The translations under genes were made by a program, and so were the position numbers. A stretch of DNA of 64,000 nucleotides from assembly GCF_005503555.1 (NCBI RefSeq), contig NZ_SCNG01000001.1, positions 1,116,001-1,180,000 on the forward strand, read 5' to 3'. The notes beneath the pieces were generated by a model. It did not search any database. It was not told where the DNA came from and worked only from the letters and a program-made list of their open reading frames with translations. Below, one piece after another: positions 1-64,000 of this stretch; position 1 is the first letter of the stretch, and each line of letters opens with the position of its first letter. The DNA comes from Rudaea sp. 3F27F6 (GTDB taxonomy: Bacteria > Pseudomonadota > Gammaproteobacteria > Xanthomonadales > Rhodanobacteraceae).

Positions 1-249
1 CAGGTCGAAGCCCGCCGGCGTCGGCAGGATCGCCGTTTCGATCGGCGCCTCGTCGAGCAGCACCTCGCAGCCGGTCGGCTTGGCCGTGCGCTTGTCGATG
101 CCCGAGGCCATCGTCGCATTGCCCTGCGGATCGAGATCCACGAGCAGCACGCGGCGCTTCGCCTCGGCCAGCGCCGCCGCGAGGTTGACCGCGGTCGTGG
201 TCTTGCCCACGCCGCCCTTCTGGTTCACTACCGCGATGATCCGCGTCAT
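1..249 (-). CDS. parA: ParA/Soj family chromosome-partitioning ATPase (N-terminal part, cut by window edge)
   Basis: The 83 visible codons start with [20 protein letters not shown], the deviant Walker A (KGGVGKTT) of ParA/MinD ATPases. [14 protein letters not shown] follows, the typical ParA A' motif. The rest of the gene lies beyond the left edge. ParA binds DNA non-specifically as an ATP dimer and works with ParB at parS sites to segregate the chromosome. rsmG lies 118 bp upstream on the same strand, the common gidB-parA(-parB) order, so a parB gene is expected just outside the window. The family call is firm. The chromosomal (rather than plasmid) role is inferred from the rsmG linkage. Confidence 0.95.
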
Positions 250-367
250 GGCGCTCTATTCGAAAACTGAAAAGCTAGGAAGATTTTGAGACTGGGCCAC
301 AAAGAGTACAGAGCGAGCAAAGACAAGCCCGCTTTCTTTTCTACGAGTTCTTTGTGCTCTCCGTGTT

Positions 368-1057
368 TCAGGCTTTTGCTCCTGCCTCGACTTTTGCCGA
401 GATTTCGCCCTCGCTGCGGCGAATTATGACGGCATGCCGCGCCGCGCCCAAGCCCGGCACGCTCAGCGGCACGATTTCCTCGATGCGGAAGCCCGGCGGC
501 AGGCCAGCCGTTTCGTCCCGGTCGATCACGCCTTTCATCGCGATGCAGACGCCGCCCGCTGCGAGCAACTGCCCGCCGAGTTTCAAAATATCGCCGAGCG
601 CGGCGAAGGCGCGCGCGACCAGGCAATCGTACTGGCCCGACAATTCCTCGGTGCGCGCCTGCTCGACGCGCGCGTTGGCGAGGCCGAGCACGCGCACGGC
701 CTCGCGCAGGAAGCGCGTCTTCTTGCCGTTGCTGTCGACCAGGGTGACGCTGCGCTCCGGCGCGAGAATCGCCAGCGGGATGCCCGGCAGGCCCGGGCCG
801 GTGCCGAGGTCGATCAGACTCGCGCCGCGCACCAGAGGTGCGATCGCGAGCGAGTCGAGCAGATGGCGCGTGACCATCTCCATCGGGTCGCGCACCGCGG
901 TCAGGTTGTAGACCGCGTTCCAGCGCACGAGCAGGTCGAGATAATCGAGCAGGCTGTTGCTCTGCGCCGCGGTCAGGCCGAGCCCGAGCACCTCCGCACC
1001 TTTGTGCAGGCGGGCGCGAAGCGCGGCGCGGTCTACGGCGGCGGAAGGCGAGGACAT
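368..1057 (-). CDS. rsmG: 16S rRNA (guanine-527-N7)-methyltransferase RsmG (GidB)
   Basis: 229 aa, normal length for RsmG, with an ATG start. It has the SAM-binding glycine loop LIDLGTGPGLPGIPLAI near residues 82-98, the acidic adenosine-binding turn VTLVDSNGKK after it, and the family block WNAVYNLTAVRDPMEMVTRHLLDSL upstream in the protein. The enzyme methylates N7 of G527 in 16S rRNA of the 30S subunit; loss of RsmG is known to give low-level streptomycin resistance. It lies upstream of parA in the same orientation. The 118-bp gap between them (250-367) holds an AT-richer stretch with wording like CTTTGTGCTCTCCGTG, which resembles degenerate intergenic repeats elsewhere in the window. Confidence 0.96.
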   Translation of the reverse strand: MSSPSAAVDRAALRARLHKGAEVLGLGLTAAQSNSLLDYLDLLVRWNAVYNLTAVRDPMEMVTRHLLDSLAIAPLVRGASLIDLGTGPGLPGIPLAILAPERSVTLVDSNGKKTRFLREAVRVLGLANARVEQARTEELSGQYDCLVARAFAALGDILKLGGQLLAAGGVCIAMKGVIDRDETAGLPPGFRIEEIVPLSVPGLGAARHAVIIRRSEGEISAKVEAGAKA

Positions 1058-1157
1058 CGTGCGCTCGGACCCGAAAAATCAAACAGGGCCGGAAAGTATC
1101 GCGGCTGCGGCCGGCAAATTCCACTGCGCGGCCTTCGAGCGACCGCGCGGGACGTGG

Positions 1158-1661
1158 TTAAGCCAGCGGCGGAATCGTCAGCGCTTCGCGCAGAAAACGC
1201 TCGTCGCAGTTCGCGCCCGGCCCGGCCCGATCGACAACGAGGAAGTCGCTGACTTCGCCGAGCGCGAGCAAAGGATGGTGCCAGACGCCCGCCGCGTAGT
1301 TGACGCCCTGATCGCCGCGCGCAAGGAACACGCGCACGTCGTCGGCCTCGAACGTTTCCGCGCGCGCCGCCACGGCGACGAGGTATGGCCGCCCGTTCAG
1401 CGGCATAAATGCCTGACTGCCGCGCGGGTGACGTTCGAGCATCGTCAGCGTGAACGGGAGGCTACGCGGCTGCGCACGGAAGATGCTGACGATCGCACGG
1501 CCTTCTTCATCGAGATCGATCTTGACCAGATCGTGATATCGCTCGGTCGTGCCGCCGTTGATTGGGAAATGGCGCGCGGCATCGCTCGCCTCGATCACGT
1601 CGCCGAACGCGGCGAAGGCGGCGCGCGTCAGCGGTTCGATGCGGGCGAAGCGCGTGCTCAC
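1158..1661 (-). CDS. allA: ureidoglycolate lyase (AllA family)
   Basis: 167 aa from a GTG start whose first four bases overlap the stop of the allantoicase gene (GTGA, 1658-1661), which argues for translational coupling and fixes the start. The protein carries the cupin-like family blocks: [10 protein letters not shown] near the N-terminus, the central [13 protein letters not shown] block with its conserved His, and [21 protein letters not shown] near the C-terminus. AllA cleaves ureidoglycolate to glyoxylate and urea, the step after allantoicase. Its place directly downstream of alc and beside uraD supports a purine/allantoin nitrogen-salvage role. Confidence 0.93.
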
Positions 1662-2698
1662 TGCGCCGGCCGCCCCCACAGGCGCAGGCGCGACACGCCG
1701 CCGTCGGGGAAGATGTTGAAGCGGATATGAGTGATCGGCCCGAGCGCGGCGATTTCCTTTTCGTAGCGGTGCTCGGCGTCCATCGACAGCTTCTGCTCGG
1801 GCAGCATCACCGGCCAGAACATGCTCTGCGTGATCAGTGACTGCTCGGTGCCGCCGTCGATGCGTGCGGCCTGGATCGAACAGCCATCGGGATAGTTGCC
1901 TTTGAAGTGCGCGGTATCGACGTCGATGCGTTCGATGGCACCCGGCGCGGCGAGCGCGATTAGGCACCAGTCGTTGCCGGGCTCGCGCCGCCGCCGCGTC
2001 TCCCAGCCGTCACCCATGTCGACGCCGCGGCCTGGTAGCAGCAGATTCGCTGCCGCGCCGAAATGCGCGTCGTTCCACGCCACGGCGCGGCCGCCGTTTT
2101 CGAGCGCGGCGAGATCGTGCAACGCATTCGCATCGGCCGCGGCGAACGCGCCGTCGATGGCGCCGTAGACACGCAGACGTGCGACGCCGCCGTCGGGATA
2201 AATATGCACGCGCAGATGCGAATACGCACCGCCGCCGATCGCTTCGAGCAAGTGATGACTATTGCCCTTGAGCGATGTCGCGGCGAGCACGGGCGTCCAC
2301 GTCGCCTGCTGCAGATCCTCGAACCGATCGCTCGCCGACAGCGTGCCTTCGATTGCGATCGCCGGCGCGTAGTTGCCGGTGAAATGGCTCGTGTCGACAT
2401 CGAAACCGACGATGCGCCCGCGGCGAATTTTGACCACGGCCCAGTCGTGCCCGCTCACGCGCTTGCGCCGCGTTTCCCAGCCGTCCATCCACTTGCCGTT
2501 GGCGTCGTACTTGCCCGGCACGAACACCGCGGGTGCCGGATCGAGCATGCGCGCGAGCGGTGCGAAGAACTCGTCGCTCGCATGGACCGCCGCGGCGCCG
2601 ATGCGCGGATCGGCCAGATTGACCGCGCGCCGCGCCCAGTCGGGCAGATCGGCCGCCGCGGCCAGGATCGGTGCGCCCGTCGCATTGGATGAAGCCAT
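1658..2698 (-). CDS. alc: allantoicase
   Basis: 346 aa, typical allantoicase length, starting at ATG 2698 ([10 protein letters not shown]). An in-frame upstream extension is rejected because it would run through uraD. Two tandem allantoicase repeats are visible, each with GWETRR, a DW pair, a VDT(S/A)HF(T/K)GNYP-like block and a later FPDGGV or YPDGGV. Allantoicase hydrolyses allantoate to ureidoglycolate and urea in the cytoplasm. It is the first gene of an alc-allA pair divergent from uraD across 57 bp, which must hold both promoters. No uricase or allantoinase gene is in the window. Confidence 0.96.
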
Positions 2699-2755
2699 GT
2701 CGTCTTTTCCTTTTCCAGTCGAATCCGATTGTAGAAAAACCGCAGCGCCAACAAA

Positions 2756-3301
2756 ATGCTCGAATCTCCGCAAGCGCCAAAATACGCCGCAATGGACCTG
2801 GACGCACTCAATCGGCTTTCCGCAGCCGAATTCACCCGGACGCTCGCCGGCATCTACGAACATTCGCCGTGGATCGCGGCCAATGCCCATGCACAGGCGC
2901 CATTTGCCGACGTGGATGCGCTGCTCGGCGCACTGCGCTCCGCCGTTGCTGGCGCGCCGCACGCGCGCCAGCTCGACCTGCTGCGTGCACATCCCGAACT
3001 GGCCGGCAAGGAAGCGGCCAGCGGCACGCTGACCGCACATTCGAGCGAAGAACAGAAAGGCGCCGGCCTGATCAATTTGAGCGAGGCGGAAAAAGCCGAG
3101 CTGACCGAACTCAACCTGCGCTACCGCGACAAGTTCGGCTTTCCGTTCATTATCGCGGTGCGACACCACACCAAGTCGGGCATTCTCGCGGAGTTGCGCC
3201 GTCGCGCGGGCGGCGACGATGTCGCGCGGGAATTCGCGGTTTGTCTTGAACAGGTCCATGAGATAGCGCGGTTGCGCTTGGCTCATTTGTTGTCTCCGTA
3301 G
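2756..3301 (+). CDS. uraD: 2-oxo-4-hydroxy-4-carboxy-5-ureidoimidazoline (OHCU) decarboxylase
   Basis: 181 aa from ATG 2756. An in-frame ATG at 2792 ([14 protein letters not shown]) gives 169 aa, closer to the usual family length, and could be the true start. Signature blocks are FEHSPW-like (YEHSPWIA), the catalytic [36 protein letters not shown] and a C-terminal helix. UraD decarboxylates OHCU to S-allantoin, the last step of urate oxidation. With divergent alc-allA it covers urate-derived OHCU and allantoate breakdown. Confidence 0.95.
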
Positions 3302-3338
3302 GGGCGCGATTCTTCGCGCCCGGCTTTGCTTCTTTCGC

Positions 3339-3414
3339 TCGTCATTCCTGCGAAAGCAGGAATCCAGCTCCTGCCTCTGCTCGTCATCCCCGCGTGCTCT
3401 TGGCGGGGATCCAG
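3339..3414. repeat. two adjacent REP-like hairpins (CTCGTCATTCC... type)
   Basis: The first copy has an 8-bp perfect stem ATTCCTGC / GCAGGAAT (3344-3351 and 3356-3363) with a GAAA loop. The second has ATCCCCGC / GCGGGGAT (3386-3393 and 3403-3410) with a 9-nt loop. Both are preceded by CGTC and followed by CCAGC. The stem bases differ but pair in each copy. Related copies occur at 6400, 26450 and 50069 in this window. Confidence 0.8.
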
Positions 3415-3476
3415 CGACTTTGCTTTGGTTTGTGCTGGTTTAAAAGCAAAGGCTTCCACTCGCCCTACGGGCGAGC

Positions 3477-3523
3477 GGGTCACTTTCTTGTCTACAGCGA
3501 CAAGAAAGTAACCAAAGAAACGC
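3477..3523. repeat. hairpin repeat of the GGGTCACTTTCTTG type
   Basis: An 11-bp perfect inverted repeat ACTTTCTTGTC / GACAAGAAAGT (3482-3492 and 3499-3509) with a 6-nt loop lies between GGGTC and AACCAAAGAAACGCC. From memory, this wording is a widespread intergenic repeat in Xanthomonadaceae genomes; only the inverted repeat itself is seen directly. It is the only copy I see in this window. Confidence 0.7.
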
Positions 3524-3813
3524 CGCCCCGGGAGCCGCGCCGCCTACGGCGGTACGCGAGGTCATGCCGGGGTTCGCTCGATGGACATCCCTGTCCATTC
3601 GCGAACTCGCGCGCATCCTGCGCGCGACCCTGAAGGGCGAATCCGTCATGCCCTCGCCGCGGCTGACGGGGACCCGAGAATCAAAAGACGTAGCAGGAGC
3701 AGAGCAGAAGCAGAAGCAAAAGCCGAGGCTCTCGCGCACTGCTTTGATCGCTTTTGCGCAAAGCGCCGACGTCATGCCTCTATGAATGCGTCGATCCGCG
3801 TTTAGAATTTGCT

Positions 3814-6336
3814 ATGCACAATACGAAATTCCCGATCGCCGAAATCTTGCCTGAGCTACTTGCTCGGCTCGAAGCCGGTTCGCGCCTGGTGCTCGAAGCG
3901 CCGCCCGGCGCGGGCAAGACTACCCAGGTGCCGCTCGCGCTGTTGTCGGCGCCGTGGCTGCAGGGGCGCAAGATTGTCATGCTCGAACCGCGCCGGATCG
4001 CCGCGCGTGCGGCGGCGGAATTCATGGCCGCGCAGCTCGGCGAGAGTGTCGGCGACACCGTCGGCTATCGCATCCGCTTCGAGGCGAAGGTGTCGGCGCG
4101 CACGCGCGTCGAGGTGGTCACCGAAGGCATTCTGACGCGGATGATCCAGAGCGATCCCGAACTCGGCGAGGTCGGTGCGATCCTGTTCGACGAATTCCAC
4201 GAGCGCCATCTCAACGGCGATTTCGGCGCGGCGCTCGCCCTCGAAATCCAGAACTCGCTGCGCCCCGATCTGCGCCTCGCCATCATGTCGGCGACGCTCG
4301 ACGGCGAGCGCATCGCGCGCTGGTTCGACGCGCCGCGCCTGACCAGCGCGGGTCGCAGCTTTCCGGTGCGTGTCGGCTATCCGCCGGCGAAGCAGAACGA
4401 GGACTGGCCGTTCCATCTGCGCCGCGCCGTCGAGCAGGCGCTGGCCGAGACCGAAGGCGACCTGCTCGTCTTCCTGCCGGGACGGCGCGAGATCGACCGC
4501 GCCCAGCAGACCCTCGCCACCCTGGACGCGGCGAACGGCAGCGAGATCGCCCTGGTGCCGCTGCACGGCGAACTCTCGCTTGCCGATCAGCACGCCGCGC
4601 TTGCGCCGGCACACGCGGGCACACGGCGCATCGTGCTGGCGACCAACGTCGCCGAGTCGAGCGTCACCCTGCCGGGCATCCGCGCGGTGATCGACACGGG
4701 GCTGGCGCGCGAGCCGTACTACGATCCGAACTCCGGCTTTACCCGGCTCGAAACCGTCAACATCTCCCAGGCTTCGGCCGATCAGCGCGCGGGCCGCGCG
4801 GGCCGCGTCGCCGCAGGCGTCGCCTACCGGCTCTGGCCGCAGAGCCGGCGCCTGGAACCGTCACGCCGCGCCGAAATCGCGCAGGTCGAATTGTCCGGCC
4901 TCGCCCTCGAACTCGGCGCCTGGGGCGCGAGCGATCTGCGCTGGCTCGACGCGCCGCCGCCGGGCGCGCTCGCCAGCGCGCGCGGGCTGCTGCACCTGCT
5001 CGGCGCGGCGACCTCGCCGAACGCGGACGCCGGCCTGACCGAGCTGGGCCGCGCAATGCTTGCGGGCGGCGCTTCTCCGCGCCTCGCCACCGCCGTGTTG
5101 CGTGCCGCGCCCGCGCAACGCGCATTGGCTTGCGACGCGCTCGCCCTGATCGAGGCGCGCAATCCGCTGCGCGGCGACGGGGCGCGCAACGACGATTTCC
5201 GCCTGCGCCATGCCGCGCTCGTCGCGTTTCGCGGCGCGGGCGGGCGCGGCGCGCGCGAATCGGGCGCCGATCGCGGCCTGCTCGCGACGATCGCACAGGC
5301 CGCCGACGCATGGCGGCGGCGCTTCGGCGTGCGCGACGCCGCACCTGCGCAAGCACCTGGCCTGACCGCGATCGGCGACGTGCTCGCGCACGCATTCCCC
5401 GACCGCATCGCGCGCCAGGACCCGAACAATCCGCGCCGCTACGCGCTGAGCAACGGTCGCGGCGCAAGCCTGCACCAGAACTCCGCGTTGTACGGCGAGC
5501 CGTGGCTCGTCGTCGTCGATCTGCGCATGGACGAGCGCGACAGTCTTGTCCTCGCCGCCGCACCGTTCGATGCGGATCTGCTCGAACGCGATTTCGCCGA
5601 CCGCCTCGAACGCAAACGGACCGTGCGCTGGAATCGCGAGACACGTGGCGTCGAGGCATTCGAGGAATATCGCTTCGCCGAACTCGTGCTCGAACGCCGC
5701 AGCGTGCCGGCCAAGGCGGAAGACGCGCTGCCCGCCTTGCTCGCCGCGGTGCGTGAGCTCGGTCTCGACGCGCTCCCGTGGAGCGACCATGCGCGTGCCC
5801 TGCGCGCGCGTGCCGCCTTCCTGCGCGAAGCCTGCCCCGAACTCGAACTTCCTGATCTGTCCGACACGGCTCTGATCGCCACGCTCGAGGACTGGCTCGC
5901 GCCCGCGCTTGCCGGCAAGAGCAAGCTCGACTCGCTCGGTGCGGCGCAGCTCGGCGACGCGCTCGCGGCCAGGTTCGACTATACCCAGCGCCGCGCGCTC
6001 GACGAGCACGCGCCCGAAGCGCTGCGCGTGCCGAGCGGCAACGAACGCGCGCTGCACTACGAAGCGGGCAAACCGCCCGTTCTCGCGGTCAAGCTGCAGG
6101 AATTGTTCGGCCTCGCCGACACGCCGCGCATCGGCAAAGGCCGCATCGGCGTGACGCTACATCTGCTCTCGCCGGCGCAGCGGCCGATCCAGGTCACCCA
6201 GGATCTCAAGGGATTCTGGGAACGCACGTACCCGGAAGTGAAGAAGGAACTGAAGGGCCGCTATCCCAAACACCCGTGGCCCGACGACCCGTGGACTGCC
6301 GTGCCGACCGCACGCGCGAAGCCGCGGCCGCGCTAG
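3814..6336 (+). CDS. hrpB: ATP-dependent helicase HrpB (DEAH/DExH box)
   Basis: 840 aa, full length for HrpB. ATG 3814 (MHNTKFPIAEIL) is chosen because the family begins a few residues before LPELL; the open frame extends upstream to 3754 without support. Motif I PPGAGKTT is at residues 30-37, motif II DEFH at 126-129 (the family variant of DEAH), MSATLDGERIARW is motif III, and QRAGRAGRVAAGVAYRLW is motif VI. The HrpB-specific C-terminal domain ends with PIQVTQDLKGFWERTYPEVKKELKGRYPKHPWPDDP. It is a putative RNA helicase; its precise substrate is not settled in the family. It appears monocistronic. Confidence 0.95.
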   Translation: MHNTKFPIAEILPELLARLEAGSRLVLEAPPGAGKTTQVPLALLSAPWLQGRKIVMLEPRRIAARAAAEFMAAQLGESVGDTVGYRIRFEAKVSARTRVEVVTEGILTRMIQSDPELGEVGAILFDEFHERHLNGDFGAALALEIQNSLRPDLRLAIMSATLDGERIARWFDAPRLTSAGRSFPVRVGYPPAKQNEDWPFHLRRAVEQALAETEGDLLVFLPGRREIDRAQQTLATLDAANGSEIALVPLHGELSLADQHAALAPAHAGTRRIVLATNVAESSVTLPGIRAVIDTGLAREPYYDPNSGFTRLETVNISQASADQRAGRAGRVAAGVAYRLWPQSRRLEPSRRAEIAQVELSGLALELGAWGASDLRWLDAPPPGALASARGLLHLLGAATSPNADAGLTELGRAMLAGGASPRLATAVLRAAPAQRALACDALALIEARNPLRGDGARNDDFRLRHAALVAFRGAGGRGARESGADRGLLATIAQAADAWRRRFGVRDAAPAQAPGLTAIGDVLAHAFPDRIARQDPNNPRRYALSNGRGASLHQNSALYGEPWLVVVDLRMDERDSLVLAAAPFDADLLERDFADRLERKRTVRWNRETRGVEAFEEYRFAELVLERRSVPAKAEDALPALLAAVRELGLDALPWSDHARALRARAAFLREACPELELPDLSDTALIATLEDWLAPALAGKSKLDSLGAAQLGDALAARFDYTQRRALDEHAPEALRVPSGNERALHYEAGKPPVLAVKLQELFGLADTPRIGKGRIGVTLHLLSPAQRPIQVTQDLKGFWERTYPEVKKELKGRYPKHPWPDDPWTAVPTARAKPRPR

Positions 6337-6399
6337 ATTCGAAATCGCTGTACGACTTGCCCTAGAGCATACTCACGGGTTTCTAAAGAAGCTCCAATC

Positions 6400-6433
6400 T
6401 ACTCGTCATCCCAGCGCAAGCTGGGATCCAGCT
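6400..6433. repeat. REP-like hairpin downstream of hrpB
   Basis: Stem ATCCCAGC / GCTGGGAT (6408-6415 and 6420-6427) with a 4-nt loop, inside CTCGTC...CCAGCTC. It is the same family as the copies at 3339-3414, with a different but still paired stem. It lies in the 270-bp gap between the convergent hrpB and aldehyde dehydrogenase genes, where no other feature is evident. Confidence 0.75.
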
Positions 6434-6606
6434 CTTCGCCCAGCCCGCATAAAAGCGGGACTCCTGCGTGGCCAGCCTTTCGGCTGTTGAGAACCGCCGG
6501 AATCAGAGCTTTACCGAAATCAAAGCTATGCAGCAGTTCGCCAAACGAGAATTCTTTTTCCATCGCAGGCGTTGCGCGCGCCCCGCTCGCACAAGACCGC
6601 GTGCCT

Positions 6607-8010
6607 TCAGCGCGTGAGGAACTTGAGCACGAAGTCCGCCAGACCACCATACGGCGGGCGCAGCAGCTTCATGCTGCTAAAGCGTGCCTGATAGAGCACG
6701 GGCTTCTGCTTGCTGAAGGTGAGGAAGCCCTCGCGGCCGTGGTAGTGGCCCATGCCGGACGGACCGACGCCGCCAAACGGCAGTTCGTTCTGCAGAATCT
6801 GCAGCAGGGTTTCGTTGACCGCAACGCCGCCCGAGGTCGTGCGTTCGAGCACGCGTTGGGTGCGTGCTGAGTCGTTGTCGAAATGATAGAGCGCGAGCGG
6901 CCGCGGCCGCGAGTTGATGAAGTCGATCGCGGCATCGACCGACTCGACCGGCACGATCGGCAGAATCGGGCCGAAGATTTCGTCCTGCATCAGCGCCAGG
7001 TTCTTCGGCGGATCGACCACGAGCGTCGGCGCAAGGATGCGGTTCGCCGCGTCGCCCTGGCCGAGTTCGACCACTTCGGCGCCGGCCGCACGCGCTTCGT
7101 CGAGATAGCTGCTCAGGCGTTTGTACTGACCGTCGTTGACGATGCTCGTGTAGTCCGGGTTCGTCGCCGGATTCGGATAACGCTGCGCGACGATGCGCTG
7201 CATCTCGGCGACGAACGGCGCGACGCTTTCCTTCTGCATCAGCACGTAGTCGGGCGCGATGCAGGTCTGCCCGGCGTTGAGCAGCTTGCCCGCGGCGATG
7301 CGGTCGACCGCGGTCGCGATCGAATAGCCCGGCGCGAGGATCACCGGCGACTTGCCGCCGAGTTCGAGCGTCACCGGGGTCAGGTTCTGCGCAGCGGCCT
7401 GCATCACTCTGCGCCCGACCGTGGTCGAGCCGGTGAAGAACAGATGATCGAACGGCAGCGCGGAGAACGCGGCGGCGACATCGGGGCCGCCGAGCACCGT
7501 GGCAACGCGGTCGGCCGGGAATACTTCGTCGAGCAGCGCCTTCAATTCTTCCGAGGTGCGCGGCGTGTGCTCGGACGGCTTCAGCATCACGTGATTGCCT
7601 GCGGCAATCGCGGCCGATAAGGGCAGCAGGGCGAGGTTGACCGGATAATTCCACGGCGAGATCACGCCGACGACGCCGAGCGGCTGGTAGCGCACTTCGA
7701 TGCGCGCGGGCCAGAACAGCCAGTCGGCGAGGTCGCGCTTGCTGCGCATCCAGCCGTGCAGGTGGCTGCGGATATGATCGATGTCCTGGATCACGGTGAC
7801 TGCGTCGCCGAGCGCGCATTCGTGCTTCGAGCGGCGGCCGAAGTCGGCGTTCATCGCGCCCGCGAGCGCATCGAAGCGCGCCTTGAACGCGCTGCGCAGG
7901 CGCTTCAAATCGTCCATGCGCTGCGTGTAGCTCGGCGTCTGCGCCTGCTGCGCGGCGCGCAAGCGCGCGAGGGTGGCGGCGAGATCGGGCTGGGTGACGG
8001 GCATGTCCAT
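6607..8010 (-). CDS. coniferyl-aldehyde-dehydrogenase-like NAD(P)-dependent aldehyde dehydrogenase
   Basis: 467 aa, start ATG 8010 (MDMPVTQPDL). This is the shorter ALDH3-like type: cofactor-binding segment VISPWNYPVNLALLPLS, FTGSTTVGR, catalytic Glu216 in LELGGKSP and catalytic Cys250 in GQTCIAPDY. The GQTCIAPDY wording and the C-terminal GGVGPSGMGHYHGREGF match coniferyl aldehyde dehydrogenases, which oxidise coniferaldehyde to ferulate. The true substrate may be another aromatic or medium-chain aldehyde. No lignin-derived aromatic pathway genes are near, so the substrate assignment is tentative while the family is firm. It is convergent with hrpB and divergent from the carbonic anhydrase gene. 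Confidence 0.9.
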   Translation of the reverse strand: MDMPVTQPDLAATLARLRAAQQAQTPSYTQRMDDLKRLRSAFKARFDALAGAMNADFGRRSKHECALGDAVTVIQDIDHIRSHLHGWMRSKRDLADWLFWPARIEVRYQPLGVVGVISPWNYPVNLALLPLSAAIAAGNHVMLKPSEHTPRTSEELKALLDEVFPADRVATVLGGPDVAAAFSALPFDHLFFTGSTTVGRRVMQAAAQNLTPVTLELGGKSPVILAPGYSIATAVDRIAAGKLLNAGQTCIAPDYVLMQKESVAPFVAEMQRIVAQRYPNPATNPDYTSIVNDGQYKRLSSYLDEARAAGAEVVELGQGDAANRILAPTLVVDPPKNLALMQDEIFGPILPIVPVESVDAAIDFINSRPRPLALYHFDNDSARTQRVLERTTSGGVAVNETLLQILQNELPFGGVGPSGMGHYHGREGFLTFSKQKPVLYQARFSSMKLLRPPYGGLADFVLKFLTR

Positions 8011-8153
8011 CGGCTTGCATCCGCAAAGGAGCCAGGCGGACAGTTTACATGCGTATGCGTATGGCGGAGCGGCGGCGGCGACCGTGCGGCGGGGGCAAAG
8101 CGGCCACAGTGTTACGATGCGCGCCCGGTTTCTTCCAGTGCGGAATCGAACTC

Positions 8154-8687
8154 ATGCCTCTGCGTTCCTATCGCGGCCAGTCGCCGCGCCTCGGCAAAAA
8201 TGTCTACGTCGATGCGGCCGCCGTCGTCGTCGGCGACGTCGAACTCGGCGACGACGCCTCGATCTGGCCGTTCGTTGCCGCGCGCGGCGACGTCAACCGC
8301 ATCCGCATCGGCGCGCGCAGCAATATCCAGGACAACTGCGTGCTGCACGTCACCCACGACGGTCCGTACACGCCGGGCGGCGCGCCGCTGATTGTCGGCG
8401 CCGACGTCACCGTCGGCCACGGCGCGGTACTGCACGCCTGCACGATCGAAGACGCCTGCCTGATCGGCATGCACGCGACCGTGCTCGACAAGGCGCACGT
8501 GCACAAGCACGCGATGATCGGCGCGGGCGCGGTCGTTTCGCCGGGCAAGATCGTCGGCGAAGGCGAACTGTGGCTCGGCAACCCGGCGCGCTGCGTGCGC
8601 AAGCTCAGCGACGCGCAGATCGAGCAGCTCTACTACTCGGCCAAACACTACGTGCGGCTGAAGGACGAATACCTCGCGATGGGCTGA
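8154..8687 (+). CDS. gamma carbonic anhydrase family protein (left-handed beta-helix, YrdA type)
   Basis: 177 aa from ATG 8154 (MPLRSYRGQSPRLGKNVYVD), the usual family start; an upstream in-frame extension to 8049 has no family support. Hexapeptide repeats run through the middle (VVGDVELGDDASIWPFVAARGDV, IRIGARSNIQDNCVLHVTHDG, VTVGHGAVLHACTIED). The three metal-binding histidines are in VLHVTHDG and VGHGAVLHAC. The protein should be a homotrimer with metal at subunit interfaces; many homologues have weak or no measured carbonic anhydrase activity. It is convergent with the amidohydrolase gene, 18 bp apart. Confidence 0.93.
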   Translation: MPLRSYRGQSPRLGKNVYVDAAAVVVGDVELGDDASIWPFVAARGDVNRIRIGARSNIQDNCVLHVTHDGPYTPGGAPLIVGADVTVGHGAVLHACTIEDACLIGMHATVLDKAHVHKHAMIGAGAVVSPGKIVGEGELWLGNPARCVRKLSDAQIEQLYYSAKHYVRLKDEYLAMG

Positions 8688-8705
8688 AGACCGGCGGCGC
8701 GAAGC

Positions 8706-10481
8706 CTACGGTTTCGTGTAGACCACCTTGCCGTCGAAGATTGTGTAGTCGATCCTCGTCTTGAGCAGCTTCTCCGGCGGCCCGGCAAGAATGTCGTCGG
8801 AGAGCACGACGAGATCGGCCAGCTTGCCCGCGGCGATGCTGCCCTTGATGTCTTCCTCGTGCGAGGACCATGCCGGATTGATCGTGTAGGCGGCGATCGC
8901 CTCCTCGATCGTGATCGCCTGCTCGGGATGGAACACCTTCGTCGCGTCCGAGTGCGACGCCTCTTTTCGCGTCACCGCCATGTAGATGTTGCGCAGCGGA
9001 TCGTAGGTCGCGAGGCTGGCCTTGTTGAACGGGCCCGGCAGGTCGGAAACGATGTTGAGGCGCAAACCGTCGTCGATCATCGTGCGCCAGGCGAACGCGG
9101 ACTTCGCGCGCTGCGCGCCGAGAATCGCTTCGAGCGTGTCGGGATCGCGCATCATATGATCCGGCGTGATGTCGGCGACGAGGTGCATCGCACCCGCGCG
9201 CTTGAGGTCGGCCGGCGCCGGATACCAGACGTGGATCAGGCGATCGCGGCGATCGCGCGGCCGGCGCGGTTCGCCGTTCGCCTTGACCGCATCGGCATAC
9301 CAGCCGACCAGTTCGTGGATGCCCTTGTCGCCAATGATGTGGGTGCCGATGTCGTAACCGGCGCGGTCGGCTTCGACGATCTTTTTCGCCACCGCCGCCT
9401 CGCCCATGAAGCGGTAGGCCCAGTCGCCCGGCAGGCCCATCGTGTCCTTGAGCGGCTCGAACATCAGGCCGGCGTCGCCGAACACCTTGAGCGCGCCGTA
9501 GCGCACGAGCGCATCGCCCGAGCCCGGCGTGATCCCGATCGAGGCGAGCTCGCTCCAACTGTCGAGCGGCAGGAACGCGTAGACGCGCAGGCTGAGTTGG
9601 CCGCGCTTTTTCAGTTCCTCGAAAATGCGCCGGTCGGAATAGCTGCGCTCGACGTAGGTCGGATAGATCTGCCGCTGCGAAATTTCGTCGTCGCGGGTGA
9701 TGTCGGCGATCGAGGTGATACCGACCGCGTTGAGCTGCGCCTCGACGCCGCGCGCGCCGATCAGCTTCTGTTCGCGCGTCGCCGGCGGCATGATTTTTTC
9801 CATCGCCTCGCCGGCGCTGCCGTAGAGCAAGCCGTTGAGCGCGCCGGTCTTGGCGTCGCGGCCGTAGCGGCCGTTGCGCGGGTCGGGCGTCTTCGCCGTG
9901 AGGCGGGCGAGTTGCAGAGCTTTGCTGTTGGCGAACCAGACCCGATCGTAGCGGCGCAGCAGCACGGGATGGTTCGGCGTCAGCTTGTCGACCGCGGCGA
10001 GATCGGGCTCGAACGCGACGAACGCACTGGCGCCGCCCTGCCTCGCATGTGTGCCCGCGGCAAAGTCGCTCCAGTCGCCGCCGGTGATCCAGATGCCGGC
10101 CGGCACGCGCGTGACGACTTCGGCGAGACGCTGCAGCATCAGCTCGGGCGTGTTCACGTCGATCAGGCGCACCTGGAAGTACCAGTCGGTCGCGTTCTCG
10201 AAATGCGTATGTGCATCGTTGAATCCGGGCAGGACGAGGCGGCTCTTGAGATCGATCGTGCGCGTATCCGCGCCGCGCAGTGCGAGCACTTCGGCGTCGC
10301 TGCCGACCTTGACGATCTTGCCGCCGGCGACAGCGACCGCCTGCGCGACGGGCTGCTTCGCCTCGACCGTCCATACCTTGCCGTTGTGCAGGATCAGCTC
10401 GGCCGGCGCCGCGGCAAACGCGGCCGCGCAAGTCAGACTGGCCGCCGCGGCGGCGAAACGAATCAGCGTGCGTAGCTTCAT
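8706..10481 (-). CDS. secreted YtcJ-like amidohydrolase
   Basis: 591 aa from ATG 10481. A signal peptide is clear (MKLRTLIRFAAAAASLTC, then AAAFA-AAP), predicting a periplasmic enzyme. The amidohydrolase metal motif is in LPGFNDAHTHFENA. Further blocks are ITGGDWSDFAAGTHAR, DIGTHIIGDKGIHELV and ADITPDHMMRDPDTL, and a C-terminal beta-sandwich block KLADLVVLSDDI, all typical of the YtcJ/Amidohydro_3 group, which hydrolyses amide or carbamate-like bonds. The substrate is unknown. It is divergent from the aminotransferase gene with a strong operator between them (10587-10614), shared with three other promoters in this island. Confidence 0.9.
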   Translation of the reverse strand: MKLRTLIRFAAAAASLTCAAAFAAAPAELILHNGKVWTVEAKQPVAQAVAVAGGKIVKVGSDAEVLALRGADTRTIDLKSRLVLPGFNDAHTHFENATDWYFQVRLIDVNTPELMLQRLAEVVTRVPAGIWITGGDWSDFAAGTHARQGGASAFVAFEPDLAAVDKLTPNHPVLLRRYDRVWFANSKALQLARLTAKTPDPRNGRYGRDAKTGALNGLLYGSAGEAMEKIMPPATREQKLIGARGVEAQLNAVGITSIADITRDDEISQRQIYPTYVERSYSDRRIFEELKKRGQLSLRVYAFLPLDSWSELASIGITPGSGDALVRYGALKVFGDAGLMFEPLKDTMGLPGDWAYRFMGEAAVAKKIVEADRAGYDIGTHIIGDKGIHELVGWYADAVKANGEPRRPRDRRDRLIHVWYPAPADLKRAGAMHLVADITPDHMMRDPDTLEAILGAQRAKSAFAWRTMIDDGLRLNIVSDLPGPFNKASLATYDPLRNIYMAVTRKEASHSDATKVFHPEQAITIEEAIAAYTINPAWSSHEEDIKGSIAAGKLADLVVLSDDILAGPPEKLLKTRIDYTIFDGKVVYTKP

Positions 10482-10586
10482 CTCGACTTCTCCACGACTT
10501 TCGATTGCGCGAGGATGGCCTCCCTGCGGACCGCGCGCGGCGGATCGAACGGACCCGATCGCTGTGCCTGTTCCCAATTCGTCTAG

Positions 10587-10614
10587 ATTGTATTATTGTC
10601 AATAATAATGCAAT
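10587..10614. promoter_or_regulatory. GntR-type operator site 1 (divergent amidohydrolase/aminotransferase promoter)
   Basis: Left half ATTGTATT (10587-10594), 12-nt spacer, right half AATGCAAT (10607-10614). The spacer contains its own inverted repeat, so a 17-bp palindrome TATTATTGTCAATAATA sits at the centre. The site is in an AT-rich island within very GC-rich DNA and has the same half-sites and spacing as 11856-11883 and 19271-19298. It lies 105 bp before the amidohydrolase start and 103 bp before the aminotransferase start. Confidence 0.8.
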
Positions 10615-10717
10615 TATTTGTCGTGTGCTGGGAGTCTGCGCACGACGCATCGGCGGCCAAGGCCTGCCAGGGATGGGCATACGGTCCCGCCGCCAGATCG
10701 GCCAGAGGAGAGTTTGC

Positions 10718-11818
10718 GTGCGCTACGTCCGGATGCCCATCGAAGTCGAGTCGCCCGAGGAATACGGCTATGCGCGTATCCGCTACAACCTCTCGGAAAG
10801 TTCGGTCGCCGACCGCAAGCTGTCCGACCTCGGCTTGGCCGTCCCCGATCTGACCTTACTCTACGGCGAACATCGCGGCCGCGAACGCCTGCGCGCGCTG
10901 ATCGCGGCGCAAGGCTGCGGCCTTGCGCAGGACGACGTGCTGATCACCACGGGTGCGGCCGGCGCGCTGTTCATCATCGCCACCGCGCTGCTCGGCACCC
11001 ACGACCATCTCGTCGTCGTGCGCCCCAACTACGCGACCAATATCGAGACGCCGCGCGCGATCGGCTGTGCGACGACCTACGTCGAACTGAATTTCGACGA
11101 CGGCTTCCACATCGACCTCGACAAGGTCGCGGCCGCCTTCACTCCGGCAACAAAGATCCTCAGCGTAACCTGCCCGCACAACCCGGCCGGGGTCATGTGC
11201 AGCGAGACGGAACTGCGCGCGCTGGCCGAACTGGCACAGCGCAATGGTGCTTACCTGCTCGTCGATGAGACTTACCGCGACCTGTCGCTCGACGGCGCGC
11301 TGCCGCCGGCCGCTTCGCTCGGCGCGAACGTCATCGGCGTGGCCTCGCTGTCGAAGGCCTACGGCGTGCCGGGCATCCGCCTCGGCTGGATCGCCACGAC
11401 CGACAAGAAACTGCAGGAAATCTTCCTCGCCGCGAAGGAGCAGATCAGCATCTGCGGCAGCGTCATCGACGAGTGGGTCGGCGAACAGATCATGGAGAAC
11501 CGCACCGCGATCCTCGAACCCGTGCTCGCGGAAATGCGTCGCCGCCGACAACTCGTCGCCGGCTGGATCGCCGGCGAGGAACTGCTCGAATGGGTACCTC
11601 CGGCCGGCGGCGTGGTCTGCTTTCCGCGTATGCGCGCCGCACCCGCAGGCGGCACCGACGCGTTCTACCGGCGCCTGCTCGACGTACACGGCGCCTACGT
11701 CGGCCCTGGCCACTGGTTCGAGATGCCGGACAATTATTTCCGCCTCGGTTACGGCTGGCCGACGGCCGCCGAACTCGAAGCGGGCCTCGGCGCGATCTCG
11801 GCTGCATTGCGCGGCTGA
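10718..11818 (+). CDS. PLP-dependent class I/II aminotransferase
   Basis: 366 aa from GTG 10718, chosen because AGAGGAGA (10704-10711) is well spaced before it; ATG 10733 (MPIEVESPEEY) is the alternative. The fold-type I signature is complete: TTGAAGALF cofactor loop, CPHNPAGVM with the Asn that holds the PLP oxygen, LLVDETYRDLS with the Asp that pairs with the pyridine N, SLSKAYGVPGIRLGW with the Schiff-base Lys and phosphate-binding Arg, and FRLGYGW with the carboxylate-binding Arg. The amino donor cannot be told from sequence. Its promoter carries operator site 1, so it is probably co-regulated with the amidohydrolase. Confidence 0.88.
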   Translation: MRYVRMPIEVESPEEYGYARIRYNLSESSVADRKLSDLGLAVPDLTLLYGEHRGRERLRALIAAQGCGLAQDDVLITTGAAGALFIIATALLGTHDHLVVVRPNYATNIETPRAIGCATTYVELNFDDGFHIDLDKVAAAFTPATKILSVTCPHNPAGVMCSETELRALAELAQRNGAYLLVDETYRDLSLDGALPPAASLGANVIGVASLSKAYGVPGIRLGWIATTDKKLQEIFLAAKEQISICGSVIDEWVGEQIMENRTAILEPVLAEMRRRRQLVAGWIAGEELLEWVPPAGGVVCFPRMRAAPAGGTDAFYRRLLDVHGAYVGPGHWFEMPDNYFRLGYGWPTAAELEAGLGAISAALRG

Positions 11819-11855
11819 GAAGTGCAGCGACGCGCGGTTTCGCGGCCAAAACACG

Positions 11856-11883
11856 ATTGCATTTTATTTTCTCTAAATGCAAT
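11856..11883. promoter_or_regulatory. GntR-type operator site 2 (upstream of alpha/beta hydrolase)
   Basis: Left half ATTGCATT (11856-11863), 12-nt spacer, right half AATGCAAT (11876-11883). This copy is a perfect inverted repeat that extends by one base on each side (ATTGCATTT / AAATGCAAT). It lies 46 bp before the ATG of the hydrolase at 11930, in AT-rich DNA 38 bp after the aminotransferase stop. Confidence 0.8.
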
Positions 11884-11929
11884 TTTTCACAAATAACCCG
11901 ACATTGATAAAGACGAGACGAGTAGCGAC

Positions 11930-13627
11930 ATGAACAAACGCCCCTCCACCGCGATCCTGCTCGGCCCTCTGCTGGCTTCCCTGCTGCAGCCGCATGCGCT
12001 GTACGCGCGCGACGGATCGACGCCGCCAGCGCGCGGTGAAATCTTGCGGCCTGCAGATCCTGTGGTGCCGCCGTTCGAGTGCGAAGCGCGCGTCGGCTAC
12101 GACCGCGACCTCGTGCTGCCGGGTTACCTGCTGCCGACCTCGGCCGGCGCACGCACCTGCATCCCGTTCACGAGCACCGCGGCGCACGCGCCGGCCGGCT
12201 ACAAGGGCGATTACTACGTCGACGAATTCAGCGACGCCAAACTGCGCGAGCGCTGGCAGGCGTGCAAGGCGGACAAGGCCTGCTACGACCGCGTCTATAA
12301 ACAGGTCATGGCGCGCCATCCGCCGAACAAGGAATACAACGACGCCGATCCGCGCCACCGCTTTCTGCTCGGCAAGGTCGAGGAGAAAGGCGGCGACACC
12401 GACCTCAAGACCGTGCGGCGTCCGGCGTTCTTCGCCGCCGCGCCGTACAACGAGCCGATCGCCGCGGCCGACGCGTCGACCTACATCGTCGAATTCACCG
12501 CGCCCGCGGAGCCGTACGAGCGGCTGCACAAGAACCTCAGCGACGATATCAGGCTGCGCGGCTGGTACATCCGCGGCGCCGGCGTCGACGACGGCAAGGG
12601 CGGCAAGCGGCGCGCGCTGATCGTCATGAGCGGCGGCGGCGGCGATCGCGTCACCGCCGTAGACGATCCGGCCGACACGCTCTACTCGATCGACGCGAAG
12701 ACCGGCGAAAGCGTGCTCAACAATTACCCGAGCAAGACCACGGGCGCGAAAGGCCAGGCGGCGTGGCGGCGCGTGCAACATAGTCTGCTTCAAGCCGGCT
12801 TCGACGTGCTCGCCTTCGATCGCCGCGGCATCGGCGTATCGGGCGGCTTCAGCGATACGAATACTTTGCAGCAAGGCCGCGACCTGCTCGCCATTCTCGC
12901 CAGCCTGCGCACCGGCAAGGGTATGCGCGCGCTGACGCCGAGCGGCGATCTGCAGCAGGGCCGCGCCGCAGCGAGCGCGCTGCGCGGCGGCGCACCCGAC
13001 GCCGGCCTGCCCGTGCTGCTGCTCGGCAATTCGCGCGGCACGATGGCGACGTCGTGGGCGATGACGATGAACTTCGACAAGGACTGCAGCTACGACCTGC
13101 CCACCATCGCCTGCAAACCGGCTGCCGGCGACCGCACGATCAAGGGCGCGATCCTCGTCGCCGAATTCTCCGCGGGCGCCGGGCATGTGCCCGCGCAGAC
13201 CAGCGCGGTCGACGACGGCCGCGGCCCGGGCAAAGACCGCGGCCTGTTCATCGGCGGCATCGAGGTCGAGCACAACATCGTCTTCTTCCCGAGCTCAGCA
13301 ACGCTCGCCGGCATAAGCAAATGGCCGAGCGCATTCTTCGCGCGCGGCCTCTGGTGCTATGCGAGCGGACTCGAAGGCACGATCGATTCGTACCACCGCG
13401 TGAAGGGACTCAAGGATCTCGTCGTCGTGCGCGCACCGCATCCCTACGAAACCTGGCCCGAGGAAGAACAGAAGCGCATGCAGGAACGCATGATCGCCTA
13501 CGCGCAGGCCGTGGTGCTCCGCCGCAGCGAAATCCCGGGACGGCGCACTTGGTCGAACATGAAGGAACTCGTGGCGACTTCGGGCGATGTCTGGGAGCCG
13601 TCGACGCACCCGACGCTCAAGCCGTAG
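11930..13627 (+). CDS. secreted alpha/beta-fold hydrolase, substrate unknown
   Basis: 565 aa with an N-terminal signal peptide (MNKRPSTAILLGPLLASLL, cleavage near ALYA-RDG). The central part has an oxyanion region VMSGGGGDR, then DVLAFDRRGIGVSGG, and a nucleophile elbow LLLGNSRGTMATSW with Ser in GNSRG. A late GLWCYASGLEGTID and HPYETWPEEEQKRMQER may hold the catalytic His region. The N-terminal third (about residues 30-190), with a FECEARVGYDRDLVLPGY block, is not a domain I recognise. It is an esterase- or peptidase-type periplasmic enzyme by fold, controlled by its own operator site 2. Downstream lie the 197-bp tandem repeats. Confidence 0.75.
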   Translation: MNKRPSTAILLGPLLASLLQPHALYARDGSTPPARGEILRPADPVVPPFECEARVGYDRDLVLPGYLLPTSAGARTCIPFTSTAAHAPAGYKGDYYVDEFSDAKLRERWQACKADKACYDRVYKQVMARHPPNKEYNDADPRHRFLLGKVEEKGGDTDLKTVRRPAFFAAAPYNEPIAAADASTYIVEFTAPAEPYERLHKNLSDDIRLRGWYIRGAGVDDGKGGKRRALIVMSGGGGDRVTAVDDPADTLYSIDAKTGESVLNNYPSKTTGAKGQAAWRRVQHSLLQAGFDVLAFDRRGIGVSGGFSDTNTLQQGRDLLAILASLRTGKGMRALTPSGDLQQGRAAASALRGGAPDAGLPVLLLGNSRGTMATSWAMTMNFDKDCSYDLPTIACKPAAGDRTIKGAILVAEFSAGAGHVPAQTSAVDDGRGPGKDRGLFIGGIEVEHNIVFFPSSATLAGISKWPSAFFARGLWCYASGLEGTIDSYHRVKGLKDLVVVRAPHPYETWPEEEQKRMQERMIAYAQAVVLRRSEIPGRRTWSNMKELVATSGDVWEPSTHPTLKP

Positions 13628-13664
13628 TTTTTAATCTACAGATTAAAGAAGACCTGGTCCGCTT

Positions 13665-14262
13665 CGAGGTCGGCCGGGATTCTCCCTTCTCCCCCTGGGA
13701 GAAGGCGGCGCGAAGCGCCGGATGAGGGAAGAGCGTCACGACTATTCCAGCCCCTCACGCATGCGAGGCTTTTCCCTCATCCGCCTCCCGGTACCTTCTC
13801 CCGATGGGAGAAGGGTTTCTCCATAAATTCTTAGCGCAACTCGACTTGGACCGCTGCCTTGATCGGTCGACCAAGATCTTTCCTTCTCCCTCTGGGAGAA
13901 GGTGGCGCGAAGCGCCGGATGAGGGAAGAGCGTCCCGACTATTCCAGCCCCTCACGCATGCGAGGCTTTCCCCTCATCCGCCTGCCGGCACCTTCTCCCG
14001 GTGGGAGAAGGGTTTCTCCATGAATTCCTAGCGCAATTCGACTTGCACCGTCGCCTTGATCGGTCGAGCGGGATCTTCCCTTCTACCTCTGGGAGAAGGT
14101 GGCGCGAAGCGCCGGATGAGGGGAGTGCGTCGCAACTATTCCAGCCACTCAGCTCATGCGAGGCTTTTCCCTCATCCGCCTGCCGGCACCTTCTCCCGAT
14201 GGGAGAAGGGTTTGTCCGTGGATTCCTAGCGCAATTTTGACTTACACCGTCGCCTTGAGCGA
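13665..14262. repeat. tandem array of three 197-bp hairpin-rich repeats plus a truncated fourth
   Basis: The block CTGGGAGAAGG recurs at 13695, 13892 and 14089, exactly 197 bp apart, and flanking text (GCGCGAAGCGCCGGATGAGGG, then CCCTCATCCGCCT..., then ATTCCTAGCGCAA.TCGACTT) repeats with it. The start of a fourth unit runs to about 14262, just before the gabT stop. Each unit folds back on itself: GGGAGAAGGTG...CCGGATGAGGG pairs with CCCTCATCCG...CACCTTCTCCC. There is no coding potential of note; short frames crossing it are repeat artefacts. It fills the 643-bp gap between the convergent hydrolase and gabT genes and may act as a bidirectional transcript end. Confidence 0.88.
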
Positions 14263-14270
14263 ATGATCGC

Positions 14271-15575
14271 TCAAGCCGCCTTGCCGATCGCCGACGTCAG
14301 CTCGCGCAAACCGTTCTCGATGATGCCAAGGCCTTGATCGACGAGTTCGTTTGCCGCGGTCAGCGGCACGAGGATGCGGATGACGTTGCCGTAGATGCCG
14401 CAGGCGAGCAGGATCAGGCCGTGCTGCAGCGCGTACTTGACCAGGTTCAGCGCAAGCGCGGCATCGGGCTTGCCGTCCACGGTGAACAGCTCGAACGCGA
14501 CCATGGCGCCTAAGCCGCGCACGTCGACGATCGCGGGGAATTCTTTCTGCAGGGCGTGCAAGCGCGTGGTCAGATGCTCGCCGAGCACGTGCGCGCGTTC
14601 GAGCAGGTTTTCTTCCTCGAACGTGCGGATCACCGCCAGCGCCGCGGCGCAGGCGAGCGGGCTGCCCGCGTAGGTGCCGCCGAGTCCGCCCGGCAGCGGC
14701 GCGTCCATCACCTCGGCGCGACCGACCACGGCCGACAGCGGAATGCCGCCGGCCAGCGACTTCGCCGTGGTGATGAGATCGGGCACGACGCCGGAATGTT
14801 CGATCGCGAACCACTTGCCGGTGCGGCCCGCGCCGGTCTGGATTTCGTCGTCGATCAGCAGGATGCCGTGTTTATCGCACAGCTCGCGCAGCCAGCGCAG
14901 GAACTCGAACGGCGCGACATAGAATCCGCCCTCGCCCTGCACGGGCTCGATCACGATCGCGGCGACGCGCGCAGGCTCGACGTCGTTCTGGAAGATCGTT
15001 TCGAGCGAGGCTTTCGCGTCGTCGATCGACACGCCATGCAGCGCGTTGGGAAAGCGCGCGTGGAACACTTCGCCCGGAAACGGCCCGAAGTTGAGCTTGA
15101 ACGGATTGACCTTGCCGGTCATCGCGAGCGTCATCAGGGTGCGGCCGTGGTAGCCACCGGTGAACGTGATCACCGCCGAGCGCTTGGTCGCGGCGCGCGC
15201 GATCTTGACCGCGTTCTCGACCGCTTCGGCGCCGGTCGTCAACAGCACCGACTTCTTGGCGAAGTCGCCCGGCGCGAGTGCATTGAGTTTCTCGGCGACC
15301 TCGACGTAGTTGTCGTGGGCGACGATCTGGAAACAGGTGTGGGTGAAGCGCGCGAGCTGCTCTTGCACCGCTTCGACGAGCTTCTCGTGGCGGTGGCCGG
15401 TGTTGAGCACGGCGATGCCGCCGGCGAAGTCGATGTAGCGGCGGCCTTCGATGTCCCACAGCTCGGCGTTGTCGGCACGCGCAGCGAAAATCTCGTGGGT
15501 CTGCTTGACGCCGTTGGCGACCGCGGCGCGGCGGCGCTGCATCCAGCCGCGGTTGTTGGAAGTGGTTTGGTCCAT
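14271..15575 (-). CDS. gabT: 4-aminobutyrate--2-oxoglutarate transaminase
   Basis: 434 aa, class III aminotransferase of the GabT group. Visible are the cofactor loop TTGAEAVENAVK, GGYHGRT, EPVQGEGGF, LLIDDEIQTGAGRTGKWFA, the Schiff-base Lys272 in TTAKSLAGGIPLSAV, and GGTYAGSPLACAAAL. GabT moves the amino group of GABA (and often 5-aminovalerate) to 2-oxoglutarate, giving succinate semialdehyde. It is the last gene of a probable operon: binding protein, S9-like hydrolase, duplicated-domain protein, gabT (27 bp after the previous stop). A succinate-semialdehyde-type dehydrogenase is at 60222-61670, far away. Confidence 0.93.
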   Translation of the reverse strand: MDQTTSNNRGWMQRRRAAVANGVKQTHEIFAARADNAELWDIEGRRYIDFAGGIAVLNTGHRHEKLVEAVQEQLARFTHTCFQIVAHDNYVEVAEKLNALAPGDFAKKSVLLTTGAEAVENAVKIARAATKRSAVITFTGGYHGRTLMTLAMTGKVNPFKLNFGPFPGEVFHARFPNALHGVSIDDAKASLETIFQNDVEPARVAAIVIEPVQGEGGFYVAPFEFLRWLRELCDKHGILLIDDEIQTGAGRTGKWFAIEHSGVVPDLITTAKSLAGGIPLSAVVGRAEVMDAPLPGGLGGTYAGSPLACAAALAVIRTFEEENLLERAHVLGEHLTTRLHALQKEFPAIVDVRGLGAMVAFELFTVDGKPDAALALNLVKYALQHGLILLACGIYGNVIRILVPLTAANELVDQGLGIIENGLRELTSAIGKAA

Positions 15576-15602
15576 AAGGGTCTCTACGAGAAAACGGTTC
15601 GA

Positions 15603-16394
15603 TCAGCGCGCGATCAGCTCGTCGGCGACGACGGGCTGCAGTTCCTTGCGCACGCCCTGCTTGTTGTCGGCGATGGCCTTCCATTCCGAATTCTGCTTGA
15701 GGCGCTCGCGCACCTTGGCCACGGTCACGTCGCGCGCGCCGAGGCCGTCCTCGCTCGCGTACTCGTAGACGAACATCGCGCTCCACGGCCGCCCGGCCGC
15801 ATAGCGCGAGAGATAGAAGCCGTAGCCCGACAGCACGCCCTCTTCGATCCAGCCGTCGGTCTGCGCGAGCACATAGGCGTCGACGTATTTGATGTACTCG
15901 TTGACCGAGACGAGATAGTCGTAGGGAATCATCAGATAGACCGGCGGCTTGCCGTTCTTCGCCGGCTTCGACTTGTTGCGCATCAGGTCGGCGACTGTGG
16001 TGTGGATCGCCGTGGTCAAGGCGAGCGCCGCCGCATTGAGGCCGGACGGATGCGCGGATTCGATCTGCGCCCAGCGCGCGGTGCCGTTTTCGGCGGCGAG
16101 GGTGACGACGGCGAGCATGTCCCAGTTGTCGGAATCGATGTAGCGGTTGAAGTAGACGTGGTAGTCGGCGATCGCGCCCTCGCGCTTCCACTGGGCGAAA
16201 TCCTTGAGGCCGGCGCCGAGCATGTAGCTGCGCAGTTTTTCGCGGTTTGCCGGCGCCGTGTGGTAAGCGACGATCAGGCTGCGCGGTCCGCTCATGCGCG
16301 GATCGGGCTCGGCGGCTCGCGCGGGCATCTGCGCGAGCAGCAGGAACAGGGCAAAAAACAAGGACAAATATACTTTTGCAAATTTGCAATTCAC
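15603..16394 (-). CDS. secreted protein with an internal duplication (dimeric alpha/beta-barrel-like), unknown function
   Basis: 263 aa from a GTG start; GGAG lies 8-9 nt upstream of it and no ATG fits better. A signal peptide is evident (hydrophobic VYLSLFFALFLLLAQ, cleavage near ARA-AEP). Two halves align with a constant offset of 113 residues: W69/W182, EG72-73/185-186, Y78/Y191, Y81/Y194, RY84-85/197-198, W91/W204. The pattern (short helix, WxxEG turn, aromatic beta strand) resembles tandem dimeric alpha/beta-barrel (NIPSNAP/ABM-like) domains, but I do not recognise a named family. It sits between the S9-like hydrolase and gabT in one operon, so a periplasmic role in the same catabolic pathway is likely. 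Confidence 0.7.
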   Translation of the reverse strand: MNCKFAKVYLSLFFALFLLLAQMPARAAEPDPRMSGPRSLIVAYHTAPANREKLRSYMLGAGLKDFAQWKREGAIADYHVYFNRYIDSDNWDMLAVVTLAAENGTARWAQIESAHPSGLNAAALALTTAIHTTVADLMRNKSKPAKNGKPPVYLMIPYDYLVSVNEYIKYVDAYVLAQTDGWIEEGVLSGYGFYLSRYAAGRPWSAMFVYEYASEDGLGARDVTVAKVRERLKQNSEWKAIADNKQGVRKELQPVVADELIAR

Positions 16395-16423
16395 GGCGAA
16401 TCTCCGGAGATTGGGTGGTATCC

Positions 16424-16456
16424 CGTCCTGCCCGCATGCTCCCGGCGGGCAGGACG
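16424..16456. other. intra-operon hairpin between two genes
   Basis: A perfect 12-bp stem CGTCCTGCCCGC / GCGGGCAGGACG (16424-16435 and 16445-16456) with a 9-nt loop lies in the 76-bp gap between the hydrolase stop and the start of the next gene. No U-tract follows on either strand, so it is more likely an mRNA-stabilising or attenuating element, or a REP-like repeat, than a classical terminator. Confidence 0.7.
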
Positions 16457-16470
16457 AGCGTCTTTATCGG

Positions 16471-17541
16471 TTACGGCTTCAGATACTTGCCGAGGAACTC
16501 GAAGCAGCGCTGCATGGCATCGCGCTGCTCGGGCGTGTCGCCGTCCATGAAGATGTGGCCGCCCGGTGCGTTGTCGTAAATCTTCGACTCGAACACCTTG
16601 CCTTTGGCCTTGAGCACGTCGAGCAGACGACCGGTGTGCAAGTCATACGGCGCGATCTTGTCGCCCTTGGTCGCGATCACGAGCAGCGGCGCCTGGATCT
16701 GGTCGACGTGATTGATCGGCGACACATCCATGTACGCGGGCAGGTTCTCGTCCGGCAGCTTGCCCTTGAAGTGGGCGCTTTCCTTCGCCACTTCCCGGCG
16801 CCGGTATTCGGGCTTGTAAGCCATGTAGGCAACGAAGTCGGCGAGGCCGACGATGTCGATTCCCACGGCGAAGCGCTTCGGCTCTTTCTCGAGCGCAAGC
16901 AAGGTGACCATGCCGCCGCGGCTCTGGCCGAGAATGCCGAGGCGCGCCGGATCGACATAATCGAGACCGGCAAAATACTCGGCCGCGGCGAGCACGTCGG
17001 CAGTGTCTGTCACGCCGTACTCGTTGACGTAGTGGTTCGCGCCGTAGCCGCGGCTGCCGCGGTATTCAGGGAAGATCACCACGTAGCCTTTTGCTACTGC
17101 CGCATCGATAAGCTGAAACCAGCGCCAGTCGAAGCGCTCGTGGAAGCCGCCGTGGACCATGACGATGCCCGGATACTTCTTGCCCGCTTCGGGTTTGACC
17201 GGAGTGAAAATATAGCCCGGGATCAAGCTGCGGTCGGCGCTCGCGAAGGCGACACGCTTGAGGCGCACGCGCTCGCCGTACTCCTGCATAAAGGTCAGCG
17301 TCACGATGCGCTGTTCCTGCTCGTAGAGCGTATGCGTGATCACGTCGATCTTCGTGTTCAGATCGTCGGAGTCGGGGTTGATGAACTTGTCGAGGTCGCC
17401 TTCCTTGCCGCCCTTTTTCTCGACTGCTTCCTTCTTCGGCGCCTTGGCGTCGTCGTTGTCCTTGGCCGCAACGGAGCCCGCGGCGACGAGCGCACCGAGC
17501 GCGAATGCCCAACACGCGATGATGGGTTTGGCTATTTTCAT
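16471..17541 (-). CDS. secreted S9-like prolyl oligopeptidase/alpha-beta hydrolase
   Basis: 356 aa from ATG 17541, preceded by a good GGAGGAAG site. Its ATG overlaps the stop of the binding-protein gene (ATGA, 17538-17541), so translation is probably coupled. A signal peptide is present (MKIAKPIIACWAFALGALV...VAA-KDN), then a Lys-rich linker. The hydrolase core has the oxyanion block IVMVHGGFHERFDW, FPEYRGSRGYG, nucleophile elbow LGQSRGGM, catalytic Asp in ATKGDKIAPYD and His in APGGHIFMDGD, as in the peptidase S9 C-terminal domain. The N-terminal beta-propeller of true prolyl oligopeptidases is absent, so peptide or ester substrates are both possible. Confidence 0.85.
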   Translation of the reverse strand: MKIAKPIIACWAFALGALVAAGSVAAKDNDDAKAPKKEAVEKKGGKEGDLDKFINPDSDDLNTKIDVITHTLYEQEQRIVTLTFMQEYGERVRLKRVAFASADRSLIPGYIFTPVKPEAGKKYPGIVMVHGGFHERFDWRWFQLIDAAVAKGYVVIFPEYRGSRGYGANHYVNEYGVTDTADVLAAAEYFAGLDYVDPARLGILGQSRGGMVTLLALEKEPKRFAVGIDIVGLADFVAYMAYKPEYRRREVAKESAHFKGKLPDENLPAYMDVSPINHVDQIQAPLLVIATKGDKIAPYDLHTGRLLDVLKAKGKVFESKIYDNAPGGHIFMDGDTPEQRDAMQRCFEFLGKYLKP

Positions 17542-19211
17542 TTTGTCTTCCTCCCCGAAACGGATCTTGCGCGGAAATCCGGCGTCGAGCCTGCCACCGG
17601 ATCCTGTCGGAAACCTGAAAACGGCACCGCGGCCGCAGCGGTCGCCGGTCTGTCGATGCGGCGCACGTTCCACAACCGCTCATGGGCGACGCCCCACGGC
17701 CGGAAGCCGTCGAGATCGCGCTTGATCGCAACGACGTCGGCCGGGCAATAGAGAACGACGAGCGGCGTGTCTTCGAGCATCAGCGCATGCAGTTTGTCGA
17801 ACAGCGTCTGGCGCTCGCCGCGGTCGGCGGTCGCGCCCGCGGCGGCGAGCAACTCGATCGCCTGCGGATCGTCCCAGACCTTGCGCTTGCTCTTGTTCTT
17901 GTCGCCAAGCATCGCGTCGTAGCTCAGGTACGGATCCGAGCGCGAGGTGTAGCTGAACGATATGAGCTGGTAATTGCCGCTCTGGTAACGTTCGAGCGCG
18001 GTCGCCCACTCGGTGACTTCGAGTTCGATGCGGATGCCCGCTTCGCGCGCCATCGACTGGATCATGATCGACTGGTCGTACATGTCCGGATAACGGCGGT
18101 TGGTGACGAGCTTGATCTTCTCGCCCCGGTAGTTCGACTCGGCGAGCAACTGCTTTGCGCGTGCGAGGCTGAACTCGTAGCTCTTCTTCTGCGCCGCGGA
18201 AAAGTACGGACTCGACACCGGCACGATCGATGCGCTGGCGACACCGGTGCCGCCCGAAGCGATCTCGGCGATCGCATGCGTGTCGAGCGCGGTCGCCAGG
18301 GCGAGACGAAACTTCGCATCGGCAAGGATCGGATCGCGCGTCTGCATCAGCAGCGCGTTGACGCCGAGCAGCGGCGCACTCTTCAGCACGACCTGCGGCA
18401 ACTTCTTGATCTGCGCGAATTCCGACACCTGCACGATCGGCAGCACGTCGATCTGGCCCTTGATCAGGGCGACGCGGCGCGCGGCGTCGTCGCGGATGAA
18501 CAACCAGCGCAGCTTCTGCGCGTAGGCGATCTTGCCGCCGGCGTAGCCGTCGGGCGGCCCGCCGCGCGACGCGTAATCCGCAAACGCGGCCAGCTCGATG
18601 TATTCGCCGCGCCTCCAGGTATCGAGCCGGTACGGGCCGGTGCCGATCGGCGATTTCCACGAGCCGTCGGCGTTCACCGAATCGCGATGGACGATCGCAC
18701 TCGCACCGCAGTGCAGCGCGGCCATCTGGGTCAGCAGCAGCGGCGCGGCGCGGTTGAGGCGGAACACCACCGTGCGCGGATCGGGCGCGTCGATCGATTC
18801 GATCTTGAGTCCGCGGCTGCCGTCGAAGTCGGCGAGGCAGGTCCACATCGTCTTCGGATCGAGATAGCGGCGCCAGCTCCAGATCACGTCGTCGGCTGTC
18901 AGCGCAGCGCCGTTGTGGAACTTGATGCCCTCGCGCAGATGGAAGGTGTAGGTCTTGCCGTCGTCGGCGACGTCAATGCTTTGCGCGAGCAGCGGTGCCG
19001 GCGCGCCGTCCTCGCGGTAGGCGACGAGCCCTTCGACGATATGCATCATCACCGAGTCGGTATTGCCGTCGCGGTTCACGCCGGGATTGGTCGTGCGGAT
19101 ATCCGAATTCATCGCGACGACGATCGTGCCCTCCGGCGTCACGTCCTGCGCCTGCGTGCGCACGGCGGCGAGCAGGAAAAAAGCGAGCAGGAAAGGAAGA
19201 CGGGATCGCAT
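17538..19211 (-). CDS. ABC transporter substrate-binding protein, family 5 (oligopeptide/dipeptide type)
   Basis: 557 aa from ATG 19211 (MRSRLPFLLAFFLLAAVRTQA signal peptide). It has the SBP_bac_5 blocks DGKTYTFHLREGIKFHNGAALTADDVIWSW, SPIGTGPYRLDTWRRGEYIEL, FRLALATALD and WATALERYQSGNYQL. Such periplasmic proteins deliver peptides, glutathione, nickel or opines to a DppBCDF-type permease. No permease gene is adjacent; a DppC and a fused DppDF gene are at the far right of the window. It heads the operon ending in gabT. Operator site 3 lies 59 bp before the start, between it and the divergent GntR gene. Confidence 0.92.
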   Translation of the reverse strand: MRSRLPFLLAFFLLAAVRTQAQDVTPEGTIVVAMNSDIRTTNPGVNRDGNTDSVMMHIVEGLVAYREDGAPAPLLAQSIDVADDGKTYTFHLREGIKFHNGAALTADDVIWSWRRYLDPKTMWTCLADFDGSRGLKIESIDAPDPRTVVFRLNRAAPLLLTQMAALHCGASAIVHRDSVNADGSWKSPIGTGPYRLDTWRRGEYIELAAFADYASRGGPPDGYAGGKIAYAQKLRWLFIRDDAARRVALIKGQIDVLPIVQVSEFAQIKKLPQVVLKSAPLLGVNALLMQTRDPILADAKFRLALATALDTHAIAEIASGGTGVASASIVPVSSPYFSAAQKKSYEFSLARAKQLLAESNYRGEKIKLVTNRRYPDMYDQSIMIQSMAREAGIRIELEVTEWATALERYQSGNYQLISFSYTSRSDPYLSYDAMLGDKNKSKRKVWDDPQAIELLAAAGATADRGERQTLFDKLHALMLEDTPLVVLYCPADVVAIKRDLDGFRPWGVAHERLWNVRRIDRPATAAAAVPFSGFRQDPVAGSTPDFRARSVSGRKTK

Positions 19212-19270
19212 GGCGGAGTCGGTGAATGGAGCCTGCAGAGAGCGTCGCCGGATACGAACGACGCATCGAT

Positions 19271-19298
19271 ATTGTATTAGATGATAGTAAAATGCAAT
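19271..19298. promoter_or_regulatory. GntR-type operator site 3 (divergent binding-protein/GntR promoter)
   Basis: Left half ATTGTATT (19271-19278), 12-nt spacer, right half AATGCAAT (19291-19298), in an AT-rich patch. It lies 59 bp before the binding-protein start on the minus strand and 118 bp before the regulator ATG on the plus strand. Its position upstream of the only GntR gene in the island suggests autoregulation as well as control of the transport operon. Confidence 0.82.
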
Positions 19299-19416
19299 AC
19301 ACTTATGCCGCGCCATCGCTGCGCATGGTGCTGCGGCAGGCATGCCGCGCACGGGCCGGCCGGGGCGCACGCTATACTCGCGCGCAGCCAGGTTCACTAC
19401 TAGCAAAGGAAGCCGG

Positions 19417-20364
19417 ATGCAGGACGAGCACGCTCCCCAACCCAGCTCGCTGCAAATCGAGATCGCCAACCAGATTATGGAAATGATCCGCAGCGGCAGC
19501 GTCGCGCCGGGCGAACATTTGACCGAGGCGGCACTGGCCAAGCGCTATGGCGTGTCGCGCTCGCCGGTGCGCGCCGCGCTGAAGATGCTGCAGGACCGCG
19601 GCTACCTCGAAGCGCGTGCGAACGCCGGCGTGTTCGTGTCCAAGCGCGCGCCGCGCATGCGCATGACCGCGCTCGAAAATCCGAACCCGACCGCCGAAGA
19701 CCTGTACCGCTCGATCATCGCCGACCGCGCCAGCGGCAAGCTGCCGAAGGCCTCGTCGGAAACCGAATTGATGGCGCGCTACGGCGCGCCGAAAAGCGTG
19801 CTGATGCACGCCCTGCTGCGGCTCACGCGCGAAGGCCTGATCCGCCGCCGGCGCGGCCACGGCTGGCAGTTTCTGCCCGGCCTCGATTCCGAAGAAGCGC
19901 TATACGAAGCTTATCGCTTCCGCATGATCATCGAATGCGCCGCGCTGCGCGAGCCGAGCTTCAAGGCCGTGCCCGAAGAACTCGCCGCGGCGCGCCGCCG
20001 CTACGAGGATTTCCTTGCGCGCAGCCCGCGCGCGCAGACTTCGTCGGCGTTCTTCGAGATGAACGCGGCATTCCACGAAATGTTGATGCGCTTCTCCGGC
20101 AACCGCTACATCCTGCAGGCGATGCAGCAGCAGAACCAGTTGCGCCGCTTCGAGGAGTTCTCGAGCTATTCCGGGCCGAACCGCAACGTGATCGAGTCGT
20201 GCAAGCGCCTGCTGCAGATCATCGCGGCGATCGAAGCGGGCGACACCGCCTTCGCCGAAGCGCTGATGCTGCACCACCTCAAGATCGCCAGCTCGTTGTC
20301 GATCGGCCGCCGCCACGCGCGGCCGCCGGCTGCCGGCGATGCGGACGATCATCTTTCGCCCTGA
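19417..20364 (+). CDS. GntR family transcriptional regulator with two winged-helix domains and an FCD-like ligand domain
   Basis: 315 aa from ATG 19417, with AAAGGA at 19405-19410 as ribosome site. The first winged helix spans about residues 10-78 (EHLTEAALAKRYGVSRSPVRAAL is the classic GntR recognition region). A second, more divergent one spans about 92-155 (SETELMARYGAPKSVLMHAL...GLIRRRRGHGWQF). The rest (about 160-300) is an FCD-like all-helical domain, but the usual acidic residue before FHEML is Asn and the expected EH motif reads ESCKRLL, so metal binding may be altered. It probably binds the four ATTGYATT/AATGCAAT sites in this island, including one upstream of itself; that is inference from proximity. 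Confidence 0.88.
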   Translation: MQDEHAPQPSSLQIEIANQIMEMIRSGSVAPGEHLTEAALAKRYGVSRSPVRAALKMLQDRGYLEARANAGVFVSKRAPRMRMTALENPNPTAEDLYRSIIADRASGKLPKASSETELMARYGAPKSVLMHALLRLTREGLIRRRRGHGWQFLPGLDSEEALYEAYRFRMIIECAALREPSFKAVPEELAAARRRYEDFLARSPRAQTSSAFFEMNAAFHEMLMRFSGNRYILQAMQQQNQLRRFEEFSSYSGPNRNVIESCKRLLQIIAAIEAGDTAFAEALMLHHLKIASSLSIGRRHARPPAAGDADDHLSP

Positions 20365-20807
20365 TTTCCTTCGAACGCTAGGCGGCTTGCCGGTGCGCGC
20401 GGATCGAGCGCGCGCGTAGCGTCGCGCTGCATCGCGACCCGGCTTGCTCGATCGCTAGACCAAGCAGACCGAAGAGCTTCAACCTTGGAGAACGCAGAAA
20501 GCACAGCGAAGATCTGCAATGTTCATCGTTGTTTTCTTTCTCCGCGTTCTGCGCGCATCGATCTTTTGCTCGTTTCGACTTCACCGCACGCAGGATCGGC
20601 AAAGCGGGGCGCGCAATCCGGCGCTCGCCGTTTCCCGTGAAATCCACAACACGCCCCCCGCCCTCGCGCGGATGACGGACAGCAATCGCTTTCGGCAGCG
20701 CTCTTCACCGGGTTCCCCGGAGCTGCCGACGCGAGCGGACTGATCTCGCACAGGAATCCCGTTTGCGCTCGCCGCAGCTGCCGGGCGTGGCCTGCGCTTT
20801 CGATCAA
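20365..20807. other. gene-free region upstream of class III aminotransferase
   Basis: No gene is supported here. Around 20480-20580 is an AT-richer stretch (TTGGAGAACGCAGAAAGCACAGCG... and TTTCTTTCTCCGCGTTCTGCGC) whose halves are loosely complementary. It resembles the degenerate stretches near 300-360 and 22370-22410. The remainder shows nothing I recognise until the operator at 20808. Confidence 0.4.
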
Positions 20808-20834
20808 ATTGTATTTTTCGTTTTAAAATGCAAT
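20808..20834. promoter_or_regulatory. GntR-type operator site 4 (upstream of class III aminotransferase)
   Basis: Left half ATTGTATT (20808-20815), 11-nt spacer, right half AATGCAAT (20827-20834). The half-sites are the same as in the other three sites but the spacer is one base shorter, so this site may bind differently. It ends 30 bp before the ATG at 20865, a position suited to repression by blocking the promoter. Confidence 0.75.
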
Positions 20835-20864
20835 CATCTCGACCGTACCCGATTCCAAACCGAG

Positions 20865-22211
20865 ATGGCCGCGATGAATTCTCCGACCCACGACGATCAA
20901 CCTGCGGCTGCAGGCACCCGCGCCTACTGGATGCCGTTCACCGCCAACCGCCGCTTCAAGCGCGATCCGATCCTGTTCGACCGCGCCGAGGGCATGTACT
21001 ACTACACGCCGTCCGGCGAGAAGGTGCTCGATGCGATGGCCGGCCTCTGGTGCGTCAACGCCGGCCACGGCCATCCGCATATCACGCAGGCAATCGCGAA
21101 ACAGGCCGCCGAGCTCGACTACGCGCCGTCCTTCCAATACGGCCATCCGCGTGCGTTCGAGCTTGCCGAGCGCGTCGCCGCGCTCGCGCCGCCGGGCATC
21201 GACCAAGTGTTCTTCACCAATTCGGGCTCGGAAGCGGTCGACACCGCGCTCAAGATCGCCCTCGCCTATCACCATGCCAAAGGTCAGGCCGGACGCACAC
21301 GGCTGATCGGGCGCGAGCGCGGCTACCACGGCGTCGGCTTCGGCGGCGTCTCGGTCGGCGGCCACGCCGGCCACCGCAAGCCGTTCGGCAACCTGCTCGC
21401 GAGCGTCGATCATCTGCCGCACACCTACAACCGCGCCGAGACCGCGTTCACCACGGGCGAGCCGGCCTGGGGCGCGCATCTCGCCGACGACCTCGTGCGC
21501 CTCGTGCAACTGCACGACGCTTCGACCATCGCCGCGGTCATCGTCGAGCCGGTCGCCGGTTCAACCGGCGTGCTGATTCCGCCGGCCGGCTATCTGCGCC
21601 GGCTGCGCGAAATCTGCGACCAGTACGGCATCCTGTTGATCTTCGACGAAGTGATCACGGCGTTCGGCCGTCTCGGCCGCGCGTTCGGCGCAGATTATTT
21701 CGGCGTCGTCCCCGACATGATCACCTGCGCCAAGGGCCTGACCAACGGCTGCGTGCCGATGGGCGCCGTGCTCGTGCGCGGCGGCGTGCACGACGCGCTG
21801 ATGCAGGGGCCGCCGGCGGCGATCGAACTGCCGCACGGCTACACCTACTCGGGCCACCCGCTCGCCTGCGCGGCCGGCCTCGCGGCGCTCGACGTCTACG
21901 CGCAAGAAGGCCTGTTCGCGCGCGCCGCGGCGATCGCGCCGGCATTTGCCGATGCGGTGCATTCGCTAAAGGGACTGCCGCACGTGGTCGATATCCGCTG
22001 CATCGGCCTGATGGCCGCGATCGACTTCGAGCCGATACCGAGCCAGCCCGGCGCGCGCTCCTACGCCTGCCATCGCGCCTGTCTCGACGCGGGCGTGGCG
22101 ATCCGCATGGCCGGCGACGGCATCGTGCTGTCACCGCCGCTGATCATCGAACAGGAGCAGATCGAACGGCTCGCCGCGGTGCTGCGCGAAGCGATCGCGA
22201 AGCTCGATTGA
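20865..22211 (+). CDS. class III omega-aminotransferase (beta-alanine--pyruvate type)
   Basis: 448 aa from ATG 20865; ATG 20874 (MNSPTHDD) is equally possible, as neither has a strong ribosome site. N-terminal YWMPFTANRRFKRDP is typical of beta-alanine/omega-amino acid:pyruvate transaminases. Further blocks are TNSGSEAVDTALK, ERGYHGVGFGGVSVGG, EPVAGSTGVLIPP, LIFDEVITAFGR, the Schiff-base Lys in TCAKGLTNGCVPMGAV and HGYTYSGHPLACAAGL. The enzyme would transfer the amino group from an omega-amino acid or amine to pyruvate. It carries its own copy of the island operator directly upstream. Confidence 0.92.
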   Translation: MAAMNSPTHDDQPAAAGTRAYWMPFTANRRFKRDPILFDRAEGMYYYTPSGEKVLDAMAGLWCVNAGHGHPHITQAIAKQAAELDYAPSFQYGHPRAFELAERVAALAPPGIDQVFFTNSGSEAVDTALKIALAYHHAKGQAGRTRLIGRERGYHGVGFGGVSVGGHAGHRKPFGNLLASVDHLPHTYNRAETAFTTGEPAWGAHLADDLVRLVQLHDASTIAAVIVEPVAGSTGVLIPPAGYLRRLREICDQYGILLIFDEVITAFGRLGRAFGADYFGVVPDMITCAKGLTNGCVPMGAVLVRGGVHDALMQGPPAAIELPHGYTYSGHPLACAAGLAALDVYAQEGLFARAAAIAPAFADAVHSLKGLPHVVDIRCIGLMAAIDFEPIPSQPGARSYACHRACLDAGVAIRMAGDGIVLSPPLIIEQEQIERLAAVLREAIAKLD

Positions 22212-22244
22212 ACCCGCTTGGTGTCCCGATGGGAAATCTGGCCC

Positions 22245-22316
22245 GTTCGTCCTGAGGTATCGAAGGACGAACTCACGCGAGGATTGCCGTTCGCCCTTCG
22301 ATACCTCAGGGCGAAC
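22245..22316. repeat. inverted pair of 28-bp palindromic repeats (REPIN-like)
   Basis: Two imperfectly palindromic 28-mers, 22245-22272 and 22289-22316, stand in opposite orientation 16 bp apart. The first has arms GTTCGTCC / GGACGAAC, the second GTTCGCCC / GGGCGAAC, with the shared inner text TGAGGTATCGA (first) or its complement (second). The one base that differs in each arm is compensated in the partner arm, so both stems stay fully paired. The rest of the 22212-22523 gap holds AT-richer text with CTTCGTGTTCTTCGTGG and the ribosome site of the next gene. Confidence 0.8.
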
Positions 22317-22523
22317 GGATTGGGATCTGAAGCCAAGACGCAATTGAGCGCATCTCGCGCTTCTCAAAACTTTCTTTGGGTTTGTCTTCGTGTTCTTCGT
22401 GGCTCGATCTTCATCTACTTCATCAGCCGCATCCGACGCGAAACTTTGTCGAATTTCATGCGCTTTTAATATGCCTTTCAGGTTTGCCACGCAGACTCGC
22501 GCGAAAAACGAGGGAGGCTACGC

Positions 22524-23519
22524 ATGAAAGTTCTGGCCGTATTTCTGCTCGCTCTGCTCTGCGCTTCGGTGCAGGCGGCGCCGCGCGAACGCATCGTCCT
22601 TCTCGTCGACGAGATCAAGCAGATTCGCTCGTTCCCGGTCGTACTCGCCGAGCGCCTCGGCTACTTCAACGACGAAGGCGTTGACGTCACCGTGATGAAC
22701 ATCCGCGACGACATGCCCTATATGGACATGCTGATGGACGGCCGTGTCGACGCGGTCATGGCCTACTACCACCACAACGTCGTGCAGCGCGCCGAGGGCA
22801 AGCACATCGAGGCCGTGGTCGCGCTCGGCCTGACGCCGGGCGTGAAAGTGCTCGTCGCCAACCCGGCGCGCGATAAGTACAAAACGCCGGCCGATCTCAA
22901 AGGTAGCCGCTTTATCACGGGCGGTGCGGGCTCGGCGAAGACGACCGTGGCGAATGCTCTCGTTCTCGCCGGCGGCCATAAGCTCGACGAGTACACGCGC
23001 CTGCCAACCGACGGCAAGGACGCCAACCTCAAGGCCCTGCGCGACGGTTCCGCCGATCTTGTCGTCGCGCCGACGCCCGACGGTGCGTTCTACGAGCGCG
23101 AAGGCGTCGCCAGCGTGTTCGCCGACCTGACCACGGTCGCCGGCACGCGCAAGGCCTTCGGCACGACGTTCCCGTCGAACACCATCTTTATGACCAGTGC
23201 GCGCGTGCAGGCGCAGCCGCAGATCGCCCAGCATCTCGTCAACGCCTTCGTGCGCACGCTCAAGTACATCAACACGCACACGCCCGAAGAAATCGCCGAG
23301 AAGATGCCGCCCGAGGTGCGCAAGCAATACGGCGATGCCTATCTGCAAGTGCTCAAGGAACAGATTCCGATGTTCGCCGGCGACGGCCGTATGCCCGAGG
23401 ACGGCGCTGCCGCGGAGTGGCGCGTGCTTGCCGAAGCGAATCCGAAGTACAAGTCGGTCGACGTGAAGCGCACTTACACCAACGTCTTCGTCGAGCGCGC
23501 GCTCAAGGCGCCGCGTTGA
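22524..23519 (+). CDS. ABC transporter substrate-binding protein, NMT1/SsuA-like
   Basis: 331 aa from ATG 22524, preceded by GGGAGG at good spacing. Signal peptide MKVLAVFLLALLCASVQA, then the family blocks VVLAERLGYFNDEGVDVTV, MLMDGRVDAVMAYY, LKGSRFITGGAGSAKTTVAN and LRDGSADLVVAPTPDGAF. Homologues bind nitrate, taurine, aliphatic sulfonates or pyrimidine-type vitamin precursors. No permease or ATPase gene is adjacent. It is instead followed at 13 bp by a membrane flavin/iron-sulfur reductase, which suggests that it delivers or senses a substrate for that enzyme or serves a permease elsewhere. The ligand is unknown. Confidence 0.88.
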   Translation: MKVLAVFLLALLCASVQAAPRERIVLLVDEIKQIRSFPVVLAERLGYFNDEGVDVTVMNIRDDMPYMDMLMDGRVDAVMAYYHHNVVQRAEGKHIEAVVALGLTPGVKVLVANPARDKYKTPADLKGSRFITGGAGSAKTTVANALVLAGGHKLDEYTRLPTDGKDANLKALRDGSADLVVAPTPDGAFYEREGVASVFADLTTVAGTRKAFGTTFPSNTIFMTSARVQAQPQIAQHLVNAFVRTLKYINTHTPEEIAEKMPPEVRKQYGDAYLQVLKEQIPMFAGDGRMPEDGAAAEWRVLAEANPKYKSVDVKRTYTNVFVERALKAPR

Positions 23520-23532
23520 TGCGAGGCAGACG

Positions 23533-25590
23533 ATGATCCGGCTGCGCCGCATTCTGCGTCCCGTCCACCGCTGGACCGGCCTCAGCGTCGGCCTCGTCAT
23601 CGTGCTGATGGCACTGACCGGCGCAGCGCTCGTGCTGCGCAAGCAACTGGAACTGCCGCTCGACCGCGATCTGCTCAGCGCGCCCGCCTGCGCCTCGCGC
23701 CTGCCGCTCGATACGCTGACCGCGAATGCGCAGAAGGCGTATCCGAGCGGCAAGCTCGACTACATTCGCCTGATCGCCGCCGAAGCGGACGACGCGCGCA
23801 CGCCGACGGCGATGGTGCGCTTCACCGACCAGATGTTCGTCTATCTCGATCCGTGCACGGGCGCCGTGCTCGGCCTGCGCAACCGCTATCGCGGCGCGTT
23901 CGGCGTGCTCGAACAACTGCATCGCTTCCGCTTTATGCCGAACGGCAATCTCGTCGTCGGCACGAGCGCGATCGTCTTTGCCCTCGTCCTCGTCGGCGGC
24001 GGCCTCGTGCTCTGGTGGCCCGGCACCTGGCGCGGCGCGCGCCGCGCGCTGGCCCTGCGTGCACCGCGTGCCGGCGGCGCCGCGCGACACATCGGCCTGC
24101 ACAAATCGGTCGGTCCCTACGCGGCGCTGATCGTGCTGATCAGCGCGCTGACCGGCCTGCCGCAATCGTTCGACTGGTATCGCAATGGCGTCTACACGCT
24201 GACCGGCTCCGCGCCGCCCGCGCATGCGCCGGCTTCGCTCGCTCACGCACCCGATGCGGCGCGCCTGCCGATGGAAGCGATCTGGCAGAAGGTCCAGGCG
24301 CTCGTGCCGCAGCCGCGCGAAGCCCTGCTGCACTATCCGTCGCGCGCCGACGACGCGGTCGACATTTACACCATCGACCGCGATGCGCCGCATCCGAATG
24401 CGCGCAGCCTGATCGCGCTCGACGCCTACACCGGCGACACGCTGAAATTCACGCCTTATGCCGCGAGCAGCGCGGGACACAAACTGTATTTCTGGACGCT
24501 GTCGATCCACACCGGCCTGGTCGGCGGCTGGATCGGCCAGGCGCTGCTGCTGTTCGGCGCGCTCTGCGTTCCGCTGCTCGCCTGGACCGGCCTGCGCAGC
24601 TGGCTGCGCCGCGCCGAACGCGATCCTGCACGGCTGCCGCGGCAAGTGCGCGTAGTGCGCAAAGCGACCGAGGCGGCCAACGTCTGCACGTTCGAGCTGG
24701 CCGATCCCGACGGCACTGCGTTGCCCGCGTTCGCCGCGGGCGCGCATATCGACGTGCAGGCGCGCGACGGCCTCGTGCGCCAGTACTCGCTGTGCAACGA
24801 TCCGCGCGAAACGCACCGCTATCTGATCGGCGTGCTGCGCACGGCCGATTCGCGCGGCGGCTCGCGCGCGCTGCATGACGAGGTCGGCGAAGGCGACCTG
24901 TTGCGCATCGGCGAACCGCGCAATCATTTTCCGCTCGCGCACGCCGCCGAGCATTCGCTGCTGCTCGCCGCGGGCATCGGCATCACGCCGATTCTGTGCA
25001 TGGCCGAGCGCCTGGCGAACACCGGCGCGGAATTCCGTCTGCACTATTGGGCGCGTTCGCGCACGCACGCCGCCTTCGTCGAGCGCATCGAACGCGCGGC
25101 GTTCGCGGACCGTGCACAATTTCATTTCAGCGAAGGGCCGGCCGAACAGCGCGGCGATCTCGAATCGCTGCTCGCACATCCCGCTGCCGGCACGCACCTC
25201 TACGTCTGCGGGCCGACGCGCTTCATGGACGCAGCGCTCGCCGCGGCGCAGCGCGCCGGCTGGCGCGAAGAGAACGTGCATCGCGAATATTTTTCCGCCG
25301 ATCTGCGCCACGCGGCTGACGACGCCGAGTTCGTCGTCAAACTCGCGAGTTCGGGCAAGAGCTACACTGTCGGCAAGAACACCAGCGCGCTCGACGTGCT
25401 CGCCGCGCATGGCATCGTTCTACCGCGTTCGTGCGAGCAGGGTGTCTGTGGCAGTTGCCTGACCGGCGTGCTCGACGGCTCACCCGATCATCGCGACCGC
25501 GTGCTCAGCGCGGAAGAACGCGCGCGCAATGACCGCTTCACGCCGTGCTGTTCGCGCGCGAAGAGCCCGCTGCTGGTGCTGGATCTGTGA
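23533..25590 (+). CDS. PepSY-TM domain fused to flavin/2Fe-2S oxidoreductase
   Basis: 685 aa. The N-terminal half is a PepSY-associated membrane domain: RRILRPVHRWTGLSVGLVIV with a conserved HRW, a segment at about residues 140-160, HKSVGPYAALIVLISALTGLP, and a last segment WIGQALLLFGALCVPLLAW. The C-terminal half is a phthalate-dioxygenase-reductase-type module: flavin loop RQYSLCND, nucleotide-binding LLLAAGIGITPI and YVCGPTRFMD, then a plant-type 2Fe-2S domain with Cys634, Cys639, Cys642 and Cys672 or 673. It should pass electrons from NAD(P)H through flavin and 2Fe-2S to a membrane or periplasmic acceptor, as in PepSY-TM ferric-siderophore reductases. The acceptor is unknown. Middle gene of a three-gene operon. 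Confidence 0.88.
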   Translation: MIRLRRILRPVHRWTGLSVGLVIVLMALTGAALVLRKQLELPLDRDLLSAPACASRLPLDTLTANAQKAYPSGKLDYIRLIAAEADDARTPTAMVRFTDQMFVYLDPCTGAVLGLRNRYRGAFGVLEQLHRFRFMPNGNLVVGTSAIVFALVLVGGGLVLWWPGTWRGARRALALRAPRAGGAARHIGLHKSVGPYAALIVLISALTGLPQSFDWYRNGVYTLTGSAPPAHAPASLAHAPDAARLPMEAIWQKVQALVPQPREALLHYPSRADDAVDIYTIDRDAPHPNARSLIALDAYTGDTLKFTPYAASSAGHKLYFWTLSIHTGLVGGWIGQALLLFGALCVPLLAWTGLRSWLRRAERDPARLPRQVRVVRKATEAANVCTFELADPDGTALPAFAAGAHIDVQARDGLVRQYSLCNDPRETHRYLIGVLRTADSRGGSRALHDEVGEGDLLRIGEPRNHFPLAHAAEHSLLLAAGIGITPILCMAERLANTGAEFRLHYWARSRTHAAFVERIERAAFADRAQFHFSEGPAEQRGDLESLLAHPAAGTHLYVCGPTRFMDAALAAAQRAGWREENVHREYFSADLRHAADDAEFVVKLASSGKSYTVGKNTSALDVLAAHGIVLPRSCEQGVCGSCLTGVLDGSPDHRDRVLSAEERARNDRFTPCCSRAKSPLLVLDL

Positions 25591-25615
25591 GCGGGAATCA
25601 AGTTCGGGAGAAACC

Positions 25616-26410
25616 ATGTCGCTGCGCAATCGTTGTTCCGTTTTCTTGCGAGGCGCGTGCGCCGTCACGTTGGCAGTCGCCGCCACGGCCGCGCACGCCG
25701 ATCTGACCGACGAGATCCAGATCTACGACGACAGCATTAACAAGAAAGGCCAGATCGGCCTCGAACTGCATCTCAACACCACGCTCGACGGGCGCAGGAC
25801 GCCGGACTGGCCCGGCGAGATTCCGCCGAATCACGGCATGCGCGCGACGATGGAATGGTCCTACGGCCTGACCGACTCGCTCGAAGCCGGGCTGTACCTG
25901 CCGTTCCTGCGCGACGCGTCGGGCACGACATATTTTGCCGGGCCGCGCTTCCGCATCAAATGGATGGCGTTCAAGCCGGCCGAGGGCGCAGCGGGCATGT
26001 TCGCCGGCCTCAACCTCGAAGTCGGCGACGTCAACGAGCGTCTCGAACAGGGCCGGCCGGCCATGGAACTGCGGCCGATCATCGGCTATCGCAACGAGGA
26101 CTGGCTGGTCTCGTTCAATCCGGTGGTCGGCAAGACCTTCCGTTCGCGCTACGTCAGCTCGAAGCCGGATTTCAGTCCCGGCATCAAGATCGCGCGCAAC
26201 ATCGGCGGCGACAATTTCGTCGGCATCGAGTACTACGACGAGATGGGCGCGTTCGGCGATTTCAAACCGGCGCGCGAGCAGAATCAGCAGCTGTTCCTCG
26301 CCTTCGACATCGGCAGCGTCGCGGTGCCGTTCAATCTCGGCATCGGCCGCGGCCTCAACGGCGCCAGCGACAAGTGGACAGTCAAGGCGATCTTCGAAGT
26401 GCCGCTTTAA
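25616..26410 (+). CDS. outer-membrane beta-barrel-like protein of unknown function
   Basis: 264 aa from ATG 25616, with GGGAG at 25605-25610. A signal peptide precedes HA-DLTDEIQIYDDS. The mature part is a run of amphipathic strands with alternating aromatic and polar residues (GQIGLELHLNTTL, MEWSYGLTDSLEAGLYLPFL, YFAGPRFRIKWMAF, GLNLEVGD, DNFVGIEYYDEMG) and ends in WTVKAIFEVPL, close to the terminal-aromatic rule for barrels. It is third in an operon with the NMT1-like binding protein and the PepSY reductase, 25 bp after the latter, so it could admit or anchor the same substrate. Name and ligand are not known. Confidence 0.7.
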   Translation: MSLRNRCSVFLRGACAVTLAVAATAAHADLTDEIQIYDDSINKKGQIGLELHLNTTLDGRRTPDWPGEIPPNHGMRATMEWSYGLTDSLEAGLYLPFLRDASGTTYFAGPRFRIKWMAFKPAEGAAGMFAGLNLEVGDVNERLEQGRPAMELRPIIGYRNEDWLVSFNPVVGKTFRSRYVSSKPDFSPGIKIARNIGGDNFVGIEYYDEMGAFGDFKPAREQNQQLFLAFDIGSVAVPFNLGIGRGLNGASDKWTVKAIFEVPL

Positions 26411-26449
26411 GCGAACTCCCTGTCAAATCGCCGAGATCTCTCTTGTCTC

Positions 26450-26475
26450 GTCATCCCCGCGAAGGCGGGAATGAC
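26450..26475. repeat. REP-like hairpin
   Basis: Arms GTCATCCCCGC and GCGGGAATGAC flank a GAAG loop, with one unpaired position. It lies in the 107-bp gap between the convergent barrel and histidine-kinase genes. It belongs to the same family as the copies at 3339, 6400 and 50069. Confidence 0.7.
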
Positions 26476-26517
26476 AGCGCGTGAATTTCCTGCGCGCCGT
26501 CGAATTCAAGCCGACCT

Positions 26518-27894
26518 CTAGCCCCGCTGAGCCGGCGACTCCGCCGCCTGCGCAAAGCGCACGCCGATGCGCAAGCCCGGCGCGTTGTCGCCGAGCTTGA
26601 GTTCGGCCTCGTGCAGCATGGCGACCGCGTGCGCGAGAGCAAGACCGAGGCCGTTGCCCGGCGTGGTGCGGCTGGCGTCGATGCGGACGAAACGCTGCAG
26701 CACTTTCTCGCGCATATCGGCCGGAATGCCGCGGCCGTCGTCGGCGACGACGACCTCGACCGCGTTGCCGGTTTGCCGTGCGCGCAGCTCAATGCGCGCG
26801 CCGGCATCGCAATGACGCGAGGCGTTTTCCATCAGATTGGCGAACAACTGGGTCAGCAGTTCGCGGTCGCCGTTCACGCTGAGCCCCGCGGCGATGTCTT
26901 CGCGCAGCGTCTGCGATTTTTCCTCGATCGCCGGCTGATAGATTTCGCCGACCGTGTGCAGCAGTTCGGACAGATCGACCGTGCGGAAGCTCGCTTTACG
27001 CGCACCGCTCTCGATCTGCGCGATGCGCAGCAGCGCGCCGAAGGTCGACAGGATCGCGTCGATGTCGGTCAGCGTCGCGCCGAGCGTCGCGTGCAGCGCC
27101 TGTGCATCGGGCGGCCGCTGCCGGGCGAGTTCGAGGCGCTGGCGCAGGCGCGTCAGCGGCGTGCGCAAATCGTGGGCGATGTCGGTCGAGACTTGGCGCA
27201 GCCCTTCCATAAGCACGCCGATGCGGTCGAGCATCGCATTGAGGCTGACGGCGAGATGGTCGAATTCGTCGCCGCTGCCGTTGAGCGGGATGCGCCGCTG
27301 CAGGTCGCCGGCGACGATGTCGCGGCTGGTCTGGCTGACCGCTTCGATGCGGCGCAGGACCGAGGCGCTCATCAGCGCGCCGCCGACGAGCACGAGCAGC
27401 ATCGCCGCGCCGAGACCCCAGAGGAACGACTGCGCAACCGACTCGCGCAACTCGTGGACTTCGTGCGCGCCCGTACCGACGAACAGATAGCCGCCGCCGT
27501 CGACCGCTTCGCCGCGGCCGCGGATATCGACCTTCGGAAACCGCGGCAGACGCCTTGGCTCGACCCATTCGCGCACGCCGGGCACGGCGTCGAGCGGCGG
27601 CAGGTCGCCGGCGAGCACGCTGCCGTCGCTCGCCTGCAGCAGATAATAGAAACCGCCGGCCTGCTTGGTCGACGATTCAATCGCGCGGCGCAGGTTGTCG
27701 ATGCTGCCGTCGCCGGCCGCCGTGCGCACTTCCTTGATCTCGGCTTCGACGGTGATGTCGATCTGGTGCTGCATGAAGCGCGTCGTCGACCAGAAGATCA
27801 CGGCGAACAGCACGAGAAAACTCGCGCCGGTGAACACCGCGTAGAGCAGGGTCAGGCGAAAACTCGACGTGCGGACCAGCCGGCGCAGGTTCAC
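26518..27894 (-). CDS. two-component sensor histidine kinase
   Basis: 458 aa from a GTG start whose bases overlap the stop of the response-regulator gene (GTGA, 27891-27894). Two membrane segments (about residues 13-35 and 160-182) enclose a periplasmic sensor region of roughly 125 aa. HAMP (RRIEAVSQTSRDIVAGDLQRRIP) is followed by the H-box TDIAHDLRTPLTRLRQRLE, N-box LFANLMENASRH, G1 VVADDGRGIP and G2 GNGLGLALAHAV. It is a classical OmpR-partner kinase. With its regulator and a PepSY protein it forms an operon divergent from an RND efflux operon, the usual position for an efflux-controlling system. Stimulus unknown; metal ions or cationic agents are plausible. Confidence 0.93.
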   Translation of the reverse strand: MNLRRLVRTSSFRLTLLYAVFTGASFLVLFAVIFWSTTRFMQHQIDITVEAEIKEVRTAAGDGSIDNLRRAIESSTKQAGGFYYLLQASDGSVLAGDLPPLDAVPGVREWVEPRRLPRFPKVDIRGRGEAVDGGGYLFVGTGAHEVHELRESVAQSFLWGLGAAMLLVLVGGALMSASVLRRIEAVSQTSRDIVAGDLQRRIPLNGSGDEFDHLAVSLNAMLDRIGVLMEGLRQVSTDIAHDLRTPLTRLRQRLELARQRPPDAQALHATLGATLTDIDAILSTFGALLRIAQIESGARKASFRTVDLSELLHTVGEIYQPAIEEKSQTLREDIAAGLSVNGDRELLTQLFANLMENASRHCDAGARIELRARQTGNAVEVVVADDGRGIPADMREKVLQRFVRIDASRTTPGNGLGLALAHAVAMLHEAELKLGDNAPGLRIGVRFAQAAESPAQRG

Positions 27895-28571
27895 GGCGCC
27901 GCTTCGCGCAGGGAATAGCCGGCGCCGCGCAGGGTCTGGATCAGGCTCACGGCATGGCCTTTGTCGACCTTGCCGCGCAGGCGGCTGATGTGGCTTTCGA
28001 CAACATTGGTATGCGGATCGAAATGCAGATCCCAGACCTGTTCGAGCAGCATCGTGCGGGTGACGACTTCACCCGCGTGGCGCAGGAGGAACTCGAGCAG
28101 GCGGAATTCGCGCGGCTGCAGTTCGATCGCCTGCCCGGCGCGCTGCACGCTGCGCGCAAGCAAGTCCATTTCCAGGTCGGCCACGCGCAGCACGGTTTCC
28201 GCCGCGGTGCGCCGCGGCCGCCGGCCGAGCGCAGCGACGCGCGCGGCGAGTTCGGAAAACGCGAACGGCTTGACCAGATAGTCGTCGGCACCGGCATTGA
28301 GGCCGTTGACGCGATCGTCGATGCCGCCGAGCGTGGTCAGGAACAGCACCGGCGTCTCGATGCCGCCCGCGCGCAGCGTGCGCACGAGGGTCATGCCGTC
28401 GAGCCCCGGCAGCATGCGGTCGACGAGCAGCAGATCCCAGTCCTGGCCGGTGGCCTGAAACAGGCCGTCACGGCCGTCGCGCGCGACGGCGATGTTGTGG
28501 CCGGACTCGCGCAGACCGGCCATTACGTAGTCGGCGGTCTCGGCGTCGTCTTCGATCAGTAGAATTCTCAA
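27891..28571 (-). CDS. OmpR/PhoB-family response regulator
   Basis: 226 aa. The start codon is TTG at 28569-28571, which gives the standard MRILLIEDD N-terminus; no ATG or GTG lies nearby in frame. The receiver domain has acidic E7-D8-D9, phosphoacceptor Asp51 in LLVDRMLPG, Thr in LFLTTLGG and the conserved Lys in YLVKPFAF. The winged-helix output domain (about 128-226) has LQPREFRLLEFLLRHAGEVVTRTMLLEQVWD and the recognition helix region TNVVESHISRLRGKVD. It probably binds direct repeats in the 120-bp gap before the divergent efflux operon. Translationally coupled to the kinase. Confidence 0.94.
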   Translation of the reverse strand: MRILLIEDDAETADYVMAGLRESGHNIAVARDGRDGLFQATGQDWDLLLVDRMLPGLDGMTLVRTLRAGGIETPVLFLTTLGGIDDRVNGLNAGADDYLVKPFAFSELAARVAALGRRPRRTAAETVLRVADLEMDLLARSVQRAGQAIELQPREFRLLEFLLRHAGEVVTRTMLLEQVWDLHFDPHTNVVESHISRLRGKVDKGHAVSLIQTLRGAGYSLREAAP

Positions 28572-28625
28572 GGCACGTGGGCCCGTTGTGGATAGTTGCT
28601 TGCGACTCGGGCCGCAACCGCCGAC

Positions 28626-28982
28626 TCAATGCGGCGGATGTTTCCTGTCCGCCGCGGCTTCCTTGGCTTGGGCTTGCGCATTCTCTATTTCCTTGGACAC
28701 GATCACGCCCGAGACGGCGCCGACCTGAATCTCGGTGATGTCCTTCGACCCGGCGCGTTTGATATCGAACGACCACACCAGCTTGCCATGCTCGCGCTCC
28801 AATTCCGAGCTGGCGACGACGCCACCCGGAACCGCGTCCAACGCGGTTTTTTGCGCGGCATCTTTCGAGACCTTGGCCTCTTTGCTCAGATCTTGCGCGG
28901 TTGCCGCATCGTGCGCCCAGGCACTCGCGTGGGTGGCGGCCGCGCAGACCAACGCGGAAAACAGAATGCGGCGAAGCGTCAT
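28626..28982 (-). CDS. small secreted PepSY-domain protein
   Basis: 118 aa from ATG 28982 with GGAG seven bases upstream. Signal peptide MTLRRILFSALVCAAATHASAWA-HDA, then one PepSY domain (AQKTALDAVPGGVVASSELEREHGKLVWSFDIK, then ITEIQVGAVSGVIVSKE). Such periplasmic PepSY proteins are often first in operons with two-component systems that control efflux or metal stress, and may tune the sensor. The response regulator follows after 54 bp. The C-terminal tail (AQAQAKEAAADRKHPPH) is charged and ends in two histidines, which might bind metal. Confidence 0.88.
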   Translation of the reverse strand: MTLRRILFSALVCAAATHASAWAHDAATAQDLSKEAKVSKDAAQKTALDAVPGGVVASSELEREHGKLVWSFDIKRAGSKDITEIQVGAVSGVIVSKEIENAQAQAKEAAADRKHPPH

Positions 28983-29102
28983 GGCCGGCTCCGGCAGAGA
29001 TACGGTGAGCATCAGATCGAACACGGCGGCCAAGTTCAAGTTGTGAATCGGTAATGTTGCCGACATCGGGCCACAAGGCGCGCCCACGTATGGTGCTGAG
29101 CG

Positions 29103-30485
29103 ATGTCGAACTTCGCAAGCCTTCGAAGCATGTCCTCTTTCCAGCGTTGCCTGCCGCCGTTGTTGTTTTGCGCGCTGTTCGCGTTGGCCGGATGCGCAAC
29201 CTATTCCGCGCGCCCGCTCGATCTCGCCGCGAGCGGAAAGACCTCGCTCGCCGAACTGCGCCACGACGGCACCCTGCCCGCGCGCCTCGCGCCGGACGAC
29301 GTCGTGCGCCTCGCGCTCGACAACAATCCCGATCTCGTCGCCGTGCGCGCGCAGCACGGCATCGCCGAGGCGCAGGTGCGCACCGCGGGCATCCTGCCGA
29401 ATCCGGTCTTCAGCGGCAGCTATGCCAATGTACTCAGCGGACCGGGCACGGTCGCCGCGCTCGCCGCGAGCCTGACCCAGGACCTGAAATCGATCGTCAC
29501 GCTCTCGTCCAAACGCCACGCCGCGCAGGCCGCCGCGCAGTCGGTCGATGCGACGGTGCTCTGGCAGGAGTGGCAGACGATCAGCAAGGCGCGCCTCGCC
29601 GCGATCGACCTGATCGAAGGCGACAAGCAGCTCGCCCTGCTGCGCGACAACGCCGCGCTCTGGCAGGAGCGCGTGCGCCGCAACCGCCGCGCGCTCGAAC
29701 AAGGCGACGCGACCCTCGCCACGCTCGCGCCCGATCTCGCCGCCGGCTCCGACGCGCAGAAGCAGCACGACGATTTCGAGCGCGCACAGCAAACGCGGCG
29801 GCGCGATCTGAACCTACTGCTCGGCCTCGACCCGAAGGTGAAGCTCGACCTCGCCGACGATCTGCAGCTGCCGCCGCTCGACGTCGCCGCGATCCGCGCG
29901 CAGTTGCCCGATCTCGCCAACCGCCGCCCCGACCTGATCGCGCTGCAACTCGGCTATCGCGCGCAGGAAGAAAAAGTGCGCGGCGCGGTGCTCGCCCAAT
30001 TCCCGCTGTTTTCGCTCGGCGCGACCTACGGCCGCGACACGAGCAACGTGAAGACGCTCGGCCCGCAGGTCACCATGGACCTGCCGGTGTTCGACCGCAA
30101 TCAGGGCAACATCGCCCAGGAGCGCGCCACGCGCGAACAGCTGCACGCCGAATTCCGCGCGCGCCTGATCGCGGCGAAGAGCGAAGTCGAGGCGATGCTC
30201 GCCGATCAGGTATTGCTGCAGAAGCAGCTCGAAGCCAAGCACGCCCTGCTCGCGCAGATGGAGCCGATGGCGACGCACGTGCAGAGCGCGTTCCACCAGG
30301 GCGATATCGACGAGCGCAGCTACGTCGACCTGGTCGCCTCACGCAATGCCAAACAACAGGAAATCCTCGCGTTGCAGCTCGTCCTGCACGAGCAGCAGAT
30401 CGCCATCGCGACGCTCGTCGGCGCCGGCATGCCGCATGCCGAGATGCCCGACGCGCAAACCATTACGAAGCAAGGTCAACCATGA
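29103..30485 (+). CDS. TolC/CusC-family outer-membrane efflux lipoprotein
   Basis: 460 aa from ATG 29103; ATG 29130 would give a tighter lipoprotein signal (MSSFQRCLPPLLFCALFALAGC). The lipobox LAGC predicts a lipid-anchored N-terminus. The rest is two OEP repeats rich in long helices, for example VRLALDNNPDLVAVRAQHGIAEAQVRTAG and NRRPDLIALQLGYRAQEEKV. It forms the outer-membrane channel of a tripartite pump with the next two genes; its stop overlaps the MFP start (ATGA, 30482-30485). The 120-bp gap upstream separates it from the divergent PepSY-regulator-kinase operon. Confidence 0.92.
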   Translation: MSNFASLRSMSSFQRCLPPLLFCALFALAGCATYSARPLDLAASGKTSLAELRHDGTLPARLAPDDVVRLALDNNPDLVAVRAQHGIAEAQVRTAGILPNPVFSGSYANVLSGPGTVAALAASLTQDLKSIVTLSSKRHAAQAAAQSVDATVLWQEWQTISKARLAAIDLIEGDKQLALLRDNAALWQERVRRNRRALEQGDATLATLAPDLAAGSDAQKQHDDFERAQQTRRRDLNLLLGLDPKVKLDLADDLQLPPLDVAAIRAQLPDLANRRPDLIALQLGYRAQEEKVRGAVLAQFPLFSLGATYGRDTSNVKTLGPQVTMDLPVFDRNQGNIAQERATREQLHAEFRARLIAAKSEVEAMLADQVLLQKQLEAKHALLAQMEPMATHVQSAFHQGDIDERSYVDLVASRNAKQQEILALQLVLHEQQIAIATLVGAGMPHAEMPDAQTITKQGQP

Positions 30486-31606
30486 AAGTCAAACTCCTCG
30501 CCGCGCTCGTCGCGGGCATGCTGATCGCCGGCACCGCCGGCCTGCTCGTCACCTATACGGCCGGCGCCGCCGAAGAAGAAGTAAAGGGCAGCGTGCTTGT
30601 CGAAACGCAATCGACCAAGCAAGGCACGATCGCCGACACCCTGACCGCCTACGGCACGGCCGTGCCCGCGATCAACGGCGGCATGAGCATGAGCGTGCAG
30701 GCGGAAGGCCGCGTCATGCGCATCGCGGTGACGCCCGGCGAAGCCGTGCACAAGGGCCAGACCTTGATGGAGTTCCATCTGTCCGCGGCCGCGTCGAGCA
30801 CCTATGCGCAGGCAGTGACCGCGCTGAAAACGGCGAAGGAAGAACAGACGCGCATCAACCGCCTGCTCGGCGAGCAACTTGCCACGCGCGACCAGAAGGC
30901 GCTCGCCGACAAAGCCGCGGCCGACGCGCAGGCCGCGCTCGACGCACTCGAACACGAGACCGGCGGTAAGCCGCAGCAGACTCTCGTCGCGCCGTTCGAC
31001 GGCGTCATCGCCACGGTGCCGGTCAACCAGGGCGACCGCGTCGCCGCCGGCGCGGCGCTGCTGACGATCACGCGCAGCAACGGCCTCGTCGTCACCTGCG
31101 GCATCGAGCCGTCCGAACTGAAGCGGCTCAAGCTCGGCCAGACCGTGCGCATCAAGCCGCTGTCGGGCGATGCGGAAGCCGTCGAAGGCAAGCTCGCGCG
31201 CATCGACAAGAGCCTCAATCCGAAGACCCGCCTGGTCGACGCCGACGTCGCCGTCGACGACGAGCTGATCCAGGGTCAGGCGTTCCGCGCGCAGATCGAA
31301 GTCGGTGAATTGAAAGGCTGGCTGGTGCCGCGCGACGCCGTGCTCGACGACGACGAAGGCACGTACCTGTTCCAGGTCGCCGGCGACAAGGCCAAGCGCG
31401 TCAAGGTCAAGCGTCTCGGCATGGACGACGACACCGCAGCGGTCGAAGGGCCGCTCGATCCGAAGCTCGAGGTCGTCGCGGTCGGCAATTACCAACTCGA
31501 AGACGGCGGCGCAGTGCGCAAGGAAGAAGCCGATGCTAAGGACGACAAGGCCGATGCGAAGCAGGAAAAGGCCGCGCCGAAAGACGCAAAAAGCAATCCG
31601 CTTTGA
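30482..31606 (+). CDS. RND efflux periplasmic adaptor (HlyD/MFP family)
   Basis: 374 aa from ATG 30482, coupled to the outer-membrane gene by ATGA. N-terminal membrane anchor or signal KLLAALVAGMLIAGTAGLLV, first lipoyl half GRVMRIAVTPGEAVHKGQTLMEF, a short alpha-hairpin (about residues 100-160), second lipoyl half TLVAPFDGVIATVPVNQGDRVAAGAALL, then beta-barrel and membrane-proximal domains. The C-terminus is a Lys/Asp/Glu-rich tail (EEADAKDDKADAKQEKAAPKD), unusual for the family. It bridges the outer-membrane channel and the RND pump. A 154-bp gap with a palindromic repeat separates it from the pump gene. Confidence 0.92.
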   Translation: MKVKLLAALVAGMLIAGTAGLLVTYTAGAAEEEVKGSVLVETQSTKQGTIADTLTAYGTAVPAINGGMSMSVQAEGRVMRIAVTPGEAVHKGQTLMEFHLSAAASSTYAQAVTALKTAKEEQTRINRLLGEQLATRDQKALADKAAADAQAALDALEHETGGKPQQTLVAPFDGVIATVPVNQGDRVAAGAALLTITRSNGLVVTCGIEPSELKRLKLGQTVRIKPLSGDAEAVEGKLARIDKSLNPKTRLVDADVAVDDELIQGQAFRAQIEVGELKGWLVPRDAVLDDDEGTYLFQVAGDKAKRVKVKRLGMDDDTAAVEGPLDPKLEVVAVGNYQLEDGGAVRKEEADAKDDKADAKQEKAAPKDAKSNPL

Positions 31607-31615
31607 GGTTTTTAG

Positions 31616-31711
31616 CCCTCCCCGTCAAGGGGAGGGTTGGGTGGGGATGGTGTTGCTCGTGAATCCCGTATCGACACCATCCCCTCCCGGCCTCCCCCTT
31701 GAAGGGGGAGG
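31616..31711. repeat. 96-bp palindromic element inside the RND efflux operon
   Basis: Three nested inverted repeats are visible: CCCTCCCC / GGGGAGGG (31616-31623 and 31629-31636), GGGGATGGTGT / ACACCATCCCC (31643-31653 and 31674-31684), and CCTCCCCCTT / AAGGGGGAGG (31691-31700 and 31702-31711). The whole element is roughly symmetrical about 31664. It sits between the adaptor stop and the pump start, so it could modulate read-through into the pump gene. Confidence 0.8.
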
Positions 31712-31759
31712 AGAAGTGCGGCACAGATGCGCCAGTCGCCATATCCATCGGAACCCGGC

Positions 31760-34700
31760 ATGAATTTCATCGGCCTGATCGAACACCACGCCCGCTCGCT
31801 GCTCTGCATCGCCTTCGCCCTCGCGCTTGCGGGACTCGTCGCCGCCTTCGTGCTGCCGGTCGGATTGTTTCCGCAGGTGTCGTTCCCGCGCGTCGTCGTC
31901 GATCTGTCCTCGGGCGACCGCCCGGCCGACCAGACCGTGCTCGCGGTGACGCGTCCGGTCGAAGAGGCGATCCGCTCGGTGCCCGGCGTGCGCGAAGTGC
32001 GCTCGGCGTCGTCGCGCGGCTCGGCGCAGATCTCGGTCGACTTCGGCTGGGGCCGCGACATGATCGCGACGACCCTGCTCGTCGATTCGGCGATCGCGCA
32101 GGCGCTGCCGAAGCTGCCGCCCGGTACGACCTACGGCGTGCGCCGCATGGACCCTACCGTGTTTCCGATCATCTCCTATGCGCTGACCTCGGAGACTCTC
32201 ACCCCGAATCAATTGCACGACCTCGCCCAGTTCGAGATCGTGCCGCTGCTCGCGCCGGTCACCGGGCTGGCGCGCGTCGACGTGCAGGGCGGCGCGATCG
32301 ACGAAGTCCACGTCGAGGCCGACGTGCATCGCCTCGCCGAGTACGGCATCGGCATGAACGAACTCGTCGCCTCCATCACGGCGGGCAACGCACTGCAGGC
32401 GGTCGGCCGCGTGCAGGACCGCAACAAACTCTTCCTCGTCGTTTCCAACAGCAATCTGCGCAGCGTCGATGAATTGAAGAACATCGTCGTGCGCGGCGAC
32501 GCGGCCGGCGTGGTGCGCCTGTCCGACGTCGCCGAGGTCGGCGCCGGTGCGGCGCCGTTCTGGCTGCGCGTGGTCGAGGACGGCAAGCCCGCCGTGTTGT
32601 TCAACGTCTACGAGCAGCCCGACGGCAACGCCGTGCAGATCGCCAGGGACGTGCGCGCGCGCCTCGCTGCGTTCAAATTTCCGGCCGGCGTGAAGCTGGT
32701 GAACTGGTACGACCAGAGCGCGCTCGTGCTCGAATCGGGCGCGAGCGTGCGCGACGCGGTCATCATCGGCCTGATCCTCGCCGGCATCGTGCTGTTCGTG
32801 TTCCTGCGCAACCTGCGCGTGATGCTGATCGCCGTGCTCGTCGTGCCGGCAACGCTGACGATTACCGTGCTCGTGCTCAGCGTCGCCGGCATGAGCTTCA
32901 ACATCATGACTCTCGGCGGCATCGCCGCGGCCGTGGGCCTCGTCATCGACGACATGATCGTCATCGTCGAGCACATCGCACGGCGCGCCGGCGCGCCCGG
33001 CGTGACCGACGGACGCGCGGCCGTGCTGCCGGCGACGCGCGAATTCCTGCGCCCGCTGACCGGGTCGAGCCTGGCGACACTGATCGTGTTCCTGCCGCTG
33101 AGCTTTATGAGCGGCGTCACCGGATCGTTCTCCAAGGCGCTCGCGGTGACGATGGCCTCGGCGCTGATCGTGTCCTATCTGTTTGCCGCGTTCGTCGTGC
33201 CAGTGCTCGCGCGCACCTTCATCGACTTCAAGCGCTGGCACGATCCGGCCGCCGACCGCGAGGACTGGCTGTCGCGCACGCATTCGCGCGCGCTCGACCG
33301 CGTGTTCGCCAAGCCCGTCATCCTGCTCGGCGCGATCGTGCCGCTGCTGCTGCTCGGCGCGCTCGCCTATCACAAGGTGCCGAGCGGGTTTATGCCGAAG
33401 GTCGACGAAGGCGGCTTCGTCATGGACTTCTACACCAAACCCGGCACCTCGCTCGACGAGACCGAGCGCGAGTTGCATCAGATCGAAGCGATCCTGCGCG
33501 AACAGCCCGAAGTCGACACCTTCTCGCGGCGCACCGGCACCGGCCTCGGCGGCGATCTCGGCGAGCCGCACCACGGCGATTTTTTCGTGCACCTGAAGCC
33601 CGACCATGCGCGCGCGACCGAGGAAGTCATGTCCGCCGTGCTCGAGGACGTGCAGAAGAACGTACCCGGCGTCGACATCGAACTCGCCCAGTTGATGGAA
33701 GACCTGATCGGCGACCTCACTGCGGTGCCGCAGCCGATCGAGATCCAGCTCTACGCCGAAGACCCGGCCAAGCTGATCCCGCAGGCGAAGAAAGTCGCCG
33801 CGGCGATCGCGAAGATCCCCGGCGTGGTCGAGATCAAGGACGGCGTAATGCTCGCCGGCGACGGCATCGACATGAAGGTCGATTCGGTCAAGGCCGCGTT
33901 CGAGTCGGTCACGCCCGACGAAGTGACCAAGGCGGTCGATGTCGCGATCAACGGCGCGATCGCCACGCAGCTGCCACAGGCGAACAAACTGATCGACGTG
34001 CGCGTGCGCACGCCGAAGGCGATGAACCTGCATCTCGAAGACCTCGCCGACCTGCCGATCCGCGCGAGCGACGGCCATGTGTTCCCGCTCAAGCGCGTGG
34101 CGACACTGACGCCCGTGTCGGGCGAGCCCGAGATCAAGCGCGACAATCTGCAGCCGATGGTTGCGGTCACCGCGCGCATCGAAGGCCGCGGCATGGGCGC
34201 CGCGGTCGCCGATGTCGAGAAGGTGCTCGCGCAGAAAGGCATGCTCGCCGCAGGCGTGCGCTACGAGATGGGCGGCCTGTACCGCCAGCAGCAGATCGCC
34301 TTCGCCGGCCTCGCCGTGGTCTTCCTCGCCGCGCTGATCGCCGAACTCGTCCTGCTGCTGATCCTCTACGAAGATTTCTGGCTGCCGCTGATCATCGTCG
34401 GCACCTCGCTGCTGTCGACGACCGCGGTGTTCACCGCGCTATGGATCACCGGCGTCGAACTCAACATCACCGCATTGATGGGCATGACGATGGTGATCGG
34501 CATCGCGACCGAGATGGCGATCTTCTACGTCAGCGAGTACACCGAACTCGCGCACACCATACCGCTGCGCCAGGCGCTGATCGAAGCGAGCCGTAACCGC
34601 CTGCGCCCGATCACCATGACCACGCTCGCGGCGATCCTGACTCTGCTGCCGCTCGCGTTCGCGATCGGCCAGGGCTCGGGCATCCAGCAGCCGCTCGCGA

Positions 34701-34828
34701 TCGCAATCATCGCCGGCCTTATCGTGCAGTACCCGCTCGTGCTGCTCGCGGTGCCGGTGCTGATCGCGCTGACGCGGCGCAATGGCAACAGCGTGCATCC
34801 GTCCGGCGCAGCGGTTCGCGCGCACTGA
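31760..34828 (+). CDS. RND efflux pump inner-membrane subunit (AcrB/MdtBC-like)
   Basis: 1022 aa from ATG 31760 (MNFIGLIEHHARSLLCIA). Full RND architecture: first membrane segment, porter domain (about 35-330), membrane segments 2-6, second porter domain and membrane segments 8-12. Segment 4 reads GLVIDDMIVIVEH, with the double Asp proton relay of hydrophobe/amphiphile pumps rather than the single acidic residue of CzcA-type metal pumps. The C-terminal half has ITALMGMTMVIGIATEMAIFY and RLRPITMTTLAAILTLLPLAF. It exports a drug-like or lipophilic substrate using proton motive force, with the preceding two proteins. Substrate not predictable. Confidence 0.93.
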   Translation: MNFIGLIEHHARSLLCIAFALALAGLVAAFVLPVGLFPQVSFPRVVVDLSSGDRPADQTVLAVTRPVEEAIRSVPGVREVRSASSRGSAQISVDFGWGRDMIATTLLVDSAIAQALPKLPPGTTYGVRRMDPTVFPIISYALTSETLTPNQLHDLAQFEIVPLLAPVTGLARVDVQGGAIDEVHVEADVHRLAEYGIGMNELVASITAGNALQAVGRVQDRNKLFLVVSNSNLRSVDELKNIVVRGDAAGVVRLSDVAEVGAGAAPFWLRVVEDGKPAVLFNVYEQPDGNAVQIARDVRARLAAFKFPAGVKLVNWYDQSALVLESGASVRDAVIIGLILAGIVLFVFLRNLRVMLIAVLVVPATLTITVLVLSVAGMSFNIMTLGGIAAAVGLVIDDMIVIVEHIARRAGAPGVTDGRAAVLPATREFLRPLTGSSLATLIVFLPLSFMSGVTGSFSKALAVTMASALIVSYLFAAFVVPVLARTFIDFKRWHDPAADREDWLSRTHSRALDRVFAKPVILLGAIVPLLLLGALAYHKVPSGFMPKVDEGGFVMDFYTKPGTSLDETERELHQIEAILREQPEVDTFSRRTGTGLGGDLGEPHHGDFFVHLKPDHARATEEVMSAVLEDVQKNVPGVDIELAQLMEDLIGDLTAVPQPIEIQLYAEDPAKLIPQAKKVAAAIAKIPGVVEIKDGVMLAGDGIDMKVDSVKAAFESVTPDEVTKAVDVAINGAIATQLPQANKLIDVRVRTPKAMNLHLEDLADLPIRASDGHVFPLKRVATLTPVSGEPEIKRDNLQPMVAVTARIEGRGMGAAVADVEKVLAQKGMLAAGVRYEMGGLYRQQQIAFAGLAVVFLAALIAELVLLLILYEDFWLPLIIVGTSLLSTTAVFTALWITGVELNITALMGMTMVIGIATEMAIFYVSEYTELAHTIPLRQALIEASRNRLRPITMTTLAAILTLLPLAFAIGQGSGIQQPLAIAIIAGLIVQYPLVLLAVPVLIALTRRNGNSVHPSGAAVRAH

Positions 34829-34854
34829 GCGTCGCGACGGGAGCCGCCGCGTCT

Positions 34855-35259
34855 TCAGGCCGCTCCGTCGACGAGACGGCGAGCCAGATCGAATGCGGCC
34901 TGCCGTGTGGCGACGGCTTCGTGCGGAATGCCGAAGGCCTTGACCGCGATCGCGCCGGCGGCTTCGATCTCGGCGCGGCGTTCCGCGTCGGGTTCGATGC
35001 TGATGAGCGCCTTGCAGAGGCGGCCGAGTGCCTGCTTGTTGTGTTTGAGCCAGATGCCGCGATGGCGGCGGTCCTCGTGGCTCTCGTCGGAGCGCACGCG
35101 GTCGTAGACCACGACGAACGGCAGGCCGTTTTCGACGAGGGCGATCATTTCCTTTTCCCAGCGGCCCGCATAGCCGGGCCACGCCGCGGCCTGGTTGAAA
35201 ACGACGAACGGAAATTCGCCGATATCGTGGACGACGAAGGTTTGCGGATCGAGGTTCAT
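34855..35259 (-). CDS. conserved small protein of unknown function linked to efflux operon
   Basis: 134 aa from ATG 35259 (MNLDPQTFVVHDIGEFPFVVFN). Soluble, alternating strands and helices: FPFVVFN, RWEKEMIALVENGLPFVVVYD, KQALGRLCKALISIEPDAERRAEIEAAG, then a C-terminal helix AFDLARRLVDGAA. The core layout (two strands, helix, strand, helix) resembles a small alpha/beta fold such as STAS-like proteins, but I cannot name the family. It follows the outer-membrane factor by 34 bp and appears to be the last gene of the FUSC-type efflux operon. It is convergent with the RND pump gene, 26 bp away. Confidence 0.6.
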   Translation of the reverse strand: MNLDPQTFVVHDIGEFPFVVFNQAAAWPGYAGRWEKEMIALVENGLPFVVVYDRVRSDESHEDRRHRGIWLKHNKQALGRLCKALISIEPDAERRAEIEAAGAIAVKAFGIPHEAVATRQAAFDLARRLVDGAA

Positions 35260-35293
35260 GCCGGCTCGCTGCTTGTGAAAGGAAATCGGATCG

Positions 35294-36793
35294 TCATGGA
35301 GCGGCAACCGCCGTGGCGGCATCCGCCTGTGCGCGAGCGCCGGTGTCGCTTTCGTCGCTTGCGGCGCCGTCTTCGGACCAGCCCGCGCCGAGCGCCTTGT
35401 ACAACGCAATCGCGTTACGCACTTCGCCGCCGCGCCCAAGCGCGAGCACGTCGCGCGCCGCGTTCGCCGCGCGCTGCGCCACGAGCACCGGCAGGTACGC
35501 GCTCAGGCCGCCGCGATATAGGCGCGTCACGCGCTCCAACGCGAGTTCGCTGTCGCGTACCGCAGCGTCGAGCGCGGCGCGGCGGCGGCGTTCGCCGTTG
35601 AGGCTCGACACGGCATCTTCGACGTCGCGCAGGGCCAAGCGCACGTCGCGCTCGTAGACCAGCCGCGCCGCATCGGTCGCGGCTTGCGCTGCAGCGACGC
35701 CGGCCTGTGCACGGCCAGCGTCGTAAAGCGTGTGCTCAACTTGCAGCCCCGCCGTCCAGGCCACGCTCGCGCCCTTGAACAGATCGTGCAGCATGCTCGC
35801 CGTGGTGCCGAGGCTCAGCGGAATGCTGAAACGTGGGAAGCGCGCGGCTTCGGTAACGCCGATCCGTGCGGTAGCCGCGGCGAGGCGGCGTTCGTCCGCG
35901 CGCAGGTCGGGCCGCTGCAGGATCACGTCCGACGGCAGCGTCAGCGGCAATTTCGGCGGCGTGGGCGGCATCGGCGCGGGTGCGGCGAGTGCAGCGCTCC
36001 AGTCGCCCGCGAAGCCTCCGGCAAGTACACCGATGGCGTGACTCCATCGCCCGATCTCGGCCTCGAACAGCGGCGGCTGTGCCTCCGCGGCTTCGCGCTC
36101 GGCGCGCGCCTGCGCCCATTCGGCCGACGTGCCGAGGCCCTGCCGCAGCGCGTGCTCGGCGAGACGTTCGCCTTCGCGCAGATTGCCGATGTTGTCGCGC
36201 GCGATCTGCAGCCGCGCCTGTGCGGTGCGCAGCTCGGCGTAGTCGAGCGCGAGTTCGGCGAGCAAGCTGACCTGCAGCGCGCGGCGATCGCTCGCGAGCG
36301 CTTCGACCTGCGCGTCGGCCGCTTCGATCGCGCGCCGTGTGCCGCCGAACACGTCGATTTCCCAACTCGCGTCGAAGCCGGCGCGCCAGGTACGCGAGCC
36401 GCCGATGCCGGGCGGCCAGTCCAAGTTTTGGCTCGAACGCAGAGCTTGTGCGGTTCCCGCGGCGGATACCGTCGGCCCCGCGTCCGCGGCGATCTGCGCG
36501 CGTTCGGCGCGCGCCTGGCGCAGCCGCGCAAGTGCGATGTGCAAATCCTGGTTGTCGGCCAGTGCACGTTCGACGAGCCGCTCGAGCAGCGGGTCGTCGA
36601 ATGCGCGCCACCAGGCGCGCAGCGCAGACGGGTCGGCCGCGGCGAAATCGCCGTGCGCTTCGCTCCATGCGGCCGGAGCGTCGAGCTGCGGCGCACGATA
36701 GTTCGGGCCGACTGCGGCGCAGGCGGAAAGCAGCGCGGCGACGATGGCGGCCGCGGGTCGCAAGTGTACAAAAACGTGAGCAAGGGAATTCAT
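35294..36793 (-). CDS. NodT/OprM-family outer-membrane efflux lipoprotein
   Basis: 499 aa from ATG 36793 (MNSLAHVFVHLRPAAAIVAALLSAC). The lipobox LSAC is followed by AAVGPNYRAP, the hallmark start of NodT-type factors. Two OEP repeats follow with FDASWEIDVFGGTRRAIEAADAQVEA, LRQGLGTSAEWAQA, LPSDVILQRPDLRADERRLAAATARIGVTEAARFPRFS and the second-half block YDAGRAQAGVAAAQAA. It is the outer-membrane channel for the FUSC/DUF1656/MFP system upstream, whose adaptor gene ends 8 bp before it. Confidence 0.93.
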   Translation of the reverse strand: MNSLAHVFVHLRPAAAIVAALLSACAAVGPNYRAPQLDAPAAWSEAHGDFAAADPSALRAWWRAFDDPLLERLVERALADNQDLHIALARLRQARAERAQIAADAGPTVSAAGTAQALRSSQNLDWPPGIGGSRTWRAGFDASWEIDVFGGTRRAIEAADAQVEALASDRRALQVSLLAELALDYAELRTAQARLQIARDNIGNLREGERLAEHALRQGLGTSAEWAQARAEREAAEAQPPLFEAEIGRWSHAIGVLAGGFAGDWSAALAAPAPMPPTPPKLPLTLPSDVILQRPDLRADERRLAAATARIGVTEAARFPRFSIPLSLGTTASMLHDLFKGASVAWTAGLQVEHTLYDAGRAQAGVAAAQAATDAARLVYERDVRLALRDVEDAVSSLNGERRRRAALDAAVRDSELALERVTRLYRGGLSAYLPVLVAQRAANAARDVLALGRGGEVRNAIALYKALGAGWSEDGAASDESDTGARAQADAATAVAAP

Positions 36794-36801
36794 GGCTCGG
36801 G

Positions 36802-37731
36802 TTACAGCCAACGATGCAGCCAAGCGGCGAGACGGCCTTGCGGCACGGAATGCTCGCCCGCTTCGGCGACTTCGACACTGCCGGTCATGCCGGCGGCGAG
36901 CAGCACGCCGTCCGGCAAGGCGTCGATCTCGATGCGCACCGGAATACGCTGGGCCAGACGCACCCAACTGAAACTCGGTTCGACGCTCGGCAAGCCCTGC
37001 GCATCGGCCTGCTCATTCGCGTTGGTGATGCCGCGGCCGATGCTGGCGACGTGGCCGTCGATCGTCGCGTCGAAGCCCATCAACTTGATCTGCGCCGGCG
37101 CACCGGGATGCACGCTGCGCAGCTTGGTCTCCTCGAAGTACGCGGTGATCCAGAAACTGTGCGCGTCGAGCAGGGCGATATTGACCTGGCCGGCGACGGC
37201 GTAGTCGCCGCGGCGCAGGCGCAGGTGGGTGACGTAGCCGTCCACCGGCGCGTACACGGCCGTGCGTTCGAGATCGAGACGCGCGACATCGAGCGTAGCC
37301 TGCGCACGCCGCTGTTCCGCCTGGGCAATGGCGACGGCGTGCGTCGCGCGCTGGATTTCCTCGCTCGGCACGAGTTCGTCCATGCCGCGGCGGCGGCGCG
37401 CGTCGTCGGACTTCTGCCGCAGCGCGGCGCTCGCCGCAGCCCATTGTGCCTCGGCCTGCTCGGCCGCGAGCCGATAGCGCTGCGCGTCGATGCGATAGAG
37501 CAGGTCGCCGCGGCGGACATAGGCGTTGTCTCTCACGGCAAGCTCGACGACGGTGCCGGCGACCTCGGGCGCGATGCGCACGACTTCGGCGCTGACACGG
37601 CCGTCGCGAGTCCATGGCGCAAGTACATAAGCGCGCCACAGAGCACTCACGAGCACGGCGGCGGCGCCGACCGCGAGCAAGGTGACGACCGCGCGGGCGA
37701 TCGCTTTGATCAATGACGGAACGCTAGACAT
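36802..37731 (-). CDS. HlyD-family adaptor, AaeA-like
   Basis: 309 aa, a typical AaeA length, with one N-terminal membrane anchor (AVVTLLAVGAAAVLVSALWRAYVLAPWTRDGRV). The lipoyl and hairpin order is VVRIAPEVAGTVVELAVRDNAYVRRGDLLYRID, coiled hairpin at about 85-160, then TAVYAPVDGYVTHLRLRRGDYAVAG, with WITAYFEETKLRSVHPGAPAQIKLMGF as in p-hydroxybenzoate efflux adaptors. It links the inner-membrane FUSC protein to the outer-membrane factor. Its start overlaps the end of the DUF1656 gene by 8 bp. Confidence 0.93.
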   Translation of the reverse strand: MSSVPSLIKAIARAVVTLLAVGAAAVLVSALWRAYVLAPWTRDGRVSAEVVRIAPEVAGTVVELAVRDNAYVRRGDLLYRIDAQRYRLAAEQAEAQWAAASAALRQKSDDARRRRGMDELVPSEEIQRATHAVAIAQAEQRRAQATLDVARLDLERTAVYAPVDGYVTHLRLRRGDYAVAGQVNIALLDAHSFWITAYFEETKLRSVHPGAPAQIKLMGFDATIDGHVASIGRGITNANEQADAQGLPSVEPSFSWVRLAQRIPVRIEIDALPDGVLLAAGMTGSVEVAEAGEHSVPQGRLAAWLHRWL

Positions 37732-37918
37732 AAAGGATCAACGCGGAAACGAGACAAAGCGAAACGGCGAACTCCAGCAGCGCCGGATGCCACACCCAGC
37801 GCAGCACGCCGCAGCGCGCGAGCACGAAGCGCACGGCGAGAAACAGCGGCACGGCAACGCAGGCGTAGACGAAAAATGGCGGCAGACAGATGCCGGCGAC
37901 GGCGAATTCACTGAGCAC
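37724..37918 (-). CDS. DUF1656 small inner-membrane protein (AaeX-like)
   Basis: 64 aa from a GTG start that overlaps the 3' end of the FUSC gene by 11 bp. Two membrane segments: LPPFFVYACVAVPLFLAVRFVLA and LLEFAVSLCLVSALILYV, with the HPALLEFAV block typical of DUF1656/AaeX proteins, which occur between FUSC and adaptor genes in aromatic-acid efflux operons. The role of this protein in the pump is not established. Overlap at both ends shows tight operon structure. Confidence 0.88.
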   Translation of the reverse strand: MLSEFAVAGICLPPFFVYACVAVPLFLAVRFVLARCGVLRWVWHPALLEFAVSLCLVSALILYV

Positions 37919-40004
37919 GGGCGCGACTCCGTGCGGGGGCGAAATAGTCGGCGTGGCGTTCGAGTAGAACGGCCAGATCGAGCAGGATGGCGGCGAGGCG
38001 CTGCCGTTCCGCTGAGGAGGGTGTTCGCGCCGCGCACAGCGAGCGCACCGCCCGCCGTGCATGGCGCGCCGCGCGCACGGGATCGTCTGCGCGCGCCGCC
38101 ATGCGGCGCAACGCCGTCTCCATCAACGGCGTGAGGAATGCGTCGCGCGGCGCCCGGCGCAGCCACTGCCGAAGGCGCAGCACTTCGCGCCCAAGATGCA
38201 GGCTCGCAAGCGCATCGGTGATCGCGCGTTCCATCGCGTCGGGCCGCGACTTCAGCAGCGCGCTGAGTTGGGCGAGGCGATGCTGCTGGCGCAGCCGCCA
38301 CGCGAGCGGGTTCGCGTGCGCGCCGCGCAGCACGGCCAGCGCTTCGTCGCGGATGCGTCGGCGCAGGCGCTCGGTGTCGCGCACGGCATCGCGCGGCCAC
38401 AACAGGCGAAAGCCGAGCAGAACGAAAAACGTCGCCAAGATCCATGCGACCGACCAGTTCAGGAACAGGCCGGGGTCGTAGTGCATGGGATTGCCGGCGC
38501 CGGTCAGCGTGTTGAAGCCGACCAGATAGGCAAGCCCGGCGAGGCTATGCCGCGGCAGCCACGTCGCATAGATGCCCGGCAGCCAGAACAGGCCGAGCGT
38601 TGCGAGCAGCAGCGGCAGGCCATCGATGTGCGGCAGCACGCCGAACGCGCAGAGCCATGCCATCGGCACGGCGGGCAGCGTGCCTTTGACGAACTCGATC
38701 GCACCGGCGACCGGATTCGCTGCCGTCGCGAGCAAGGCGCAGTACGGCGCGAGCACGAGCAACATCATGTCGCCGTGCGGCCAGCCGGTGACGATCCAGA
38801 ACGCGCCCGCGAGCACGAGTGTCGCCATCGCGCGCAGACCGTTGCGCAGCGCCATGCCGGGATCGCGATGAAAGTGCACCGGCGCGCCGGCGCCGCGCCG
38901 TGGCGTGAGCAGATGCGGCGCATGCAGGGCCGCAATGCCGCGTAGTGCAAGCGCGTAGTCGTCGATCTGTTCGATCGCGCGGTCGATGACGATCGACAAT
39001 GCGCCCTGCCCTGCATCGGCTTGCGACGATGCGACAACGAGTCGTTCACGCGCACGACGCAACACATCGAGCGCAGCACCGAGGTCACGCGCTGAGGAAC
39101 CGATCGCCGCGCCAACCTCGCGCCACGACTGTTCGAGTTCGACGCGCAGCCACGCCGGCGCTTGCCGGTCGGCCGCGGCCGAAGCGCCGCCGACGAGCGC
39201 GGCGAACAGCGCGGCCATCGCCTCGCGCACGGCGGCCGCGCGCTGCGCGAGGTCCGCCGACTCGGCCTTACCGAGCGCGAGCAGATCGTCCGCGGCGTAG
39301 ATCTCCGTGATAAGGCTGCGCCGCGCCGAGTCCGTGCGCGCCTGCGCGTCTTCGTTGTCGACGCGTCCGTAGCGCAGCACCAGCGCCTCCGCCACGCCTG
39401 CGCCGAGGCGCGCGAGCAGGGCTTCGAGCCGGCCGCGTAGTGCGCGCGCGCTGAACAGCGCGGACACGAGGCCGAGGCAGACGACGCCGACGACCACGGT
39501 CGAGCCGCGGCCGACCACGTGCTCGAACGTCGACAGCGGATGCTGCATGGCACCGAAGGTGGCAAGGCCGACGGTGTAGCCGGCGACCACCGTGCCGGAA
39601 GCGCGGAAATGCCGCAGCAAAGTCATGCCGGCAACGCACAGGCCGAGCCACGCGCCGAAGCCGAGGACGAACAGCCACGGCATCTGCGCGAACGCACTCA
39701 TCAGCACCACCGCGGCGAGCATGCCAACCAAGGTCCCGAGCACGCGCCAAGCGCCCTTGCCGATCACCGCGCCCTGCACCGGGTTGATCACGAGCAGCAC
39801 GGTCGATGCCGCGGAGTACGGCGTCTCCAGTTGCAGCAGATAGGCGACGGTCAGTGCGAGCCAGGCGGCGAGGATCGAACGCAGAACGTAGCGCGCGCCG
39901 GGCGCGGCCAGATCGACGCGTGCGAGCCACGCCACGAAGCGTGCCCGCCGTGCGCTCGCGGCGACGCGCAAATCAGATGGCGCCGGCAGCGACGCGGAAC
40001 GCAC
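37908..40004 (-). CDS. FUSC-family inner-membrane efflux protein (AaeB/YccS-like)
   Basis: 698 aa from a GTG start with a strong AAAGGAAA ribosome site. It has two clusters of membrane segments: N-terminal (YVLRSILAAWLALTVAYLLQLETPYSAASTVLLVINPVQGAVIGKGAWRVLGTLVGML...) and central (about 375-520, GLRAMATLVLAGAFWIVTGWPHGDMMLLVLAPYCALLATAANPV), each followed by a long cytoplasmic helical region. This is the FUSC layout. AaeB-type members export aromatic carboxylic acids to relieve metabolic stress. First gene of a FUSC-DUF1656-adaptor-outer membrane factor operon, with a LysR gene 97 bp upstream in the same orientation. Confidence 0.92.
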   Translation of the reverse strand: MRSASLPAPSDLRVAASARRARFVAWLARVDLAAPGARYVLRSILAAWLALTVAYLLQLETPYSAASTVLLVINPVQGAVIGKGAWRVLGTLVGMLAAVVLMSAFAQMPWLFVLGFGAWLGLCVAGMTLLRHFRASGTVVAGYTVGLATFGAMQHPLSTFEHVVGRGSTVVVGVVCLGLVSALFSARALRGRLEALLARLGAGVAEALVLRYGRVDNEDAQARTDSARRSLITEIYAADDLLALGKAESADLAQRAAAVREAMAALFAALVGGASAAADRQAPAWLRVELEQSWREVGAAIGSSARDLGAALDVLRRARERLVVASSQADAGQGALSIVIDRAIEQIDDYALALRGIAALHAPHLLTPRRGAGAPVHFHRDPGMALRNGLRAMATLVLAGAFWIVTGWPHGDMMLLVLAPYCALLATAANPVAGAIEFVKGTLPAVPMAWLCAFGVLPHIDGLPLLLATLGLFWLPGIYATWLPRHSLAGLAYLVGFNTLTGAGNPMHYDPGLFLNWSVAWILATFFVLLGFRLLWPRDAVRDTERLRRRIRDEALAVLRGAHANPLAWRLRQQHRLAQLSALLKSRPDAMERAITDALASLHLGREVLRLRQWLRRAPRDAFLTPLMETALRRMAARADDPVRAARHARRAVRSLCAARTPSSAERQRLAAILLDLAVLLERHADYFAPARSRARAQ

Positions 40005-40101
40005 GATGGTTTCCTTTCGAAGTGGTCACCCGAAACATTCTGGGTTGCGGCGACCATGTCGAAAAGTGACTTTATCGGAATCGACGTTTGCGTCCGACGC
40101 A

Positions 40102-41043
40102 CTATTTGCCGGCGGATTTTTTCCCGCGTGCGCTTGGGCGATTCGCACTCGTGCACAGTTCGCGGATCGTGCGGCGCAGCCATTGATGACCGGGATCGCC
40201 CTGCAGGCGCGGATGCCAGGCCTGAGTGATCGGCACCGCGGCGACGGTCACCGGAAGCTCGAACAGTTTGATCCGCAGCCCAGCGGACTGCGCGCCACGC
40301 GCGAGGTGTTCCGGCAGCGGCAGCAGCAGATCCGATTCCTGCAAGGCGAACACCGCCGCATACGGCGTCGGCACAACGAGCACGACGCGGCGGCGCAGTC
40401 CGAGCGCCTGCAGGGCGTCGTCGATCGGCCCCGCGGACTTGCCGCGCCGCGATACGCCGATATGACCCCATCGCGTCAGCCGCTCCGGCGTGATCTCGGC
40501 GCGAAAAATCGGATGGCCCTGGCGCGCCACGCCGACGAAGGACGTGGTGAACAACGGCTGCACGCGCATTTCCGGGCCGAGCTTGCGCGCCGCGCTGATG
40601 AACAGGTCGATGCGCCCGCTGCGCAACGCTTCGTCGTCGACATCGTCCTGCTCGGGCGCGAAGCGCAGCATCGCGCGCGGCATCGCCGCGGCCATCGCCT
40701 CGAGCAGGCGTCCCGAATAGGTGCCGACGAAGATATCGTTGGCGCGCACATTGAAGCGCCGGTCGAGCGTACGCAGGTCGACTTCTTCGCCCGGCGCGAG
40801 CGCCTGCGCGGCCTGTTCGACTGCCGCCCGAACCTGCTCGCGCAAGGCGAGCGCGCGCGGCGTCGGCACGAGTTTCCTGCCGGCGAGGACGAAGACCGGA
40901 TCGCCGAGGGTCTCGCGGATGCGGCTCAGCGTGCGGCTCATCGCCGGCGCGCTCAGGTTCATGCGCCGCGCGGCGCCGACCACGCTGCCCTCTTCGAGGA
41001 GGACGTCGAGGGCGAACAGCAGGTTGAGGTCGGGGCGCTCCAT
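40102..41043 (-). CDS. LysR-family transcriptional regulator
   Basis: 313 aa. The N-terminal helix-turn-helix covers about residues 1-60 (MERPDLNLLFALDVLLEEGSVVGAARRMNLSAPAMSRTLSRIRETLGDPVFV). The C-terminal periplasmic-binding-fold ligand domain follows from about residue 90 (FNVRANDIFVGTYSGRLLEAM...). The start MERPDLNLL is standard for the NodD/SyrM-like branch. It lies upstream of, and in the same direction as, the FUSC efflux operon, which it probably controls, although LysR genes are more often divergent. The C-terminus is short and basic (RPSARGKKSAGK). Confidence 0.92.
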   Translation of the reverse strand: MERPDLNLLFALDVLLEEGSVVGAARRMNLSAPAMSRTLSRIRETLGDPVFVLAGRKLVPTPRALALREQVRAAVEQAAQALAPGEEVDLRTLDRRFNVRANDIFVGTYSGRLLEAMAAAMPRAMLRFAPEQDDVDDEALRSGRIDLFISAARKLGPEMRVQPLFTTSFVGVARQGHPIFRAEITPERLTRWGHIGVSRRGKSAGPIDDALQALGLRRRVVLVVPTPYAAVFALQESDLLLPLPEHLARGAQSAGLRIKLFELPVTVAAVPITQAWHPRLQGDPGHQWLRRTIRELCTSANRPSARGKKSAGK

Positions 41044-41111
41044 CTCGGCTTCCGCATCGTTGCTCTTGGCCCAATGCTAATCCGACGGCCGCGTCCGCGG
41101 CGATGGGCCGC

Positions 41112-41765
41112 CTAGTTTTCGCCGTCGCCGTAGTACTGCACGCCGATATAGATACGCTCGCGGCCCTGCGCGCGGCGATGGCGGTTGGTATCGCGCAGCG
41201 AGTAGACGCAGCCGCAGTATTCCTGCTGGTAGAAGCGTTCGCGCTTGCTGATCTCGATCATGCGCTGGCTGCCGCCGCCCTTGCGCCAGTTGTGCTCCCA
41301 ATAGCTGAGGCCGGCATACGGCGCGACCGCGCGGCGGCCGCTGTCGTTGATCTGATCCATGTTCTTCCAGCGCGAGATACCGAGCGAACTCGTCATCGCC
41401 GCGAAGCCGTGTTCATGCGCATAGAGCGCCGTGCGCTCGAAGCGCATATCGAAACACATGCTGCAGCGGATGCCGCGCTCGGGCTCGTTCTCCATGCCCT
41501 TGGCGCGCGCGAACCAATTGTCGGTGTCGTAGTCCGCATCGACGAACGCCACGCCGTGTTTATCGGCAAAGCGGATGTTCTCCTGCTTGCGCAGTTCGTA
41601 TTCCTTCGCCGGATGAATGTTCGGGTTGTAGAAGAAGATCGTGTAGTCGATGCCCGACTCGACGAAGGCTTCCATCAGTTCGCCCGAGCACGGCGCACAG
41701 CACGAGTGCAGCAGCAGTTTGTCGGCGCCGCCGGGCAAGGTCAGTTTTTCCCGCACGCCGCTCAC
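41112..41765 (-). CDS. queH: epoxyqueuosine reductase QueH (cobalamin-independent)
   Basis: 217 aa from GTG 41765, which overlaps the mmsB stop (GTGA). Conserved cysteine sets are present: [10 protein letters not shown] (Cys22, 23, 26), [10 protein letters not shown] (Cys101, 104) and EYCGCVYSL (Cys184, 186), with FYNPNIHP and [15 protein letters not shown]. These define QueH (formerly DUF208), the iron-sulfur epoxyqueuosine reductase that makes queuosine in tRNA and replaces cobalamin-dependent QueG. It is the last gene of the riboswitch-headed mmsA operon. That context fits: a cobalamin-repressed operon would supply the cobalamin-free enzyme when B12 is scarce. Confidence 0.93.
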
Positions 41766-42652
41766 GGTGCTTTCGCCACGAGTTTCACCACGCTGGAAAA
41801 ATCGAGGTGGCCGTTGCCAGCGCGGCGGTTCATCGCGTAGAGGTTGCGCGCGAGTTCGCCGAGCGGAATCGACGCGCCGACGCCCATCGCCGCTTCGGCG
41901 GCGAGGCCGAGATCCTTGAGCATCAGATCGTTGCCGAAGCCGCCCGAGTAGCCGCGCGACGCCGGCACATTGTCGAGCACGCCGGGCCACGGATTGCAGA
42001 CCTCGGTCGCCCAACTGCGGCTCGTGCTGACCGCCATCATCTGCGACAGCGTCTTCGCATCGAGTCCGTGCGCGACGCCGAGCGCGATCGCCTCGCCGGT
42101 CACCGCCATGATCACGCCGAGCGCCATGTTGTTGCACAGCTTGGCGACCTGGCCCGCGCCCGCGGCGCCCATGTGGAAGACGTTCTTGCCCATCGCCGCT
42201 AGCAAGGGCCGCGCGCGTTCGAGCGCCGCCGCTTCGCCGCCGACGATAAAGGTCAGCGTGCCGGCCGCCGCGCCCGCGGTGCCGCCGGACACCGGCGCAT
42301 CGAGCATTGCTAGACCGTGCGCGGCGGCGGCTTCGGCGACTTTGCGCGCGGACGCGGGCGCGATCGTGCTGCAGTCGACGACGAGCGCGCCGGCCGGAAT
42401 TTTTGCGAGCAGCCCGTCGGCGCCGAGATAGAGACTCTCGACATGCGGACTCGCCGGCAGCATCGAGATCACCGCCTCGGCATCGGCGACCGCTTCGGCG
42501 GCGCTGCCCGCGGCCCTGGCACCGGCCGCAACCGCGGCTTCGACCGCGGCCGGAACGAGATCGAATACGCGCAAGGCATGCCCGGCCTTGAGCAAGTTGG
42601 CGGCCATCGGGCCACCCATGTGGCCGAGGCCGATGAAAGCGATGCGACTCAT
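41762..42652 (-). CDS. mmsB: 3-hydroxyisobutyrate dehydrogenase
   Basis: 296 aa from ATG 42652, overlapping the previous stop (ATGA). N-terminal NAD-binding [22 protein letters not shown], substrate-binding [22 protein letters not shown], and the catalytic Lys in [18 protein letters not shown], with [14 protein letters not shown] near the C-terminus. This is the HIBADH set. It oxidises 3-hydroxyisobutyrate to methylmalonate semialdehyde, the substrate of MmsA, in valine breakdown. Fifth of six coupled genes. Confidence 0.95.
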
Positions 42653-43818
42653 GCGGAAGTCTCCGTCGGGGCGCCGAGGTCGGCCAGCGGATGCGCAGGA
42701 TCCGGCCACGGTGCGGTGAAGAAAGGCGCGGCCCACGCGCTCGTGGCGGCAGCCAGCATCGCGGGGTTCCAGCGCGGGCTGCGGTCTTTGTCGATCAGCA
42801 GCGCGCGGATGCCTTCGGCGAAATCGCCGTGCGCGGCGCAGTGCAGCGAGGCGATGTATTCGAGACGGAACGTGTCGGCAAGCGACAAGGTTGCGGCGCG
42901 GCGCTGCAATTCATAGCCGAGCCGCGCCGAACCGGGCGAGCCGGCTGCCAGCGTCGTCTTCGCCTGCTGCAGCCACGCGTCGTCCGACGCAAGCTCGGCA
43001 ATCGCGGCGGCAATCGTCTGCAAATCGTCGTGCGCGCAGATCGCGGCGATCGTCGGTGCGTTGCGTTGCAGCGGGCCCGGTGCTAACGGCGATTCGAAGT
43101 CGCGCAGCAATGCGGTCAGTCGCTGGCGATTCTGTGTGGCGTCTCCGTTCCAATCCTGCGTGAGCAAAGCGTCGATAACCGCAGCGCGTTTGGCTTCTTC
43201 GATATAGCAGTCGGCAAGACCGGCATGGATGGCATCGCCGGCATTGAGCAGCGCACCGGTCAGCGCGAGGAACACGCCGCCGCGATCGGGTACGCGGTTC
43301 AATAGCCAACTGCCGCCGACGTCCGGATACAGACCGACGGTAATCTCCGGAAACGCGAGCTTGGAGCGTTCGCTGACCACGCGATGACTCGCGCCCGACA
43401 TCAGGCCGATGCCGCCGCCCATGACGATGCCGTGGCCCCAGCACAGCAGGGGTTTCGAATAGGTGTGAATGCGGTAGTCGAGACGGTACTCGGTGGCGAA
43501 GAAGTCCGCCGCGTAGGCATTGCCGCGGATGTCTCCGCTGCCGCTGTCGCGGAACGCGAGCATGCTGCGATACAACCCATGCAGGTCGCCGCCCGCGCAG
43601 AACGCTTTTTCGCCGGCGCCTTGCAGCACGACAAGAACGATGGATTCGTCGTGCGCCCATTGAGCGAGGCGCGCATCGAGCAGCCGCGCCATGTCGAGCG
43701 AAAGGCCGTTGAGCGTCTTCGCCGCGTTGAGCGTGGCGACGCCGACGCGCCTGCCGCGGCCGGCCGCACGTTCCTCGAACAACACCGGTGCTTCGATCGG
43801 CGCGACCGTGTCGTTCAT
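42649..43818 (-). CDS. 3-hydroxyisobutyryl-CoA hydrolase (enoyl-CoA hydratase/isomerase family)
   Basis: 389 aa from ATG 43818, overlapping the ech stop (ATGA). Crotonase fold with oxyanion-hole blocks [16 protein letters not shown] and [49 protein letters not shown]. The length and the C-terminal extension ([41 protein letters not shown]) are those of HIBCH rather than plain hydratases. It hydrolyses 3-hydroxyisobutyryl-CoA to free 3-hydroxyisobutyrate. Context with mmsA and mmsB makes the function near certain. Fourth gene of the operon. Confidence 0.94.
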
Positions 43819-44627
43819 GCATTCTTCCATTGCGCCGCACGCTTTTCGAGGAAAGCGTTGACGCCCTCGGCCTGGTCGGCACGGTCGAACAGATCGACGA
43901 AGGCTTCGCGCTCGCGCACGAGTGCAGTCGCGTGCGACTGGCTGCGCGTGGCCTGCACGAGCGCCTTGCAGGCGGCGACGCTGGTCGGGCTCTGCTTCTC
44001 GGCCTGTTTGGCCCAGGCCAGCGCCTTCTCTTTCGCTTCGCCCTTCCCTACCACTTCCTCGACCAGACCGATGCGCTGCGCGGTCGCGGCATCGAGGCGC
44101 TCGCCGAGCAGGATCATGCGCTTGGCCCAGCCCTCGCCGATCAGGCGCGGCAGGTTCTGCGTGCCGCCCGCACATGGCAGCAGGCCGACGGTCGCTTCGG
44201 GCAGGGCCATCTGCGCCTGCTCTTCGGCAATGCGCAGATCGCAGGCCAGCGCGCATTCGAGGCCGCCGCCCATGGCGAAGCCATTGATCGCCGCGATGCT
44301 GACGCCGCGGAACGCACTCAAGGCCTCGAACGCCTCGCCGAAACGTCGCGCCGCTTCGCGCGCGAGCGCCTTGTCGCCCGTGGCGAACTGCTTGAGATCG
44401 GCGCCGGCCGAGAAGAATTTTTCGCCCGCACCGGTGATCACGAGCGAGTAAATGTCGCGGTCGGCATCTAGCTCGGCGACGAGATCGCGCAGCGCGGCGA
44501 GACTGTGCACCGTCCAAGTGTTCGCCGGCGGATTGCTCAAGGTGACGATCGCGACGTGGCCGTCGATTTCGAGCTGGAGGCCGGTCCAGTCACGGCTGCG
44601 ATAATCATTGATAGCGGCGACACTCAT
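43815..44627 (-). CDS. enoyl-CoA hydratase (methacrylyl-CoA hydratase role likely)
   Basis: 270 aa from ATG 44627, overlapping the acyl-CoA dehydrogenase stop (ATGA). Crotonase blocks: VTLSNPPANTWTVHSL, GAGEKFFSAGADLKQFA, AINGFAMGGGLECALACDLRIAEEQAQMALPEATVGLLPCAGGTQNLPRLIG. Both catalytic Glu positions are present: GGGLECALA and LPEATVGLLP. In this operon it should hydrate methacrylyl-CoA to 3-hydroxyisobutyryl-CoA. Third gene of six. Confidence 0.92.
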   Translation of the reverse strand: MSVAAINDYRSRDWTGLQLEIDGHVAIVTLSNPPANTWTVHSLAALRDLVAELDADRDIYSLVITGAGEKFFSAGADLKQFATGDKALAREAARRFGEAFEALSAFRGVSIAAINGFAMGGGLECALACDLRIAEEQAQMALPEATVGLLPCAGGTQNLPRLIGEGWAKRMILLGERLDAATAQRIGLVEEVVGKGEAKEKALAWAKQAEKQSPTSVAACKALVQATRSQSHATALVREREAFVDLFDRADQAEGVNAFLEKRAAQWKNA

Positions 44628-45811
44628 CGCAATTCCTCTTCGCTGTTGAGCAGGTGGCGCGCGACGATCACGCGCATGATTTCGTTGGTGCCTTCGAGGA
44701 TCTGGTGCACGCGGCAATCACGCAGCAGGCGCTCGATCGGATACTCGCGGATGTAGCCGTAGCCGCCGTGCAACTGCAGCGCGTCGTTGCAGATCGCGAA
44801 GCCGGCGTCGGTGGCGAAGCGCTTGGCCATCGCGCACCAGACCGTGGCATCGCCGCTGCGCGCATCGAGCTTGCGCGCGGCGGTGTGCACCATCTGCCGC
44901 GCGGCGACGAGTTCGGTCGCCATGTCGGCGAGCTTGAACTGCAGGGCCTGGAACTCGGCGAGCTTCCTGCCGAACTGGCGGCGCTCGCCCATGTAGCGGC
45001 GCGCAGCGTCGAGCGCGCCCTGCGCAGCGCCGAGCGAACAAGCGGCGATGTTGAGGCGGCCGCCGTCGAGTCCCTTCATCGCGATGCGGAAGCCATCGCC
45101 CTCGCTGCCGAGCAGATTCGCCTCCGCCACGCGTACGTTCTCGAAGGTGACGCCGCGCGTCGGCTGGCTGTTCCAGCCGAGCTTGTCTTCCTTGCGCCCG
45201 TAGCCGACGCCCGGCGCATCGGCCGGCACGGCGAACGCGCTGATGCCGCGCGCACCTTCGCCGCCGCTGCGCGCCATGACGACGAGCACGTCGGTCGCGC
45301 CGGCGCCCGAGATAAACGCTTTGCTGCCGTTGAGCACGTAGCCGTCGCCGTCGCGCACCGCGCGTGTCTTCAGCGAAGCGGCATCGGAGCCCGCGCCCGG
45401 TTCGGTCAGGCAGTACGACGCCAGCTTGGCGCCGCTCGCGAGCGCCGGCCCCCAGGCATCGCGCAGCGCCGGCCGCGCATGCGCGGTCAGCATCCACGTC
45501 GCCATGTTGTGGATGCTGATGAACGCGGCAGTGGACGGATCGACCGCGGCGAGTTCCTCGAACACGATCGCAGCATCGAGACGGCTCAATCCACTGCCGC
45601 CGGCGATCTCGTCAGTGTAGAGGCCGCAGAAGCCAAGTTCGCCGGCCTTGGCAATGGCGTCGCGCGGGAAGATGCTCTCGGCGTCCCAGCGCGCCGCGTG
45701 CGGCGCCAGCTCGGCCTGGGCGAAATCGCGCGCGGCCTCGCGGAAGGCGAGCTGCTCTTCGCTGAAACCCAACGGTGCCGCGGTCGCCATGTCCATGACC
45801 GCGGCCGTCAC
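44624..45811 (-). CDS. acyl-CoA dehydrogenase, isobutyryl-CoA dehydrogenase-like
   Basis: 395 aa from GTG 45811, overlapping the mmsA stop (GTGA); ATG 45796 is an internal alternative. FAD-binding blocks [21 protein letters not shown] and [11 protein letters not shown], the long helix domain [53 protein letters not shown], and the catalytic Glu in [17 protein letters not shown]. It introduces the alpha-beta double bond into isobutyryl-CoA and passes electrons to ETF. The branched-chain preference is inferred from the operon. No branched-chain keto-acid dehydrogenase genes are in the window. Confidence 0.93.
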
Positions 45812-47331
45812 TTCAGGCTGATCGTGGTGTTGACGCCGTGGCCGAGCGTGTCGTCGTCGAACCAGCGCGCGGTCACGGTCTTGGTCTGGGTGTAGAACGT
45901 GACGACTTGTTTGCCGTACGGACCGAGGTCGCCGAGCTTCGACGCACGCGAGCCGGTGAACGAGAACAGCGGCACCGGCACCGGAATCGGCACGTTGATG
46001 CCGACCTGGCCGACGTCAATGTCTTCCTGGAATCTGCGCGCGGCGGCACCGGATTGGGTGAAGATCGCGGTGCCGTTGCCGTTCGGGTTGGCGTTGACCA
46101 GCGCAATCGCCTCGTCGAGCGTTTCCGCTTCGAGGATCACGAGCACCGGCCCGAAGATTTCCTCGTCGTAGATGCGCATGCCGGGCTTCACGCCCGAGAA
46201 AATGGTCGGACCGACGAAGTTGCCGCGCTCGAAGCCGGAGACAGTCGGATGACGCCCGTCCAGTTCGAGCGTGGCGCCCTGCTCGACGCCGGCGGCGATG
46301 AATCCTTCGACACGCTCGCGCGCGGCGCACGAGATCAGCGGACCGACATCGGTGCCGGCCACGCTGCCGGCGTTGACTTTGAGCGTCTTCGCCTTGGCGA
46401 CGAGTTCGGGAATCCAACGGCGCGTCTCGCCGACGAGCACCGCGGTGCTCGCCGCCATACAGCGTTGGCCCGCGGCGCCGAACGCCGCACCGGCGAGGGC
46501 ATTGAGGGTCTGCTCCTTGTTCGCGTCGGGCAGCACGACGGCGTGATTTTTCGCGCCCATCATGCACTGCACGCGTTTGCCGGCGAGCAACGCGCGCCGG
46601 TAGACATGCGTGCCGACGCGCGTCGAACCGACGAACGAGACGGCCTTGATGTCCTTGTGATCGCAGATCGCGTTGACCACGTCCTCGCCGCCGTGGACGA
46701 CATTGAGCACGCCGTTCGGCACGCCGGCTTCGAGCGCGAGTTCGACGAGGCGCATCGTCACCATCGGATCCTGTTCGGACGGTTTCAGCACGAAGGTGTT
46801 GCCGGTGGCGATTGCCATCGGGAACATCCATAGCGGAATCATCGCCGGGAAATTGAACGGCGTGATGCCGGCGCAGACGCCGAGCGGCTGCAGGATCGTG
46901 TACGTGTCGACGCCGCCGGCGACGTTGTTGGCGAGTTCGCCAAGCTGAAGATTGCCGATCGCCGCGGCATGCTCGACTACTTCGAGGCCGCGGAACACGT
47001 CACCCTCGGCGTCGGCGAGGGTCTTGCCCTGCTCGGCGGTCAGGATCGCCGCGAGTTCCCGCATGTGCTCGCGGATCAACTGTTGGTATTTGAGGAAAAT
47101 GCGCGCGCGCGTGCCGATCGGCGTCTTGCGCCAGGTCTTGAACGCGCGCTGCGCCGCGGCCACGGCGGCATCGACTTCGACCGCGGTGGTGAACGGCACG
47201 CGTGCGAGCACGGTCTGCGTCGCCGGATTGACGACGTCGCGCCATTGGGAAGTCTTCGATTCGACGAACTGCCCGTCGATAAGCAGCTTGACCGTGGCAA
47301 CCTCGGTCACCGTTCGGTGCATCTCGTTCAT
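45808..47331 (-). CDS. mmsA: CoA-acylating methylmalonate-semialdehyde dehydrogenase
   Basis: 507 aa from ATG 47331; a second in-frame ATG (MHRTV) is 9 bases later. ALDH fold with [37 protein letters not shown] and catalytic Cys291 in [11 protein letters not shown]. As in true MmsA, the usual ALDH general-base Glu region reads [10 protein letters not shown], without that Glu. It converts methylmalonate semialdehyde plus CoA to propionyl-CoA and CO2. First gene of a six-gene operon, 142 bp downstream of a cobalamin riboswitch on the same strand. Confidence 0.96.
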
Positions 47332-47473
47332 GGTCCTGCCTCCGTATCGCTCACCCGCGTGACGGGGATGCGAGAGCAGGACGGTCGAATCGAGGCAACG
47401 GGACGCCGCTCCGAGTCAGCTCGTCCGGTTGCCCGCCGCAACACCCGAGAACAGCGTCGCCGAGGACGCTCGC

Positions 47474-47712
47474 CACAGGCCGGTCTCCGGGCTTGCGAGC
47501 AATGCCTGAAGCATCCCCCCGACACCTTCCCGCGCAAGCGCAGTGGTCGTACGTCGGGTTTTCTCGCCTACCGTTGCGGGGGCAGCGCCGGAATTGAGGA
47601 CTGCGGCCATTGCTGACCGCTTTCGATCTTCGCGATCGCGGACGATCGCAAAAACCCTCGCACCGACTTCCCGTTTCACCCTGCGCGCCGCGACGGCGGC
47701 AGGGCACCTGAG
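47474..47712 (-). promoter_or_regulatory. cobalamin riboswitch upstream of the mmsA operon
   Basis: Read on the minus strand, all conserved blocks appear in order: GGTGCCC (near 47708), TGAAACGGGAAGTCGGTG, CCGGCGCTGCCCCCGCAACG (the most conserved core), CACTGCGCTTGCGCGGGAAGG, and the B12 box AAGCCCGGAGACCGGCC (47478-47494). This matches the cobalamin aptamer family well. The 142 bp between aptamer and mmsA ATG contain a hairpin AGCGTC / GACGCT directly after the aptamer and an imperfect stem GCATCCCCG / CGGGTGAGC close to the mmsA ribosome site (GGAGGCAGG). The latter could hide the site when B12 is bound. No other gene lies between, so mmsA is the controlled operon. Confidence 0.94.
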
Positions 47713-48000
47713 GTGCGTGCAGTGTAGGCGCCCTCCTCCCTCGGAGACAAGCCGAGCGCCCGATGCCGGGTCTGCACGATGTCGAATCGGCCCGCGTAAC
47801 GACGACGGCGACGCTGTCGTTCAGCCGCGCGACTAAACGCGGGGGCGCGTTTGCTAGTACGATGCGACGTAGGCGCCGGGCACGGCCCGGTCGCAGCGCC
47901 GCTCCATCGAACCCCTTGAGGTCGGAAACCGGCGATGCCCGATCGGCATCCAGCCCCGGCGCTGAAAATTTACTTAGCCAAATCAGAATATAGTGCCGCC
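47713..48000. other. divergent promoter region between riboswitch-mmsA operon and trpG
   Basis: The promoter of the mmsA operon must lie just right of the riboswitch, and the trpG promoter before 48001. The last 40 bases before trpG are AT-rich (AAAATTTACTTAGCCAAATCAGAATATAGTG) and contain a plausible -10 AATATA. No attenuator or leader peptide for tryptophan is evident. The GC-rich middle shows no gene I can support. Confidence 0.5.
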
Positions 48001-48594
48001 ATGCTGCTGATGATCGACAACTACGACAGTTTCACCTACAACCTCGTGCAGTATCTCGGCGAGTTGGGCGAGGACGTGCGCGTGGTGCGCAACGACGAAT
48101 TGAGCGTCGCCGAAATCAAGAAGCTCGCGCCGACGAAAATCGTGATCTCGCCGGGCCCGTGCACGCCGAACGAGGCGGGCGTGTCGCTCGAAGTGATCGA
48201 AAAGCTCGGCGGCCAAGTGCCGATCCTCGGCGTCTGCCTCGGCCATCAGGCGATCGGACAGGCATTCGGCGGCAAAGTGGTGCGTGCACGCGAGATCATG
48301 CACGGCAAAACCTCGCCGATTCATCACAAGAACGTCGGCGTGTTCGCCGGCCTGCCGAATCCGTTCGAGGCGACGCGGTATCATTCTCTCATTGTGGAGA
48401 AAGATACTTTGCCGGCCTGCCTCGAAGTCACTGCGTGGACCGAACATGCCGACGGCAGCCTCGACGAGATCATGGGCCTGCGCCACAAGACCCTGCCGAT
48501 CGAAGGCGTGCAGTTCCATCCCGAATCGATCATGACCCAGCACGGCCACGATCAGCTGCGCAATTTCCTGCGCGCGCCGAAGCTCGCAGCGTAA
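48001..48594 (+). CDS. trpG: anthranilate/aminodeoxychorismate synthase glutamine amidotransferase component II
   Basis: 197 aa from ATG 48001 ([23 protein letters not shown]), the standard family start. Class I amidotransferase triad: Cys in [12 protein letters not shown], and His/Glu in [11 protein letters not shown]. The [10 protein letters not shown] segment is typical of TrpG/PabA. It supplies ammonia from glutamine to TrpE (and perhaps PabB) in the first step of tryptophan (or folate) synthesis. trpE is not in the window. trpD starts 13 bp downstream. Confidence 0.96.
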
Positions 48595-48607
48595 GGTTCT
48601 GAGTTCC

Positions 48608-49660
48608 ATGGCGATCACTCCGCAACAGGCGCTGCAGCGCACGATCGAGCACCGCGAGATTTTCCACGACGAGATGATCGACCTGATGGGTCAGATCATG
48701 CGCGGGGAAGTGTCGCCGACCATGACCGCCGCGATCCTGGCCGGCCTGCGCGTGAAGAAGGAAACCGTCGGCGAGATCGCCGCGGCCGCACGCGTGATGC
48801 GCGAGATGGCGGCGAAGGTGCCGTTGACCGAAGGCAACGGCACGAACCGCCATCTGGTCGACATCGTCGGCACCGGCGGCGACGGCTCGAATACGTTCAA
48901 CATCTCGACCGCGTCGATGTTCGTCGTCGCGGCGGCCGGCGCGCGCGTCGCCAAGCACGGCAACCGCAGCGCCTCGTCGAAGTCGGGCAGCGCGGACGTG
49001 CTCGAAGCGTTCGGCGCGGCGATCGACCTCGGCCCGGCCCAGGTCGCTGCCTGCCTCGACGAGACCGGCATCGGCTTCATGTACGCGCCGAACCACCACC
49101 CGGCGATGAAGAACGTGGGCGCAGTGCGCAAGGAAATGGGCGTGCGCACGCTGTTCAACATTCTTGGGCCGCTGACCAACCCGGCCGGCGCGTCGCATAT
49201 TCTCATGGGCGTGTTCCATCCCGATCTTGTCGGCATTCAGGTGCGCGTGCTGCAGCGCCTCGGCGCGGGCAACGCGCTCGTCGTCTGGGGCCGCGACGGC
49301 ATGGACGAGATTTCGCTCGCGGGCCCGACCCTGGTCGGCGAGCTGCGCGACGGCAGGGTCGACGAGTACGAAATCGAGCCGGCGCAGTTCGGTTTCGCCG
49401 CGGTCGACAGCGCGGTGCTGCGCGTCGAGAATCCCGAACAGTCCAAGGCGCGCGTGCTCGAAGCGTTGGAAAATCGCGCCGGCGCCGCACACGACATCGT
49501 CGCGCTCAATGCCGGCGCGGCCTTGTATGCGTCGGGCCGCGTCGATTCGATCGCAGCCGGCGTCGAAGCGGCGAAAGCGGCCCTGGAAAACGGCACCGCG
49601 CGCGCTAAGCTCGATCAATTCGTCGCGACGACGCGACGCTTGAAAGAGGAGTCCGCATGA
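48608..49660 (+). CDS. trpD: anthranilate phosphoribosyltransferase
   Basis: 350 aa from ATG 48608. Signature blocks: [19 protein letters not shown] (phosphoribosyl diphosphate binding), [59 protein letters not shown] and [14 protein letters not shown]. It joins anthranilate with PRPP. Its stop overlaps the start of the ABM-domain gene (ATGA, 49657-49660). Middle of the trpGD-ABM-trpC block characteristic of this bacterial group. Confidence 0.97.
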
Positions 49661-49992
49661 GCGGGACGGGATTTGCGAAGACGCCGCCACCGCCGTACTA
49701 CGCGGTGATTTTCACCTCGCAGCGCAACGGCAGCGGCGAGGCCGACTATGCGGCGGCAGCCGATGCGATGTTCGAACTCGTGCAGCAGCAGCCGGGGTTT
49801 CTCGGTGCCGAGTCGGCGCGCGGCGCCGACGGCCTCGGCATCACCGTCGCCTATTTCGACAGCGAAGAGAACATCCGCCGCTGGCGCAATCACACCGAAC
49901 ACGCGGCCACGCGCGAACGCGGCAAGCGCGAGTGGTACGAGCATTTCGAGGTGCGCGTAGCGAAGGTCGAACGCGCGTACTCAGGTCCATAA
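49657..49992 (+). CDS. ABM-domain (antibiotic biosynthesis monooxygenase-like) protein
   Basis: 111 aa from ATG 49657, with a strong AAAGAGGA site inside the end of trpD. It has the ferredoxin-like fold expected of ABM proteins: [11 protein letters not shown] strand, helix [42 protein letters not shown] with the conserved WxNHxEH motif, and a final strand [14 protein letters not shown]. Family members include small heme-degrading or quinol-oxidising enzymes. It is translationally coupled to trpD and upstream of trpC, so a role linked to tryptophan or indole-type compounds is possible but unproven. Confidence 0.88.
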
Positions 49993-50068
49993 ATAGCCGT
50001 TTTTTTGTCAATCTCGCGAGAAGCGAGGAACCCGTTTTTTCTTTCGCCGAAGAGCATGAAAAGACGAA

Positions 50069-50101
50069 GCTGGATTCCCGCTTTCGCGGGAATGACGGCG
50101 C
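50069..50101. repeat. REP-like hairpin between the ABM gene and trpC
   Basis: Perfect stem ATTCCCGC / GCGGGAAT (50074-50081 and 50086-50093) with a TTTC loop, followed by GACGGCG. It lies in the 150-bp gap that interrupts the trp block and could weaken read-through to trpC. Same family as the copies at 3339, 6400 and 26450. Confidence 0.75.
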
Positions 50102-50142
50102 TTTTATGCTTTCACCGCTTACCGCTTACGCTCCGACTCCGA

Positions 50143-50931
50143 ATGTCCGATATCCTGAAAAAAATTCTCGCGCGCAAAGCCGAGGAAATCCGCGAGCGCA
50201 GTTCGCGCCAGTCCTTGCGCGAGCTGTCGGCGCGCGCCGCCGATGCGCCGCCCGTGCGCGGCTTTGTCGCCGCGCTCGAAGCGAAGATCGCCGCCGGGCA
50301 GGCCGGCGTGATTGCCGAGGTGAAGAAGGCGAGCCCGTCGAAAGGCGTGATGCGCGCGGACTTCCGTCCCGCTGACATTGCGCGCAGCTACGAAGCCGGC
50401 GGCGCCACGTGCCTGTCGGTGCTGACCGACGTCGATTTCTTTCAGGGCGCCGACGCGTATCTGCAGGAAGCGCGCGCCGCCTGCGCGCTGCCGGTGCTGC
50501 GCAAGGATTTCACGATTGATCCTTACCAGGTCTACGAAGCGCGCGCGCTCGGCGCAGACTGCATCCTGCTGATCGTCGCCGCGCTCGGCGACGCCGCGCT
50601 GCTCGAACTCGCCGCACTGGCCGACGAACTCGGTATGGACGTACTCGTCGAAGTGCACGATGGCGAAGAGCTCGATCGTGCACTGGCGACCGACGCGCGC
50701 CTGATCGGCGTCAACAACCGCAACCTGCGCACGTTCGAGACGCGCCTCGGCACAACGCTCGATCTGCGCGCGCGCGTGCCGGCCGAACGCCTGCTCGTCA
50801 CCGAGAGCGGCATCGTCACGCGCGACGACGTCGCGGCGATGCGCGCCGCCGACGTGCACGCGTTTCTCGTCGGCGAAACCTTTATGCGTGCGGAAGATCC
50901 CGGCGCCGAACTGCGGCGCCTGTTTTCGTGA
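50143..50931 (+). CDS. trpC: indole-3-glycerol-phosphate synthase
   Basis: 262 aa from ATG 50143 ([16 protein letters not shown]). TIM-barrel signatures: [16 protein letters not shown] with the catalytic Lys, [42 protein letters not shown] with catalytic Lys, [27 protein letters not shown] and [12 protein letters not shown]. It closes the indole ring in tryptophan synthesis. It is a stand-alone enzyme (no TrpF fusion). An in-frame extension upstream to 50005 crosses the repeat hairpin and is rejected. Confidence 0.97.
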
Positions 50932-50979
50932 GTGCCGCAACAGGCGGCCGCAAACGACCGCACTGCGATCCTCGCACCC

Positions 50980-51645
50980 ATGGATGAAGGCGCCAATCGC
51001 GTCGTCCTCTTCGATTTCGACGGCGTTCTGTTCAAAGGCGATGCGTTCACGAGCTTCCTGCGTGCGCACTGCCGACGCCAGTGGTGGCGCGTGGCGCTCG
51101 CCTCGCCGCTGCTGCTCGTCGCATCGCCGTTCGTCGCGGCGCAGCGGACGCGACGGCGCGCGCTGAACTTCCTCGTGCGGCTCGCCCTGCTCGGCGTGTC
51201 GCTGCCGCGTTATCGCAGCCTCGCCGAGAAATTCGGCAGCACGCTTGCGCGCGATGCGCGACACTTTTCCCGACCTGCGCTCGACGCGCTCAACGCGCAT
51301 CGCCATCGCGGCGCGCGCGTCATCGTCGTCACCGGCTGCGAGGAAACCTTGGCGCGCGCGCTGCTCGACGGACTCGGCCTCGGCGAAATCGAACTCATTG
51401 CATCCGTACTCGCCGCTGGCCGCCTCGGTCCGCGCGTCGGCGTGCACAACATCGGCTTTCAGAAAGTGCACCAGTTGCGCCTGCGCGGCGTGCGCGCGCC
51501 GTGGGACGTGGCTTACGGCGACTCGTTCGCCGATCTCGACATGCTCGCCGCGGCGCGCTCGGCCGTACTCGTCAATCCCGACCGCGCCCTGCTCGCCAAG
51601 CTGTCGCCGCGCCTCAAGCAGAGACTGTCGATCGTCGAGTGGTAG
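50980..51645 (+). CDS. HAD-superfamily phosphatase (subfamily IB-like)
   Basis: 221 aa from ATG 50980 (MDEGANRVVLFDFDGVLF); a GTG at 50932 directly after the trpC stop would add 16 residues. Motif I DFDGV with both Asp, motif II Thr in VIVVTGCEETLA, the conserved Lys in GFQKVHQLRL and motif IV GDSFADLDML. The helical cap insertion lies after motif I (residues about 20-105, including a hydrophobic stretch VALASPLLLVASPFVAA). It resembles phosphoserine-phosphatase-like IB enzymes; the substrate is not evident. It directly follows trpC and is probably co-transcribed. Confidence 0.85.
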   Translation: MDEGANRVVLFDFDGVLFKGDAFTSFLRAHCRRQWWRVALASPLLLVASPFVAAQRTRRRALNFLVRLALLGVSLPRYRSLAEKFGSTLARDARHFSRPALDALNAHRHRGARVIVVTGCEETLARALLDGLGLGEIELIASVLAAGRLGPRVGVHNIGFQKVHQLRLRGVRAPWDVAYGDSFADLDMLAAARSAVLVNPDRALLAKLSPRLKQRLSIVEW

Positions 51646-51835
51646 CGCGCGGCGCCGGTCGTCGCACCCCGTTTCGTGAAGCCGCGCACGCTTTCGCCCG
51701 CGTTCGATCGCCGGAGCGGCCTTGCGGTCATGGCGCTGTCACGCCGTGTGCATATTGATCTGAGAACGTATGCACACACAGGGGGCGGGTTCGCGCACGG
51801 TTGCGCGCCGCCCGTCCGGCATTCCAGTCGAGCCG

Positions 51836-53203
51836 ATGAACTCCGCAGTACAACCCGTCGCGGCGCTTGCGCCCGCTTCCGCTTCCCCCGCCCGTCCATC
51901 CACGGCGAGCGTGGAATTGCGTGTCGACTCACTCTGCCAATGGCTCGAACCCGCCGCACCGACCGCCTCGGTGCTAGCGGTCGGCGAGCGCTTTCTCGAT
52001 GCGGCCAGCGCGCCGTGGCTGTCGCTGCCGGTCGTCGATGATGGCCGTCCGGTCGGCAGCGTCAGCCGCTACGAACTCATGCAGCGCGTCTACATCAAGC
52101 CGTTCGGCCGCGAGCTGTACGGCCGCCGCGCGATCGCCAGCGTGATGCACATGCAGCCGCTCGTCATCGCCGCCGACGCCACGATCGAAGAAGCCAGCCG
52201 CACGATCGCCGCGCGCATCCGCCAGCCGATCATGGAGGACTTCCTCATCGTCGATGCGGACGGCCTCTACGTCGGCATGGGCAAGGTGCTCGACGTGCTC
52301 GGCGCGATGGAGCAGCGCATGGCCGCGCATTCGCACGAACTGGAGCGCGCGTATCACCAGCTCAAGTCCTCGCAGGCGCAGCTCGTACAGTCGGAGAAGA
52401 TGGCCTCGCTCGGCCAGATGGTCGCCGGCGTCGCGCACGAGATCAATACGCCGCTCGGCTACGTGCGCAATAACGTCGAGATGACCAAGGAGTCGCTCGG
52501 CGAACTGCGCGGCCTGCTCGGCGCCTACGAACAAGTCGTGGATTTCTTTGCCGACGGCGGCGACGAAGCCCGGCTCGCCGCACATCTGCAGGAACTCGAC
52601 CTGCGCCGCGAAAAGTTCGATCCGGCTTCGCTCGACGATCTCGCCGGCCTGCTCGACGACACGGTATTCGGCGTCGGCCAGATTTCCGAACTGGTCGGCA
52701 ACCTCAAGGACTTCAGCCGCCTCGACCAGGCGCATGTCTCCCGCGTCGACGTGCATCAGCTCATCGAAAGCGCACTGAAGATCGGCGGTAATCTGCTGCG
52801 CAAGAAGAACGTCGAAGTCGTGCGTCGTTTCGGTACGGTGCCCGAGATCGTCTGTTCGCCCGCGCAGATCAACCAGGTGCTGCTCAACCTCGTCACCAAC
52901 GCGACGCAGGCGATCGACCACGAGCAAGGGCGCATCACGATTCGCACGCACGCGGTCGGCCAGTACCTGATGATCGCGGTCGAGGACAACGGCGCCGGCA
53001 TTCCGGCCGAACACCTCGCGCGCATCTTCGATCCGTTCTTCACGACCAAGCCGATCGGCCAGGGCACCGGCCTCGGCCTGTCGATCTGCTACCAGATCAT
53101 CGAACAGCACCAGGGGCGCATCCGCGCCGTGTCCACGCCGGGCGTCGGCACGCGCTTCTTCATCGCCCTGCCGATACGCGGCAAGGCGGAGGCAACGCCA
53201 TGA
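51836..53203 (+). CDS. soluble histidine kinase with N-terminal CBS-type domain
   Basis: 455 aa from ATG 51836 ([15 protein letters not shown]); the frame opens earlier without support. An N-terminal CBS pair (about 50-180: [23 protein letters not shown]... [24 protein letters not shown]) precedes a coiled linker. The kinase core has H-box [22 protein letters not shown]-box [17 protein letters not shown]1 [29 protein letters not shown] and G2. There are no membrane segments, so it senses a cytoplasmic signal, perhaps nucleotides through the CBS pair. Its stop overlaps the next regulator gene (ATGA, 53200-53203). Confidence 0.9.
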
Positions 53204-54141
53204 ACGACGAACGCGCGACCGTCCTGTTCGTCGACGACGAGGAGCGCATCCTGCGCTCGCTGCGCATGCAGTTCCGCGGACGCTACGACGTGCTGACCGC
53301 CGGTTCCGGCGCGGAAGCGATCGAAGTCGTGCGCGGCCGCCTCGTCCACGCAGTGGTCAGCGACCAGCGCATGCCGGGCATGCTCGGCGCCGAGCTGCTG
53401 AGCCGGGTGCGCGACATATCGCCGGCGACGATGCGCCTGCTGCTGACCGGCTATTCCGACATGCAGGCGATCGTCGCCTCAGTCAACGAGGGCGAGATCT
53501 TCCGCTTCATCGAGAAGCCGTGGCAGCCGCAGCGGCTGCTCGAAGCGGTCGAACAGGCCGTGCAGATTGCGCGGCGCGAACTGGCCGTGCCGGCGCCCGT
53601 CGTCGTCGCGGCGGCGCCCGAAGGGCCTGGCATCAAGCTGCTGACCATCGACGAGGATCCGGCGACCTACGCGCTCGTGCGCGAACTCGCCGGCGTGCGC
53701 CACGATGTGCAGTACGCGACGACGCTCGAAAGCGCGCTCGCCGTGCTCAGCGAACAGGAGATCGCCATCGTCATTGCCGGCCTCAAGCATCGCAGCGACG
53801 ACGTGATCGGCGCGCTGAAGACGCTCAAGCGCTATAGCCCGGGCACGTTGACGATCGCGGTGTCGCCGCTAGGCGACAGCTACGGCCTGATCGAGCTTAT
53901 CAACCAGGGTCAGATCTATCGCTTCCTGCCGAAGCCGCTGTCGCGCGAACTGCTGCGCCGCAGCCTGCAGTCGGCGATCGATCACTACCGCCGCATCAAG
54001 GTCGCGCCGGCGCTCGCCGCACGCCACGCGGTCGAAGAACCGGCCGCCTCCGCGGCTGAGCCGCCCGCAACGTTGTCCGCGCGCCTACTCGGCTACTGGC
54101 GGCGCATCCGCGACAACGGCCGCATCCAGCAAAGCGCCTGA
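53200..54141 (+). CDS. tandem-receiver response regulator with degenerate second receiver
   Basis: 313 aa from ATG 53200. The first receiver (about 7-125) is intact: FVDDEERILRSL, phosphoacceptor Asp in VVSDQRMPGMLG, LLTGYSD, and Lys in FIEKPWQ, the wording typical of RpfG/RssB-like regulators. The second (about 145-265) keeps the fold (LLTIDEDPATYALV and FLPKPLSRELL) but reads IVIAGLKHRS where the phosphoacceptor Asp belongs, so it should not be phosphorylated. A proline-alanine linker and a short basic C-terminal tail (LLGYWRRIRDNGRIQQSA) replace any known output domain. It may act through protein contacts. Coupled to the CBS kinase gene. Confidence 0.88.
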   Translation: MNDERATVLFVDDEERILRSLRMQFRGRYDVLTAGSGAEAIEVVRGRLVHAVVSDQRMPGMLGAELLSRVRDISPATMRLLLTGYSDMQAIVASVNEGEIFRFIEKPWQPQRLLEAVEQAVQIARRELAVPAPVVVAAAPEGPGIKLLTIDEDPATYALVRELAGVRHDVQYATTLESALAVLSEQEIAIVIAGLKHRSDDVIGALKTLKRYSPGTLTIAVSPLGDSYGLIELINQGQIYRFLPKPLSRELLRRSLQSAIDHYRRIKVAPALAARHAVEEPAASAAEPPATLSARLLGYWRRIRDNGRIQQSA

Positions 54142-54193
54142 ACCCGCGTCATGCGCCGCGATTGAGGCGCTTGCGTCGCTGCGCCTGAAGATA

Positions 54194-54211
54194 TACGTTA
54201 GCGCTAACGTA
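54194..54211. promoter_or_regulatory. 18-bp perfect palindrome in the promoter of the MarR-GNAT gene
   Basis: TACGTTAGCGCTAACGTA ends 19 bp before ATG 54231. MarR proteins bind 16-20 bp palindromes, and TTAGCGCTAA is a form common for them, so this is probably the autoregulatory operator. It is the only such copy I notice in the window. Confidence 0.8.
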
Positions 54212-54230
54212 ATCACTGACGGATATTCCG

Positions 54231-55247
54231 ATGTTCTTGCAATCACAGGCCGAACTCGCGCTCGGCAGTCGCTTCAAGGCGCTGAGCGAACACTGCTACC
54301 GCCTCGCCAACGCGGCCTATCGCGCGACCGGCGTCGAACTCGACGCACACTGGTTCCCGGTGCTGCGCTATGTGCAGGTCAAAGGCCCCGGCACGGTCAC
54401 CCAGATCGCGCAGGCGATCGGGCAGACACATTCGGCGGTGAGCCAGCTCGCCACGCGCCTCGTGCGCGAAGGCTGGCTCGTACGCAAGTCGGACCGCGCC
54501 GACGCGCGGCGCAGCGTGCTCGATCTGTCGCCGACCGGCGAACAACGGCTCGCTGAGATGGGGCCGATCTGGACCGCGATCCGCCGCGCGACCGCCGCGC
54601 TGCTCGTGCGCCATGCGGGCAATCTCGGTTCGGCGATGACTGCGCTCGAAGCCGAGCTGTCCGGCGAACGCGTGCTCGAAGACATCCTCGCCCAGCATGC
54701 ACGGCTCGTCGCGGCCAAGGTCGAGGTGCGACCGTTCCGCCCGGAGCTGCGCGAGCATTTCTATCGCATCAACGCGCAGTGGCTGGAACGCTACTGGTCA
54801 CTGGAGCCGATCGATCGCCAAGTGCTCAGCGAACCGGAAAAGCACGTGATCAGGCCCGGCGGCGCGATCTTCTACGCCGCGGTCGACGACGAAGTGATCG
54901 GCACGGTGGCGCTGCTCAAGGATGCCGCGCCCGGCGAGTACGAGCTGTCGAAGATGGGCGTGGAAACCGGCTGGCGCGGCCGCGGTACCGGCCGGCGGCT
55001 GCTCGATGCCGCGATCGCCGAATTCAAGCGCCGCAAGGGCGGACTATTGTTTCTCGAATCGAACTCGAAGCTCGGGCCGGCGCTGCAGTTGTACGAAAGC
55101 GCCGGCTTCGTGCACCAGCCGGCACTGCGCCCCGGCTCGCACTACGCGCGCTCGGACGTGTACATGATCTATCAGCCCGGTAAACGAACGGCAAAAGGCG
55201 GTGAGCGGAAGAAACGCGGGTCCGCCGCGCCTGCCGCTCGCCGCTAG
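54231..55247 (+). CDS. MarR-type regulator fused to GNAT acetyltransferase
   Basis: 338 aa from ATG 54231. N-terminal MarR domain (about 1-150): winged helix VKGPGTVTQIAQAIGQTHSAVSQLATRLVREGWLVRKSDRADARRSVLDLSPTG. C-terminal GNAT domain (about 165-320): YAAVDDEVIGTVALLKD, acetyl-CoA loop MGVETGWRGRGTGRRLLDAAI with the RGRGTG pyrophosphate-binding pattern, and LQLYESAGFVHQP. Such fusions are known as bifunctional regulators/acetyltransferases. The substrate and effector are unknown. A palindromic operator lies just upstream. It is convergent with the clp gene, 10 bp apart. Confidence 0.92.
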   Translation: MFLQSQAELALGSRFKALSEHCYRLANAAYRATGVELDAHWFPVLRYVQVKGPGTVTQIAQAIGQTHSAVSQLATRLVREGWLVRKSDRADARRSVLDLSPTGEQRLAEMGPIWTAIRRATAALLVRHAGNLGSAMTALEAELSGERVLEDILAQHARLVAAKVEVRPFRPELREHFYRINAQWLERYWSLEPIDRQVLSEPEKHVIRPGGAIFYAAVDDEVIGTVALLKDAAPGEYELSKMGVETGWRGRGTGRRLLDAAIAEFKRRKGGLLFLESNSKLGPALQLYESAGFVHQPALRPGSHYARSDVYMIYQPGKRTAKGGERKKRGSAAPAARR

Positions 55248-55257
55248 ACGGCTCGCT

Positions 55258-55968
55258 TCAGCGCGAGTCGAACACCACCATGTTCTTTCCGGACACCGAT
55301 ATCATGCCCTGGCTTTCAAGTTGCTTGAGGACGCGCCCGACCATCTCGCGCGAGCAGCCGACGATGCGGCTGATTTCCTGACGCGAAATGCGGATCTGCA
55401 TGCCCTTCGGATGCGAGAGCGCGTCGGGCTCGCTGGTCAGATCGATGAGGGTCTTGGCGACGCGGTTGGTCACGTCCATGAAGGCGAGGCGGCTGACCTT
55501 GCGCGAGGTATTGAGCACGCGGTTGGTGAGCTGGGTGCCGATCGCGAACAGGATCTTCGGCAGATCCTCGCGCAGCGGACCCTCGGCGAGCTGGAACAGA
55601 CGCTCGTAGCTGATCTCGGCGAGGTCGCAGGGCGTGCGCGTGCGCACGGTGACTTCACGCTGCGGCGTCTCGACGAACAGGCCCATCTCGCCGATGAACT
55701 CGCCCGCGTTGATGTAGGCGAGGATCAGTTCGCGGCCTTCCTCGTCCTCCGAGGAAACGGTGACCGAGCCGTCGATGATGAAGTACAAAATATTCGCCGA
55801 ATCGCCCGGTCGGATGATCACCGTCTTGCGCGGGTAGTGACGCAGGTGACAGTCCTCGAGGAACCGATTGAGGGCTGCCTGGTCCAGAACCAGTGCGGGT
55901 GGAGTTTGCACACGCGCTACGGTTTTCTGCAGGGTGTAACGCAAGGGCTGGGGCACGCTCGACCTCAT
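55258..55968 (-). CDS. clp: CRP-family regulator of the Clp type
   Basis: 236 aa from ATG 55968. Cyclic-nucleotide-binding domain with GEFIGEMGLFVETPQREVTVRTRT: the Arg104-Glu105 pair stands where E. coli CRP has Arg82-Ser83, as in Xanthomonas Clp, which responds to cyclic di-GMP rather than cAMP. The long hinge helix LLFAIGTQL-like region is followed by the DNA-binding domain ISRQEISRIVGCSREMVGRVLKQLE. The Clp next to speD arrangement is also the Xanthomonas one. It is a global regulator of extracellular enzymes and surface functions in that group. Ligand preference here is inferred from the one residue and synteny. Confidence 0.9.
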   Translation of the reverse strand: MRSSVPQPLRYTLQKTVARVQTPPALVLDQAALNRFLEDCHLRHYPRKTVIIRPGDSANILYFIIDGSVTVSSEDEEGRELILAYINAGEFIGEMGLFVETPQREVTVRTRTPCDLAEISYERLFQLAEGPLREDLPKILFAIGTQLTNRVLNTSRKVSRLAFMDVTNRVAKTLIDLTSEPDALSHPKGMQIRISRQEISRIVGCSREMVGRVLKQLESQGMISVSGKNMVVFDSR

Positions 55969-56298
55969 TCTTTAAAGGGTTGCTCACGAATCGCCGATCG
56001 TCCCTTGAATCGCAAGGCGATTTCAACAAGGCTCCCGGATCGACCGTTTGCATCTTAGACGAAAAAAAGCGGCGAAAGTTATCTGTGTAGAAAAATGTTA
56101 TGGGTGAAACCATCGGCAATGCCCCAGGGTGCCGCACAGTTCACGGAATCGCGGTGCGGAGCGGCCTGCGCAGGTGTTCCAGCCCCCGCCGGGACGCCCG
56201 TTTCGTGCTCGATTTGGCACACGGTTTCGCCCGTCACGATCTTGGCCCATAATGCGCCCCCTTCACCGCCCCCAAGGTGCCCTGCGAGGAAACGAACC
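55969..56298. other. divergent promoter region between clp and speD
   Basis: 330 bp without a gene. An imperfect inverted repeat TTGAATCGC / GCGATTTCAA (56005-56013 and 56017-56026) lies about 40 bp upstream of the clp start and is a candidate regulatory site. An AT-rich stretch (56055-56105: AAAAAAAGC... and GTGTAGAAAAATGTTATG) may carry promoters. The GC-rich right half leads to the speD ribosome site GCGAGGAAAC. Confidence 0.5.
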
Positions 56299-57114
56299 AT
56301 GGTCAAGCCCCTTCCGCGTCTGAAGCTGCAAGGCTTCAACAATCTGACCAAGGCGCTGAGCTTCAATATCTACGACATCTGCTATGCGGTGACGAAGGAG
56401 CAGCGCGACCGCTACATCGAGTACATCGATGAAGCGTACGACTCCGACCGCCTGACCAAGATCCTGACCGACGTGGCCGAGATCATCGGCGCGAACATCC
56501 TCAACATCGCACGCCAGGATTACGATCCGCAGGGTGCGTCGGTGACGATCCTGATTTCCGAGGAGCCGGTGATCGACAAGCGCGATGCCGGGCGCGAAAT
56601 CATTGCCGATGCCATGGTCGAGCACAACGAGGCGAGCGTCGTCGCGCACCTCGACAAAAGCCACATCACGGTGCACACGTATCCGGAGACGCATCCGCAC
56701 AACGGCATCGCGACGTTCCGCGCCGACATCGACGTCGCCACCTGCGGCGTGATTTCGCCGCTGAAGGCCCTGAACTACCTGATCGACAGCTTCGAGTCGG
56801 ACATCGTGACGATGGACTATCGCGTGCGCGGCTTCACCCGCGACGTGCGCGGCAAGAAGCACTACATCGACCACCGCATCAACTCGATCCAGGAATACCT
56901 GGCCAAGCACATCCGCAACAAGTACGAGATGTTCGACGTCAACGTGTACCAGGAAAACATCTTCCACACGAAGATGCACGTGAAGGAATTCGACCTCGAA
57001 ACCTACCTGTTCGAGGCGCACGCGAAGGATCTGTCGTTCAAAGAGCGGCTGCGCATCGAATCTCTGCTCAAGCGCGAGATCGAAGAGCTGTTCCACGGCC
57101 GCAATCTCTCGTAA
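56299..57114 (+). CDS. speD: S-adenosylmethionine decarboxylase proenzyme (E. coli type)
   Basis: 271 aa from ATG 56299, ribosome site GAGGAAA at 8 bases. The self-cleavage site is Lys120-Ser121 in [15 protein letters not shown]; Ser121 becomes the pyruvoyl group. Conserved blocks include FNIYDICYA and [10 protein letters not shown]-like ([12 protein letters not shown]), and [17 protein letters not shown]. It makes decarboxylated SAM for spermidine synthesis. The spermidine synthase gene is not in the window. A strong terminator follows at 57131. Confidence 0.96.
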
Positions 57115-57130
57115 GAGCCGCGCACAAAGC

Positions 57131-57157
57131 AAAGGGCGCGCAATCAGCGCGCCCTTT
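57131..57157. terminator. bidirectional terminator between speD and SPFH gene
   Basis: A perfect 11-bp stem AAAGGGCGCGC / GCGCGCCCTTT (57131-57141 and 57147-57157) with a 5-nt loop lies 16 bp after the speD stop. The A/T ends give a short U-run on either strand, so it can end both convergent transcripts. Confidence 0.85.
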
Positions 57158-57206
57158 GGCGAAAGAAACGAATAGCCCGACGGGCCGCGAAGGCCCCGAG
57201 CTGCGG

Positions 57207-57659
57207 TTAGGCGAGCTGAACGCGCGTGACGAGCAGGCCGCGCTCGCGCAGAGAGCGGTTCAATTCGGTCTTGAGGTGTTGATTGCGCGCCGCGGTGTCT
57301 TCCGCGGGTGCGTTCGCGATCAGCTGCGGCAGACGCTCGCGCACCCGCGAACCGACTTCATCGATGATCGCGTCGGCGCGCGTGGCGTCGAGCACTTGGT
57401 AGTAAATCTTGCCACGCAGCTCGCGCTGACCCGGGGCGGCGACTTGACCGATCTCGACGACGTTGCCGAACAAGCGAATCTTGTGCGCGACGCGTTCGAG
57501 CAGCGGCAGGACGAGATGCGTGCCGGCACCGAGCGTGCGCATATGGCCGTCGACGCGGCGCAAGGTATAGGCCTGGCCTTCGGGGATGCGTTTGACCGAG
57601 GCAAGGAAGAGCAGAACGGTGGCGCCGAGCAGCGCCAATACTACGACCGGGGTCAGCAT
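57207..57659 (-). CDS. small SPFH/band-7-domain membrane protein
   Basis: 150 aa from ATG 57659, with AAGAGG seven bases upstream. One N-terminal membrane segment (MLTPVVVLALLGATVLLFLASVK) is followed by a short SPFH domain: IPEGQAYTLRRVDGHMRTLGAGTHLVLPLLERVAHKIRLFGNVVEIGQV and LRGKIYYQVLDATRADAIIDEVGSRVRERLPQLIA. It is about half the length of HflC or QmcA and lacks their long coiled-coil and C-terminal region. Function unknown; such proteins organise membrane microdomains or regulate proteases in other contexts. It stands alone between speD and hemB. Confidence 0.82.
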   Translation of the reverse strand: MLTPVVVLALLGATVLLFLASVKRIPEGQAYTLRRVDGHMRTLGAGTHLVLPLLERVAHKIRLFGNVVEIGQVAAPGQRELRGKIYYQVLDATRADAIIDEVGSRVRERLPQLIANAPAEDTAARNQHLKTELNRSLRERGLLVTRVQLA

Positions 57660-57874
57660 TTTTATTACCTCTTCCAAGAGGTTATATGGAACTTGTAATT
57701 CGTACTCTGGAAAAGACCGGCATAATCATGAAATACCGGACTTTTGTGAAGTATGCCGCGACGTGTCGGAATCCGTGCTGAATAATTTCGGGAATTTTCC
57801 GGGCAGCTGCGACCGCTTGCCCGATTCCGCCGCCGCGCCGCTTGGATTATCGTGTGCGTTCTTGTACGAGGTAA

Positions 57875-58873
<999 letters not shown>

Positions 58874-59046
58874 GCCGGTGCCTGGCCCGGCTTGAACTGC
58901 ACAAAACCTCGGACCCGGCGCGCCAGCGCGGAAGGCATTGGGAATGTGGCGACAGGAGTGGAAATGGAGTCCGATCACCGCCATGAATCCACAGCGGCGT
59001 GATTTGTACGACGGCTTGATCGGATAGCGGCAAGAGCAGAAACGGG

Positions 59047-59066
59047 ATGCCCGCCTGTGCGGGCAT
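59047..59066. repeat. short palindromic repeat upstream of aroE
   Basis: ATGCCCGC / GCGGGCAT (59047-59054 and 59059-59066) with a CTGT loop. It resembles the REP-like hairpins seen elsewhere in the window but lacks the CTCGTC flank. The rest of the 229-bp hemB-aroE gap shows nothing further that I can support. Confidence 0.65.
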
Positions 59067-59102
59067 GATGAATAAAAGAAGCAGCACCGAGGACGCAACA
59101 CC

Positions 59103-59945
59103 ATGCCCCCGCCCAACTACGCCGTCTTCGGCCAGCCGATTTCCCACTCGCTGTCGCCGCGCATCCATGCCGCGTTCGGCAGGCAAACCGGCACGGCGCT
59201 GCGCTACGTCGCGATCGAAACGCCGGCGGAGTCGTTCGCGGCGACGCTCGCCCGCTTCGCCGACGAAGGCGGGCGCGGCGCCAACATCACCCTGCCGCTG
59301 AAGCAGGATGCGTTCCGTGCGAGCGCGCAGACCTCCGATTTCGCTCGGCGCGCCGGTGCGGTGAATACGCTGTCGCGCGTCGACGACGCCTGGCACGGCG
59401 ACAACACCGACGGCCCCGGCCTGATCCGCGATCTGACCGAGCGCCACAGCCTCGATCTGCGTGCGCGCCGCACCCTTCTGCTCGGCGCCGGCGGCGCCGC
59501 GCGCGCGGCCGCGCATGCGCTGCTCGACGCCGGCATCGGCGAGCTGGTCATCGTCAACCGCAACGCCGAGCGCGCCGATGCGCTCGCCGATTCGGTGCGC
59601 GATCCCGAACGCGTGCACACGCGCTACTGGCACGATCTGGGCGACCTCGGCAGCTTCGATCTGATCGTCAACGCCACCTCGGCCGGCGTCGGCGGCAGCC
59701 GTCTCGAGTTGCCGTTCGGCCTGGTCGCGCCACGCGCGCTCTGCTATGACCTGTCTTACGGCGCCGCCGCGTTCGGCTTCGTCGCCTGGGCGCGCGCCGC
59801 AGGCGCGGGCCAAGCGCTCGACGGCCTCGGCATGCTGATCGAACAGGCCGCCGAATCGTTCTCGATCTGGCACGGCACGCGGCCGGAGACCGATCCGGTC
59901 TACGCCGAGCTGCGCGGCGAACTGCCGCTGCGCGCGACGGACTGA
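59103..59945 (+). CDS. aroE: shikimate dehydrogenase (NADP+)
   Basis: 280 aa from ATG 59103 ([26 protein letters not shown]). Substrate-binding SHSLSP, catalytic Lys in [12 protein letters not shown], Asp in [17 protein letters not shown]-binding [17 protein letters not shown] with [10 protein letters not shown], and the C-terminal [18 protein letters not shown]. It reduces 3-dehydroshikimate to shikimate in aromatic amino acid synthesis. It is followed after 5 bp by a cysteine-cluster gene, probably in one transcript. Confidence 0.96.
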
Positions 59946-59950
59946 AACCG

Positions 59951-60205
59951 ATGCACTGCCGGGCCGGCTGCGGCGCGTGCTGTATCGCGCCGTCGATCTC
60001 GTCGCCGATCCCGGGCATGCCGAACGGCAAACCGGCCGGCGCGCGCTGCGTGCAACTCGACGAGGGCAACCGCTGCCTGCTGTTCGGCAAGCCAGAACGG
60101 CCCGCCGTGTGTTGCAGCCTGAAGCCTGAGCCGGCAATGTGCGGCGGCAGCGCCGCCGATGCGCTGCGCACGCTTGCCGCATGGGAAGCGGCGAGCACGC
60201 CTTAG
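59951..60205 (+). CDS. small cysteine-cluster protein (YkgJ family)
   Basis: 84 aa from ATG 59951. It has eight cysteines within the first 65 residues: MHCRAGCGACCIAPSISS near the N-terminus, then ARCVQL, NRCLLFG, AVCCSLKPEPAMCGG. The pattern matches the CxxCxxCC-type zinc- or iron-chelating YkgJ domain. Function unknown; the protein probably binds Zn or an Fe-S cluster. It is 5 bp downstream of aroE and convergent with the dehydrogenase gene. Confidence 0.88.
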   Translation: MHCRAGCGACCIAPSISSPIPGMPNGKPAGARCVQLDEGNRCLLFGKPERPAVCCSLKPEPAMCGGSAADALRTLAAWEAASTP

Positions 60206-60221
60206 CCACCGCCCTGGCGAA

Positions 60222-61670
60222 TCAGTACGCCAGGCTCACCGACTTCGTCACGAGGAAAGCGTCGAGCCCTTCGATCGCCCCTTCCGAACCGTAGCCCGAC
60301 GCCTTGACCCCGCCGAACGGCGTTTCCGGATACGAAATCTTGCAGGTATTGATGCCGATCATGCCCGCTTCGAGGCCCTCGGCAAGCGCGTGTGCATTAC
60401 GCAGCGAGCGCGTGAACGCATACGCGGCAAGACCGTAGGGCACGCGGTTCGCGCGCGCGACCGCTTCGTCAAGCGTCTTGAACGGCGTCACGCCGATCAC
60501 CGGGCCGAACGGCTCGTCGCGCATCAGCTTGGCCTCGTCGTCGAGATCGGCGACGACGCTCGGCGCGAGGAAGGCGCCGTTCGCGTCGGCCGCCGGCCGG
60601 CCGCGCAAGATGCGCGCGCCACGCGCCTTGGCGTCGTCGAGAAAAGCCTGCACGTCGGCGACGCGGCGCGTGCGCACGAGCGGGCCCATCGCCGTGTCCG
60701 CGGCGAGGCCGTCGCCGAGTTTGAGCGCGAACGCAGCCTTGGCGAAGGCATCGATGAAGGCTTCGTAGAGATTTTCCTGGACGAAGAAACGCGTCGGCGA
60801 GATGCAGGTCTGGCCCGCATTGCGGAACTTCGACGCGATCAGCAGCGGAATCGCCGCATCGAGATCGGCATCGTCGAAAACAAGCACGGGCGCCTGGCCG
60901 CCGAGTTCAAGCGTGAGCTTCTTTATGCCCTCGGCGGCAAGGTGAGCGAGGACGCGACCGACGCGCGTCGAGCCGGTCAGCGAGACCTTGCGCACGACAT
61001 CGCTCGCGATCAGATGTTCGGAAATCGCCGGCGCATCGCCGTAGACGACGTTGACGACACCGGGCGGCATGCCTGCGTCGATCAGCGCCTGGGCGAGCAG
61101 TAGACAGGTTAGCGGCGTCTCTTCGGCCGGTTTGACGATCAGCGGGCAGCCCGCGGCGAGCGCGGCGGCGATCTTGTAGCCGGGATTGCGCGCCGGGAAA
61201 TTCCACGCGGCGAACGCGGCGCTGACCCCGACCGGTTCGTGCAGCACTTGCTGCTGCAGATTCGGCGCGCGCGGCGGAATGATGCGGCCGTAAGCACGCA
61301 CGCCTTCCTCCGCGAACCAGTCGTACATGTCGGCGGTGATCTGCACCTCGCTGCGGGCTTCGGCGAGCGGCTTGCCCTCTTCCTGGGTGAGCACGCGCGC
61401 GATCGTCTCGATGCGCTCGCGCATCAGCGCCGCCGCGCGGCGCAGTATCTGGCCGCGGTTGAACGCCGGCGTCGCGCGCCAGAGCGGGAACGCCTTCTGC
61501 GCCGAGACGAGCGCATCGTCGAGATCGGCCGCCGACGCACCGGTATAGCGCGCGAGCGTGGCGCCGTTGGCCGGATTGACGAGTTCGACAAGCGCCTCGC
61601 CGGTGCCGCCGCGCCAGACGTTGTCGATCAGTTGTTTCGGTTGCCGGCAGAGTTCGGGGAGTTCGTTCAT
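60222..61670 (-). CDS. NAD(P)-dependent succinate-semialdehyde-type dehydrogenase
   Basis: 482 aa from ATG 61670, which overlaps the stop of the ABC ATPase gene (ATGA). ALDH blocks: GVSAAFAAWNFPARNPGYKIAAALAAGCPLIVKPAEETP, SLTGSTRVGRVLAHLAAEGIKKLTLELGGQAPVLVFDDADL with the catalytic Glu, the catalytic Cys in FRNAGQTCISPTRFFV, and the GabD-like end GINTCKISYPETPFGGVKASGYGSEGAIEGLDAF. GabD-type enzymes oxidise succinate or glutarate semialdehyde. Co-transcription with a peptide/opine-type ABC transporter suggests that it processes a product of the imported compound. GabT of this window would make its substrate. Confidence 0.9.
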   Translation of the reverse strand: MNELPELCRQPKQLIDNVWRGGTGEALVELVNPANGATLARYTGASAADLDDALVSAQKAFPLWRATPAFNRGQILRRAAALMRERIETIARVLTQEEGKPLAEARSEVQITADMYDWFAEEGVRAYGRIIPPRAPNLQQQVLHEPVGVSAAFAAWNFPARNPGYKIAAALAAGCPLIVKPAEETPLTCLLLAQALIDAGMPPGVVNVVYGDAPAISEHLIASDVVRKVSLTGSTRVGRVLAHLAAEGIKKLTLELGGQAPVLVFDDADLDAAIPLLIASKFRNAGQTCISPTRFFVQENLYEAFIDAFAKAAFALKLGDGLAADTAMGPLVRTRRVADVQAFLDDAKARGARILRGRPAADANGAFLAPSVVADLDDEAKLMRDEPFGPVIGVTPFKTLDEAVARANRVPYGLAAYAFTRSLRNAHALAEGLEAGMIGINTCKISYPETPFGGVKASGYGSEGAIEGLDAFLVTKSVSLAY

Positions 61671-63520
61671 GTGGAGGTCTCTTGCGTTTGCGCCGCGCCC
61701 ACGGCGCAGGCGACATAGTGATTCGGGCCGACGGCGAGCATCTGCGGTTCGCCCGCGCTGAGCGGTTGTCCCGGCAGGCTGCCGTGATTGAAGTAGACGT
61801 AGCCCTCAGGCGGCGGCTGCGCGCGGCTTTCGTGCTGTTCGAGCCGGTAGCCCGCGCCGCCCTCGATACGGCGGATGCGCGGCGTCGCCTGCAACAGGCG
61901 CAACGTGTACGGATGGCGCGCATCGGCGAAGATCGCGTCGCGCGGGCCGGTTTCGAGAATGCGCCCGCGATAGATCACCGCGACGCGGTCGGCGATCTGC
62001 TCGACCACGCCGAGGTCGTGGGTGATGAACAGATAAGCGAAGCCGAATTTTCTTTGCAGGTCTTCGAGCAGCGCGAGCACCTGCTTCTGCACGGTGACGT
62101 CGAGCGCCGACACCGCCTCGTCGGCGACGAGGAAGCGCGGCCCGGCGACGATCGCGCGCGCGATGCAGACGCGCTGGCGCTGGCCGCCCGACAGTTCGTG
62201 CGGAAAGCGCTCGGCAAAATCGCCCGGCAGGCCGACTTCGGCGAGCATCGCCGCGGCGCGCGCGCGGCGCTCCTGTTTCGACAGCGCGGGCACGCAGCGC
62301 AACCCTTCGGCGACGATCTCGACCAAGCGCATGCGCGGATCGAGCGAGGAATACGGGTCCTGGAACACCATCTGCGACTTGAGCCGATAGGCGTCGAGCT
62401 CGCGCCGGCCGCAGGCGGTGATGTCACGGCCTTCGAAACGGATGCGGCCGCCGCTCTCGCGGACCAAGCGCACGAGCGCGCGCCCGATCGTGGTCTTGCC
62501 CGAGCCCGATTCGCCGACGACGGCGAGCGTTTCGCCCGCATGCAGGTCGAGATTCGCGCCGCGCACCGCGCGGAAGGTTTCGCGCTTGCGCCAGAACGCG
62601 AACGGCGATGACGGCTTGCCGAAATCGACGTCGAGGTCGCGGATCTCGACCAGCGCTTCGCCCGGCGTCGGCGTGCGGCAGCGTTCCGCGCGCGCCGGCA
62701 GCGAGGCAAGCAGCTTGCGCGTGTACTCGTGCTGCGGATCGGCGATCACGCGCCCGGTCTCGCCCATCTCCATTGTCTCGCCGCGGCAGAGCACGACGAC
62801 GCGCTGCGCATAGCGCGCGACCATGCCGAGATCGTGGCTGACGAGCAGCACAGCCGTGCCCATCTCGCGCGTGAGCTGAGCCATGATGTCCATGACCTCT
62901 TTCTGCACGATGGCATCGAGCGCCGTGGTCGGCTCGTCGGCGATCAGCAGGCGCGGCTCCATCGCCAGAGTCGAAGCGAGCATGATGCGCTGGCGCATGC
63001 CGCCGGAGAACTGGTGCGGATAGGCGTCGAGGCAGGCGAGCGGATCGGCGATGCGCACGCGTTCGAGCAGTTCGAGGCAGCGCTTGCGTGCAGCGTCGTA
63101 GCGCAGGCCGCGATGCAGGCGCAGGCCCTCGGTCATCTGCACGCCGATGCGCAGCGCCGGATTGAGCGACACCATCGGCTCCTGGAACACCATGCCGATC
63201 GCGTTGCCGCGCAGCGCGCGCAGCCGTGCGGCATCGAGCCGGGCGAGGTCTTCGCCGGCGTAGCGGATCGTGCCGCCCAACGGCACGACGCCGGGCGGCA
63301 GCAGACGCAACACCGCACGCGCGATCATGGTCTTGCCGCTGCCCGATTCGCCGACCAGGGCGAGCATTTCGCCCGGCGCGATCGAGAAGTTCGCGTCCAT
63401 GACGATGCGCCGGGTGTCGCCGCCGGGTTTACGCAGACCGATATCGAGATGCTCGATGGCGAGGACCGGGCCCTTGGAGCCGTCAGTCGCAGGCGCGGAG
63501 ATGGGCGTCGCTGCGTTCAT
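61667..63520 (-). CDS. fused double-ATPase ABC transporter protein (DppD-DppF type)
   Basis: 617 aa. Two complete nucleotide-binding domains. First (about 20-275): Walker [19 protein letters not shown]-loop [11 protein letters not shown], signature [12 protein letters not shown], Walker [14 protein letters not shown]. Second (about 290-560): [57 protein letters not shown]. Each has the oligopeptide-ATPase C-terminal block ([12 protein letters not shown] and [12 protein letters not shown]). Fused forms such as GsiA and YejF drive import of peptides or glutathione. The permease gene lies 6 bp upstream, the dehydrogenase overlaps downstream. Confidence 0.95.
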
Positions 63521-63526
63521 CGCGGG

Positions 63527-64000
63527 CTAGACCAGATTCTTCATATGCGGATCGAACTCGTCGCGCAGCGCGTCGCCGAACAGGTTGACGCCGAGCAGCG
63601 ACAGCGAGATCGCCAGACCCGGCGCGATTGCCAACCACGGCGCCTCGCCGACGTAGTTGCGGCTGTCGGCGAGCATGCCGCCCCAGCTCGACGCCGGCGG
63701 CGGCACGCCGAGACCGAGGAAGGACAAGGCGCTTTCCGCGAGCAGGGCCCAACCGAACAGCGCGGTCGCGAGCACGATGATCGGCGCGACCGCGTTCGGC
63801 AGCGCGTGGCGCAGCATCGTGTAGATTTCCGCGTTGCCCATGACGCGCGAGGCTTCGACGTATTCCTTCTCGCGCAGGCTCAGCACGTTGGCGCGCACGA
63901 CGCGCGCGACGGCCGGGATATAGGTGAGGCTCAGCGCGACGATCACGCCGATGCTCGACGCGCCGAACACCGCGATCACGCCGAGCGCCATGATCAGCGA
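63527..64000 (-). CDS. DppC-like ABC transporter permease (C-terminal part, cut by window edge)
   Basis: About 157 visible residues of the C-terminal part. Membrane segments VIAVFGASSIGVIVALSLTYIP, APIIVLATALFGWALLAESALSFLGLG and PWLAIAPGLAISLSLLGVNLFGDALRD. The EAA loop for the ATPase is YVEASRVMGNAEIYTMLRHALPNAVAP. GVPPPASSWGGMLADSR is the DppC/OppC signature, and the C-terminus GDALRDEFDPHMKNLV is typical. The N-terminus, a DppB gene and the operon promoter lie beyond the right edge. Confidence 0.93.
   Translation of the reverse strand, partial: SLIMALGVIAVFGASSIGVIVALSLTYIPAVARVVRANVLSLREKEYVEASRVMGNAEIYTMLRHALPNAVAPIIVLATALFGWALLAESALSFLGLGVPPPASSWGGMLADSRNYVGEAPWLAIAPGLAISLSLLGVNLFGDALRDEFDPHMKNLV

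Follow-up and report, generated by a model that had tools for sequence, protein, structure and literature searches.

Which protein reads the four near-identical inverted repeats in the promoters of a catabolic island, and how might it span sites of this width? The question concerns a stretch of 64,000 nucleotides of the Rudaea genome (the window), for which a preliminary description had named four sites and assigned them to a GntR protein encoded among them.

Operators and genes of the island

A pattern scan of the window reproduced the four sites with the positions, sequences, and spacers (12, 12, 12, and 11 bp) given in the preliminary description:

10587–10614, operator A, ATTGTATT-N12-AATGCAAT, between the amidohydrolase gene (minus strand) and the class I/II aminotransferase gene (plus strand)
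11856–11883, operator B, ATTGCATT-N12-AATGCAAT, preceding the alpha/beta hydrolase gene
19271–19298, operator C, ATTGTATT-N12-AATGCAAT, between the SBP5 operon (minus strand) and gntR (plus strand)
20808–20834, operator D, ATTGTATT-N11-AATGCAAT, preceding the omega-aminotransferase gene

The scan returned five rows for four sites, since operator B is symmetric and matches both strands. The motif ATTGYATT occurs eight times on both strands of the 64 kb (expected 1.27), every time as a box of operators A–D, and no further window site with three or fewer mismatches was found at spacers of 12 or 11. The view that the four sites are unlikely to be accidental was borne out, as none arose in 100 dinucleotide shuffles. 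Throughout the genome (5,704,709 bp), the exact pattern ATTGYATT-N8..16-AATRCAAT occurs only at these four promoters and the reversed pattern nowhere. The genome thus holds no crowd of exact sites at unrelated places, and weaker matches with up to three mismatches are present elsewhere. These zero counts, together with the unrelated spacers and flanks of the sites, leave practically no room for an origin by chance or from a mobile repeat.

The genes of the island are as follows:

8706–10481, minus strand, Amidohydro_3 amidohydrolase (PF07969, E 2.9e-74; signal-peptide-like start; longest ORF to 10577)
10718–11818, plus strand, class I/II aminotransferase (top NCBIfam scores GntC-/VioD-like, below their cut-offs)
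11930–13627, plus strand, alpha/beta hydrolase-like protein (Abhydrolase_6 E 0.0011, below cut-off; signal-peptide-like start)
14271–15575, minus strand, GabT-type 4-aminobutyrate transaminase (TIGR00700, 584.6 bits, cut-off 506.65)
15603–16394, minus strand, protein without a Pfam family, apparent operon member
16471–17541, minus strand, S9-type peptidase (PF00326; signal-peptide-like start; longest ORF to 17673)
17538–19211, minus strand, peptide-type solute-binding protein SBP_bac_5 (SBP5; PF00496)
19417–20364, plus strand, GntR/FCD regulator (PF00392 in two stretches, and PF07729)
20865–22211, plus strand, omega-aminotransferase AptA, beta-alanine:pyruvate type (NF052567, 695.5 bits, cut-off 500)

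The amidohydrolase assignment was retained, and its start was moved from 10577 to the more likely 10481, where an ATG precedes the signal-peptide-like stretch. The start of the S9-type peptidase gene overlaps the stop of SBP5, and the genes from SBP5 through the S9 and hypothetical proteins to GabT (19211 down to 14271, minus strand) appear to form a single operon downstream of operator C; if so, no gene of the island would be left without one of the four operators. AptA and GabT are known as enzymes, and both window proteins exceed the NCBIfam cut-offs for their types; the closest PDB entry to AptA is the beta-alanine-pyruvate transaminase 4b98. In the open-access literature we met no paper linking AptA/GabT enzymes to this operator.

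Conservation and extent of the proposed regulon

Conservation was examined in a genus set of 16 genomes, where the GntR ortholog and the exact sites occur in the same three, namely the source and the congeners G002 and G008, which may simply be the closest kin, so that this argument is confounded by kinship. When the orthologous promoters of the two congeners were compared as the preliminary description had proposed, the boxes and the N11/N12 spacing were retained while the spacer letters had drifted. Operator A is kept in G002 and, with one mismatch, in G008, and operator D has its 11-bp spacer in each of the three genomes. Rudaea cellulosilytica DSM 22992 has these four sites in its genome, one of them with a mismatch. 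The alpha/beta hydrolase-like gene and the gene without a Pfam family are likewise kept in both congeners. Loss of the motif beside retained genes was not seen in G002 or G008; operator B is kept in G008 and weakened to two mismatches in G002.

The set of putative targets extends beyond the island. In the three genomes, weaker copies of the site precede genes for a C45 hydrolase, a peptide permease, and a TonB receptor. This set lies ~45 kb from the island, at and just past the right end of the window, where a C45-DppB-DppC-DppDF row starts outside the window, preceded by two weaker operators (one and two mismatches). Two of its genes reach into the window:

61667–63520, minus strand, Dpp-type double ABC ATPase, with which the row ends
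63527–64000, minus strand, DppC-type permease, truncated at the window end (the gene extends to 64351 in the same numbering)

No permease genes adjoin SBP5 in the island, and the permeases at the right end of the window are likely to be its partners. A further candidate site with two mismatches precedes a DUF481 gene (G000:C11:274464) and is also present in G002 and G008. Single motif matches in four other genomes were treated as chance: those in G258, G365, and G393 fall within open frames and that in G271 between two frames, and no regulator relative was found at these four short loci (1.9–3.0 kb).

A related locus was found in another class, in Massilia cavernae, whose regulator is 48–51% identical to the window GntR. 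When the Massilia genome was scanned with a shortened pattern (one mismatch or fewer), three of the four matches adjoined this regulator, compared with 0 and 1 matches for the reversed-pattern controls. The three sites lie in the promoters of gntR/C45, Peptidase_C26, and S9/propeller genes, the counterpart of operator C being placed between the C45 gene and gntR. The fourth match, on contig C23, falls at the edge of SBP-like and aconitase-like frames that were recognised by eye. Homologs of the amidohydrolase (51%) and of the S9-type peptidase (76% over residues 90–400) are also present at the Massilia locus. Proximity on the genome is by itself no proof of binding, and the sites could belong to another transcription factor. 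This is very improbable, since among the annotated genes this GntR is the only regulator common to the Rudaea-type and Massilia loci, and boxes of the same shape stand upstream of distant homologs. Genome uniqueness, the congener boxes, the co-occurrence with the ortholog, and the Massilia copy all favour the original proposal of a single regulon belonging to the local GntR.

The original proposal of a single imported substrate for the enzymes, an amino compound in amide or peptide linkage, is plausible, and it is strengthened by the C45 hydrolase, peptide permease, and TonB receptor that are linked to the island. A beta-alanyl amide, gamma-glutamyl-GABA, and a siderophore-like compound are guesses that these data do not separate.

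A GntR/FCD regulator with two wHTH units

The Pfam matches, an AlphaFold2 model, and an alignment of 22 sequences (A1) define the layout of the regulator: a GntR wHTH at about residues 11–75, a second wHTH at about 93–153, and an FCD domain at about 159–299. PF00392 matched in two stretches (E 2e-26, 91.9 bits, cut-off 27) and PF07729 scored 65 bits (cut-off 24.3), with helices at 159–299 in the model. The model, a monomer without DNA (pLDDT 82.7, pTM 0.60), contains two complete wHTH units per chain, at residues 11–74 and 93–152. The first retains the canonical SR(S/T)P(V/I)R helix, which is absent from the second. The preliminary description had missed that this GntR protein has two DNA-binding domains. 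Metal-site histidines are a general feature of FCD domains; as candidates for them, H220 and H287 are invariant in A1, but the Massilia EHL corresponds to RLL in the window protein.

To our knowledge, regulators of the FadR/FCD subfamily carry as a rule one wHTH per chain. The window protein resembles them in the N-terminal GntR wHTH with its SR(S/T)P(V/I)R helix, the C-terminal FCD domain, the inverted GT/AC boxes, and a site adjoining its own gene, and differs by an additional complete wHTH that separates the first from the FCD domain. In a fold search with the model, the solved FCD regulators 6ep3 (Lar), 7xp1 (PmiR), 6z74 (VanR), 9jpj (DhdR), and 4p9f (McbR) ranked with the best matches; their chains are 198–240 residues long and the TM-scores by query were 0.33–0.44. 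A PDB sequence search with the regulator gave no full-length match. In PMC4494728, the operator rule of the FadR subfamily, about 40% of the GntR family, is GT-N2/3-AC, with NanR and BioR among the exceptions, whereas the sites that we would pair with this protein read GT-N17/18-AC; in letters, G(T/C)-N18-(G/A)C is present at three sites and the N17 form at one. This departure, too, had escaped the preliminary description. In the open-access literature, no description of GntR proteins with two wHTH or of split operators was met; the two HTH motifs in PMC11784139 belong to an AraC/XylS protein.

We put the probability of the following model as a whole at about 70%. A dimer of the regulator would most likely sit on a 27–28-bp operator of inverted 8-bp boxes, ATTGYATT ... 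AATRCAAT, 11–12 bp apart, the outer GT/AC boxes being read by the first wHTH and the AT-rich spacer covered by the second. In its favour, the spacers average 75% A+T over 21 sites, compared with 34% in the window. The promoter-bound regulator would probably repress its own gene together with an uptake and breakdown set, consisting of the TonB receptor, the peptide binding protein and permease, the exported peptidase, amidohydrolase, and hydrolase, the C45 hydrolase, and three aminotransferases. A ligand in the FCD domain would release it, and the substrate would probably be an amide- or peptide-linked omega-amino acid of the beta-alanine/GABA type. Against the model, a sigma-70-like promoter scan gave no excess (3 found, 2.0 in shuffles), with one match overlapping operator C towards gntR and one at operator B facing away from its gene.

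Alternatively, the GntR may bind the sites while their wide spacing reflects an FCD dimer of unusual form, and the second wHTH would then be a vestige or spacer held off the DNA. Besides lacking the SR(S/T)PxR helix, the second wHTH has few positions that reach 90% conservation in 63 relatives (L118, Y122, L133, G147, W150), and the AT-rich spacer sequence could belong to the promoter. Against a vestige, the columns of the second wHTH are filled in 63/63 relatives, partly by construction since the relatives were chosen with the full-length model, its wing segment GHGWQFLP is near-invariant across the 22 sequences of A1, and the 11–12 bp spacing recurs in distant branches. We consider a vestigial second wHTH unlikely. 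Two ordinary dimers, or a tetramer, might instead bind cooperatively, one per 8-bp box, on two sites rather than on one split operator. The centres of the strong boxes are 19–20 bp apart, a distance that would permit cooperative binding from one face, and PMC4494728 describes additional boxes close to GntR sites. However, a classical FCD dimer needs a second half with AC, which a lone box does not offer, and the window contains no unpaired box. We regard paired dimers as distinctly unlikely.

Operator spacing in wider relatives

Judged from upstream sequences, many relatives of the regulator in other proteobacteria appear to share the unusually wide operator spacing. Seven Pseudomonas loci (L041–L047) encode a regulator 42–44% identical to that of the window, an SBP5 homolog (45–48%), and Dpp-type permeases (52–60%); an AptA-type aminotransferase is present in six of the seven and was not found in L047. 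The operator at the binding-protein promoter, AATGTTTT-N12-AAAACATT, has the same 8-12-8 geometry but other box letters. No C45 or TonB homolog was found at these loci, and L044, the one locus annotated, carries an S12-type hydrolase, an aldehyde dehydrogenase, and an OprD porin. The operator of a MAG/Ottowia group reads TGG...N12...AATACCA.

Four variants of a box pattern were tried, and a signal came only from the two with a TT/AA edge, being gone without it. The variant requiring at least 5/7 pairs was the sole one applied afterwards, to two held-out sets and a GntR control. Upstream of new relatives, it matched at gap 11/12 in 6 of 21 loci of the first set (null mean 0.47, maximum 4 in 300 shuffles), leaving 15 without a match, and in 17 of 21 further loci, all of one genus (shuffle mean 0.71, maximum 3), leaving 4. 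The second set also has gaps of 9 (6 loci), 5 (4), and 19 (3), and the two score groups within this genus are probably paralogues. Other GntR-type loci matched the fixed pattern in 1 of 17 cases, a weak control since several of the stretches fall inside a long frame. In an unrestricted inverted-repeat scan (8-bp arms, gaps 0–26) upstream of 23 representatives of 42 loci, gap 12 was not enriched (7 loci, null 4.1); the peak fell, without explanation, at gap 16 (10 loci, null 4.4, maximum 8). A class-wide draw for more relatives of the regulator returned its own genome alone (1/369), and no site could be named at L057 despite its C45, SBP5, and permease homologs.

Our best reading is a so far undescribed GntR/FCD branch with tandem wHTH and expanded operators. 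We lean slightly towards a broad branch in which each dimer, with its duplicated wHTH, would read ~28 bp through four heads, recognizing the outer boxes by sequence and the AT-rich middle with the second heads, while the 11/12-bp spacing stays constant and a few box letters shift between branches (ATTGYATT, AATGTTTT, xTGGTATT). This would represent a distinct mode of DNA recognition inside a very large family of bacterial regulators, and regulons of a branch using GT-N17/18-AC would escape searches for GT-N2/3-AC. The wide-spacing rule makes such regulons findable, having led from the island to the hydrolase/permease/receptor set and to loci in other classes, and the system allows the effect of a doubled DNA-binding domain on operator geometry to be tested cleanly. 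Among relatives inspected by eye, of which only L095 matched the fixed pattern, L091, L092, and L095 have GTAYT-N12-ARTAC in common and L078 has TTGTATT-N12-AAATCAA.

Four split sites and their conservation

Re-scanning the window reproduced exactly the four sites and layouts of the preliminary description, in which ATTGYATT and AATRCAAT boxes flank a spacer of 12 or 11 bp.

Putative operators, regulator and island genes
8706-22211, island of catabolic genes
10587-10614, site A
11856-11883, site B
14271-15575, GabT gene
17538-19211, SBP_bac_5 (binding protein) gene
19271-19298, site C
19417-20364 (+), gntR, encoding the GntR/FCD regulator
20808-20834, site D
20865-22211, AptA gene

All eight copies of ATTGYATT on the two strands of the 64 kb are boxes of sites A to D. 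No match arose in 100 shuffles of the 64-kb window, and tolerating up to three mismatches at spacer 12 or 11 added no further place within it. The genome-wide scan proposed in the preliminary description confined ATTGYATT-N8..16-AATRCAAT to the same four places in the 5.70 Mb (16 contigs) of the genome, in which the reversed pattern gave 0 matches. Up to three mismatches gave 21 N12 matches and 14 N11 matches across the genome. The spacers averaged 75% A+T over 21 sites, against 34% in the window.

Among 60 genomes, five carried the pattern: the own genome (four sites), the congeners G002 and G008 (three each), and G045 and G055 (one match each, with an 8-bp spacer). Across 233 genomes of the family, searched at the protein level, a full-length ortholog of the regulator turned up in the own genome, G002 and G008 only (identity 88-89%); the next best match had an E value of 7.5e-10. 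That regulator and sites occur together in 3 of the 16 genomes of the genus argues only weakly for a regulon when taken alone, since these three may be closest kin. Unlike co-occurrence, diverged spacers between kept boxes are not weak evidence, and the comparison of orthologous promoters, also proposed earlier, revealed the boxes as conserved islands around diverged spacers in all three genomes. The spacer of site D was 11 bp in all three and those of sites A to C were 12 bp; G008 deviates at site A by one mismatch, G002 at site B by two. The island gene order was retained in both congeners (identity 75-89%).

At 22524-25590, a gene for an NMT1-type binding protein followed by one for a PepSY-TM/ferredoxin-reductase fusion adjoins the island in all three genomes, and no exact copy of the operator accompanies this pair. 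The long intergenic stretch that separates the GabT gene from the alpha/beta hydrolase gene (13630-14270) contains repeated TTCTCCC...GGGAGAAGG-like segments, which are missing from G002 and G008 and resemble tandem copies of a short dispersed repeat.

The regulator and the spacing rule among its relatives

Pfam placed PF00392 on two stretches of the regulator, plus FCD. An AlphaFold2 model built from 22 sequences (pLDDT 82.7, pTM 0.60) contained two complete winged helices (wHTH; residues 11-74 and 93-152) followed by the FCD helices. A PDB sequence search returned no full-length relative, and the top fold matches of the model were GntR-family regulators with low TM-scores. Across an alignment of 22 regulators, which share 31-89% identity with the window protein, two motifs were retained: SR.P in the first wHTH and GHGWQFLP in the second. 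The second wHTH was filled in 63 of 63 relatives, which had been selected with a full-length sequence model, and few of its residues reached 90% conservation. Proteins with two wHTH units and FCD numbered 22 in 20 of 398 genomes across the phylum, own genome included; an even draw over the class yielded the own genome alone (1 of 369), and a single genus had 24 in 22 of 80 genomes.

The 8-12-8 geometry recurs among relatives with different box letters. Upstream of the binding-protein gene, AATGTTTT-N12-AAAACATT was perfect in five of seven Pseudomonas loci, one letter off in L045 and more degenerate in L042; a AATGTTTT-N12-AATGCAGA-like site lay upstream of the regulator in most of the seven. 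Looser TGG...N12...AATACCA sites were found in L049, L050 and L053-L056, 1-3.5 kb from the regulator gene and off its promoter.

A fixed pattern, NNGYNTT-gap-AANRCNN with at least five of seven complementary pairs within about 450 bp upstream, was one of four variants compared on the first 21 new loci. It occurred at gap 11 or 12 in 6 of 21 and at any other gap in 0-2 (null from 300 shuffles: mean 0.47, maximum 4); counted as 60%-identity clusters, this was 4 of 14 (null 0.54, maximum 3). Variants lacking the TT/AA edge gave no signal on these loci. The fixed pattern alone, applied to 21 further loci of one genus, matched at gap 11/12 in 17 (null mean 0.71, maximum 3), with gaps of 9, 5 and 19 in 6, 4 and 3 loci; within the higher-scoring group, N12 was found in four of five, and N11 in most of the other loci. 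It matched once at 17 other GntR-type loci, a weak control in which several stretches lie inside a long frame. An unrestricted scan for inverted repeats with 8-bp arms, upstream of 23 representative relatives, found no excess at gap 12 and peaked at gap 16 (10 of 23 stretches, above the maximum of 8 in 40 shuffles), a peak that is unexplained. Thus, the spacing rule rests on box shape together with spacing, not on symmetry alone.

Weaker sites and the Massilia copy

A pair of weaker sites 85 bp apart (contig C8, 1182452 with two mismatches and 1182537 with one) lies 2.45-2.56 kb right of the window. Equivalent sites exist in G008 and in G002, where the upstream one exceeds three mismatches. 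On one side of the pair is the gene for a C45 hydrolase with DppB-, DppC- and DppDF-like genes behind it, on the other a gene for a TonB siderophore-type receptor.

Gene row at the right window end
61667-64000, on to 8841 of locus L063 (window numbering 68840): DppDF, DppC, DppB, C45 (-), divergent from TonB receptor (+)
61667-63520, DppDF gene, inside the window
DppC gene, straddling the window end

The assignments of C45 (289 bits, cut-off 85) and TonB (320, cut-off 223.5) exceeded the family thresholds; among the 16 genus genomes, the C45 gene was found in the three that carry the regulator. The island SBP_bac_5 gene has no adjacent permease; in the seven Pseudomonas loci, homologous permease genes stand next to those for the binding protein and for the related regulator. 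This row probably supplies the uptake genes of the island.

A one-mismatch site (L066 5943-5970; C8, 1219942-1219969) lies in front of a gene for a YncE-like propeller, followed by one for a 2HCT-family transporter; the Massilia locus contains a 43% identical homolog of the propeller. The inverted-repeat site at a DUF481 promoter (L067 6465-6492; C11, 274464-274491; two mismatches) was kept in G002 and G008, was absent at up to two mismatches from the remaining 13 of the 16 genomes in the genus, and marks a candidate regulon member.

The regulator of Massilia cavernae (Betaproteobacteria) is 51% identical over the best segment and 48% over the alignment. TTGYATT-N12-WATRCAA with at most one mismatch gave four matches in that genome (reversed controls, 0 and 1), three of them on the contig of the regulator; the fourth lies elsewhere, beside an aconitase-like frame.

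Massilia sites on the regulator contig (mismatches against full 8-bp boxes)
Site 1, between the C45 gene and gntR, 1 mismatch
Site 2, before the Peptidase_C26 gene, 2 mismatches
Site 3, between the propeller/amidohydrolase pair and the S9 peptidase gene, 2 mismatches

The Peptidase_C26 is gamma-glutamyl-GABA hydrolase-like, its 229 bits falling under the model cut-off of 266. At residues about 265-267, the window protein reads RLL in place of the EHL of Massilia, which would contain the middle metal-site histidine of the FCD domain; the binding of ligand or metal may therefore have changed.

Proposed control and substrate

The earlier proposal of a GntR regulon thus gains support from site uniqueness, the conserved footprints and the Massilia copy, and would extend to the weaker C45/Dpp/TonB sites. 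The best explanation, to which we give a probability of roughly 70%, is a two-wHTH GntR/FCD regulator acting on split operators and controlling a set of genes for uptake and breakdown. The first wHTH, which keeps the canonical recognition helix, would be the natural reader of the GT/AC boxes, and the second may lie over the spacer, placing four heads on 27-28 bp. PMC4494728 describes FadR-subfamily sites with GT and AC separated by 2 or 3 nt, NanR and BioR being among the exceptions, whereas those of the window sites are 18 or 17 nt apart. It also describes weaker additional boxes at a distance of 7-12 nt from the centre. Since the boxes of the window have their centres some 10 nt away from the dyad, they may share the outer positions of these extra boxes, with the central palindrome missing. 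For such a tandem-wHTH, split-operator variant of GntR/FCD control, no description was found in the open-access literature searched.

The sites lie about 30-120 bp from start codons, which makes a repressor position plausible. A sigma-70-like scan gave three matches against 2.0 in shuffles, which is no excess; one overlaps site C and is directed to gntR, and another overlaps site B on the opposite strand.

AptA and GabT scored 695 and 585 bits (NCBIfam cut-offs 500 and 507), and the peptidase, amidohydrolase and hydrolase of the island have signal-peptide-like starts. Together with C45, this enzyme set points to an amide- or peptide-linked omega-amino compound as the substrate, which would be taken up, cleaved and then transaminated.
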